From the IMG/VR virus record IMGVR_UViG_3300008517_001638, positions 1-39,024 of that record: a stretch of 39,024 bases of DNA. One strand, given 5' to 3'. The notes under the pieces were generated by a model. The model searched no databases, had not been told where the DNA came from, and was given only the letters and a program-made list of their open reading frames with translations. This document shows positions 1 to 39,024 of this stretch, in pieces. The first letter of the stretch is position 1, and every line of letters starts with the position of its first letter. Source of the stretch: a virus. The position numbers were made by a program, and so were the translations under genes.

Positions 1-1
1 T

Positions 2-76
2 CAATGTGTAAACTGTCATTCTAAAAATCACAAAAGATTAAAAAATTTTATTGTTTTGAGGCGAAGGTTAAAGTGA
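2..76 (+). CDS. C-terminal end of a probable HNH endonuclease (partial, runs off left edge)
   Basis: An open frame enters from the left edge and ends in TGA at 74-76, giving 24 residues that begin QCVNCHSKNHKRL. The CxxCH...H pattern followed by a basic tail is what the end of many phage HNH endonucleases looks like (zinc-binding Cys pair, then a His). The stop overlaps the GTG start of the next gene (GTGA), so the two are probably translated in series. HNH genes next to terminase genes are common in phages of this type. Only the last residues are visible, so the family call is tentative; any CxxC zinc protein could end this way. Confidence 0.45.
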   Translation, partial: QCVNCHSKNHKRLKNFIVLRRRLK

Positions 77-666
77 AAAGGGACATTTTAACAAAGCCTC
101 AAAGAGCTTTTGTTGATGAATATTTGAAAAGCCCAAATTTAAATGCTACAGAATGTGTAAGAAGAGCAGGTTATAAAACTAAATATCCAGATAAGATAGC
201 GTCACAGTTACTAGGGAATACTAGAGTTTTGAACGAAATAGAAAAAGACAGGGCTAAAAGAGAAGAGAGAACTAATATAACAAAAGACATGGTATTGAAA
301 GAACTTTCTCTTTTGATGAAGTCTGACCTAAGAAATTATATAGATATAGACCCTAATACAGGAGCGATTCGGGCAAAAGGCTTTGATGAAATGCCAAAAG
401 GTGCAAGCCGAGCATTAAAAAGCATCAGAGAAGATCGAGTTATAAAAGAGGATGCTGATGGTAGAAAGACGACTGTTTATGATAAAGTCAAATTTGATCT
501 TTATGACAAAGTCCGAGTGATTGAGATACTGGCCAAGCACCTTGGCATGTTGGTGGAGCGGCATGAGATGATGGGCGATGGTGGGGGACCAATAAAGATA
601 GAATACATTTTGGTTAAGCAAAAGAAGCAGAAGGAGGGCAGTGATGGGAAAGGGGATGGAAAATGA
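73..666 (+). CDS. terS: terminase small subunit
   Basis: 197 aa. The small terminase recognises phage DNA and hands it to the large subunit for packaging into the prohead. The N-terminal region (TKPQRAFVDEYL, then ATECVRRAGY and ASQLLGNTRV) is the typical helix-turn-helix DNA-binding start of Terminase_2-type proteins. The middle holds the common KEL(S/A)LLMKSDLRNY segment, and the C-terminus is a Gly/Lys-rich tail. The start is GTG at 73 with a GAGGCGAAGG purine stretch just upstream; it overlaps the stop of the preceding partial gene. Its position directly before a zinc-ribbon gene and terL supports the call. Confidence 0.87.
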   Translation: MKRDILTKPQRAFVDEYLKSPNLNATECVRRAGYKTKYPDKIASQLLGNTRVLNEIEKDRAKREERTNITKDMVLKELSLLMKSDLRNYIDIDPNTGAIRAKGFDEMPKGASRALKSIREDRVIKEDADGRKTTVYDKVKFDLYDKVRVIEILAKHLGMLVERHEMMGDGGGPIKIEYILVKQKKQKEGSDGKGDGK

Positions 667-974
667 CAAAGGATGAAAAAGCACTACTAAAAGAAATAAA
701 AACAAGGGCTATTTTAGATGAGTTTATAATGGCAGCGTTGAAAGAGGAAGCCTTAAAGCTGGACATGGAATTTATGGATATGGGAAAACCTCAGTTACCA
801 ACAATAACGCCAGAAATGCCTATAATATTAGTAGAGTGCGAGTGTTGTGGAAAATTGGTAAGAGTTCCACGTTCTGTACCAGAATATAAAGCACCAGATT
901 TAAAGAAAACAATATGCCCATTTTGTAGTAAACCAATACAGCTAAACATATTACTGCCAGGAATGGTACAATAA
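663..974 (+). CDS. small zinc-ribbon protein between terS and terL
   Basis: 103 aa, function unknown. The N-terminal half is helical and charged. The C-terminal half has a CxCC pair (VECECCGKLVRV, about residues 58-69) and a second pair in CPFCSKP (about residues 86-92), which together look like a zinc ribbon. The gene overlaps terS by 4 nt (ATGA) and ends in a TAATG overlap with terL, so it is translationally coupled inside the packaging operon. A role in packaging or DNA binding is a guess from position only. Confidence 0.8.
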   Translation: MTKDEKALLKEIKTRAILDEFIMAALKEEALKLDMEFMDMGKPQLPTITPEMPIILVECECCGKLVRVPRSVPEYKAPDLKKTICPFCSKPIQLNILLPGMVQ

Positions 975-2437
975 TGGAAGTACAGCAGTACACGCAAACA
1001 CGTCAAGTTAAAGTCACTATCGTATTTGACCAGAATGCGCGGGCCACGGAATCCACGGTTGTTAATATCGGCGGTGCCCGTAGTTCAAAAAGCCACAGTA
1101 TCGCACAGCTTATGATTAAGAAGTTTAACGAGGAGAAGAATAAAAACTTACTTACTACACGTAAAACGCTACCGGCGCTACGCACTACGGCGTATAGAGT
1201 GGCAGTAGATTTAATGAAAGAATATGGCAGCTATTATTATTTCAACCACAACAAAAGCGAGCGCACCATTTACAACCCGTACAAAAATAACTGGTGGTTG
1301 TTTACCAGTATCGATGATCCGGAGAAGATAAAGAGCACTGAGTTTAATTACGTACACATGGAGGAGGCAAACGAGTTTAGCTACGATGATTACATGATAT
1401 TAAAGCTGCGGATGAGTGGCAAAGAAGAACGAGGGGAGCGTAACCAAATGTACCTCTCGCTCAATCCAACGCAGAAGCATGGTTGGGTGAACAAGGAGCT
1501 GCTAACACAAAAGGGCATTAAAGTTATACACAGCACGTACAAGGATGCGATCGAGTTCCTCCCCAAATCGTATGTAGCAATGCTGGAGCGGCTTGAGGCG
1601 GAGGACCCAACATATTGGCATATATATGGCCTTGGTCTTTTTGCTGAGATTAAAGGCATAATCCATCGGCTGCAAATAATACCGGCATTACCTGCCGATC
1701 CCGTAGAGACTATTTACGGCTTGGATTTCGGGTTCGTAAATCCCAACGCGCTGTTGCAGATAGACATCGATATGGAAAACAAAGCACTCTACCTAACCGA
1801 GCTGCTTTACCAGACTGGCATGACCAACGCACAGTTAAAGGAAAGGCTGAAAAAGATTATACCTGAAGAGCATCGAGGGCGGGAGATCTATGCCGATAGT
1901 GCAGAGCCGGCACGCATTGAGGAGATATACCATGAGGGATTTAACATACATAAAAGCGATAAGTCTGTTGCCGACGGGATTGACTGTGTTAATCGTTTTA
2001 CGCTCTACTCTACCAGCGAATCTCCCAATGCGAACAGCGAGATAGAAGGCTATAAGCGGAAGGTAGACCGGACAGGCAAGGTATTGGAAGAGCCGGTGAA
2101 ATTCAACGATCATTTCCCAAATGCGTTAAGGTATCCGGTTTATACACACCTGAGGGATCGGCTGATGGCGCTGTATCCAGCCTGGACGGTACACTCTGGC
2201 CAGGATAAGAAAAAACCCAATGAGGGAGAAGCCATAAGCGTCCCTATAAGCGACGAACAGCAGGCACCTGACCCGATAGCACTGGCTACTACCAGGGGGG
2301 CTAAGGATGATAGAGAGAAAAACGTAGAGCAGGATGAATCGGGTGGTGGCGCCACTCCTTTAGGCAAAGCACCTCAAGGAAATAGAAAGCCAGAGCCAAG
2401 AAGGGTAGTCCGGGAGGACGAGGATTGGGCGGTTTAA
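974..2437 (+). CDS. terL: terminase large subunit (PBSX-type)
   Basis: 487 aa. This is the packaging motor ATPase and headful or end-cutting nuclease. The ATPase domain has a variant Walker A, GGARSSKS, near residue 33 and a Walker B-like VHMEEANEF near residue 125. The C-terminal RNase H-like nuclease shows YGLDFGFVNPNAL (acidic residue near 250), YADSAEPARIEEI (near 313) and a late NDHFPNALRY motif. These match the Terminase_3 / PBSX family. The last ~90 residues are a low-complexity charged tail beyond the usual nuclease end. The ATG at 974 overlaps the previous stop (TAATG), and the gene's own stop overlaps the next start the same way. Confidence 0.97.
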   Translation: MEVQQYTQTRQVKVTIVFDQNARATESTVVNIGGARSSKSHSIAQLMIKKFNEEKNKNLLTTRKTLPALRTTAYRVAVDLMKEYGSYYYFNHNKSERTIYNPYKNNWWLFTSIDDPEKIKSTEFNYVHMEEANEFSYDDYMILKLRMSGKEERGERNQMYLSLNPTQKHGWVNKELLTQKGIKVIHSTYKDAIEFLPKSYVAMLERLEAEDPTYWHIYGLGLFAEIKGIIHRLQIIPALPADPVETIYGLDFGFVNPNALLQIDIDMENKALYLTELLYQTGMTNAQLKERLKKIIPEEHRGREIYADSAEPARIEEIYHEGFNIHKSDKSVADGIDCVNRFTLYSTSESPNANSEIEGYKRKVDRTGKVLEEPVKFNDHFPNALRYPVYTHLRDRLMALYPAWTVHSGQDKKKPNEGEAISVPISDEQQAPDPIALATTRGAKDDREKNVEQDESGGGATPLGKAPQGNRKPEPRRVVREDEDWAV

Positions 2438-4425
2438 TGAATCTTAAAGGTGATTGCATCGAGGTTATGAAAGCGATTAAGCCGAACTCTGTGGATGCGA
2501 TAGTGACGGATCCGCCCTACCAACTTCATTTTATGGGGCGTTCTTGGGATAAGGCTGATGTTGTTAAAGACCATCGATTTTGTGCTTGGTTAGCTGGCTT
2601 TGCTGATGGGGAAGGTAACTTTGATATTCACCGACAAGTCAGGAATGGAAAGGAATATTACTATTGTCGATTTGAAATAACGCTAAGGGAAGATGATAGC
2701 TCAATTCTGGAATTAATAAAGAAGCGAATTGGGGGAAAAGTCTATTATCACTCTAATAAATGTCGATTAGAATTCGTTGCAAAGAGTGAATATATGCAAC
2801 TAACAAGCATATTTGAACAATTTCCCCTACAGGCAAAAAAGAAGAGGGATTTTAATATATGGAAAGAAGCCCTGAAAATATCTGTGGATAATCATGGTAC
2901 AAGTAGACCTGAATTAATGAAACCTTATTGGATGAAGTTGCGAGCATTAAGGGAAAACAAGGGGATAGATGAACTAAAGAAGGATTTTGATTATGGTGGT
3001 GATTTCCATTATAGGTGGCTTATGGAGGCTTATCGAGCATTGAAACCCGGTGGGTCTTTATTGGCTATGGGGGGTAGCCGAACTAGCCATAGGCTTGCTT
3101 GTGCTATAGAAGATGTTGGCTTTGTTATTAAAGACACAATTATGTATTTATATGGAAGTGGATTCCCGAAGGCACAGGATTTGGGGAAGATGATTGATAA
3201 AAGGATGGGGAAGGAAAGAGAAATATTGGGAGTAAAGGTAAGACCAAATGGGACAACTCGCCCCAATGCTCATAAGTGGTCACATGCAGGAATGAATGAA
3301 GGATGGCAACGACCTTGGAGAGAAAACGAGGAAATTAAAAAATATAATAATTCAATTACAACCCCCGCAACCGAACTCGCTAAACACTGGGATGGCTTCA
3401 AGGTGGGGGGGATTAAACCAGCGTATGAAAGTATTATATGGGCTGTTCGTCCACCAGAGGGAAGCTATGTCGACAATGTGCTGAAGTGGGGAGTCGGGGC
3501 GGTCAATGTTGATGAGTGTAGGGTTGGGTATCAGAATGAGGAAATAGATTTTAATAGAAAGCAAAAAGGACATACGCTATATGCTAGTTCAGGGATTAAG
3601 GAGGCTTATAGGCCTGTTTATGAAACAGATAAATACAAAAAAGCCAATATAGATTTATTTAAGAAGGAAGGTCGGTTCCCTGCCAACGTAATCTTGAGCC
3701 ATCATCCCGAGTGTGTACAGGTGGGGATGAAGGATGTAAAAGGAAATCAGCGACCAAATTTTGACGGGACTGTGCATCCTGCAAAGGGGAATATTTATGG
3801 TAAATACAAAACCAAGTCATATCATCTTGTAGCGTGTAACTCTTATGGCCTCGAAACAGTCGAATCTTGGGACTGCCATCCTGACTGCCCGATAAGATTG
3901 CTGGATGAGCAGAGTGGGGTGTTGAGGGGTAGTCATGGGACAACGGGAACTGGCAAGGGTCATTCTTCAGGTAATATATATCCTAAAAATTTAGGGGGTA
4001 AAGTGGGAGCTAATTATCCAGACACCAATTCAGGTGGGGCTTCCCGATTCTTCTATTGTGCCAAGGCGAGCAGGGGGGAGAGGAATGCTGGGCTGGAGGG
4101 GATGGAGGAGAAGGAAGGTCAGGCTTATAGAAGTATAAGAAAAAATAGAGGCAAGGGGTATCCAGAAAGCACTAGAATTTCTAACAACCACCCAACAGTC
4201 AAGCCCATTAAGTTATTTGAATATCTGATTAAGCTGGTAACCAGAGAAGGGCAGATAGTCCTAGACCCGTTTATCGGCTCTGGTACGACAGCTATAGCGG
4301 CTCACAACACAGGCCGTAAATGTATAGGCATTGAGAAGGAAGGGGAGTATTTAGAGATAACCAAGAGGCGGATAGCATACTGGCAAAACCAGCCCAAACA
4401 AAACAGCCTCAATTTAGGAGAATAA
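2437..4425 (+). CDS. beta-class DNA N4/N6 methyltransferase interrupted by a LAGLIDADG domain
   Basis: 662 aa from the ATG at 2437, which overlaps the terL stop (TAATG); a TTG at 2425 in the same frame is less likely. The catalytic DPPY motif is near residue 27. The Rossmann strand KPGGSLLAMGGSRT follows after an insertion, then GSGFPK, a long target-recognition region with Cys/His pairs (SHHPEC, CHPDCPI), and at the C-terminus NHPTVKP and DPFIGSGTTAIAA, the AdoMet-binding motif I. Motif IV preceding motif I is the beta-class order. It probably methylates adenine or cytosine in phage DNA, protecting it from host restriction. An endonuclease-like block sits right after the DPPY strand and is described separately. 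Whether the enzyme stays active with the insertion cannot be judged from sequence alone. Confidence 0.93.
   Translation: MNLKGDCIEVMKAIKPNSVDAIVTDPPYQLHFMGRSWDKADVVKDHRFCAWLAGFADGEGNFDIHRQVRNGKEYYYCRFEITLREDDSSILELIKKRIGGKVYYHSNKCRLEFVAKSEYMQLTSIFEQFPLQAKKKRDFNIWKEALKISVDNHGTSRPELMKPYWMKLRALRENKGIDELKKDFDYGGDFHYRWLMEAYRALKPGGSLLAMGGSRTSHRLACAIEDVGFVIKDTIMYLYGSGFPKAQDLGKMIDKRMGKEREILGVKVRPNGTTRPNAHKWSHAGMNEGWQRPWRENEEIKKYNNSITTPATELAKHWDGFKVGGIKPAYESIIWAVRPPEGSYVDNVLKWGVGAVNVDECRVGYQNEEIDFNRKQKGHTLYASSGIKEAYRPVYETDKYKKANIDLFKKEGRFPANVILSHHPECVQVGMKDVKGNQRPNFDGTVHPAKGNIYGKYKTKSYHLVACNSYGLETVESWDCHPDCPIRLLDEQSGVLRGSHGTTGTGKGHSSGNIYPKNLGGKVGANYPDTNSGGASRFFYCAKASRGERNAGLEGMEEKEGQAYRSIRKNRGKGYPESTRISNNHPTVKPIKLFEYLIKLVTREGQIVLDPFIGSGTTAIAAHNTGRKCIGIEKEGEYLEITKRRIAYWQNQPKQNSLNLGE
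2560..2995 (+). mobile_element. in-frame LAGLIDADG homing endonuclease domain inside the methyltransferase
   Basis: Between the DPPY...MGRSWDK strand and FHYRWLMEAYRALKPGG, which lie close together in ordinary beta-class phage methyltransferases, about 145 extra residues read through without a stop. They begin with FCAWLAGFADGEGNFDI, a textbook single LAGLIDADG motif. They continue with the usual strand and helix pattern (CRFEITLREDDSSILELIKK, IGGKVYYH, CRLEFVAKSEYMQLTSIFEQ, FPLQAKKKRDF). This covers one complete single-motif domain, of the kind that works as a homodimer. There is no intein splice block (no Cys/Ser start with a terminal HN) and the space is tight for a group I intron core. 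Boundaries are approximate to within about 30 nt. Confidence 0.78.
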
Positions 4426-4426
4426 T

Positions 4427-5971
4427 ATGGCAGAAGATAAGCGGGAAAAAATAAAAGTAAAACAGGACGGAGCGGCGGATAATTATGATGAAAATGAAAA
4501 TTGGGGGCAGGGCGGTGTCTTTGTCCTAACTGATAAGGGACTGTTCCCTGTTTCGGTGCTAAAAGCCGCAGAGCGGAAGAAGGCAAAAACCACAAGCAAA
4601 CAGTTGAAAGAGGAGACGGCGTTCCTCAGCCAAAACGATTTAGTGCCATACCCGTTCGAGGCCAGTAGCCTGCTCGAATTAAAGGACAATTGCGCGTATT
4701 TCGACCGGTGCGTCAAGCAGATAGCCAAGGATGTGATTGGCCAGGGCTGGCGATTGGAACTCAGGGAGGGGAAGAAAGAATCACCGAAGGAGAAGGAGCG
4801 AATCCTGTATTTCATAGAGAACTGTGGGGGCGATCGGGATGAGACATTCGAAGAGACGCTGGAACGGGGGGTAATCGACTGGGGCTACATCGGTTGGTGG
4901 GGCTGGGAAGTGAGTAGGGATGATAAGGATCTGGTCAACGGCCTGTGGCATGTGCCGGCCCAGACGTTCTATGTCCATACATCGCATGAAAAGTACTGCC
5001 AAAAACGCGGCCAGGAAGAAGCCTGGTTTAAGCGCTTTGGACTAGAAGAAGAGATAACCTTAAAAGAGGGGAAACCGGTAAACGAGGAAGGGCTCAAAGA
5101 GATGAAGGACATGGAAGAAAAGGAAAGGCCGGTGCTGGCTAATGAGCTTATTTATTATAAAAACTACTACCCACAGAGCGAATACTATGGAGCCCCGAAC
5201 ATTCTGCCCTCCATAGGGGCGGTAATGGGGCTGATAGGGGTCCGGGATTATAACCTAGCATTTTTTGAAAACTACGGAATCCCGGCGGCACTCATTGTAT
5301 TAAAGGGCCGGTGGGACAAGGATACAGCAAAGCAGATCTCCGACTTCATCGACGTCGAATTGAAAGGATCGGAGCAGTCGCACAAGACGTTTTGCATACA
5401 CCCGCCGAAGGACGGTGAGTTCGAATACATAAAACTGGGCATCGAGATAAAGGAAGGCTCGTTTAAGCTGTACCAGAGGAGCTTGCGCGATGAGATACTG
5501 CTTGATTACTCAATGCCCCCGTACCGCATAGGCGTGGCGGAGATAGGGGCACTCGGTGGCAACTTCGCTGATCGGGCATCCCAGATTTATGCCCAGTCTG
5601 TAATAATGCCGCTTGAGGAGACGGTGGAGCGGATAGTGACAAAGAAGCTATTCCAACAGGGCTTAAAAGTGGAAAACTACAAGTTCCAACTGAATGAGCT
5701 AAACCTTGAGGACCTTGATGCCGAGGCCGCGCGGGATAACATATACTTCGGCCTCGGAGCACTGACATCGAACCAGATACTTAAACAGAAAGGCAAAGAG
5801 CCGTATGCGGAGGGCAACCAGTATTTCGTAAGCTCGACCTTCCTGCCCGTGGGCGAGGAACCTATGGAGAAGAAAGCAGCTGTAATCGAAGCTGTGAAAA
5901 TGATTATAAAGGGTCAACCAAAGTTGGCCATTGAAATAATGAAAATCGCCAAGAAAGAGGCGAAGAAATGA
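4427..5971 (+). CDS. portal protein
   Basis: 514 aa. It forms the dodecameric ring at the head vertex through which DNA enters and leaves. The N-terminus is charged, followed by the typical crown/stem region of the HK97/PBSX portal family: LKDNCAYFDRCVKQIAKDV, then IGWWGWEV, PSIGAVMGLIGVRDYNLAFF and IPAALIVLKG, and late DYSMPPYRIGVAEIGALGG. Length fits the family. The start has a good SD (TTAGGAG). The gene lies directly after the methyltransferase, so terL and portal are separated by one accessory gene. Confidence 0.93.
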   Translation: MAEDKREKIKVKQDGAADNYDENENWGQGGVFVLTDKGLFPVSVLKAAERKKAKTTSKQLKEETAFLSQNDLVPYPFEASSLLELKDNCAYFDRCVKQIAKDVIGQGWRLELREGKKESPKEKERILYFIENCGGDRDETFEETLERGVIDWGYIGWWGWEVSRDDKDLVNGLWHVPAQTFYVHTSHEKYCQKRGQEEAWFKRFGLEEEITLKEGKPVNEEGLKEMKDMEEKERPVLANELIYYKNYYPQSEYYGAPNILPSIGAVMGLIGVRDYNLAFFENYGIPAALIVLKGRWDKDTAKQISDFIDVELKGSEQSHKTFCIHPPKDGEFEYIKLGIEIKEGSFKLYQRSLRDEILLDYSMPPYRIGVAEIGALGGNFADRASQIYAQSVIMPLEETVERIVTKKLFQQGLKVENYKFQLNELNLEDLDAEAARDNIYFGLGALTSNQILKQKGKEPYAEGNQYFVSSTFLPVGEEPMEKKAAVIEAVKMIIKGQPKLAIEIMKIAKKEAKK

Positions 5972-6153
5972 GAGGGCAATCCTTGTTTGGGTTGATGGCA
6001 TTGGTGGCGTCGCTTCCTAAAGGCGACATGCCCGTAAAGGTGCCGTCCCACAAAATAGAGACGAAGAAAGAGAAAGAACAATTATCGAAACAGGCAATCC
6101 AGAAATTGAGAGGTAAAAAGGCCCGAAAGAATCGAGGCAAAAAAAGACAATGA
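5968..6153 (+). CDS. small basic hypothetical protein
   Basis: 61 aa, very Lys/Arg-rich after a short hydrophobic N-terminus (FGLMALVASLPKG). It overlaps the portal stop by 4 nt (ATGA) and the next start by 4 nt, which supports real, coupled translation. I do not recognise a family. The basic tail (KKARKNRGKKRQ) could bind nucleic acid, but nothing else supports a role. Confidence 0.6.
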   Translation: MRGQSLFGLMALVASLPKGDMPVKVPSHKIETKKEKEQLSKQAIQKLRGKKARKNRGKKRQ

Positions 6154-6377
6154 AACTAAAACTAAAAATGAGCCTGAAGTATTTGCGGATTCTGTACGCA
6201 AATGAATGCAAGCACCAACATAAATACATGAAGCCGACGGACCCGCAGGCGTGGAACCCGGATGATTGTACGGATTGCGTCCTGGCTAAAATGCCCTGGA
6301 GACCGAAGCTCGGGGCACCGCAAGATTTGTGCCATTTAATATGGCGCCAGAAAATATTAGATAAAAAAAGGAGGTAA
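6150..6377 (+). CDS. small hypothetical protein with Cys/His residues
   Basis: 75 aa, unrecognised. It contains CKHQHKY and DDCTDCVLAK, so a small metal site is possible but not a clear zinc finger. It overlaps the preceding gene by 4 nt (ATGA). The aggaggtaa motif at its 3' end serves as the ribosome binding site for the next gene. Confidence 0.65.
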   Translation: MKLKLKMSLKYLRILYANECKHQHKYMKPTDPQAWNPDDCTDCVLAKMPWRPKLGAPQDLCHLIWRQKILDKKRR

Positions 6378-6382
6378 CTAAA

Positions 6383-6613
6383 ATGGGAAAATTACCATCA
6401 ATCGTAAACATCATTGAACAACTACGAAGACACAAAAGGAAGGAGGCGTACAACACGGCGCAGCTTGTGGTACAGCTTAACGCATTCGGTGGGAATTGGA
6501 ACGCCACACATGTTGACGATCTGCTCGACGGCCGGACGATGCCGTCGGGAAACGAGGCTATGTTCCTGCGGCGCTACCTGCTCAACAAATTCTACGACTA
6601 TAACAACAGCTAA
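6383..6613 (+). CDS. small hypothetical protein, helical
   Basis: 76 aa, unrecognised. Preceded by a near-consensus ribosome binding site (AAAGGAGGTAA). It is predicted mostly helical, with IIEQLRRHKRKEAYNTAQLV followed by a VDDLLDGR..PSGNEAMFLRRYL segment that loosely resembles a compact helix-turn-helix. That resemblance is weak. Its stop overlaps the next ATG (TAATG). Confidence 0.68.
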   Translation: MGKLPSIVNIIEQLRRHKRKEAYNTAQLVVQLNAFGGNWNATHVDDLLDGRTMPSGNEAMFLRRYLLNKFYDYNNS

Positions 6614-6849
6614 TGCACGAAGTATACACTTGCATATGCGGAGGCCAAAGGTGGAAAATCCTCGGGGGCGTGATTGAATGCGATAAGTGTGGAAAAGAGT
6701 ATATATTAATGTGGGACGTTGGGATAGATGGTCAGATGGAGAGCCCCAAAGATTTTAACGAGCGGGTAAAGCAGGAGGAGCACGGTGGACTCGTTGCCGA
6801 GCCAGAGCCACCGTTTACAAAAAAATTGATAGACGATAAGGAGGAATGA
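6613..6849 (+). CDS. small zinc-ribbon protein
   Basis: 78 aa. The N-terminus holds two pairs, CICGGQRWK and CDKCGKEY, separated by about 15 residues, a plain zinc ribbon. The remainder is acidic and polar. It starts in a TAATG overlap with the gene before. It is one of three small zinc-ribbon genes in the first 9 kb; its role is unknown. Confidence 0.7.
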   Translation: MHEVYTCICGGQRWKILGGVIECDKCGKEYILMWDVGIDGQMESPKDFNERVKQEEHGGLVAEPEPPFTKKLIDDKEE

Positions 6850-7035
6850 ATGAAATACTTTTTATGGAGATTATTTAGGCGATGCTTCTGGATGCGTCAT
6901 ACAACTCATTATTCGCACCCAGTGACAGGCAATCGCTATTATGGCGAATGGGAGCAGAGACGACATAAAATTCGCAACAACCTGGTATACAAGCTGATCG
7001 GTGCAAAAACCCCGGGGGAACAAACATGCCTATAA
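6850..7035 (+). CDS. small basic hypothetical protein
   Basis: 61 aa, aromatic- and Arg-rich (MKYFLWRLFRRCFWMRH at the start), unrecognised. The start follows the previous stop directly with an AAGGAGG site upstream, and the end overlaps the next gene by 10 nt. The N-terminal 15 residues are amphipathic and might associate with membrane, but no clear membrane helix is present. Confidence 0.58.
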   Translation: MKYFLWRLFRRCFWMRHTTHYSHPVTGNRYYGEWEQRRHKIRNNLVYKLIGAKTPGEQTCL

Positions 7036-7346
7036 TAGTTTGTTTAAAGGAACCGGGAATTAACCTGGTGTGCGATGGCGACATTAAGGACGAAACAGCC
7101 AAACAGTATGACGAGTTGTTTCCTAACTTGATGGTTAAAGACCAGGAGGGATACAACATAGTGATTCCACTGTCGACGGGCTGTAACATTGCATTTATAA
7201 AGGAGATTACGCAGAAGGAGCTAGACAAGCGAAAGGCAGAAGCAGAGAGACGGAAAAAGAAAGCGGAGGCGCAATGTGGAGGAATGGACGGATTAATAAG
7301 TAAACCAGACATGCTGTTTCCATCAGGTCAAGGGGGAAGAGGCTGA
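7026..7346 (+). CDS. hypothetical protein with charged C-terminal helix
   Basis: 106 aa, unrecognised. The first ~65 residues look like a small mixed fold; they are followed by a strongly charged helix (KELDKRKAEAERRKKKAEA) and a Gly-rich end. A GGGGGAA purine run lies upstream of the ATG at 7026. It sits between portal and the minor head protein, a place where phages often keep small head-associated genes, but no function can be assigned. Confidence 0.65.
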   Translation: MPIIVCLKEPGINLVCDGDIKDETAKQYDELFPNLMVKDQEGYNIVIPLSTGCNIAFIKEITQKELDKRKAEAERRKKKAEAQCGGMDGLISKPDMLFPSGQGGRG

Positions 7347-7390
7347 GATACCAAACTGCAATTCCAGCAACGCCCGACGAGGTACAGCAA

Positions 7391-8221
7391 GTGGCAATGG
7401 ACATTATTCTCGCAAAAGGCCGGCGCGCACAAAGGGCACGACGCAGTTATAGCCGGTTAATGCGATTGAATGAGCGGAAGTTCATGCCGGTGGTAAATGA
7501 GTGGCTGGGATGGACGGCCAAGAAACTGAAGTCGGGACTTTCCTCTATGAAAGGGCGGACTCCTGCGGCTAAAGCCAAGAGTCTAGCAGATTGGGACGAG
7601 ATACGTGCCCATGGCGAGGAGTTAATGAAGCCGGCGTTGTTCGAGGCGCTTGAGGCCGGTGGGAATTCCGTTATGGGTCAGCGGATAAAGAAACAGGAAC
7701 GCTTTGATCCCATAGGCGTGGAGGCTATAACGTGGACTGCAGAGCACAGTGCGGAATTGGTGGTGGAAATAACCAATGAGACGATGAAGGCGATTAGCGA
7801 ATACATAGCAGTGGGAATAAACGAGGGCAAGAGCGTACAGGCAATTGCGATGGAACTTAGGCCCTTGGTCGGCCTGACGGCGAAGGATATTATGGCTGTG
7901 GCCAACTATCATGAGATGCTGATTCTGGAGCGCCCTGAGTACACGGCAGCAACGCAGCGGAAGATGGCAGAAGTGTATGCACGGCGGTTGCACCGACGCA
8001 GGGCCACAACTATTTCCCGTACCGAAACCGCCTATGCGTTGACCGAGGGACAGCGGCAAGGCTACGCTCAAATGGGCGTTAAGAACCTGGAGCGAGTGGA
8101 AGACCCTGACTGTTGCGACATCTGCGCAGAATATAACGGGAAAATTTATACAGTAGCAGAAGCGGAGGGCGTGCTTCCAGAACATCCGTCATGCGAAGGG
8201 ACATGGGTGATAGCGGGATGA
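7391..8221 (+). CDS. minor head protein, SPP1 gp7 / Mu F family
   Basis: 276 aa. Such proteins sit in the head near the portal and are needed for head morphogenesis or DNA ejection. The C-terminal domain carries the family signature: ATTISRTETAYALTEGQRQG, then DPDCCDICAEYNGKIY and PEHPSCEGTW (Cys/His cluster, roughly residues 232-272). The start used is GTG at 7391 with GAGG 8 nt upstream; an ATG lies at 7397. The same frame stays open back to 7304 and reads plausibly (for example TAIPATPDEVQQ), so a non-standard upstream start cannot be excluded. Confidence 0.88.
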   Translation: MAMDIILAKGRRAQRARRSYSRLMRLNERKFMPVVNEWLGWTAKKLKSGLSSMKGRTPAAKAKSLADWDEIRAHGEELMKPALFEALEAGGNSVMGQRIKKQERFDPIGVEAITWTAEHSAELVVEITNETMKAISEYIAVGINEGKSVQAIAMELRPLVGLTAKDIMAVANYHEMLILERPEYTAATQRKMAEVYARRLHRRRATTISRTETAYALTEGQRQGYAQMGVKNLERVEDPDCCDICAEYNGKIYTVAEAEGVLPEHPSCEGTWVIAG

Positions 8222-8469
8222 AAATATACCAACTCGCAGGGCACGGTCACTGGATGCTGAACCACGCTCAGTATACTGCCTTCTCCGACGACGTCTACCG
8301 CACTGAGGAAGCAGCGAAAAAGGCCATACCTGAATATTTCAAATATCTAACAACGCCTAAGAGGGAAGGTGATAATATGGTCTTGGACCCAAAGGGGTTG
8401 CGGATCTTTATACATCCGTTGAATTTAAAAAACAAAAAATCGAAAAGGAAAAATAAACAAAATGATTAA
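8218..8469 (+). CDS. small hypothetical protein
   Basis: 83 aa from the ATG at 8218, which overlaps the minor head protein stop (ATGA); the frame is open further up but this overlap is the better start. Unrecognised. The N-terminus (IYQLAGHGHWMLNHAQY) is aromatic, the middle has EEAAKKAIPEYFKYL, and the C-terminal end is very basic. The end overlaps the next gene by 8 nt. Confidence 0.6.
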   Translation: MKIYQLAGHGHWMLNHAQYTAFSDDVYRTEEAAKKAIPEYFKYLTTPKREGDNMVLDPKGLRIFIHPLNLKNKKSKRKNKQND

Positions 8470-8761
8470 AGCGGTTTTACTCTCCACGGTTGTGGCATCA
8501 ATATCGTTTTTTATTAGCCACTCACAACTGCTTGTGGGGCTTAAGATCAAATTATACAAACCCAAAGGAGCGATGTTCTTTTACAATCTTATAACGTGTT
8601 GCTACTGCCTTGGACACTGGATAGCGGCCGCCGTGCTGATAATGTTTCCTGTGAAACTGTTCGGTATATACGCACCAGCGGATTACTTTTTAACATGGCT
8701 CGTGATAAGTTGGGTGGCTGGACTTCAGAGTCTGGCTGCGAGTCAACTGTGGGGGGAGTGA
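8462..8761 (+). CDS. small membrane protein, DUF1360-like
   Basis: 99 aa with about three membrane segments (roughly residues 4-28, 38-62 and 72-94). Between the first two is NLITCCYCLGHWIAA, which resembles the CPYCLGFW motif of the DUF1360 family found in several phages and Bacillus elements. The family has no established function. It could be an inner-membrane accessory protein; it lacks the neighbours that would argue for a holin. Confidence 0.68.
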   Translation: MIKAVLLSTVVASISFFISHSQLLVGLKIKLYKPKGAMFFYNLITCCYCLGHWIAAAVLIMFPVKLFGIYAPADYFLTWLVISWVAGLQSLAASQLWGE

Positions 8762-8956
8762 ATGTGTTGTGGAGGGAGACTGGATAAATTGACGAGAAAG
8801 AAATTCCGCCCGCCTCCTGTAGTGGTGGAACAGGTGAGTGATGAGTCGCTGTGTCCAACATGTGGGACGGTGTTGTTGTTGAGGCGCGGGTGTTGCGGTA
8901 AGCGGGGCAAGCTATATTGTCCCAATAAACAATGTACGGTGAAGGAGGTTAGGTAG
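8762..8956 (+). CDS. small zinc-ribbon protein
   Basis: 64 aa, Cys-rich: MCCGG at the start, CPTCGTVLLL in the middle, then CCGKRGKLYCPNKQC. The last two clusters form a four-Cys zinc ribbon. The ATG follows the previous stop directly and the gene ends immediately before the dehydrogenase of the metabolic cassette, with an AAGGAGG at its 3' end serving that gene. Role unknown. Confidence 0.68.
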   Translation: MCCGGRLDKLTRKKFRPPPVVVEQVSDESLCPTCGTVLLLRRGCCGKRGKLYCPNKQCTVKEVR

Positions 8957-9631
8957 ATGGCCGATGTATTGATAACTGGCTCAAGTAAAGGACTTGGTAG
9001 GAGTCTTGCTCTGACCTTTGCGCGCAACAACTATAACGTGATTATTCACGGGCGAAACAAAAAGCGGCTTGAAGAAGTCGAGCAGGCAGTGCGGGAATGG
9101 AACGTGGAATGCGATGTTGTTGTGGGACATTTGTCTGAGAGCCGAACTATCGAGAAGCTCGCTGAAATGGCGTGGGAAAAACGTATCGATGTACTTATTA
9201 ATAACGCAGGGACATATTCCAAGAAACCCATTGCGGAGGTTAGGGACATAGAAATGAGAGAAGTGATAGAAACGAACCTCATTGCGCCCATGCTATTGAT
9301 GAAGCGAATGGCATGGATGTTTAAATTAGAATGGGGCGGGAGAATAATCAATATAAATTCGGCGGCGGGTAAGGAACCAAACTTTCTCGAACCAATCTAT
9401 TGTGCGAGCAAACATGGGCTTCGAGGCCTTACAAGTTCATTACGGTGTAATTCAAATACGCAAATAATCGACGTCTATCCCGGCGCCATGAAGACAGATA
9501 TGGCGCAGGGGCGAGAGGATTTTAACGATCTCATTGATCCTAATGATGTGGCGCAGGCCATTTTTACATTATGTGAGAATTACAAGAGTTTAAAAATAAA
9601 GGAGGTTGCCATTGGTAGAAAGAACTACTAG
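8957..9631 (+). CDS. short-chain dehydrogenase/reductase
   Basis: 224 aa, classical SDR, a cytoplasmic NAD(P)-dependent oxidoreductase. The cofactor motif TGSSKGLG is at residues 7-14, the structural NNAG near residue 83, the catalytic Ser in NINSAAG near 132, and the catalytic pair in YCASKHG near 149-153. All four key elements are intact, so it should be active. The Arg in IHGRNKKR after the second strand suggests NADP preference, as known for the family. The substrate is unknown; a sugar or sugar-phosphate carbonyl is plausible from the neighbouring transketolase and dehydrogenase. It is the first gene of the cassette, with an AAGGAGG site upstream. Confidence 0.92.
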   Translation: MADVLITGSSKGLGRSLALTFARNNYNVIIHGRNKKRLEEVEQAVREWNVECDVVVGHLSESRTIEKLAEMAWEKRIDVLINNAGTYSKKPIAEVRDIEMREVIETNLIAPMLLMKRMAWMFKLEWGGRIININSAAGKEPNFLEPIYCASKHGLRGLTSSLRCNSNTQIIDVYPGAMKTDMAQGREDFNDLIDPNDVAQAIFTLCENYKSLKIKEVAIGRKNY

Positions 9632-10712
9632 CACAATAAAGTTTAAAGCGGCGATTCTAAAAAAACAAAACAAGCCTTTAATCGTAGATGAAATCAGCGT
9701 CTATCTTCCTGGCTTGGGTGTGGGAGAGGTGTTGGTCAAAGTCCGTGCTGCTTCGATATGCGGAAAGCAAATTGCTGAGATAACTGGGGCTGCGGGGCCT
9801 GACAAATACCTTCCGCACTTACTCGGTCACGAAGGGGGAGGAGTGGTTGAGGAAATCGGAGCGGGCGTAACAACGGTTAAGAGAGGAGATCCCGTGGTTA
9901 TGCATTGGAGGAAAGGGAATGGTATCGAAGCGAAGCCTCCGAAATACAAGTGGGGAGACAGGGAAGTGGGTGCAGGTCCAGTGGCGTGTTTTGCTGAATA
10001 TGCTGTGGTGAGTGAGAATCGACTGACTGCGATAGACAAGGAAATTCCCATGGAAATAGCTGCACTTATGGGTTGCGCTGTGACCACGGGACTGGGTATT
10101 GTGAATAACGATGCGAAGCTTAAGATCGGCCAATCCGTAGCGGTTATTGGTTGTGGAGGCGTGGGGTTGAATGTTATTGTGGGAGCGAAGATGGTATCAG
10201 CAAATCTAATAATCGCCGTTGACATTCATGAAGAAAAATTGGGAATGGCGAGGAAGTTCGGAGCGACTCACACAATTAATGGAAGGAGTTTTCTTTACTC
10301 ACCAAAGGCAAAAATTTTGGAAGACGTACTCAACAACCTGGCAAAGCAAATAAATGAGATTGCCGCTTTCGATGCAGTTGTGGAATGTACGGGCCATGCG
10401 GGACCAATAGCACTCGGATATAAGATCATCGGGCCGGGCGGCCGGTTGATCCTTGTAGGACAACCGCGTCATGGCGAATCCCTCACAATCCACTCTATGC
10501 GCCAGCACTATTGCGGAAAGACGGTGTTGGATTCTGAGGGGGGTCAAACTCGGCCCCATGTGGACATCCCCCGGTATATAAACTTATACCGTGAAGGGAA
10601 ATTGGATTTGGCTCCCCTCATTACCCATCGCTATCCATTGACCGAAATCAACAAAGCTATTGAGACGGTCAAGTTGGGCATGTGTGGGAAAGTTATTCTG
10701 GAGTTAGCATGA
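9612..10712 (+). CDS. zinc-type medium-chain alcohol dehydrogenase
   Basis: 366 aa from TTG at 9612, set by AAAGGAGG six nt upstream; the TTG at 9606 lies on that SD. It overlaps the SDR end by 20 nt. The catalytic zinc ligands are likely Cys in ASICGKQ (near 50) and His-Glu in LLGHEGGGVVEEIG (near 71). The NAD-binding motif is IGCGGVGLNVIVG (near 180), followed by AVDIHEEKLGMARKFGA. The structural zinc loop of four cysteines is replaced by HWRKGNGIEAKPPKYKW, a variant I associate with dehydrogenases of surface-polysaccharide loci. It probably oxidises or reduces a sugar or polyol; the substrate is not known. Confidence 0.9.
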   Translation: MVERTTSTIKFKAAILKKQNKPLIVDEISVYLPGLGVGEVLVKVRAASICGKQIAEITGAAGPDKYLPHLLGHEGGGVVEEIGAGVTTVKRGDPVVMHWRKGNGIEAKPPKYKWGDREVGAGPVACFAEYAVVSENRLTAIDKEIPMEIAALMGCAVTTGLGIVNNDAKLKIGQSVAVIGCGGVGLNVIVGAKMVSANLIIAVDIHEEKLGMARKFGATHTINGRSFLYSPKAKILEDVLNNLAKQINEIAAFDAVVECTGHAGPIALGYKIIGPGGRLILVGQPRHGESLTIHSMRQHYCGKTVLDSEGGQTRPHVDIPRYINLYREGKLDLAPLITHRYPLTEINKAIETVKLGMCGKVILELA

Positions 10713-10876
10713 ATATGTTTATTATTCAAGCGGTGATGAAGACTGATGAGACAGATGAAAATAAGGCTCTAAAAGAAGTGCGTGAATTGCTCCAGAAGAA
10801 GTTTCAGGTTGTAGCTTTAGTGATGACGCATTTTGATATGGATAAACAAAAGAATGCAATAAGGGGTCATACATGA
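10709..10876 (+). CDS. small hypothetical protein in the metabolic cassette
   Basis: 55 aa from the ATG at 10709, which overlaps the dehydrogenase stop (ATGA); its own stop overlaps the transketolase start the same way. The sequence reads as strand-helix-strand (FIIQAVMKTDE, KALKEVRELLQKKF, QVVALVMTHFDM), like a compact ferredoxin-like half. Not recognised. The tight coupling on both sides argues that it is a real gene and may act with the flanking enzymes. Confidence 0.6.
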   Translation: MNMFIIQAVMKTDETDENKALKEVRELLQKKFQVVALVMTHFDMDKQKNAIRGHT

Positions 10877-11622
10877 ATTCACAATTAAATGAACGGAGTA
10901 AACAGGTTCGCAGGGATACGATTAAACTTTCAAAGAGTAACGGTGGGTATCACTACGCCGGCTCGTTTTCAACAGTTGAAATCTTGATCGCTCTCTACGA
11001 TGAAATCATGACAGGCGAGGATAAATTCATATTAAGCAAAGGCCACGCCTGCTGGCCTTATTATGTCCTCCTCAGAGAGAAAGGATTGAAGCCGAAACTC
11101 GAAGGACATCCTACTTTGGATGAGAAGAATGGGGTTAGCTTCACTACTGGCTCCGAAGGACACGGATTCCCCGCTGCTGTGGGCATGGCTTTAGCCAGAA
11201 AGATTCAGGGCAAACCAGGACGTATTTATGTTCTGGTTGGTGATGGGGAATGTCAGGAGGGCACGACATGGGAGGCACTTCTCACGGGTGCTTTCCGAGA
11301 GTTAAATAATCTAACTGTTATCGTAGATTTCAACGGAATCCAAGGAGCGGGTTTTGTGAGAAATATTCTTCCTTTGCCCGGTCTTGCAGAGATCGCCTCA
11401 ACCATTGGTTGGTCAGTCTTAGAAATCAGCGGCCATTCTATGCCTGAGATACTCGGCGCTCTGAGATTCACAAGCACACATCCCTGTTTTATAGTTGCCC
11501 ACACTGTTAAAGGAAAGGGCGTTAGTTTCATGGAAAATATCCCTAAGTGGCACGCTTGCTGGCTCGATGGTGAAGAAGAGAAACAGGCATTCAGAGAACT
11601 GGAGGCAAATTGCAGTGAGTGA
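10873..11622 (+). CDS. transketolase N-terminal (TPP-binding) subunit
   Basis: 249 aa. With its partner at 13225 it would form a split transketolase moving a two-carbon ketol unit between sugars, using thiamine pyrophosphate. Motifs seen: KFILSKGHACWPYY (His near residue 57), GSEGHGFPAAVGMALA, the TPP/magnesium motif GDGECQEGTTWEA (near 122) ending in VDFNGIQG (near 150), and the late VKGKGVSFMEN with its substrate-site His (KWHAC). All are in the order expected for the N-terminal half of transketolase. The partner is not adjacent: three genes lie between. Start and stop both overlap neighbours. Confidence 0.92.
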   Translation: MNSQLNERSKQVRRDTIKLSKSNGGYHYAGSFSTVEILIALYDEIMTGEDKFILSKGHACWPYYVLLREKGLKPKLEGHPTLDEKNGVSFTTGSEGHGFPAAVGMALARKIQGKPGRIYVLVGDGECQEGTTWEALLTGAFRELNNLTVIVDFNGIQGAGFVRNILPLPGLAEIASTIGWSVLEISGHSMPEILGALRFTSTHPCFIVAHTVKGKGVSFMENIPKWHACWLDGEEEKQAFRELEANCSE

Positions 11623-12358
11623 GATATTGCTTATTATTTTTCTGGCTTGTGTCATGGAGGCTATTGATTCTTCATTAGGTATGATGTATGGCACACTGTT
11701 AAGCCCTATCTTTATTGGCATGGGATACGAACCTTTAGTTGTTGTACCGGCAATTTTGCTCTCTCAAGCAATAGGAGGGATGAGCGGAACTATGATGCAC
11801 CAGAAATTTAAGAATGCTGATTTCATGGGTTTTACAAGAGACACTAAAGTTGCTTTGGCTATGGTTGTTCCTGGGGTATTTGTTGTCGTCTTGGGCGTTT
11901 TTGCCGCATTGAATTTATCAAAGGTTTTTGTTAAGACCTATATTGGTGTTCTAGTGATTGCGATGAGCATTTTGTGTGTATCATCTTTTCGATATAAATT
12001 TGCTTGGTGGAAACATTATCTTGTTGGGACTTTGGCCGCATTTAATAAAACCTTAACTGGTGGCGGATTTGGGCCAGTAACAAGCACGGGCGGAATTATT
12101 GGGGGATTAAAAACCAGGGTGTCTGTAGCGACCACAACCTTTGCTGAGGTCTGCATATGCTTTAGTGCTTTTATTGTTTATCTTTTCTTCGCTGAGATTA
12201 ATTGGTCATTTGTCTTGATATTGTCTACAGGAGCTGCTCTTGGAGGGAGTTTTGGTCCGTATATTTGTGCACAAGTTTCACACAATTCACTCAGAAGAAT
12301 TATAGGTATTTTTGGAGTGCTATCGGGCTTGTGGTTGCTTTATAAAGTGTGGTTATAA
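11615..12358 (+). CDS. TauE/SafE-family membrane permease
   Basis: 247 aa from GTG at 11615, with GGAGG nine nt upstream; an in-frame ATG further up lies inside the transketolase gene and is less likely. The protein is strongly hydrophobic, with about seven or eight membrane segments. The N-terminal half has EAIDSSLGMMYGT and the second half NKTLTGGGFGPVTSTGG, the two internally related loops typical of TauE/SafE (DUF81) carriers. Family members export sulfite, sulfoacetate or related organic anions, but many have no known substrate. It probably acts in the host inner membrane. Permeases of this kind are rare in phage structural operons. Confidence 0.87.
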   Translation: MSEILLIIFLACVMEAIDSSLGMMYGTLLSPIFIGMGYEPLVVVPAILLSQAIGGMSGTMMHQKFKNADFMGFTRDTKVALAMVVPGVFVVVLGVFAALNLSKVFVKTYIGVLVIAMSILCVSSFRYKFAWWKHYLVGTLAAFNKTLTGGGFGPVTSTGGIIGGLKTRVSVATTTFAEVCICFSAFIVYLFFAEINWSFVLILSTGAALGGSFGPYICAQVSHNSLRRIIGIFGVLSGLWLLYKVWL

Positions 12359-12377
12359 TGTTAATAAGCTGTGAAGT

Positions 12378-12719
12378 ATGATGCATAAATATAGTCTTTT
12401 TATAGGTCGATACCAGCCGTTCCACGACGGCCACGAAAAGCTGATAAGGTCTGTGCTGGACGAGGGGAAGAATGTTTGTATAGCGATTAGGGACACAGAG
12501 AAAGATGAGAAAAATCCTTATAGCATCGACGAACGGACAAAGATGATTTTTGATAGATTCGTAAGAGAGGCGATCTTGGAAAGTAGGGTGCGTGTTGTGG
12601 TTATTCCGGACATCACTGAGGTCTGCTACGGCCGGAAGGTAGGTTGGGGAATTCGGGAAATAAAACTAGACGCTGCTACCGAGCGGATTTCAGCAACAAA
12701 AATAAGGGAAAAATCATGA
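12378..12719 (+). CDS. small nucleotidyltransferase of the cytidylyltransferase/NMNAT superfamily
   Basis: 113 aa. The N-terminal motif GRYQPFHDGHEKL (residues 10-22) contains the HxGH of this superfamily, and the C-terminal ISATKIRE (near 103) is the matching ISxTxIR motif. NPYSIDERTKMI after the second strand is also NMNAT-like. It is shorter than typical NMN adenylyltransferases (~170 aa) but keeps both catalytic motifs. It would transfer AMP or CMP from a nucleoside triphosphate to a phosphorylated metabolite. It is coupled (ATGA) to an APS-kinase-like gene, so the two may act on the same compound. The SD is weak. Confidence 0.82.
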   Translation: MMHKYSLFIGRYQPFHDGHEKLIRSVLDEGKNVCIAIRDTEKDEKNPYSIDERTKMIFDRFVREAILESRVRVVVIPDITEVCYGRKVGWGIREIKLDAATERISATKIREKS

Positions 12720-13228
12720 GTTTTACAATATGGTTTGTAGGGTTGCCGTGTTCCGGTAAAACAACGATAGCAAAAGAAGTTAAAAAGTTCTTAAAGGCTT
12801 CAACCGGAAGACCGATTGTTCATCTCGACGGTGACTACATGAGGGACGGGCTTACTAAAGGCCTTGGATTTTCTGATGAAGGTATTTGCGAAAACTTAAT
12901 GAGGGCAACATATGTGGCAAAGCTTTTGAATGAACAGGGCATTGTTGTTGTGGCGTCTTTTATCTCCCCATTTGAGAAAATGCGAAAGTTCGCCAGAGAG
13001 CAAATTAATAGGTATATTGAAGTGTGGGTGGACTGTCCGCCTGAAATATGTAAGAAAAGAGATGTTAAGGGGATGTGGAAATTGGCGGAAGAAGGGAAGC
13101 TTAAAGACTTCATAGATCAGGACCGATTTGAAGCTCCTAGTAATTGCGCGCTTCGGCTTGATACAAGTTTACATAGTATAAAATGTTGTGCTAGGAAGGC
13201 GATATATTTTTGCGAGGTAAGAAAATGA
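12716..13228 (+). CDS. adenylylsulfate (APS) kinase-like protein
   Basis: 170 aa from the ATG at 12716 (ATGA overlap; AAGGGA upstream). The P-loop GLPCSGKTT is at residues 9-17. VHLDGDYMRDGLTKGLGFS, FISPFEKMRKFAR, VWVDCPPEICKKRD and FEAPSN follow, each matching an APS kinase block in order. True APS kinases phosphorylate the 3'-OH of adenylylsulfate to make PAPS. Close relatives act on other nucleotide-linked compounds, such as the CDP-linked kinase of Campylobacter phosphoramidate synthesis. The neighbouring nucleotidyltransferase is not an ATP sulfurylase, so a different substrate is quite possible. Confidence 0.88.
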   Translation: MSFTIWFVGLPCSGKTTIAKEVKKFLKASTGRPIVHLDGDYMRDGLTKGLGFSDEGICENLMRATYVAKLLNEQGIVVVASFISPFEKMRKFAREQINRYIEVWVDCPPEICKKRDVKGMWKLAEEGKLKDFIDQDRFEAPSNCALRLDTSLHSIKCCARKAIYFCEVRK

Positions 13229-13695
13229 GAAAACAGTTCGGAAAGACTATTGTTGAGATCGCTGAAAAAGATGACAAGCTAGTATTGCTAATTGGAGATG
13301 TTTTTCAAGAAATGGATGAATTTGTAAAAAGGTTTCCAGGCCGATTCTATAACCTGGGGCTTTGCGAGCAAACAATGATAAGCACGGCTGCAGGCATGGC
13401 CTTAGAAGGACTGAGGCCGGTGGTCTATTCCATAACGCCGTTTTTGTTGGAGCGCCCGTTCGAGCAGATTAAAATAGATATAGATGAACAGAACCTGCCT
13501 GTCATGTTAGTGGGTTATGCTGATTATCCCATCCACGGGCCAACACACAGGCCATTGAATGCTCGGGACCTAGTGTCGCTTTTTAAAAATATTGTAGGAT
13601 ATTATCCAGAGAATTCGGTAGCCGTAAGGAAAGATATGCTGGATGCTCATGGGCGGCCGGCATTCATCAGTTTAAAAAAGGATAAGAGCCAATAA
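13225..13695 (+). CDS. transketolase C-terminal (pyrimidine-binding) subunit, short form
   Basis: 156 aa from the ATG at 13225 (ATGA overlap). It carries the TPP pyrimidine-binding domain: LIGDVFQEM, then NLGLCEQTMISTAAGMALEG with the catalytic Glu near residue 47, and PFLLERPFEQIKIDI. Typical split C-terminal subunits have ~300 aa and a third domain; this one ends after the pyrimidine domain, apparently by design since the end is clean and an SD for the next gene follows. It should pair with the subunit at 10873 to build the active site. Last gene of the metabolic cassette. Confidence 0.88.
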   Translation: MRKQFGKTIVEIAEKDDKLVLLIGDVFQEMDEFVKRFPGRFYNLGLCEQTMISTAAGMALEGLRPVVYSITPFLLERPFEQIKIDIDEQNLPVMLVGYADYPIHGPTHRPLNARDLVSLFKNIVGYYPENSVAVRKDMLDAHGRPAFISLKKDKSQ

Positions 13696-13706
13696 GGAGG
13701 CGTATT

Positions 13707-15275
13707 ATGCGCATAGAAAACATAACAAAAAATAGTGTTAAGGAACTACCAGACGTGGAGTTGAGGAATCTAAAGATCAGATTTATTGGCATTTATGACC
13801 GCTACTTCTCTGACCCCGAAATGAAGAAGGCAGTTGATCTGGACCGCAAAATATTTTATAACAAATATATAATACTGCGCACGGAGATGAGACAAAGAAG
13901 CATTGAATTCCACGAAGGCGTTGCGCTGGATAAAGAAGTTAACACCCGCCTCTTTGCGAAATCAGTATGGGGTCTTGATATCGCCGGCATGGGCGAGATA
14001 ACGATCGTGAAATCGTACGTGGCTGCGAGCGGGACATTTATCAAATCTCCTAAGTCGGCCGGGGAGATAGATGTTATCATTCGTAATGCAGAAGAGAATC
14101 GGGATGAGCGGTTGGAGAAGAAAATTGAAATAGAACTGAAAGCCCACACACAAAAAGTGCCGAATTTCATTTACTCTACCACGGGTCCCGGCAGCTCATA
14201 CATACCTATGTTTGATCTGGTGTTAAAAGCTAGGGAAGAGACAAAGCAGATAAAGGTGGTAAAAAAAGCTGAGATCACAAAAAAGACCGTCCCTATAGAG
14301 AAACCAGAAGAGACAGAGGATACAATTCGCATTCCCGTAGGCTCTGACTGCGAAGTGACGGCCACTATATCCATAGACAAAGAGCAGGGCATTAAGGCAC
14401 TCTACTGCGGAAAAATAAAAAAGATCCGCACTTATTTGTTTGACAAGAGGGTAAAGGCATGGACTGTGGCTACGGCCCGGGCCTGGATAAAAGAGCAGAG
14501 CGCGAAAACCGAAAAGGCGTTGGGCGAAGGTCAGGGAGTGGGCGAACCGAGACAGGGAGTAGGCGGCGCGGAAATTTGTGTCTGTCCTAAATGCGGATAT
14601 GAGGAAGAGCATAAAAGAGATGACCCTTGCAATAAGATCGAATGTCCTGAATGTGGGACTGCGATGAAAGGCAAAGCCCAGAAAGTGGAGAAAATACTGA
14701 CTGCAGCACAGCGAACGGAGTATGAAAAGGAAAGTGAACTGATTCGGGAGAATACTAAGACGGTTAAATACCCGCATAAGTTTGAGGGCGCAAAATACAC
14801 GCATCCGAATGGACATCCCCGTTGCATTCATTGTGGCGATGAAGAGCTGGTGGATGAACAAGGAAAGCAATTGCCGTGCGAGAAGCCAGTGGTGGAGAAA
14901 AACGTGGCTGCACAATTCACGATAATAAAAATAGACAAGAAAAAGCAAATGGTTGGTGGTGTAGTATACGAACCTGACGAAGTCGATACCCAGGACGATT
15001 TTGCAACCAAGGAAGAGATAGAAAAGGCAATGTACCGCTTTATGGAAAAATATGCCACAAACACAAAGCGTATACGCATAAACCATATGGGTAAAAAGCA
15101 CTTTTTTCCAATCATCGAATCCTTTGTCCCGGACGAGGACACTATAAAGGGAGATCAATCGTTGAAAAAGGGTGCGTGGTGGTTGATGGTTAAAGTTACC
15201 AGCGACAAAATTTGGAAGGATATCGAATCAGGCAAACTCACCGGCTTTAGTATGGGGGGGACGGCCAAAGCATAA
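13707..15275 (+). CDS. XkdF-type prohead protease with a large N-terminal extension
   Basis: 522 aa; XkdF-type proteins are usually shorter. The C-terminal domain (about 405-522) has QMVGGVVYEPDEVDTQDDF, IRINHMGKKHF, IIESFVPDEDT, GAWWLMVKV and TGFSMGGTA, the XkdF / Peptidase_S78_2 protease that matures the prohead. Upstream are two Cys clusters: CPKCGYEEEH...CPECG (about 290-320), a zinc ribbon, and CIHCGDEE (about 370). The N-terminal region has GTFIKSPKSAGEIDVIIR (about 107-124), which fits the G...DxD pattern of a nucleotidyltransferase fold, followed by FIYSTTGPGSSYIPMFDLVL. That last assignment is uncertain. An SD (AAGGAGG) precedes the ATG. Confidence 0.83.
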   Translation: MRIENITKNSVKELPDVELRNLKIRFIGIYDRYFSDPEMKKAVDLDRKIFYNKYIILRTEMRQRSIEFHEGVALDKEVNTRLFAKSVWGLDIAGMGEITIVKSYVAASGTFIKSPKSAGEIDVIIRNAEENRDERLEKKIEIELKAHTQKVPNFIYSTTGPGSSYIPMFDLVLKAREETKQIKVVKKAEITKKTVPIEKPEETEDTIRIPVGSDCEVTATISIDKEQGIKALYCGKIKKIRTYLFDKRVKAWTVATARAWIKEQSAKTEKALGEGQGVGEPRQGVGGAEICVCPKCGYEEEHKRDDPCNKIECPECGTAMKGKAQKVEKILTAAQRTEYEKESELIRENTKTVKYPHKFEGAKYTHPNGHPRCIHCGDEELVDEQGKQLPCEKPVVEKNVAAQFTIIKIDKKKQMVGGVVYEPDEVDTQDDFATKEEIEKAMYRFMEKYATNTKRIRINHMGKKHFFPIIESFVPDEDTIKGDQSLKKGAWWLMVKVTSDKIWKDIESGKLTGFSMGGTAKA

Positions 15276-15290
15276 TGGAAGTTATAAAAC

Positions 15291-15319
15291 TTGACACGAA
15301 AGATTGAGTGTGTTTTAAT
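15291..15319 (+). promoter_or_regulatory. sigma70-like promoter upstream of scaffold/capsid genes
   Basis: The -35 box TTGACA is at 15291-15296 and the -10 box TTTAAT at 15314-15319, with a 17-bp spacer that ends in an extended TGTGT. Eleven bases around the -35 (AAACTTGACAC) and eleven around the -10 (TGTGTTTTAAT) recur at 36179-36212. It lies in the 213-bp gap between protease and scaffold and should boost capsid expression. Confidence 0.75.
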
Positions 15320-15345
15320 TAACTTATAACTAGACGCAAAGTTTA

Positions 15346-15403
15346 GAATTTGAAGCCCGAATCCAGGCTGTCAGCGCAGTGGCGTTCGGGGCGTTCAAGA
15401 TTC
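15346..15403 (+). other. imperfect stem-loop in the scaffold leader
   Basis: The arm at 15346-15361 (GAATTTGAAGCCCGAA) pairs imperfectly with 15385-15403 (TTCGGGGCGTTCAAGATTC), enclosing about 23 nt. It lies in the leader made from the promoter at 15291, about 85 nt before the scaffold start. There is no U-run, so it is not a terminator. It may stabilise the mRNA or be a processing or regulatory site. Confidence 0.45.
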
Positions 15404-15488
15404 TGAAACACTTGATTTGAGAGTTTTGGACGCGCTTCGAGGGAAGGGGGTCAAAACACTTACAGACTATTATTTTAGGAGTTCTGTA

Positions 15489-16256
15489 ATGCCTAGAAAA
15501 CTTTACGATATCGACGTGGAGGAAATAACCCTTTGTGGGTCTGCGGCGAATCGGAAACAATTTTTTATTAAAAAATCTAAGGAGTACAAAATGGACAAAT
15601 TCATAGAAATTCTAAAAGGATTTATGGTGGATGAGGGCGATGAGGAGTTGACTGAAGAGGAGATTGCAAAGGCTGAGGCGCTTGGTAACGAACCAAAGGC
15701 CGTCATAGAAAATGCCTTAGGTACCTTCTCGGAGTATAAAGATTCAATGCCCGAAGATCTTCTTGCAGCCACAAAAATCCTCGTGAAACAAGCCTCGCTT
15801 GTTGACTTACCACTCAGTAAAAAAGATTTAGAGAAAGCTGCTGTATTCTCTAAAGCGACTAGAGCGCAATTAGCAGGAGTTCTCAGTCATTTAAAAGGCT
15901 CGGGTAAAGCCCTGGCTGTGCTAAAGGCTCTACTCGGCGAAAAGGTCGAGAAGGAAGAGCACGCGGAAGATGACGGAGAAAAACTGAGCGCTGAAACTGA
16001 AGCCAAGCTCGAAAAGCTGGGAGAGTTCGAAAAAGCAGAGAAAGAGCGCATTGAAAAAGATGCTAAAGAGAAAAAAGAAAAGGAAGAAAAAGATGCGCAG
16101 GACTTGAAAGATAGGCTTGAGGCCCTAGAGAAGGGGGGACCTATCAAAAAAAGCATCGACGACAAGGGCGACGATGATGACGACAAAGACGAGAAACTCA
16201 AAAAAGGCGACGAAGAAGACAATTGGCCTTCACTCTACATCCCCGGATTAGAGTAA
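15489..16256 (+). CDS. head scaffold protein
   Basis: 255 aa from the ATG at 15489, with AGGAG seven nt upstream; the longer frame from TTG at 15417 has no SD. The first 30 residues (LYDIDVEEITLCGSAANRKQ, then FFIKK) match the linker that usually ends HK97-like proteases (EISLVDxPAN..F.iKK) and leads into scaffold. The rest is highly charged and coiled-coil-like, with long Lys/Glu/Asp runs (for example residues 165-240) and a short hydrophobic C-terminus (WPSLYIPGLE) that could be the capsid-binding end. It should guide capsid assembly and then be cleaved by the upstream protease. Confidence 0.8.
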   Translation: MPRKLYDIDVEEITLCGSAANRKQFFIKKSKEYKMDKFIEILKGFMVDEGDEELTEEEIAKAEALGNEPKAVIENALGTFSEYKDSMPEDLLAATKILVKQASLVDLPLSKKDLEKAAVFSKATRAQLAGVLSHLKGSGKALAVLKALLGEKVEKEEHAEDDGEKLSAETEAKLEKLGEFEKAEKERIEKDAKEKKEKEEKDAQDLKDRLEALEKGGPIKKSIDDKGDDDDDKDEKLKKGDEEDNWPSLYIPGLE

Positions 16257-16296
16257 AGCTAGTTTGTTTTTATCAATAATTTAGGAGATTTTGGAA

Positions 16297-17385
16297 ATGA
16301 AAAAAACTAAAAAGATGCTACGCAAGCAGGACATCACTGGTTTCAACCTCATATCACTCCCTACTATTCAACTCACACCTATAGAGGCCGATAAATTTCT
16401 GGACTGCATCTATGACGAAAGCGTAATGAAAAATTATGCCCGATTCGAAAAAATGGCAGGACCAACAAAATATATCCGCCACCTCGGATTCGGTAGTGGC
16501 AAATTCCTCTATCCCGGTGACAATTTCGATGAGACGAAATACAAAAAGCAGTTCAGTCATAACCGCATTGTTCTCACCGCTAAAAAGATTCGTGGCTGTG
16601 TGCCAGTCTACGATGACGACCTTGAGGAAGGAATTGAAGGCGCAGCTTACAAGAACCACCTCATGCAGATAATTTCCAAGCAAATAGCCAACGAACTCGA
16701 ATTCGCGTACTATATGGGCGACGAACACGGTTACAACTCCTGGTGTCCTGATGACATCGAGAGTTTATGGGATGGCTGGCGCTATATTATCAACAACAGT
16801 CAGGACGGAGACAACTACTACAACGACGTATGCGGTGCCGCACATATGAAAGATGCGTGCGATGAGTCGACTGGTGCAGAATGGGATCTGCCCGGAATGA
16901 TTGCAGAACAGGATATTGCTGAGCCCTTTAATTGGGAATTCAAGTACGCGCGTATGATCAAAAATATGCCAGCCAGATACAAATCTGCATTTGGACTGAA
17001 GAACTTCGTGTTTCTGAACTCAGATTTAGTGACCCAGGACTACATTGAAGCACTATCCGCCCGTTCAACGGCACTCGGTGACGCTGTGTTCACAGGAGCA
17101 GCCAAACCGGCATATGGCAACGTACCGATCGTAGACGTTCCACTCATGCCTACCAACCTCGGCACAGCCCCCGATTACGGCGTAATTGGCGCAGGCGATT
17201 ACACTGACGTACTGCTCACTTTTAAGAACAACCTGATAATCGGAATGCAGAAGGACATCAAGATGGAGCCACAAAGATCAGCATCTGATGAATGTACTTA
17301 TTACTTCTACACTATGAAAGTAGCGCTCGCGATCGAGAACGTGAATGCCATCGTTTTCACTCGATGCCTGACGCACGCGTGCTAG
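16297..17385 (+). CDS. major capsid protein (HK97 fold)
   Basis: 362 aa from the ATG at 16297, with TAGGAG nine nt upstream (a TTG at 16291 is too close to the SD). Features: FNLISLPTIQLTPIEADKFL, IRHLGFGSGKFLYPG, RIVLTAKKIRGCVPVYDDDL, ELEFAYYMGDE, NFVFLNSDLVTQDYIEAL, and the late NVPIVDVPLMP. This pattern (N-arm, spine helix, P-domain with the LTAKK...VPVYDDD strand, A-domain) is that of phage major capsid proteins with the HK97 fold, near the PBSX XkdG group. Position after protease and scaffold confirms it. Confidence 0.9.
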   Translation: MKKTKKMLRKQDITGFNLISLPTIQLTPIEADKFLDCIYDESVMKNYARFEKMAGPTKYIRHLGFGSGKFLYPGDNFDETKYKKQFSHNRIVLTAKKIRGCVPVYDDDLEEGIEGAAYKNHLMQIISKQIANELEFAYYMGDEHGYNSWCPDDIESLWDGWRYIINNSQDGDNYYNDVCGAAHMKDACDESTGAEWDLPGMIAEQDIAEPFNWEFKYARMIKNMPARYKSAFGLKNFVFLNSDLVTQDYIEALSARSTALGDAVFTGAAKPAYGNVPIVDVPLMPTNLGTAPDYGVIGAGDYTDVLLTFKNNLIIGMQKDIKMEPQRSASDECTYYFYTMKVALAIENVNAIVFTRCLTHAC

Positions 17386-17388
17386 ACG

Positions 17389-17733
17389 ATGTTTCGCTGC
17401 ACAGTAACTAATTACGGGAACGCCCGTATGCCATTCCCGACCCGTATAGGCAACCTACATATCGGTAGACTCAAATCGCTGAATGTTACCGACCGTGGAG
17501 TTTTCAAGGATTTAAAACGGTTTGAGAAATCGGATAAGCTCGGGTTTAAGGTGGTTGTCGACGATGAGAACGGGCACCCACCCGCTCAGGCGGAATCTGG
17601 GACCGACTACGGTGCCTTAACCATCAACGAACTACGGAGCATTGCCTCCGGCAAGGGAGTGAAAAATACCTTCTCAATGAAGAAGGTAGACTTAATTAAA
17701 ACCTTAAAGGAGGTTCAAAATGGGACAAGATGA
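17389..17733 (+). CDS. small head-associated protein with a C-terminal HeH/SAP-like motif
   Basis: 114 aa. The N-terminal 60 residues are a compact mixed region of unknown fold (RIGNLHIGRLKSLNV). The last 40 residues (LTINELRSIASGKGVKN, MKKVDLIKTLKE) form the two-helix pattern seen in Rho-N / HeH / LEM-like nucleic-acid-binding motifs, which are frequent in small phage head proteins just after capsid. No strong SD was seen, so translation may be coupled to capsid, whose stop is 3 nt upstream. An AAAGGAGG inside its end serves the next gene. Confidence 0.72.
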   Translation: MFRCTVTNYGNARMPFPTRIGNLHIGRLKSLNVTDRGVFKDLKRFEKSDKLGFKVVVDDENGHPPAQAESGTDYGALTINELRSIASGKGVKNTFSMKKVDLIKTLKEVQNGTR

Positions 17734-18520
17734 TTTAAAATTCCCAAAATGTGACGTACCCGATTCACCGCACCAACCAGAGCTTATCATCCGTGATCAC
17801 CAAATGAAAAACTATCACATCAACAGTCACAAAGTGCGTTGGCTGAAGGATGTGATTGATATTACTGATGCGCATCGTTTTGTTGACGACTTCGACAGCT
17901 TCATCTCCCCCGTTGTGGGTGACGGTGTTGCTAATATCTACGCGTGGACTGAGACTGTGGTTGGTGGTGGAGCTGCCACTCTGATCGATATGGTTAATGG
18001 CGTATTGCTCCTTGAGACCGGTCAAACAGAAAATGATGCGATAGAACTTGCAAAACCTTTCGAAGCTTTTATGTGTGAAGAGTGCTACCCACTCTATGCT
18101 GAGATTCGATTCAAAATAGGCGGAGTAATACAAAGCGATTTCTGGTTCGGATTGGTTACCGGAGAAGGTTGGTTCGGTACTCCCGATGATGCTATTATTT
18201 TTGACAGTGTAGATGGTAATGCGAGTATTCGCTTCATTACCCGCACAGGCGCAGCTCAGACACTGACTGACACTGGAATTGATTTTACGGACCTTACGTG
18301 GATTCGCCTCGGATTCCACTGGGACGGGGATGAAACAATTCGCTGGTTTGTCATTGCTGACGGCAACGCACCACAAGTGATTCTTGCTGCAGGAGCCCAT
18401 ACAACTCATGTGCCTACTACAGAACTTCAGCTCGGATTTGGAATTCGTTCCGGTGCAGATGGTGGTCAAGCGCTTTATGTTGATTATGTCAAATGCGTAC
18501 AACTTCGCGTAATTGAATAG
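17720..18520 (+). CDS. capsid decoration-like protein with lectin-type jelly roll
   Basis: 266 aa. It overlaps the previous gene by 14 nt and is preceded by AAAGGAGG. The core (about 45-262) has repeated beta-strand blocks: FVDDFDSF, LLLETGQTENDAIEL, PLYAEIRFKI, DDAIIFDSVDGNASIRF, LTWIRLGFHWDGDETIRWF and ALYVDYVKCVQL. This is the layout of concanavalin-A-like or LamG jelly-roll proteins, often found as head decorations in marine and gut phages. It probably coats the capsid and may bind carbohydrate. The exact family is not certain. Confidence 0.72.
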   Translation: MGQDDLKFPKCDVPDSPHQPELIIRDHQMKNYHINSHKVRWLKDVIDITDAHRFVDDFDSFISPVVGDGVANIYAWTETVVGGGAATLIDMVNGVLLLETGQTENDAIELAKPFEAFMCEECYPLYAEIRFKIGGVIQSDFWFGLVTGEGWFGTPDDAIIFDSVDGNASIRFITRTGAAQTLTDTGIDFTDLTWIRLGFHWDGDETIRWFVIADGNAPQVILAAGAHTTHVPTTELQLGFGIRSGADGGQALYVDYVKCVQLRVIE

Positions 18521-18542
18521 GAAAAACGGTAAAAAATCGACA

Positions 18543-18578
18543 AAGGAAGGGCGTCGGACATAACGGCGCCCTATCCTT
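18543..18578 (+). terminator. possible stem-loop between decoration and adaptor genes
   Basis: AAGGAAGGGCG at 18543-18554 pairs with CGCCCTATCCTT at 18567-18578 with one or two mismatches and a loop of about 12 nt. A U-run does not follow, so it is not a typical intrinsic terminator; it may attenuate transcription or protect mRNA ends. It fills most of the 74-bp gap before the adaptor gene. Confidence 0.4.
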
Positions 18579-18594
18579 ACCATAGGAGAAGCGA

Positions 18595-19710
18595 ATGGCA
18601 GCAACTGGGTGTTTTCTGGTTGAAGGCGATATCGACAATTGGCCAGTGGGCTATACCGAAGCGCAGAAGCAAGCGATAATCGATAAGGTCGAACAGATAA
18701 TTGACAAAGTAACTGGCACCCACTGGTGTGCTACAGCCTTCGACATAAAGCTAAACGGCAATAACAAAAACCGTCTTTTTATCCCACTCGAAACTGATAT
18801 CCTATCGGTCACTCAAATTTTTATTGACTGCGTGGAGTTGGATTCGAGTTGGTGGGAATACGATATCAATTCCGTATTTCTTGATCCCTGCATCGGCGAC
18901 AGCATGTGGGGGTCCAATGCCATCCGGGACGGCGATTTTTACTCTTGGAAGATAGCGGACCCGACGACTGACCTCTACTATTGGGAAGAGACCATTGCCG
19001 GCACATCGACCGTGAACCGAGATACAGCACAAGTGCAGGTTGGAAATTATTGCGTGCGTCTGGATATTGATGCACTAGACAGTCAGGCAGAAATAAGTCA
19101 GAAATTCTCACTCTACCGCAATAGAGATTACACGCTGTTCTTCAAATACCTGAATTCAGAAGCAGTGAAGACCGCCGAATTCATGCTGTATAATGCCGAC
19201 AAGAACGAATCTCTGGCGGCCGATGGGACGTGGGTGGCCGGTCAGGTTTATGTTGCGATTGCGAATGCAGAGGCGTGGACAAATTATTCGCTCTCGTTCA
19301 CAAGCCACCCGGACTTTGCAAACTACGAACTGCACCTGAGTAACGCGGTAGCCGCTTCCTCCTCAATTTATCTCGATAACGTAGGAATTCTGACGGCGGG
19401 AATAGCAGCTATAGTCAGTGATTTGATAGAGGGGATCTTCCCCCGTGGATTCAACAACGTGCAGGTAATAGGCACACACGGTGAAAGCTCCGTTCCCAAG
19501 GCCATAAAACAAGCAGGGATTGCATTTGCAAAGTGGGAGAACGATCCGGCATCAGAAGCAGCAATGGGACTTATGAAGAGCGAGAAAATAGGCGACTACT
19601 CGTACACGAATCTAGCAACCGCAGAAGAGGACGTGCTGACCGGAATCGATAAGGTTGACATGTACCTCCGACACTATATAAAGCGGAAGGCAATTGTGAT
19701 GGCCCCATAA
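18595..19710 (+). CDS. head-tail adaptor with an inserted carbohydrate-binding-like domain
   Basis: 371 aa. The two ends belong to a head-tail connector: EAQKQAIIDKVEQIIDKVTG with NRLFIPLETDILSVTQIFID (about 22-88), and PRGFNNVQVIGTHGE with LMKSEKIGDYSYTNL (about 283-345). Between them (about 105-265) is a beta-rich block: RDGDFYSWKIADPTTDLYYW, YCVRLDIDALDSQAEISQKF, RDYTLFFKYLNSE, WTNYSLSFTSHPDF, YELHLSN, SSSIYLDNVGI. That pattern matches CBM4/9-type galactose-binding-like folds. The adaptor would join portal to the stopper, with the extra domain displayed on the neck. A good SD (AGGAGA) precedes the ATG. Confidence 0.8.
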   Translation: MAATGCFLVEGDIDNWPVGYTEAQKQAIIDKVEQIIDKVTGTHWCATAFDIKLNGNNKNRLFIPLETDILSVTQIFIDCVELDSSWWEYDINSVFLDPCIGDSMWGSNAIRDGDFYSWKIADPTTDLYYWEETIAGTSTVNRDTAQVQVGNYCVRLDIDALDSQAEISQKFSLYRNRDYTLFFKYLNSEAVKTAEFMLYNADKNESLAADGTWVAGQVYVAIANAEAWTNYSLSFTSHPDFANYELHLSNAVAASSSIYLDNVGILTAGIAAIVSDLIEGIFPRGFNNVQVIGTHGESSVPKAIKQAGIAFAKWENDPASEAAMGLMKSEKIGDYSYTNLATAEEDVLTGIDKVDMYLRHYIKRKAIVMAP

Positions 19711-22700
19711 TGGATAGATTACAAAGATTAGTACACGAAAAGAGACGTCCTGAAGTTGTTTATACAAATAAATTTGCTTGGAATGTGTTGCCCGATGGAT
19801 CATGGCAGGATAAACCATGTTTCATAGTGGGCGGGGGGCCAAGCCTCGCAAAGTTTAATTGGGATTTGCTCAAGGGAAAGCTAACGATTGCTATAAATCG
19901 AGCATATGAGATGTTCGACCCCACTATTATTTTCGGTATGGACCCCAGCTTTGTGCGGCATGTGCTGATGAATAAATACGGCGATCGAGCAAGAACGAAG
20001 TTTAAACAATCATCCGCAACGAAAATATGGGTTAATGGTACGGGAATAAACCTACCAGACGATATTTATGTATTAAAATACTGGCAGAATTATCTTAAGG
20101 GGCGCAGAGCGTTCCCGTTGACTATGAAAGAGGGGATAGGGCACGGCAACAACTCGGGGTACGGCGCTTTAAATTTGGCCGCCTGTCTTGGTGCTAACCC
20201 TATTTACTTGCTCGGATATGATATGAAGCATGAAAACGGTAAGACGCACTGGCACGACGGCCACCCAAAGCAGCCGCCTGATCATGTACCGGGCAGTTTT
20301 AAGGAGCATTTTACTACTGCGGCTGAGATTTTGAAAACAAACGAGATAAGCGTCATAAATTTGAATCCCGACTCAGCGCTTAATTGTTTTCCTAAAATGG
20401 AGATATCGACCGGTTTCAATCCCCCGATCAAAGTCAAGACAAAAGAAAAAGAAAAAGACAAGCCTCCTCGTCCTGTAATGCAATCCGCATTTTCAGATGT
20501 CGTAGTGGATAACGCTTGGAAAGGTCTGCGTTGTTTCATTATAGGCGAGGGCGCAAGCCTCAAACATTTCGACCTTTCCCGCTTGGAGAGCGAACTGACC
20601 ATCGGAGTAAACCGTACTTATGAGAAACTTGGTTGTACGATCATGTTTGCTACAAACGCTGAGTACCATAAATGGATAATAGAGGGGAAGATGGGAGCTA
20701 GAGCAGAGAGGAAATTTGAGGAATTCAACGGGCATAAGGTCTGGTTGGGTTCGCAGAATTACGGGCTCAAAGAAGTAAACCATTTAATGGAACTTGGCGG
20801 TACGGGATTTTCCTCCTCACTGAAAAAAGGATTGGTAAGCAATGGCAGCCCTGAATACGGTGCTTTGAATTTGGCTATTTGCCTGGGAGCAAATCCAATC
20901 TATCTCTTGGGTTTTGATATGCATGGCGAAAACGGGAAGCAACCTTACTGGCATGATGGTTATCCGAAGGATCAATCCGATACTGTGTACGCTAAATTCA
21001 AGACGTATTTTGAGGGCGTTGCTCCAACTCTGAAAAAGAAGGGGATTAAGGTAATAAACCTCAATCCGGCCAGCGAACTGAAATGCTTCGATTTTGGAGA
21101 CATTAAAGATTTTGCGGACCCGCTGGGCAAATATATGTATCACGCAGGCTATGATTCGACTAAACTTATACGTTATGAACATGATACCCTGTACTTTAAG
21201 GGCGCTCTTGGGTTCGGAGACAATTTTTACCAGCGCCAAATTATTAAAGACTTAGCGAAGTCATATAAGACCATTCATATAACAACCGCTCTGCCGGAAA
21301 TGTATTGGGATATTCCGAATGTTAAATTTGCTAAATCGACAGTCATGTACAAATTAAGAACTCACAAAAAGCGCATGGAGGCGCTCCCTGCTGAGACCTG
21401 GAGCCCGAAGCCAGATAAAAAAGATTCAGACTCTGTGTATGTCGCATTGCTTCACCCTCCTGTAGGGAGAAACTTGCGGACGAAGTATATAGAACTTGAA
21501 AACAGGAAAGACTTTGATTTTACTTTTCCGGTTAAAAACGAGTGGGTAGAGAAGGCCAAGAAGCTGGTTAAAACACTCCCACTAAAAGGAAAGAAGCTCT
21601 GTATCATACGTCGTCCTACATGCCGTACAGAATGGAATTGTCCTGCAAGAAATCCCAAGGTCGAGTATTACCAACTGCTCATCGATAAGTATAAAGACGA
21701 GTATTTCTTCGTCGGCATTGCTGACGTGGAAAAAGAACAAGAGTGGTTTGATGGCGATATTCACGGTTTGGATAAGGAATTCAATAAAGGCGAGATCGAT
21801 TTACCAATAATATTCGGTCTCATGAAAATCGCGGACATGACAATAACTTATCCGAGTTTATTTATGATCGCAGCAATAGCAATCCGTACGAAGTGTTTTT
21901 GTTTGTTTGGTGGTTGTGGGATGCCCGATACGGTTCTTAGAAGGGGCTGGGGGCTTCAGAATTTTGGTTATGTCGCTCCTGAGCCGTTTTGTAATTGTAT
22001 AAATATGAATCATGACTGCAAGAAGGACATGCCACCGAAGAAGATAATAAAGGCATTTGAAGAACTAAGGGAAAGGAAAAAATACATCAAGAGCGTCACG
22101 GTTGGTTGTTGTCCCGGGATAGGCGATTCACATTGGGCGATGACTAAAATGCAATCCTTCAAGGAAAAGTTAGCTATAGATGAATTGAAAGTTGTGGTCC
22201 GTAGAGACCCCGTCCACCATTATACGGCGGATTTCCTCAAGATGATCCCGTTTATCGACGAGATTGTAGCACATCCCAGTGGATTAAACTACATGCCTCT
22301 TTACAATAAGGATGCCCCAGCTGCGATAACAAAAGAGGTTGATGGATGCGATTACATGGTAGACCCCGGCGCTCTTATGTGGTTAAAGGGGACGCTTCTT
22401 GAAGACATTCTTCCTAATTATGACACAAATTTTCACTACCCTATAGTTTTTCCTAAAAGCGCTCGACAGGAGGCCACACGTATAAAAAAGGAAAATAAAG
22501 GGAAGGTTGTCATATTCTTTGCTTCCTCTATCATGAGTAATAACGATTGGAATAAGGGAGCCTGGTCGGTTAAAAATTGGGTCGCTCTGGCGGGACGTAT
22601 TTTTAAACATACAGGAGTTCGCCCCATTTTAATTGGGGCGGAGTGGGATAAAACTTATGCAGAATTGATACGGGGGGCCGACACAGAGAATGTTATCCAA

Positions 22701-22991
22701 TATCGCGTGGGTGAGATGGGCATTGAGCAGACCCTTTGCTTGCTCCGAGAGGCAAACCTTGTTGTGGCATTTCCGTGCGGGATTCCGATAATGGCAACCT
22801 ATTTCGGCATACCAACTGTCATGTTCTGGCCTCTCAGAGGCATTTCTAGGAGAGAACGGTTCGATCCCGCATTTCAATTTACTTGGGCTCCCCCGGAATC
22901 AAGGAACAATGGGCGATATATTCCAGCCGCGTATGATGCGCCAGACACAAATCCGACAGAGATATTTAATCGAACAAGGAGATTTCTGTGA
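19710..22991 (+). CDS. four-domain glycosyltransferase-like protein (2 x DUF115/MptE-like + 2 x GT9-like)
   Basis: 1093 aa. Domain 1 (about 30-235) and domain 2 (about 266-470) are internal repeats: CFIVGGGPSLAKF / CFIIGEGASLKHF near the start and LGANPIYLLGYDM / LGANPIYLLGFDM near the end, both followed by HW/WHDG. This is the DUF115/MptE-like fold also found in Maf flagellin glycosyltransferases. Domains 3 (about 480-785) and 4 (about 790-1085) look like GT9 heptosyltransferases: LYFKGALGFGDNFYQRQII with MTITYPSLFMIAAIAI, and VTVGCCPGIGDSHWAMTKM with LVVAFPCGIPIMATYFGIPT. It probably transfers sugars onto virion, phage product or host surface glycan. The ATG overlaps the adaptor stop (TAATG). 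Confidence 0.82.
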   Translation: MDRLQRLVHEKRRPEVVYTNKFAWNVLPDGSWQDKPCFIVGGGPSLAKFNWDLLKGKLTIAINRAYEMFDPTIIFGMDPSFVRHVLMNKYGDRARTKFKQSSATKIWVNGTGINLPDDIYVLKYWQNYLKGRRAFPLTMKEGIGHGNNSGYGALNLAACLGANPIYLLGYDMKHENGKTHWHDGHPKQPPDHVPGSFKEHFTTAAEILKTNEISVINLNPDSALNCFPKMEISTGFNPPIKVKTKEKEKDKPPRPVMQSAFSDVVVDNAWKGLRCFIIGEGASLKHFDLSRLESELTIGVNRTYEKLGCTIMFATNAEYHKWIIEGKMGARAERKFEEFNGHKVWLGSQNYGLKEVNHLMELGGTGFSSSLKKGLVSNGSPEYGALNLAICLGANPIYLLGFDMHGENGKQPYWHDGYPKDQSDTVYAKFKTYFEGVAPTLKKKGIKVINLNPASELKCFDFGDIKDFADPLGKYMYHAGYDSTKLIRYEHDTLYFKGALGFGDNFYQRQIIKDLAKSYKTIHITTALPEMYWDIPNVKFAKSTVMYKLRTHKKRMEALPAETWSPKPDKKDSDSVYVALLHPPVGRNLRTKYIELENRKDFDFTFPVKNEWVEKAKKLVKTLPLKGKKLCIIRRPTCRTEWNCPARNPKVEYYQLLIDKYKDEYFFVGIADVEKEQEWFDGDIHGLDKEFNKGEIDLPIIFGLMKIADMTITYPSLFMIAAIAIRTKCFCLFGGCGMPDTVLRRGWGLQNFGYVAPEPFCNCINMNHDCKKDMPPKKIIKAFEELRERKKYIKSVTVGCCPGIGDSHWAMTKMQSFKEKLAIDELKVVVRRDPVHHYTADFLKMIPFIDEIVAHPSGLNYMPLYNKDAPAAITKEVDGCDYMVDPGALMWLKGTLLEDILPNYDTNFHYPIVFPKSARQEATRIKKENKGKVVIFFASSIMSNNDWNKGAWSVKNWVALAGRIFKHTGVRPILIGAEWDKTYAELIRGADTENVIQYRVGEMGIEQTLCLLREANLVVAFPCGIPIMATYFGIPTVMFWPLRGISRRERFDPAFQFTWAPPESRNNGRYIPAAYDAPDTNPTEIFNRTRRFL

Positions 22992-23803
22992 GTTTGAGAT
23001 TTTGGACATCACTGCAGGCACTGTTTCAGGCTGTGCTTGTGGAGGATGGGAAGATAATAAAAAGTATTCCTGACCACCCACCTCAAACTATATTTCGGAG
23101 GAAGTGGGCGGTTGGAGAATATGATGGCAATAAACTTGCAGTGTTAAAACATGCTGCGTTTGAACTCTGGAGTCGTGATGGGAACCAATGCTTTAAAAGC
23201 TTCTACCATCCTTTGATATACCAACCACATGAAGTTGTTCAGTACGGCAAGGATGTGCTTATTTGCTCCACAGGGCTTGAGATGTTCTTCCTTATGGATA
23301 TTGACGGAAATGTAAAATGGGAGTGGTGGGGATATAAGAATGATTTGGGAGAGAAGAATACGGCCTATTTCCAGGAGGATTGGGTTGTGAACCAAACTAC
23401 TACGGAGGACAATACCGCTATTGATACCGCTAAATGCGCACATTTTAATTCTATCCATCTTATGGGGGACAAATTTTTAACGGTTAGCTTGCGTCTAGGA
23501 AAGATTGTGGAAATTACTATCGGTCAAGACGGCTTTAAACTTGTGGCTGACATACCACAGCGCGGTGCTCACTCTGCTTTCTCTCATAACGGGATGCTCG
23601 TTTACGGTACGTTTGGGGGGATAATGGCAGGGGAGAAATTAGTCCTTCCTGAGTATGGATGGGTAAAAGCTGTCCGTGCGTTTGAAGACGGTTTTGTGTT
23701 TACGCATATGAAAGGACTGGCGATCACGGATGCGAATTGGCAAGTAAAAGAAAATATACTATTGCCCGCGCCATTTAAATTTGCGTATTTGGAGAGGTTT
23801 TAA
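22988..23803 (+). CDS. beta-propeller-like protein, paralogue 1
   Basis: 271 aa from GTG at 22988, overlapping the previous stop, with AAGGAG upstream. It has repeated short strand patterns with aromatic and Gly residues (HPLIYQPHEVVQYGKDVLIC, DIDGNVKWEWWGYKN, FNSIHLMGDKFLTVS), as in PQQ/NHL or arylsulfotransferase-type beta-propellers. No catalytic residue set could be fixed. The next gene is a close paralogue. The function is unknown; from the neighbours, a structural or glycan-related role is possible. Confidence 0.72.
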   Translation: MSLRFWTSLQALFQAVLVEDGKIIKSIPDHPPQTIFRRKWAVGEYDGNKLAVLKHAAFELWSRDGNQCFKSFYHPLIYQPHEVVQYGKDVLICSTGLEMFFLMDIDGNVKWEWWGYKNDLGEKNTAYFQEDWVVNQTTTEDNTAIDTAKCAHFNSIHLMGDKFLTVSLRLGKIVEITIGQDGFKLVADIPQRGAHSAFSHNGMLVYGTFGGIMAGEKLVLPEYGWVKAVRAFEDGFVFTHMKGLAITDANWQVKENILLPAPFKFAYLERF

Positions 23804-24636
23804 TGGGTTTAAAATTTTGGACATCGCTGCAAATGCTAAAACAGGCCGTGTTGGTGGAGGACGGAAAGATAGTAAAAAGTATTCCTGACCGCCCGCCCAA
23901 AACCATGTACAGAAGATGTGGGCCAGTGGGGAAATACGAAGGCGACAAACTTGCTTTAGTGAAGCACGCATCGTTTGAACTTTGGAATAGGGAAGGTACG
24001 CAGTGCTTCAGAAGCTTTCATCATCCCCTGATATACGCACCGCATGACGTTGTACAATACGGAAAGGATTTACTTATCTGCTCTTCTGGACTGGAGCTAT
24101 TTTTACTTATGGATATTGATGGGAACGTGAAGTGGGAATGGTGGGGGTACAAGAATGGTCTGGGAGAGAGGAATCATTTCTTCCTCCAGGACGATTGGGT
24201 TGTGCTCCAGACCACTACAGATATAAGCGGTCCAGTTACTGAGGAGAGGGCGGGCTTCAACTCCATCTTCCTCATGGGGGATAAGTTTATAGCAGGTGCT
24301 TGGTATCAGAAGAAAATTGTAGAAATTACTATTGGGCAGGATGGATTTAAGCTCATAGCTGATGTGGAAGATGAGGGTTTGCATTCTCCTTTCTTACACG
24401 ATGGGATGCTTATCTACGGAACGGAAGAAGGGGTGAGGGCAGGAGAGAAAAAAGTGCTCACCGACTATAAGTGGGTGAAGACCATCCGCGCATTTGAAGA
24501 CGGCTTTATATTCACACATGATAAAGGGTTAGTAACTACAGATGGGAACTGGCGGATAAAAGAGGAAATTTCATTGCCGGCACCATACAAATTCACATAT
24601 CTGGAAAGGAGAAAGGATGAACCTAAAAAAGTTTAA
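23803..24636 (+). CDS. beta-propeller-like protein, paralogue 2
   Basis: 277 aa, aligned along its whole length with the gene before it and identical at roughly two thirds of positions by eye (for example DIDGNVKWEWWGYKN and KIVEITIGQDGFKL are shared). The N-terminus, LKFWTSLQMLKQAVLVEDGK, also matches. It starts in a TAATG overlap. Differences cluster at LQDDWVVLQTTTDISGPV and the VEDEGLHSPF stretch, so the pair may have diverged in ligand or partner. It ends 20 nt inside the next gene. Confidence 0.72.
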   Translation: MGLKFWTSLQMLKQAVLVEDGKIVKSIPDRPPKTMYRRCGPVGKYEGDKLALVKHASFELWNREGTQCFRSFHHPLIYAPHDVVQYGKDLLICSSGLELFLLMDIDGNVKWEWWGYKNGLGERNHFFLQDDWVVLQTTTDISGPVTEERAGFNSIFLMGDKFIAGAWYQKKIVEITIGQDGFKLIADVEDEGLHSPFLHDGMLIYGTEEGVRAGEKKVLTDYKWVKTIRAFEDGFIFTHDKGLVTTDGNWRIKEEISLPAPYKFTYLERRKDEPKKV

Positions 24637-25195
24637 AGATATTTCAGAGGCCCCTGTACCGCGGCTACAGCTGGTGTGGCAGGACTGGCAGGAATGGCAG
24701 GCTTTCTTAGAATTCGCGGTCGCCTATTTCAAGAATCGCGGGATCAAAAAGCCGTTAGTTGTTGAGATAGGAGTCATGCACAACGAGCAGCGGATTTTCT
24801 ATAAAGAACTTTTGGGTGCTGATCACATTGGGATTGACCTTAATGTAAATAATTCGCCAGATATTATCGGCGATTCAGTGGACCCGAAAACGCTGGAGGA
24901 ACTCAAGACGGTGTTGGCGGGTAGAGAGATTGACCTTTTGTTCATAGACGGCAACCACAGTTATGAGGGAGTAAAGGCAGATTATGAGTTCTATGGACCA
25001 CTTGTGCGTCATCTTGTCGTTTTTCACGATGTCAATGGAACAACTAGGAGAAATGGTGGTGTCAATCCTTATTGGGATGAGCTACTGGTGCAAGGCGAAC
25101 ATATGACTGCTGTTTTTCATCGACACAGCAAATCTGTCTCCCTTGAGAATAACAGTTTCATAAATATGGGAATTGGAATTATCGTTAAAGGATAA
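24617..25195 (+). CDS. class I AdoMet methyltransferase (Methyltransf_24-like)
   Basis: 192 aa. The AdoMet site begins at LVVEIGVMHNEQ (near 48), then HIGIDLNVNNSPDIIGDS and the acidic strand IDLLFIDGNHSYEGVKADYE (near 106), followed by LVVFHDVNG. This is the layout of Methyltransf_24 proteins often seen in polysaccharide loci, some of which are sugar O-methyltransferases. Aspartates and the His in FIDGNHSYEG match the metal-binding set of the family. It overlaps the propeller gene by 20 nt. Confidence 0.82.
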   Translation: MNLKKFKDISEAPVPRLQLVWQDWQEWQAFLEFAVAYFKNRGIKKPLVVEIGVMHNEQRIFYKELLGADHIGIDLNVNNSPDIIGDSVDPKTLEELKTVLAGREIDLLFIDGNHSYEGVKADYEFYGPLVRHLVVFHDVNGTTRRNGGVNPYWDELLVQGEHMTAVFHRHSKSVSLENNSFINMGIGIIVKG

Positions 25196-25202
25196 AAACG
25201 TT

Positions 25203-25814
25203 ATGTTAAAAAACTTACTTACATGGGATAAAGAAAAGGATTTAGGATTCTATCCAGTGACGGACGCATCATATGAGGACTTTTATTTTAATGCAAGTAT
25301 TAAGAACTCAGAAAGTCCGATAGCGCCGGAGCTTAACGATTTTCGAACCAGTCTTGTGAATTCATTTACACGCGGTTTGGTTCTAGATTTCGGCGTTGGT
25401 GTTGGTCAATTCGTACACTGGCGCAAGAACTGTCTGGGATACGATATCTGTCCGCAGGCTGTGAAATGGCTACGTAAAGAGAAGCTTTTTTTCAATCCCT
25501 ATAAAGAAGACTTAAACGAGCGGGGTATTACGGGCGTCACGTTTTTTGACTCGCTTGAACATCTCCGCACCCCGGAGGAAATTCTCAAACGGATTACAAA
25601 ACAGTACGTTTTCGTATCACTTCCTATCTTCCAGGATAAAGAGCATGTGCTCAAATCAAGGCATTTTAAACCGTGTGAGCATTATTGGTATTTCACACAC
25701 AATTCCTTTTGCAGATTCGTGAAAGACTGCGGGTTCAAGATGCTCGATTGCCGGAACGATGAAATATATATAGGACGTGTGGATATTTATACTTTTATAT
25801 TTAGGAGACAATGA
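25203..25814 (+). CDS. AdoMet methyltransferase, Methyltransf_23-like
   Basis: 203 aa from the ATG at 25203 (AAAGGA ten nt upstream). Motif I is LVLDFGVGVGQF (near 60), the acidic residue GYDICPQAVKWL (near 81), and the late FFDSLEHLRTPEEIL and YVFVSLPIF with HYWYFTHNSFCRFV are the C-terminal signature of Methyltransf_23 proteins that modify sugars or lipids. It is not close to the DNA methyltransferase at 2437 and lacks DPPY. Its SD lies inside the stop of the preceding methyltransferase, so the pair is probably co-expressed. Confidence 0.83.
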   Translation: MLKNLLTWDKEKDLGFYPVTDASYEDFYFNASIKNSESPIAPELNDFRTSLVNSFTRGLVLDFGVGVGQFVHWRKNCLGYDICPQAVKWLRKEKLFFNPYKEDLNERGITGVTFFDSLEHLRTPEEILKRITKQYVFVSLPIFQDKEHVLKSRHFKPCEHYWYFTHNSFCRFVKDCGFKMLDCRNDEIYIGRVDIYTFIFRRQ

Positions 25815-25820
25815 ACTGAA

Positions 25821-26138
25821 ATGAGCTTTGACGGTCTGCTTATAGACCATTTTAAAGCGGTTCAAATCACGATTGACGTGTGGCAAAAACGCACTGAAGT
25901 CGTGAGCGATCCTTTACCTTGTAGAATAATGTACGATACTAGGCTTATGAAAAATTACAAAGGAGAGGAGGTATTGAGCGCCGCTAAAATATTCGTTAAG
26001 CCTGAGCATATCACATTTGAACACGAAGACCGGCTACAACTTGATGTAGAAAGCTATGCTAGGGGACATCCGATAATTATCATAAAGAAACCGCAGAATT
26101 CTGTGGCGATTCACCACGCTGAAGTATGGATACAATAA
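25821..26138 (+). CDS. head closure / stopper-like protein
   Basis: 105 aa. Position between adaptor block and gp10-like protein, small beta-rich sequence (VQITIDVWQ, ITFEHEDRLQLDV, PIIIIKKPQ) and size fit a head-tail stopper (SPP1 gp16-like). No single diagnostic motif was found, so the call rests on gene order. The ATG follows AGGAGA by 13 nt, a rather long spacing. Confidence 0.6.
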   Translation: MSFDGLLIDHFKAVQITIDVWQKRTEVVSDPLPCRIMYDTRLMKNYKGEEVLSAAKIFVKPEHITFEHEDRLQLDVESYARGHPIIIIKKPQNSVAIHHAEVWIQ

Positions 26139-26139
26139 A

Positions 26140-26544
26140 ATGGCTAAGAAAACAGAAATGACTTATAACACTAAGGATTTCGACATAAAGTTTCCGCGCG
26201 TAGTTGATAAGCAGATCCCGGAAGCTGCGGCCAACATGGCATTTAAAGTGGCTGCGATGGTCATCCGTGACGCAATACTTGAAGAGCCGAGGGCTCCGCA
26301 CAAAACAGGCAACCTATGGCGAAGTCAGAAAATAGAATCACCAAAAATATTGAAGGGTGAAATAACCATAGAACTTGGATTCGACGCTGACTACGCAGCA
26401 GTTGTTCATGAAATGCCGCCAGGGGTCGTCTTCACAATGACCGGCGCTGGCTCTAAATACTTGGAGGCAAAACTCATAAAAAACAAAGAGAAGTACATGG
26501 CCGAAATCGCAAAAGGCATGCAAGGACCCGGAGGCCGGCGATGA
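26140..26544 (+). CDS. tail completion protein, HK97 gp10-like
   Basis: 134 aa. RAPHKTGNLWRSQ (near 52) followed by ELGFDADYAAVVHEMPPG (near 79) and GSKYLEAKL is the HK97 gp10-like pattern; these proteins join head and tail. It begins one base after the previous stop and ends with an ATGA overlap with the tail terminator gene. Confidence 0.85.
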   Translation: MAKKTEMTYNTKDFDIKFPRVVDKQIPEAAANMAFKVAAMVIRDAILEEPRAPHKTGNLWRSQKIESPKILKGEITIELGFDADYAAVVHEMPPGVVFTMTGAGSKYLEAKLIKNKEKYMAEIAKGMQGPGGRR

Positions 26545-27053
26545 TACAAGAGGTAACGCAATTCATCGCTAATCAGAGTGTTGCCCTAGGTTTTACCCAG
26601 GTCTGGACTCTCGGCACAAATCTTTTTGCTGGTACTGTGCCCGTGAAAAATGCACTCGGCAACAATGTGCCAGAGCGATTTCTTGCCGTTTTGGAAGCTG
26701 CGGGAGGGGCTGTACTCGCAGATGTGGGAGGAGTTGTTACTCCTACACCGCCTTCTGCACTAGCCGACATAACGTATTTTCCTAAATATGTGGAGAAGGC
26801 AGTGCAGTTGTTGAATAGGGCCGAGGATTATATTACTGCCCACGACGATGCCGAGGAGCTTTATGAGGCATTGAATCAAACAGCGGGTTGGGAGTTGCCC
26901 CTCATACCGCTCCCGGGAGGACAAAATCGGCAGTACATAGCTGTAGTGATCGATGCGTATGGTCCACCCGCGCCAATAGAAAACCCCGGCCCAAGCGGGC
27001 TTTACACATTTTCCACAAATTACAGATGGGTTATAGAGGAAAGTTCATGTTGA
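26541..27053 (+). CDS. tail terminator-like protein
   Basis: 170 aa, overlapping the gp10-like gene by 4 nt. The N-terminal IQEVTQFIANQSVALGF and the late RQYIAVVIDAYGPP are in keeping with a tail terminator that caps the tail tube, as does the position right before tail tube. The middle (YFPKYVEKAVQLLNRAEDY) is helical. No firm family motif. Its stop lies 2 nt from the end of the antisense HNH gene. Confidence 0.66.
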   Translation: MIQEVTQFIANQSVALGFTQVWTLGTNLFAGTVPVKNALGNNVPERFLAVLEAAGGAVLADVGGVVTPTPPSALADITYFPKYVEKAVQLLNRAEDYITAHDDAEELYEALNQTAGWELPLIPLPGGQNRQYIAVVIDAYGPPAPIENPGPSGLYTFSTNYRWVIEESSC

Positions 27054-27055
27054 GA

Positions 27056-27598
27056 TTAAATTTTCCTACCATCAAAAATAATGCTCATAGAATCAATAGA
27101 GTTGCCATTTTCGAATCGTCTATGTGCAGAGTTAGAAGTAAAGGCCATGAGATTTTCAGGTCTATTATCGGTTTTAATTTTATTAATATGATGGCATGGT
27201 TCTTCAGGTTTAAGATGGCGACCAATTTGAGCTTCAACTATAAGCCTATGCTCCAAAATATATCCCCTTTTACCTCTATGTGGATGATAAGGAGAAAGAA
27301 TCCAGATATAACCAGCAGAATGCTTAATTATCCCACCTTTCCATTTAACATTATTTTCTCCTCGATATTTTCCTTTCCGAGCTTTACGCATTTTTTCTTT
27401 TGTAGCCTCAGAATGATGACGGCCAAAATTCCAATGATTTTTACCACCTGGATATCTAGTCTTCAGCACTTGGCCTTGTTTCTTAAAACTATCTCGAGAA
27501 TGAGGCTTTCTGTTTTCATAAACACTATGAGGGCGATTTATCGCAATCTTCCTCATTTTCTTTTTAGTTTTTTCCGAATGTTTCGAACCTTTTATCAT
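27056..27598 (-). CDS. HNH homing endonuclease with NUMOD3 repeats, antisense to the tail genes
   Basis: 180 aa from the ATG at 27598 (a TTG at 27616 in the same frame gives six more residues; no clear SD for either). Two NUMOD3-type DNA-binding motifs, GSKHSEKTKKKMRK and GRHHSEATKEKMRKARKGK, occupy the first 90 residues. The HNH_3 domain follows: LEHRLIVEAQIGRHLKPEE, CHHINKIKTDNRPENLM. These are the standard parts of phage homing endonucleases that cut a specific site and copy themselves by repair. It is the only leftward gene in the structural region and fills a 627-bp gap between tail terminator and tail tube. Confidence 0.93.
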   Translation of the reverse strand: MIKGSKHSEKTKKKMRKIAINRPHSVYENRKPHSRDSFKKQGQVLKTRYPGGKNHWNFGRHHSEATKEKMRKARKGKYRGENNVKWKGGIIKHSAGYIWILSPYHPHRGKRGYILEHRLIVEAQIGRHLKPEEPCHHINKIKTDNRPENLMAFTSNSAHRRFENGNSIDSMSIIFDGRKI

Positions 27599-27680
27599 AA
27601 TACAAACATCATACAATACCTAAGGTATATTTGCAATATATTTAAACCATTAAATATAAATACTTTAAAGGAGGTAAATT

Positions 27681-28292
27681 ATGCCTAAGTTACCGATGGG
27701 TGATATCGGACCTTGTGTTGCTATCTGGGCCTACAACATGTTTGCCGCTGGCGATCCTATATGTCTCGGTCCTTATTTGGGAACCGTGTCACTGCGTATG
27801 GTTGATTCTGTAAGTGATGTTCAGGAAGAAGGCTACGGGGACGCACCCGTGGACGGCGTTTTCGCTGGTTCTGTTATAGAACTGGATATCCCAATGGCAC
27901 GCAACACGCTTGATCAACTAGAAGCTACGATTGGTTATGGAAGCATGGGTTCAAAAGCATACATAGACGACTCGACTCCGCCTGTTGCGGTTCCAGACGC
28001 TGACACTCTTATGCTTAAGAACATGGCTGGTTGTGACATGTACGAACTCGCAAAAGCGATTCTCATTGCTCCTGTATGCAACAATGTACCAGATACCGAC
28101 CCAGCATCTTGGATCATGTTGTTTAAGTGCCATCCCTACCGCGACTTCGAACTGACTTTTGATCGTAGCGGACAGCGTATTCACATGGTTAAATTCAAGG
28201 TATTCCCGAATCAAGACAGTGGTTATTGCGGAGAATACGGTCTTTGGGGCTTGCCGTCTATCGCTCAAGCGATCACAGGAATCTGTTCATGA
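27681..28292 (+). CDS. major tail tube protein
   Basis: 203 aa, preceded by AAAGGAGG. Strand blocks such as SLRMVDSVSDVQEEGYG, SVIELDIPMARNTLDQLEA, DFELTFDRSGQRIHMVKF and KVFPNQDSGYCGEYGLWG fit the long beta-sandwich tail tube proteins of siphoviruses, and it sits directly before the tail chaperone and tape measure genes. It is likely the most abundant tail protein and polymerises into the tube. The stop overlaps the next start (ATGA). Confidence 0.82.
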   Translation: MPKLPMGDIGPCVAIWAYNMFAAGDPICLGPYLGTVSLRMVDSVSDVQEEGYGDAPVDGVFAGSVIELDIPMARNTLDQLEATIGYGSMGSKAYIDDSTPPVAVPDADTLMLKNMAGCDMYELAKAILIAPVCNNVPDTDPASWIMLFKCHPYRDFELTFDRSGQRIHMVKFKVFPNQDSGYCGEYGLWGLPSIAQAITGICS

Positions 28293-28663
28293 GCAAAGAA
28301 AAAAAACTAGTCCTTAGTACGCAAAAAAGCATCCACAAGCCAATAGAGATTGAAATTGATGGGAAAACCTACTGGAACCGCCCACTCTCTCGGGCGACAT
28401 TTGATGAGGTAAGGAAATATGAAAGGGCCGCAGTGAAGGGCGATATAGAATCTCTCTATAAACAAATCCACGCACTTTTTTCTGTACCGATAGAAGTACT
28501 GAGTAAGCTCGACATACGTGATATCAATACTCTACTCACTTACACAATGGCTCAAATATTCCAAACGAGTGCTGGAACGGCAAAGGAGAAAGCGGAAAAA
28601 AACGCACCAAAGCCTGGGCCAAACAAATCGGCCTTATCGCCGGTGAGTTCCCAGGCCAACTGA
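28289..28663 (+). CDS. tail assembly chaperone, short form (gpG-like)
   Basis: 124 aa from the ATG at 28289. It keeps the tape measure soluble during tail assembly. It has the typical compact beginning (IEIEIDGKTYWNRPLSRATF) and a helical middle (IHALFSVPIEVLSKLDIRD). After the slippery site the zero-frame product ends in a short polar tail (KPGPNKSALSPVSSQAN). The longer frameshifted form is listed separately. Confidence 0.85.
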   Translation: MSKEKKLVLSTQKSIHKPIEIEIDGKTYWNRPLSRATFDEVRKYERAAVKGDIESLYKQIHALFSVPIEVLSKLDIRDINTLLTYTMAQIFQTSAGTAKEKAEKNAPKPGPNKSALSPVSSQAN

Positions 28664-28857
28664 CATTCAGAGAGTTACTGAACCTCGATATCCGTGACGA
28701 GGAGACATTGGCTGTGGAAGCCAAGAAGCGAGAACTGCGCCGTGAAATATCGCTTATAGGAGCAGTATGGTTTGGGATGCATGCAGACAAAGTTAGTTAT
28801 GAGGACAGAATGAATCAACTTAAATTCGAATTAAAGAAATATGAGGAGGAATACTGA
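28289..28857 (+). CDS. tail assembly chaperone, frameshifted form (gpGT-like)
   Basis: About 189 aa. The zero frame is read to 28603, then a -1 shift continues from 28603 in a second open frame to the TGA at 28855-28857. The added 84 residues contain QIGLIAGEFPGQLTFRELL and REISLIGAVWFGMHADK, a typical gpT domain lying before the tape measure. That second frame has no good start codon and SD of its own before the conserved region, so frameshifting is the natural reading. Its stop overlaps the tape measure ATG. Confidence 0.85.
28597..28603 (+). promoter_or_regulatory. -1 ribosomal frameshift slippery site
   Basis: The heptamer A AAA AAC, in the zero frame of the gpG gene (codons GAA AAA AAC), is a classic X XXY YYZ slippery site inside a run of seven A. 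Shifting back one base here joins gpG to gpT. Confidence 0.85.
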
Positions 28858-30587
28858 TGGCTTTTCAAGCAGGCGCTATAGTAAGCCAACTCACATTGGA
28901 CAGGTCTAAATTTTCTGCCTCGATAAAGGCCGTTCAAAAGCAAACCAAGTCACTCGGTGGGTGGGTGAAGAAGAATAGCGGTCAGTTCAAAGCCATGGGA
29001 TTGGCTATAGCGGCAATGGGCGCTGCCGCTTTGTTGACTTTCAAAAAGATGGTGAGCCAGTACGTAGAAACTGGCGATATGATTCATAAGATGGCGCTCC
29101 GGACTAGCTTTGCCGCGGAGACTCTTAGCGAACTTGCATACGCAGCCGATATCAGCGGGGCGGACATAACCATGCTCGAGAAGGGCGTCAAGAAGATGTC
29201 TAAGACGATTGTGGATGCGAGTTACGGTCTTGAAACATACCTTCGGGTATTCAGGAGTCTGGGACTGGAGATAGATGACTTGATGGAGATGGATCCAGAA
29301 AAGCAGTTCTTGACGATAGGAAATGCGATAGCGAGTATAGAAAATCCGACAATCCAGGCAGCCGCAGCGGTTGATGTGTTTGGTCGGTCCGGAACGATGT
29401 TGCTCCCACTGTTTAAGGAGGGGGCTGAAGGCATGGCAAAGCTGAGAGAAGAGGCGCACACACTCGGCATAGTATTCGATATGGAAGCAGCGACTAAAGC
29501 AGCGAAACTCAAGGACGCACAGACTGCCTTGAAGGGTTCTATTCAAGGTGTGAGCATAGCCATACTCAACGATTTAATTCCTGTCATAACCGATGTGGTG
29601 AAAAAGTCTACTGATTGGTTTGTCAAAAATCGAGAGCATGCCGCTACCTGGACCAAATCGCTTCTTGGGGCATTTCAATTTATTGCCAAAGGCATTCAAG
29701 GCATGTTGTTAGCGTGGCAAGGACTCAAGACAGGCGTATTTACCGTTGCACAGGCTATCACTCAATCTATAACGAAGATAGCAGAGGGATTGTTGTGGAT
29801 AGCAGAACTTACTCCAGGAACAGAGATTTTTTACGCAGAAAAGCTTCGGGATATTATAAGAGATATGAAATTCGTCTCGGAAGGCTACCGCGAAGAAAAA
29901 GAAAAAGGTATTGATACGATAACCAACATCATCGTGAAATATGAAGCCTTTGTAGCAACGCTCAATAAAGTAAAGACAGGAATCAAAGGAGTTAAAGAAG
30001 AAACGAAGACCTTTGGTACTGTGCTTGAAGAATCCATACTACCTGCGACACGCGATATGACTGGAGTACTGGAAGCTGCGGTGCCTGAAATGGACAAGTA
30101 TATCGCAGCCACCGAGCGGATGAATGAGGCCCAAAAAACATTCTCGGAAATCGCCATAAATGAATTCGCGATAATGGAAGCAACTATTAAAGATTTTGTA
30201 GATGTGGTGCTGAAGGTTTTTGAAAGGTGGGCCTTGGGGCAAATCATACCAAAAATTATGGCGGCCCTCCCTTTTCCCGCTAATCTTCTTGCTACAGCTG
30301 GTGCGATAGCGACTATCAAAAGTATTTTTGCGGGAATAAGGGGCTTGGCTGGAGGCGGCCCTGTGGCAAAAGGTGAGCAGGTACTGGTGGGTGAACGCGG
30401 ACCTGAACTTTTTGCGCCAAATACGGCGGGCGAAATCATACCGCTAAGAGATTCAATGCGCATGAGAATAATCATCCAGAACCGGATAATCATCGGGGAG
30501 CAAGTCTTCTATAGAGAGAGTGTTAAAAATGTTAACAAGGCTGGCGAGCTTGGGGACCTGAGAATACCGAACAAGGTGGTAGTTTAA
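28857..30587 (+). CDS. tail tape measure protein
   Basis: 576 aa, which sets tail length and helps DNA entry. N-terminal helical region (LTLDRSKFSASIKAVQKQTK), a hydrophobic stretch GLAIAAMGAAALLTF (about 47-62), long helical core, more hydrophobic helices around 460-490 (LATAGAIATIKSIFAG), then the diagnostic GGGPVAKGEQVLVGERGPEL and FAPNTAGEIIP near 505-530. Many phage tape measures end in this GERGPELF motif. The length is modest, suggesting a tail near 85 nm by the usual rule. Confidence 0.92.
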   Translation: MAFQAGAIVSQLTLDRSKFSASIKAVQKQTKSLGGWVKKNSGQFKAMGLAIAAMGAAALLTFKKMVSQYVETGDMIHKMALRTSFAAETLSELAYAADISGADITMLEKGVKKMSKTIVDASYGLETYLRVFRSLGLEIDDLMEMDPEKQFLTIGNAIASIENPTIQAAAAVDVFGRSGTMLLPLFKEGAEGMAKLREEAHTLGIVFDMEAATKAAKLKDAQTALKGSIQGVSIAILNDLIPVITDVVKKSTDWFVKNREHAATWTKSLLGAFQFIAKGIQGMLLAWQGLKTGVFTVAQAITQSITKIAEGLLWIAELTPGTEIFYAEKLRDIIRDMKFVSEGYREEKEKGIDTITNIIVKYEAFVATLNKVKTGIKGVKEETKTFGTVLEESILPATRDMTGVLEAAVPEMDKYIAATERMNEAQKTFSEIAINEFAIMEATIKDFVDVVLKVFERWALGQIIPKIMAALPFPANLLATAGAIATIKSIFAGIRGLAGGGPVAKGEQVLVGERGPELFAPNTAGEIIPLRDSMRMRIIIQNRIIIGEQVFYRESVKNVNKAGELGDLRIPNKVVV

Positions 30588-30588
30588 T

Positions 30589-31347
30589 ATGGGTGTAAAT
30601 ACAAGAATAATTTATGATAACCTCTGGAGAAAAGGAACCGCTATGGCGTCAACTCCTGCGGCAGAACCCCAGCATCCTGTCTCAGATACACAGATGGACA
30701 CACTGAGTATGTTCTGGAGGTCTTCAAATAGATTAACAACGCCCACTTATATTCCGATGAATTTAGGAGTAGGGGCAGGTGCAATTGATTTCGTAGCGAT
30801 TCTCGGGCATAACATTCCAGTTGGAACAACCATCACATTCGAGCACGATGACAACGCTGGCTTTGCCACTCCCGCGTCAATACCTATCACACTCAACGCC
30901 ACGAGCATCTTTCAATTCTTCACATCTTTCACAGAACAGTGGGTACGGTTGAAGCTCGTAAAAGCAGGCGGGTTCGCAGTCGCACCACAAGTGGCAGCGA
31001 TTCTCTGTGGGAGCCACCTAGAGTTTAATCGCCGCTTCGCCCCTGAATATGAAATCAGCGAGGAGGACTTTTCGGCGATGGAATTCAGCGATTCTCAGGT
31101 TCTTTTTGCTCAGGACAAAGAGACCCTTGATATAAGACGGTACTCGTATCAGGCACTCAATACTGCATCGATAACCGGGATTCTTGCTATGTTCAGGGAA
31201 TGCAAGACCATCAAGGGCTTTGCATTTTGCCACGATTATAGCGACCCCAACTCGAATACATTGTGGGTCAGGAATTCGGAACTGAACTCTCCTGTGTGTA
31301 GGAACGGCGTCTGGTACTGGGAGATAGCGATAGTGGAGATTGTCTAA
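30589..31347 (+). CDS. distal tail / minor tail protein
   Basis: 252 aa. It sits between tape measure and hub, where the distal tail protein belongs. The sequence is beta-rich with a jelly-roll look (FVAILGHNIPVGTTITFEHD, WVRLKLVKAGGFAVAPQVAA, ILCGSHLEFNRRFAPEYEI) and a late REIAIVEI-like strand (WYWEIAIVEIV). No strong family motif was found. The stop of the previous gene is one base upstream; its own stop overlaps the next ATG (TAATG). Confidence 0.68.
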   Translation: MGVNTRIIYDNLWRKGTAMASTPAAEPQHPVSDTQMDTLSMFWRSSNRLTTPTYIPMNLGVGAGAIDFVAILGHNIPVGTTITFEHDDNAGFATPASIPITLNATSIFQFFTSFTEQWVRLKLVKAGGFAVAPQVAAILCGSHLEFNRRFAPEYEISEEDFSAMEFSDSQVLFAQDKETLDIRRYSYQALNTASITGILAMFRECKTIKGFAFCHDYSDPNSNTLWVRNSELNSPVCRNGVWYWEIAIVEIV

Positions 31348-34148
31348 TGGCTCTATCTCCTCCCGCATCTGTTGCCGCAACTGTAATTTCTCCCACCAGA
31401 ATCGACCTTTCTTGGATAAACGCCGACACTTATAATCTAATTCTCATTTACAGAGATATAAACGATGCTGGAGCCTATGCGCTACTTGCAAGTATTGCAG
31501 GCAATCTTGAGTTTTATGAAGATAGTGGTTTAACTCCAGAAGATAAATATTGCTATAAATTAATGGCAATACGTCTTTGGCCGAAGCCATATGCAGAGTC
31601 AGATTTTTCAGCTCCTGTTTGTGGCACGACATTTGCAGAACTCGAAGCACCGACGGAAGTAGTGGCGACTGCTATCTCAGGGATTGAAATAGAAATTACA
31701 TTTAAAGATAACTGTACAGTCGAGACGAATCATTTGCTTGAAAGAGAAATAAGCACTGACCCTGGTGTGTGGCGGGAGATACTGGACCTAGAGCCAAATA
31801 GGGAGTTTTTTAGAGACGGGGCGCTGTTTTTGCTCGCTTTGGGATATACAGATTGTATTCTCTCAGATATAGGGAAAATGGTTCAAGACGACGGTGTTAA
31901 TCTTGGCTTATTGGTAGACTACGACAACGTGCGACGCAGATGGGTCATTGATTCGGGCGACACGATTGATGACGCTTCGGCAATGACTATCACGGCGGGG
32001 ACGGGTGCGGGAACGGCGGCAAGAGAGACAAAGGGGCTCGTTCAAGGAAGCTCGTATACTTATAGAGTCACCGCTGAAGGCCCAGGCGGTCCTAGTGCGG
32101 CTGTGGAATCAAATCTGGAAGCGACAATCGTTGTGCCGGCAGCACCAGTTCTTGATGCTATTCTAGCGGCGGATATACAAGATAAGTCAATCCGGATTCG
32201 TTGGTCAGATGTGGCGAATGAGACTGGCTACAGAATCGAACAATCGAAAACAGCTGATCTTCCCTTTGCTGCCGATGAAGGAGATTTAATCGCCGTTGTA
32301 GGTGTTGGGGTAACTGATTTTCTGGCCGCAGGATTGGATGTGGGTACTGCATACTCATTTAGAGTGAGAGCATATAACGGTGGGGGGAATTCAGCCTATT
32401 CTGGTACGGTAGCCGAGACCACACTCGCAGCCTATGTGCCCACAGAGTTTGAGAGATGGATAAGGAACCCGGACATAGAGCCTGTTTATCTCGCTGAAAT
32501 CTATACTAAAATGGACTTGACGGGATTTGGGCTTACTGGTGGAGTAACTTGGGAGAAAACAATCGACGCGAGTGACAGGGGCATTGATATACTGGAAGTG
32601 TTTGAAGATGGCATTGCGTACACAGAGGAGGCACTTGTCGCAGGCGAACTTGCAAACCCGGAAACTTTCTGGTTCGATTACGACAACCGCATTTTATACG
32701 TCCATACGACGGGCGGTGCTGATCCCGCAGATTTTCTCATCGAGGGAGCTTTCTGGCTTTATTTCTCTACTCACAAAAACATCGAATTCAATAATAATTT
32801 CTACCTGCCTTTCCTCTCAAAAGAAGATATTCCCGACATAACACAGGAAATAAAACCCTATTTTGAGGGAAATTTTTTAATCTCATCGGGCTCAATAGCT
32901 TTCATGAACGGAAAGGTTATGGGTGAGTATTTTTTTGATAAAAAATATGCAACTTATACATGGGAGAACAGCAAGCTTATATTAAAAGCGGGGAAGGACG
33001 ATTTCATCTACGCGGATTTTGAGCCCATATTAACGAGCCTTATTGATGAGAAGAGATGTAGCGATAGCAAGATAATCTTCACGCTTAGAGACATAAGACA
33101 GGAGATGGAGAGAAATCTTATACTCACAACATTCACGGTAGCGAATTACCCAGACATCGAAGAAGATTTTATTGGTGAGCCCATCCCGCTTTGTTTCGGA
33201 TCAAAATTTAATGTTGTTCCTATTCCCATAGAGGTAGATCGAAGGAAATATAAATTTCACGACGGACGATCTGTAAGCGTAGAAGCTGTATACAAGAACT
33301 TCTCAGCTACTCCTACACCATTAATAGAAGATACAGATTATTTTGTCGACCTTCAGAGAAGCATTATAACTTTCGAAAGAGACGCCTTTGAATTAGGCGA
33401 AGAAGATATTATTGAAGTCGATTTCACTGGAACTGTGGACTCGGCAAACGACCCCATATTGAACGGGGCTGAGATTTTCAAATATCTTATGAATGTACAT
33501 TACAGGCTTTCAGACTCTGAGTTGGATCTTGATTCAATTTACAAATCTAAATACGAAAAAACAGAGGAGCTTTCAACCTATCTCTATAAGGATACACCCT
33601 ACAGGGAGATAGTGAGGGCTATTGAACATTCGATGGAAGCATTTACTTTTCAGGACGCAGAGGGAAAATTAGGGCTGAGACCGCAACAAACTACAGCCGG
33701 GTCAGATGCAAAGTACATCAGTGAGCATAATGTCTTCAGTCATCAACAGGCAAAAGCCAGGAGCGCGCTGTTCTGGAAAGTCAAAGTCTTTTACAACGAG
33801 AACCCTCAGACTCAGCGATGGCAAGTAAAATCAGACCAAGATGATGATATTGATGTTAGATACGATAATAGGAACGAATTGAAGATTTACTCGTATTTCT
33901 CAGCTCCTCTCTCCGCTCAGAATCTTGCTACCAGCATCCTGCTCCTATTAAATAAAGAGCGAATTGAGGATACTGTACCCATGCTTCTTTTTGATGTTCT
34001 GGCTGGTGATATTGTGAAATTCAGTCGGGACAGATTTTACTCAGCGGCCGGAACAGTGGCAGAAGGAGGCGAGATAGATTTGAGAGTAATCAGGATATCA
34101 AAATCGCCGGCTTCAGGACAAACAACTATAATTACGGAGCTTGTCTGA
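31347..34148 (+). CDS. tail hub protein with fibronectin type III domains
   Basis: 933 aa. The N-terminal third has fibronectin III domains (about 1-92, 96-262 and 268-362): PPASVAATVISPTRIDLSW, PTEVVATAISGIEIEITF, APVLDAILAADIQDKSIRIR, each with the typical late YSFRVRAYN-type strand. The second one is longer, with an inserted stretch CILSDIGKMVQDDGVNLGLL, as seen in some phage fibre domains. The rest (about 370-933) is a hub/tail-associated region beginning FERWIRNPDIEPVYLAEIYT. It probably binds the distal ring and holds the fibre. Fibronectin domains may bind host glycans. Confidence 0.82.
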   Translation: MALSPPASVAATVISPTRIDLSWINADTYNLILIYRDINDAGAYALLASIAGNLEFYEDSGLTPEDKYCYKLMAIRLWPKPYAESDFSAPVCGTTFAELEAPTEVVATAISGIEIEITFKDNCTVETNHLLEREISTDPGVWREILDLEPNREFFRDGALFLLALGYTDCILSDIGKMVQDDGVNLGLLVDYDNVRRRWVIDSGDTIDDASAMTITAGTGAGTAARETKGLVQGSSYTYRVTAEGPGGPSAAVESNLEATIVVPAAPVLDAILAADIQDKSIRIRWSDVANETGYRIEQSKTADLPFAADEGDLIAVVGVGVTDFLAAGLDVGTAYSFRVRAYNGGGNSAYSGTVAETTLAAYVPTEFERWIRNPDIEPVYLAEIYTKMDLTGFGLTGGVTWEKTIDASDRGIDILEVFEDGIAYTEEALVAGELANPETFWFDYDNRILYVHTTGGADPADFLIEGAFWLYFSTHKNIEFNNNFYLPFLSKEDIPDITQEIKPYFEGNFLISSGSIAFMNGKVMGEYFFDKKYATYTWENSKLILKAGKDDFIYADFEPILTSLIDEKRCSDSKIIFTLRDIRQEMERNLILTTFTVANYPDIEEDFIGEPIPLCFGSKFNVVPIPIEVDRRKYKFHDGRSVSVEAVYKNFSATPTPLIEDTDYFVDLQRSIITFERDAFELGEEDIIEVDFTGTVDSANDPILNGAEIFKYLMNVHYRLSDSELDLDSIYKSKYEKTEELSTYLYKDTPYREIVRAIEHSMEAFTFQDAEGKLGLRPQQTTAGSDAKYISEHNVFSHQQAKARSALFWKVKVFYNENPQTQRWQVKSDQDDDIDVRYDNRNELKIYSYFSAPLSAQNLATSILLLLNKERIEDTVPMLLFDVLAGDIVKFSRDRFYSAAGTVAEGGEIDLRVIRISKSPASGQTTIITELV

Positions 34149-35923
34149 TGCAAGGCTTTGTCACTCAAACGGAGTATCAGAAGCACATTCGTGGTGAGTG
34201 GCGGACTGTTCATGACCTGTGGCCCCACATAAGAAAATATGTCCCCGGATGGGGATATTCAAAAGCTGAAATAGACGCGATGTTTGAGGGCTATTCTGGT
34301 GGAGGAAAAGCTCTGATCGATGCTGGGAATGTCGGCGGTCTAACTGCGGGCTCGATTCCTTTTGCCGCTGCGACTGGATTTCTGACTGAGGATAACACTG
34401 CTCTCTTCTGGGATGCCGTACAAGATTTCTTAGGTGTTGGGATTGGTGCACCCGTTTGCCGTACCCATATAAGAGGCGCAGCGTGCGTGGATTACGCGGG
34501 AATCCATCCTGATACCATTCTGTTGGTTGAGAATGATGATCATGTTTATATCCAATTGCAGGGGGCCACTAATGCCAACGCTGGAATCATATTTGCTGAT
34601 GACGACTTCAATCCGCCCGCAGGTATGGTCAGATATGATTTTGCCGATGATCGATTAGAATTTACAGTTGCAACAAATGAAGTTGTCATTTTTGATGCCA
34701 CTGGAGCTGAGTTTAACCTTCCGTATGTTTACGTTGATAGTACGGGTGTGGCTCGATTTATTGTCGATTCCCATAATGCGGACGCTTATGTTGAATATCA
34801 AGAAGACACCACTCTTAAATGGACGGCGGGTTTTGATTTCAACGATGCCTTCAAATTCCAAATATCTGAAGGCGCACCGGGCACTAATGTTAGATTTGAA
34901 ATAGAATCAGGTGCTGGTGGGCTTATAAATCTTTACCAAGATGTCGGCATTCGTAATAGTCAGGATCTTCGTTTTTATGACAACGGAAATTATGTCGGAT
35001 TCAAGCCCCCGGCTTTAGCCGGCGATCAGATATGGACTCTTCCGGATGCAGACGGTGCTGTTGGAGAAGTTCTTACTACAAACGGAGGGGGGCTTTTAAG
35101 TTGGAGTGCTGCGGGTACGGGTGATGTGACGGCCGCGGCGGCTCTAGCTGATCACACTGTTATCAGAGGTGACGGCGGAGTAAAAGGAGTCCAAGATAGC
35201 GGAGTTATAATTGATGATGCTGATAACGTAACGGGCATGGTGACGCTGACCTTACCCAATGAAGGCCTCCGTCTTTTGGATACGGGGGGCGATCATTATT
35301 TAACTATCAAACCGAATGAAGATTTAAGTGCTAATAGAATTCTATCCATTATAACAGGCGATGCTGCGAGAACAGTCACGCTTTCGGGCAATCCTACACT
35401 AGACAACTGGTTTGACCAAGCAGTGAAAGAGGCTTCGAGCCCAACTTTTGTTAAAGTAACTCTTTCAAATGGTCAAATTGCTTTTCCTGCCGCTCAAGTC
35501 GCAAGTGCTGATCCTAACACGCTAGACGATTATGAGGAAGGGACATGGACACCAACCATTACTTTTGGTGGTGCTTCTGTTGACTTAACTTACGGAGACC
35601 AGAGTGGATATTATACAAAAATAGGAAATAGGGTCTATATTCAGGCATATATTCGGTTAACAAACAAGGGGACATCAGTTGGCATTGCTCAAGTTAAAAG
35701 CCTCCCGTTCACATGTCAGAATATAGCTGGAAATCAAGGTCAATTAGCAATATTTCCCAGTAATATTTCCTTTGCTGACTTTATTAGCGTGGGTGTTAGA
35801 CAAGGCGAAACTGCTACTGATATGAAAGAAATAACCAACGCTGGAGTTGTGACTTGGATTCTTGATACTGATTTTGCTAATAATAGTTCTATATATATTA
35901 ATGGTTCATATATGGTGAGTTAG
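34148..35923 (+). CDS. tail fibre / receptor-binding protein
   Basis: 591 aa. The N-terminus (YQKHIRGEWRTVHDLWPHIR) is an attachment region. The shaft is made of beta-rich, Gly/Asp-rich repeats (for example VYVDSTGVARFIVDS, DQIWTLPDADGAVGEVLTTN, TVIRGDGGVKGVQDSGVIID), a common fibre pattern. The C-terminal end from about residue 460 (DYEEGTWTPTITFGG, then SGYYTKIGNRVYIQAYIRL) is a known receptor-binding tip type of phage fibres. The stop is 10 nt before the next small gene. Confidence 0.85.
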   Translation: MQGFVTQTEYQKHIRGEWRTVHDLWPHIRKYVPGWGYSKAEIDAMFEGYSGGGKALIDAGNVGGLTAGSIPFAAATGFLTEDNTALFWDAVQDFLGVGIGAPVCRTHIRGAACVDYAGIHPDTILLVENDDHVYIQLQGATNANAGIIFADDDFNPPAGMVRYDFADDRLEFTVATNEVVIFDATGAEFNLPYVYVDSTGVARFIVDSHNADAYVEYQEDTTLKWTAGFDFNDAFKFQISEGAPGTNVRFEIESGAGGLINLYQDVGIRNSQDLRFYDNGNYVGFKPPALAGDQIWTLPDADGAVGEVLTTNGGGLLSWSAAGTGDVTAAAALADHTVIRGDGGVKGVQDSGVIIDDADNVTGMVTLTLPNEGLRLLDTGGDHYLTIKPNEDLSANRILSIITGDAARTVTLSGNPTLDNWFDQAVKEASSPTFVKVTLSNGQIAFPAAQVASADPNTLDDYEEGTWTPTITFGGASVDLTYGDQSGYYTKIGNRVYIQAYIRLTNKGTSVGIAQVKSLPFTCQNIAGNQGQLAIFPSNISFADFISVGVRQGETATDMKEITNAGVVTWILDTDFANNSSIYINGSYMVS

Positions 35924-35933
35924 GGAGAATAAA

Positions 35934-36176
35934 ATGTTAGAAAAACTTTCAGTAATTGACCAAATAGAAATTATAAGAGATGGGAGTATTCAGGTAAGAC
36001 GTACCGATTTAATTAGGGAAGACGGGGTAGAAATTGCTAAAGCTTATCATCGTCACGTTTTACACCCTGGCGATGATTTAAGTGAACAAGATGAAAGAGT
36101 CGTGGCTGTGGCTAATGCCGTTTGGACACCTGAACTAATTGAAGAATATAAAGAGCTTGTAAAGAAAAATAAATAG
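35934..36176 (+). CDS. small fibre-associated protein
   Basis: 80 aa. IDQIEIIRDGSIQVRRTDLI, then AYHRHVLHPGDDLSEQDERV and WTPELIEEYK, is a recurring small protein found directly after fibre genes in many phages, with no known function. GGGAGAAT lies upstream of the ATG at 35934. Confidence 0.78.
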   Translation: MLEKLSVIDQIEIIRDGSIQVRRTDLIREDGVEIAKAYHRHVLHPGDDLSEQDERVVAVANAVWTPELIEEYKELVKKNK

Positions 36177-36182
36177 CTAAAC

Positions 36183-36212
36183 TTGACACATTTTGATAGT
36201 ATGTGTTTTAAT
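36183..36212 (+). promoter_or_regulatory. second late-type promoter
   Basis: TTGACA at 36183-36188 and TTTAAT at 36207-36212, spacer 18 bp, within the shared words AAACTTGACAC and TGTGTTTTAAT that also surround the promoter at 15291. It lies right after the fibre-associated gene and drives the 134-aa gene at 36230. Confidence 0.72.
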
Positions 36213-36229
36213 AAACGAAGAGGTGATAA

Positions 36230-36634
36230 ATGAAAATAGACCTTAATCACAAATTCAAAACAATGACGGGTAAAATCGTCAAAGAAAAAGTCCCCCAACT
36301 CGATGAAAACGAGAATCAAGTTTTCAACGATTTTGGTACTCCTCAATTCAAACTCAAGGGCGATCTTACTTTACGGAAGATTATTGAAGACACTCTTCTC
36401 AATCCTCCGTTGGCTAAAGACCCCCGAACCGGTCAATTTGTTCAAATCTCAGACGAAAAGAAAAAAGCTTGTTATAAGCTCCTCAACAAAGTCCTCAATC
36501 ACGAGGAAGGCCTGATCAATTTTGAATCTGATGAACAAGAACTCTTAAAAGATTTGATCGCGAAGAAATATAATTCCCCTTGGACTGTCGGCCAGGCCCG
36601 GGAGGCTTTGGATCCAACCACAGATGAGAAGTAG
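36230..36634 (+). CDS. hypothetical protein at the end of the late operon
   Basis: 134 aa, unrecognised as a named family. The N-terminus DLNHKFKTMTGKIVKEKV is of a kind I have seen in small phage proteins near tail ends. The rest is charged (DEKKKACYKLLNKVLNHEEG, YNSPWTVGQAREALDP). It has its own promoter at 36183 and a GAGGTGA SD. It ends at 36634, directly facing the leftward genes. Confidence 0.72.
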   Translation: MKIDLNHKFKTMTGKIVKEKVPQLDENENQVFNDFGTPQFKLKGDLTLRKIIEDTLLNPPLAKDPRTGQFVQISDEKKKACYKLLNKVLNHEEGLINFESDEQELLKDLIAKKYNSPWTVGQAREALDPTTDEK

Positions 36635-36766
36635 TTAGCACCATCCCATTTTCTGTGCGATTGACTTAACTATCAAATAAACTCCATACCAAGCAGCCAA
36701 GCAGAATGCTATTGCAAACAACCAAAATATAATAAATCCCCATCTTATTCGTTTTAAAATGTTCAT
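36635..36766 (-). CDS. 43-aa single-pass membrane protein
   Basis: A short frame of 43 aa from the ATG at 36766, which overlaps the upstream gene's stop (ATGA) and has AAGGAG in front. It is basic at the start (MNILKRIR), then one clear membrane helix (WGFIIFWLFAIAFCLAAWYG), ending KSIAQKMGWC. Function unknown. Its stop is adjacent to the end of the rightward late operon with no bases between. Confidence 0.65.
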   Translation of the reverse strand: MNILKRIRWGFIIFWLFAIAFCLAAWYGVYLIVKSIAQKMGWC

Positions 36767-36990
36767 GTCGTCTCCTTATAATTACAGATGTGTCTTCGAG
36801 AGTAATGATAATTGAAGCCCCAATTAAGGATGGGTGCTTCGCATAAAGCACGATCTTTTATTCTTTGTTTCCTTTCTTTTTCACTATGTGGGAATTGATA
36901 TGCTCTGCACTCTCTTTCCCATAGCTGTGTACATCCTTCTTCACAGAGACAGTCGCACACAGGATAAATTTTATTTTTAATTTTATTCAT
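36763..36990 (-). CDS. small Cys-rich hypothetical protein
   Basis: 75 aa from the ATG at 36990 with AGGAGATG upstream. The N-terminus has CDCLCEEGCTQLWERECR, a cluster of five Cys that could bind metal; more Cys and His appear near the C-terminus (CEAPI, HYSRRHIC). Not recognised. Confidence 0.68.
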   Translation of the reverse strand: MNKIKNKIYPVCDCLCEEGCTQLWERECRAYQFPHSEKERKQRIKDRALCEAPILNWGFNYHYSRRHICNYKETT

Positions 36991-36998
36991 ATCATCTC

Positions 36999-37439
36999 CT
37001 ATGATATTTTATACGTAGCTTTTTTGAGTCCTAAATCCCTTATCATCTTGTTAGCCAGAAGATCAGCTTCGCCTCTTGAATCGACATGTACATCTTTCTC
37101 TGCAGCTTTACTCCCGATTGAGGATATGATTGTAATTTTGAATTTGATTTTGATGCCTGGTGATGCTTCTGGTTTAGACTGTTTCGATTTCAAAAGCGAT
37201 ATCATATAATTGCTCGGATGCTTTTTCTCGATGCGATCAGGAGGATAGGGATCATGGCCAAGTTGCTTGATTAATCGTTCGCGCAACTCATCTTCAATCC
37301 AGATCGTCTCCCTAGCATCTGCAATGGTAATCTTACGTGCAGGAAGTAATTCACCCTTCAACATTAAGCGATTAAATCGCATAGTCAATTCAAAAGTTGG
37401 GACTTCCTTGACTTCTTTTTTTGTTAAATTATTTCTCAT
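36999..37439 (-). CDS. hypothetical protein, paralogue of the gene upstream
   Basis: 146 aa from the ATG at 37439 (GGAG seven nt upstream). The first 60 residues (NNLTKKEVKEVPTFELTMRF, then the ITIADARETIWIEDELRERL stretch) resemble the last 65 residues of the next gene (KNLTNKRIRKATTLELIFRM, DLWEAVAIAKELKRRLG). The remainder is a basic beta-rich tail (IKIKFKITIISSIGSKAAEK). No known family. Confidence 0.68.
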   Translation of the reverse strand: MRNNLTKKEVKEVPTFELTMRFNRLMLKGELLPARKITIADARETIWIEDELRERLIKQLGHDPYPPDRIEKKHPSNYMISLLKSKQSKPEASPGIKIKFKITIISSIGSKAAEKDVHVDSRGEADLLANKMIRDLGLKKATYKIS

Positions 37440-37764
37440 TTCTTAACTCCATATAAAAGATTCCGAGTCTTCCTAACCTACGTTTCAATTCTTTAGCAAT
37501 AGCAACAGCCTCCCATAAATCAGTCTTAGGTATTCCTGCATCCTCCGGTCGGCGTTTACATTCTGTATGCAGACAATTCATCCTGAAGATCAATTCAAGC
37601 GTAGTAGCCTTGCGTATCCTTTTGTTAGTAAGATTTTTTCTTTTCGTATCCTTCTCCCATTGCTTGTTTTTGTCGAAGAACGTGCATTTTTTATAATACC
37701 TACAGTCTACGCAATCATGGAAGAATTTGCTTGAGTCTTTACACATGAGAGTTGTTTTTTTCAT
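37429..37764 (-). CDS. hypothetical protein with N-terminal Cys cluster
   Basis: 111 aa from the ATG at 37764; an AGGAG lies 12 nt upstream. CKDSSKFFHDCVDCRYYKKC (near 8-27) could form a small metal site. The C-terminal part is the domain shared with the gene at 36999. It overlaps that gene by 11 nt. Function unknown. Confidence 0.68.
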   Translation of the reverse strand: MKKTTLMCKDSSKFFHDCVDCRYYKKCTFFDKNKQWEKDTKRKNLTNKRIRKATTLELIFRMNCLHTECKRRPEDAGIPKTDLWEAVAIAKELKRRLGRLGIFYMELRNEK

Positions 37765-37778
37765 GTCGTTTTAATCTC

Positions 37779-38117
37779 CTATTCTTGAATCTTTCCGGCC
37801 AGATAGCCGTCAATAAAGATCAGCCGTTTCGCAATCTCCCGCATCCTACATGAATCTGTGTCGTCTGTCTTAGCTTCTTTGTTAAGTGCGTACCGCTCCT
37901 GTATAGCCTTTATCGCACTGGCCGGCGCTGTAGTATCCCTTGCCAACCGTTCTTTCAGATTCATTTGTGTCCATGGGCCACGCACCCAAACTTCCCGCTT
38001 GTGTATAAGAAGATAAAGTGCACCACCCGCAACCAATATAATCCAGAGGACTGGATGCTTATCCCAAAGAAAGATTGACGTGAAGCCCAAGATAACTGCA
38101 CAAATTAAAGCTGTCAT
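37779..38117 (-). CDS. membrane protein with two N-terminal helices
   Basis: 112 aa from the ATG at 38117 with AGGAGG upstream. Two membrane segments (ALICAVILGFTSIFLW and VLWIILVAGGALYLLI) come first, then a soluble, charged part (WTQMNLKERLAR, RMREIAKRLIFIDGYLAG). It is not recognisable as a holin. It is in the middle of the leftward run. Confidence 0.7.
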   Translation of the reverse strand: MTALICAVILGFTSIFLWDKHPVLWIILVAGGALYLLIHKREVWVRGPWTQMNLKERLARDTTAPASAIKAIQERYALNKEAKTDDTDSCRMREIAKRLIFIDGYLAGKIQE

Positions 38118-38127
38118 GTTAATCCTC

Positions 38128-38265
38128 CTATCTGTGAAATTGTAGTCGCCTTTTTTGCTCTTGGCGCTTTCGTACTTTCGTGCGTTCTTTAAGCTCTAAT
38201 CTTAATCGTTGCATCTGCTGTGGGGTAACGATAACCATTGTTGTTTCGTCTTTTTTCTTTTTCAT
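38128..38265 (-). CDS. 45-aa basic hypothetical protein
   Basis: A short frame of 45 aa from the ATG at 38265, Lys/Arg/Gln-rich, with the Met-Val-Ile-Val-Thr-Pro stretch VIVTPQQMQRLRLELKERTK and basic RKRQEQKRRLQFHR at the end. A GGAG lies 11 nt upstream. It fits between its neighbours with little spare sequence. It might bind nucleic acid; no family known. Confidence 0.55.
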   Translation of the reverse strand: MKKKKDETTMVIVTPQQMQRLRLELKERTKVRKRQEQKRRLQFHR

Positions 38266-38268
38266 TAC

Positions 38269-38514
38269 TTAACATGCTCCAAGTGTATCAGAGTGCTTTA
38301 CTGAGAATAGTCTTTCAGCTCTTTCTCTGTTCTTTAGGTGATGTTTAGCGTTAGCTATTGAATCTTTCCAATCACGTCCAAACTTATAAGTTTGACCAGC
38401 TATCCAGATTATAAACTCTGAATCAGTTAAATCTTTTAAAGCAGAACCTCTTTCCAGGTGTTCTTTACATACGCGATTATACTCTTTAATCAAATCGTTG
38501 CTGCTTGTTATCAT
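38269..38514 (-). CDS. small hypothetical protein, first of two with a repeated initiation region
   Basis: 81 aa from the ATG at 38514, with AAAAGGAG seven nt upstream. An in-frame ATG at 38538 would add MKNKKEKT, but that peptide is encoded by the ribosome binding site itself, so the later start is preferred. Sequence: LIKEYNRVCKEHLERGSALK, then DLTDSEFIIWIAGQTYKFGR and ANAKHHLKNRERAERLF, all helical. Not recognised. Confidence 0.65.
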   Translation of the reverse strand: MITSSNDLIKEYNRVCKEHLERGSALKDLTDSEFIIWIAGQTYKFGRDWKDSIANAKHHLKNRERAERLFSVKHSDTLGAC

Positions 38515-38538
38515 TGTTTTCTCCTTTTTATTTTTCAT
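38512..38538 (-). repeat. 27-bp repeat, copy 1 (translation initiation region)
   Basis: 27 bases running from one ATG through AAAAGGAG to a second, in-frame ATG. Identical base for base to 38777-38803. Both copies precede a leftward gene. Confidence 0.9.
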
Positions 38539-38548
38539 GTAATTCCTC

Positions 38549-38779
38549 TTAATTGAATTTATATTCTTCTACTTCAGGAATATTGTCATTAGGATTGAAA
38601 ATAGTTACTAGAGAAAGCTTGACAATTCCTACTGGTGTTATTTGAGAACCCATTGATGAAACGGTTACCTGATAGCCAAGTTTTCTAAGTTGATGTGCTC
38701 TTTTCCTGGCGTTTCCACTTGCCGATTCATAGGATTCTTGTTGAAGGCCAGCTGTTCTGGCGATTACTAATGCTTTCAT
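38549..38779 (-). CDS. small hypothetical protein, first gene of the leftward run
   Basis: 76 aa from the ATG at 38779 (AAAAGGAG upstream; an in-frame ATG at 38803 would add the same MKNKKEKT as in the next gene). Sequence ALVIARTAGLQQESYESASG, then RKRAHQLRKLGYQVTVSSMG and FNPNDNIPEVEEYKF: a basic helical region followed by strands. Unknown. It is promoter-proximal, so it may be the most expressed gene of this run. Confidence 0.65.
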   Translation of the reverse strand: MKALVIARTAGLQQESYESASGNARKRAHQLRKLGYQVTVSSMGSQITPVGIVKLSLVTIFNPNDNIPEVEEYKFN

Positions 38780-38803
38780 TGTTTTCTCCTTTTTATTTTT
38801 CAT
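38777..38803 (-). repeat. 27-bp repeat, copy 2 (translation initiation region)
   Basis: Perfect copy of 38512-38538, 265 bp upstream in the direction of transcription. It holds the AAAAGGAG ribosome binding site and both possible start codons of the first leftward gene. Confidence 0.9.
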
Positions 38804-38807
38804 TCTA

Positions 38808-38836
38808 TATATAATATAAGTCCTTCTGTCTGTTGA
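38808..38836 (-). promoter_or_regulatory. possible leftward promoter
   Basis: On the minus strand TCAACA (38836-38831) and TATATA (38813-38808) are 17 bp apart, each 4 of 6 against consensus. Transcription would begin near 38801, which leaves the AAAAGGAG site and the ATG at 38779 inside the message. Weak boxes, so the exact position is uncertain. Confidence 0.4.
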
Positions 38837-38918
38837 TGTAATAGCCTATTGAGATGAAATTTACCTCATCGTGTTGTTGATATGATACCACCCCAAAAGG
38901 CTAGTCGCACCTCTTTGA

Positions 38919-38936
38919 AATTATTTTAAAATAATT
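38919..38936. promoter_or_regulatory. 18-bp perfect palindrome, candidate operator
   Basis: AATTATTTTAAAATAATT reads the same on both strands. It lies 11 bp before the -35 box of the rightward promoter and within the divergent control region, where a repressor or activator dimer would be expected to bind. Its A+T content makes chance more likely than for a mixed palindrome. Confidence 0.5.
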
Positions 38937-38947
38937 GCGATTGGGGG

Positions 38948-38975
38948 TTGACAAATCGAATCTGTGACATATAAT
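38948..38975 (+). promoter_or_regulatory. consensus sigma70 promoter facing right
   Basis: TTGACA at 38948-38953 and TATAAT at 38970-38975 are both exact consensus, with a 16-bp spacer. It should be strong and constitutive unless repressed. It drives a gene beginning just beyond the window. Confidence 0.82.
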
Positions 38976-39013
38976 GTATATATATGTATGTATAATGTGC
39001 GTCAAAAGAAAAG

Positions 39014-39020
39014 AAAGGAG
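39014..39020 (+). promoter_or_regulatory. ribosome binding site of the next gene
   Basis: AAAGGAG four bases from the right edge. No start codon follows inside the window, so the gene should begin within the next few bases beyond it. Confidence 0.65.
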
Positions 39021-39024
39021 AACA

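Follow-up and report, generated by a model that had tools for sequence, protein, structure and literature searches.

The DNA analysed here, referred to as the window, comprises all 39,024 bases of a virus record (IMG/VR record IMGVR_UViG_3300008517_001638), whose list of open reading frames has 184 entries. The record is a fragment of a tailed phage. Its rightward genes comprise the final part of an HNH gene, both terminase subunits (small and large) and a DNA methyltransferase with a LAGLIDADG segment, and further a portal, a head morphogenesis gene, a protease, a tape measure and tail genes. Small leftward genes, which have no family match at E 0.01, take over at about 37 kb. Between the first of these and the right end of the record lie 221 bp (38804-39024) holding a consensus promoter that points rightward, an AT palindrome just upstream of it, several small repeats, a hairpin on the leftward strand and a Shine-Dalgarno sequence at the cut end. 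A first-pass annotation had described the 245-bp gap at 38780-39024 as a divergent control region resembling an early-region switch, and a sequence check found all the features it listed at the positions it gave.

Phage context and search for the missing right flank

The left end of the window is the tail of the HNH gene, and the upstream remainder is found in contig L003, whose sequence agrees fully with that of the window over 1-6642 and 6727-11091 and which reaches 7165 bases beyond the left end of the window. As this HNH gene continues upstream in L003, it is not the rightward gene that is missing at the right end. The part of L003 beyond the window has rightward genes, and its extra genes include a SpoU methylase, HNH genes, a DNA methylase and an NlpC/P60 protein; with rightward genes lying to the left of the window, an operon that starts from its right end can fit in the unsequenced gap. 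Circular closure of the record was considered and rejected, since the ends have no exact overlap of 8-200 bases and no 12-mer is common to the first 500 and the last 2000 bases.

The 84 bases at 6643-6726 of the window that are missing from L003 are present in contig L004, itself identical to the window over 1-6870. In the window, the DNA methyltransferase ORF (2425-4425, 666 aa) has its LAGLIDADG endonuclease segment at residues 56-149, which is possibly an intein or a homing insertion. Another DNA methyltransferase ORF is found in L003 (3706-5535, plus strand), and in its middle a 195-aa ORF occupies the opposite strand (4420-5007, minus), which looks HNH-like by its motif. In contig L009, at 299-2147, the large terminase gene is split by an insertion that seems, judged by its motif, to encode an HNH-like protein. 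The SpoU-family RNA methylase is encoded at L003 1335-1793 (Pfam E 4.8e-16). Metabolic-type genes stand amid the structural genes at 8957-13228 and 19710-22991 of the window; they include a FabG-like reductase, a member of the zinc alcohol dehydrogenase family, a cytidyltransferase and a kinase, and also a protein of 1093 aa whose matches are sialyltransferase-like and MptE-like.

Terminase relatives were confirmed in species genomes at two loci out of 45 matched stretches, with 48% and 49% identity, and both are on contigs binned with Candidatus Aminicenantes. Within the class of these two contigs, 5 of 142 genomes have a terminase match, those two among the five. We take this as a hint at Candidatus Aminicenantes as host, a pointer and not an identification. 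When 41 proteins of the window were scanned against PHROGs, no match bore the name integrase or repressor; since the scan covered these 41 from a list of 184 ORFs, many of them small, and the genome is incomplete, this says little on whether the phage is temperate.

Searches for relatives of the region and for its right flank gave little. Two pattern scans of viral contigs with the sequence of the window end returned no stretches, in a collection that may omit near-identical records. Protein scans of the same kind of contigs confirmed no relative among 49 stretches for the first leftward gene, 6 for a 591-aa protein and 5 for a 252-aa protein. For the second leftward gene, one of 38 stretches was retained (42% identity over query residues 36-80, at a locus of 65% G+C), and this one was not used. 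Compared with phage records, the DNA of 37400-39024 had no match and the proteins P0001, P0002, P0004 and P0005 no useful match, and P0002 had three weak matches to plasmids. For the 221-bp gap, 60 records were matched at E up to 10, the best 20 covering 17-18% of it at E 0.2 or worse. In the 142 genomes of the class with the terminase relatives, the 38804-38947 part of the gap had matches in 23 at E up to 0.1; the best was 21 bases long (E 6.6e-4), and the matches listed were 17-33 bases long, many of them on the AT palindrome, and all this was considered chance. In the same genomes the first leftward protein had matches in two (best E 0.08) and the second in five (best E 0.003, with stops inside). 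These searches gave no convincing relative of the gap, and no conclusion below is built on conservation.

The predicted rightward promoter and the AT palindrome

The promoter TTGACA-16-TATAAT lies at 38948-38975 on the plus strand and matches the consensus at 12 of 12 positions; its 16-bp spacer falls within the 17 ± 1 bp by which sigma-70-type promoters are defined, together with the hexamers, in PMC4390567. It is the sole perfect hexamer pair with a spacer of 15-19 bp on either strand of the whole window, and the annotation was right to call it perfect. Dinucleotide shuffles of 38804-39024 (local shuffles in what follows) gave such a pair in 4 of 2000 cases, and in none of 2000 when the spacer was restricted to 16-18 bp; shuffles of the whole window gave one in 6 of 200. 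As a class, promoter-like sites are not enriched, either near the gap (5 found, 4.1 expected) or in the window at up to two mismatches (8 found, 5.28 expected).

From this promoter, host housekeeping RNA polymerase would start near 38982, and the predicted leader runs for 43 nt to the record end (38982-39024). Its fold is weak (-2.9 kcal/mol). The leader contains a Shine-Dalgarno sequence, AAAGGAG, at 39014-39020, starting 32 nt past the predicted start, which the annotation had not mentioned. The record stops 4 bases past this motif, before any start codon of a rightward gene, so that the gene would be just beyond the end. The two leftward genes have a purine-rich leader similar to the rightward one, and a 28-base stretch is duplicated at their starts (see below), so the rightward gene most probably begins at the cut or immediately beyond it. 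The leader would be short and weakly folded and, with its good ribosome-binding site, would lead into that gene, probably the first of an early or replication operon of the phage; as the gene lies beyond the record, the "early" status of the operon is something we infer.

Upstream of the promoter, an 18-bp perfect AT palindrome (AATTATTTTAAAATAATT) occupies 38919-38936, with 11 bp between it and the -35 box, as had been described. With that box numbered -35 to -30, the palindrome extends from -64 to -47. A palindrome of at least 18 bp arose in 3 of 2000 local shuffles, versus 31 of 200 shuffles of the whole window; it is unusual for its location, not for a window of 39 kb.

Two roles may be proposed for it, an UP-type element or an operator. 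UP elements are described as AT-rich, their distal subsite covering -58 to -45 and the proximal subsite -45 to -37 (PMC2613000). PMC4390567 states that either subsite alone can work, and PMC9655642 describes one Bacillus UP element with palindromic and inverted-repeat sequence between its subsites. At our locus, the palindrome overlaps the distal zone and reaches upstream of it, and the proximal zone is G-rich rather than AT-rich. Scored against an UP core consensus, the best place is 38917-38927, which agrees at 10 of 11 positions; 23 of the 78026 11-mers of the window do as well. This place is some 9 bp upstream of the canonical one, which agrees with the consensus at only 6 of 11.

The annotation had called the palindrome a candidate operator, a proposal that lost ground: no second copy exists in the window within 3 mismatches (one further place has 4), and the other repeats named with it are at chance level. 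Given its position 11 bp before the -35 box and its overlap with the distal UP zone, contact with polymerase explains the palindrome about as well as a repressor does. Most likely it boosts the promoter through an UP-type contact with the alpha subunit of the polymerase, a site for a repressor or an activator being nearly as likely.

An alternative is an early-region genetic switch, in which a phage regulator, probably the product of the rightward gene, would bind the palindrome and weigh rightward against leftward transcription. Phages are well known to have divergent regions under the control of a repressor (PMC8516035), the genes here do diverge, and close to the promoter lies a palindrome of operator size that is rare in local shuffles (3 of 2000). 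Nevertheless, the palindrome lies upstream of the promoter and not on it, it is single within 3 mismatches in the window, the leftward promoters are at chance level, no regulator is recognised on the leftward side, and the PHROGs matches of the 41 proteins scanned include neither integrase nor repressor. What is left of the original proposal is a divergent region with one strong-looking rightward promoter; the switch is not established, and we regard it as a possible but rather doubtful explanation.

The leftward side and a predicted 62-nt hairpin

The first leftward gene (P0001) is an 84-aa ORF at 38549-38803 on the minus strand, with a probable true start at 38779, and the second (P0002) is an 89-aa ORF at 38269-38538 on the same strand. 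An exact duplication of 28 bases (38511-38538 and 38776-38803) covers the ribosome-binding site and start region of both, for which reason both longest ORFs begin with MKNKKEKTM; the real start is probably the second ATG of each. Neither protein has a Pfam or PHROGs match at E 0.01, only uninformative matches appear at E up to 10, and sequence searches of the PDB gave nothing useful. The P0001 model, made without an alignment, has one helix and four strands (alpha+beta, mean pLDDT 76.2), and its best fold matches are double-stranded-RNA-binding domains, weak ones obtained with a low-confidence model (Foldseek E 0.07, TM 0.39). P0002, also modelled without an alignment, is predicted to be helical (mean pLDDT 79.9) and has no fold match in the PDB better than E 1.7. 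Judged by these sequences and models, neither of the two nearest leftward genes is recognisable as a regulator or repressor, and this, along with leftward promoters at chance level, weighs against the switch.

The small repeats between these genes and the promoter were all found as described, and each named one is at chance level. The inverted repeat GATGA-N8-TCATC is present at 38853-38870, inside the larger hairpin discussed below, and on its own is at chance level: 345 of 1000 shuffles of 38804-38947 have an inverted repeat with 5-base arms and at least two G/C per arm. TGTTGAT does occur at 38831 and 38875, but 7-base direct repeats with at least two G/C appear in 279 of 1000 shuffles of the same stretch. 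Both copies belong to a 13-bp repeat scored at 85% (38831-38843 and 38875-38887, plus strand, the second inside the hairpin), and 13-base repeats matching at 11 of 13 positions are seen in 98 of 300 shuffles. A near copy of the 13-base repeat, with one mismatch, is found on the minus strand in coding DNA at about 17813-17825. Taken over the 221 bp, repeat totals are high, with 11 inverted repeats with 5-base arms (reached in 14 of 2000 shuffles), 13 direct repeats of 7 bases (10 of 2000) and 4 dyads with 7-base arms (7 of 1000), probably on account of TATATA tracts and of the palindrome itself.

The first TGTTGAT had also been placed on a leftward -35 box. The overlap is real, TCAACA at 38836-38831 being a leftward -35 candidate with 4 of 6 matches, but leftward promoters stand at chance level: the best scores 9 of 12, against a mean best score of 9.2 in shuffles (both strands). 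Among the seven leftward candidates, three would include the whole hairpin in the transcript, one would start inside it and three past it. We infer a weak or factor-dependent leftward promoter that would serve the cassette of small genes.

The least expected feature of the gap, absent from the first-pass annotation, is an imperfect hairpin of 62 nt with 23 pairs at 38842-38903, best formed as leftward RNA (-23.6 kcal/mol, z -6.1). None of 1000 shuffles of the minus strand from 38903 to 38842 folds as well, and 200 shuffles of the whole gap yielded no 65-base stretch of such stability on either strand. Read as the plus strand, 38842-38903 folds less well, at -16.3 kcal/mol (z -3.8, 2 of 1000 shuffles); 5 of the 23 minus-strand pairs are G-U pairs, which are unavailable to the opposite strand. 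The whole 144-nt gap before the promoter is only moderate (minus strand z -2.15, 3 of 200 shuffles; plus strand z -0.86, 33 of 200). In two assumed longer leftward transcripts the hairpin has pair probabilities of 0.88-1.00, and 8 of 9 bases of the ribosome-binding stretch are unpaired. Elsewhere in the window, about 38 of 7792 windows of 65 bases (0.49%) are at least as stable. The lowest z was -5.1 on a grid of 1300 windows. On a finer grid, with 5196 windows at 15-base steps and testing confined to folds of -15 kcal/mol or lower, it was -4.95 after refinement. The comparison is not like for like, as the hairpin was framed exactly.

No Rfam family matches at gathering scores in the window, and two microRNA matches (E 6.3 and 8.7) were taken as chance. 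A search model made of the single hairpin sequence entered twice recovered the hairpin, the strand opposite to it (E 0.0088) and a site in contig L016 (E 0.067); the latter overlaps open frames, shares mostly the pairing and is probably chance. Across 18 sources (201,523 bases) no credible second copy emerged, and the model had no hit at E up to 0.1 in the 142 genomes, in a search run without a positive control. Running leftward from 38891 on the minus strand, a candidate GTG-started frame of 28 codons shares part of its length with the hairpin and terminates immediately ahead of the first leftward gene.

If leftward transcription starts to the right of 38903, the hairpin would be part of the leader and may stabilise the RNA or control its reading. 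It could even be the main element of the region, as a cis-acting leader RNA of the leftward operon that works through stability, translation control or antitermination. The fold statistics given above, the better folding of the leftward strand with its G-U pairs and the pairing kept in both assumed transcripts agree with this idea. We nonetheless consider it unlikely, because leftward promoters are not above chance and only three of the seven candidates take in the whole hairpin, the entire 144-nt gap folds just moderately better than shuffles, and neither an Rfam family nor a credible second copy was found. More specifically, it may be a new leader RNA, perhaps bound by the product of the first leftward gene, giving self-control at the RNA level opposite a strong rightward promoter, an idea that comes from the weak double-stranded-RNA-binding-domain matches of that low-confidence model and that we hold to be very improbable.

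The inverted-repeat DNA might otherwise serve as a site of replication or recombination, or have arisen as a small palindromic insertion, and be no control element. In keeping with this, both strands beat their shuffles (z -6.1 and -3.8), and at 33% G+C the gap is rich in A and T; but the loci searched hold no second copy, no iteron array rises above chance and the asymmetry between strands favours RNA, which makes such a site quite unlikely.

Proposed reading of the region and comparison with known systems

On balance we lean, with modest confidence, towards an ordinary divergent control region of a tailed phage, in which a strong rightward promoter would serve probably early genes and the palindrome would be of the UP type. 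If this is right, it marks where rightward transcription starts in a group of phages that is uncharacterised; in species genomes, the nearest relatives found for its terminase lie on the two contigs binned with Candidatus Aminicenantes. The region offers a short testable promoter and one RNA hairpin, the latter being the feature of the gap most worth testing. As things stand, the known picture of phage control regions is unchanged.

Among structured RNAs, the analogue would be the HK022 put RNA, on the basis of a structure about 60-70 nt long close to an early promoter (PMC9378689). The put RNA has two adjacent stem-loops downstream of known promoters, whereas here a single long hairpin is predicted and the leftward promoters are candidates at chance level. 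Plasmid pLS20, with overlapping divergent promoters and looping, has in common with our locus a strong promoter in a divergent intergenic region; for that plasmid (PMC4207663), a flanking regulator gene and two operators are shown, neither of which is seen here.

In the CI-type lysis-lysogeny switch of Staphylococcus aureus phage 13, as at our locus, a promoter and a dyad lie between divergent genes. According to PMC8516035, that phage has three CI operators. In the window, the dyad is single and unrepeated and TGTTGAT is at chance level, so that the repeated operators of a CI/Cro arrangement are lacking within it; moreover, the visible side has no repressor gene, and no lysogeny gene was recognised among the proteins scanned. 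Compared with a consensus sigma-70-type promoter with an UP element, as PMC2613000 presents it, our locus differs in its 16-bp spacer, its G-rich proximal zone and a palindrome that extends past the distal zone, and it shares the perfect hexamers and AT-rich DNA over the distal UP zone.
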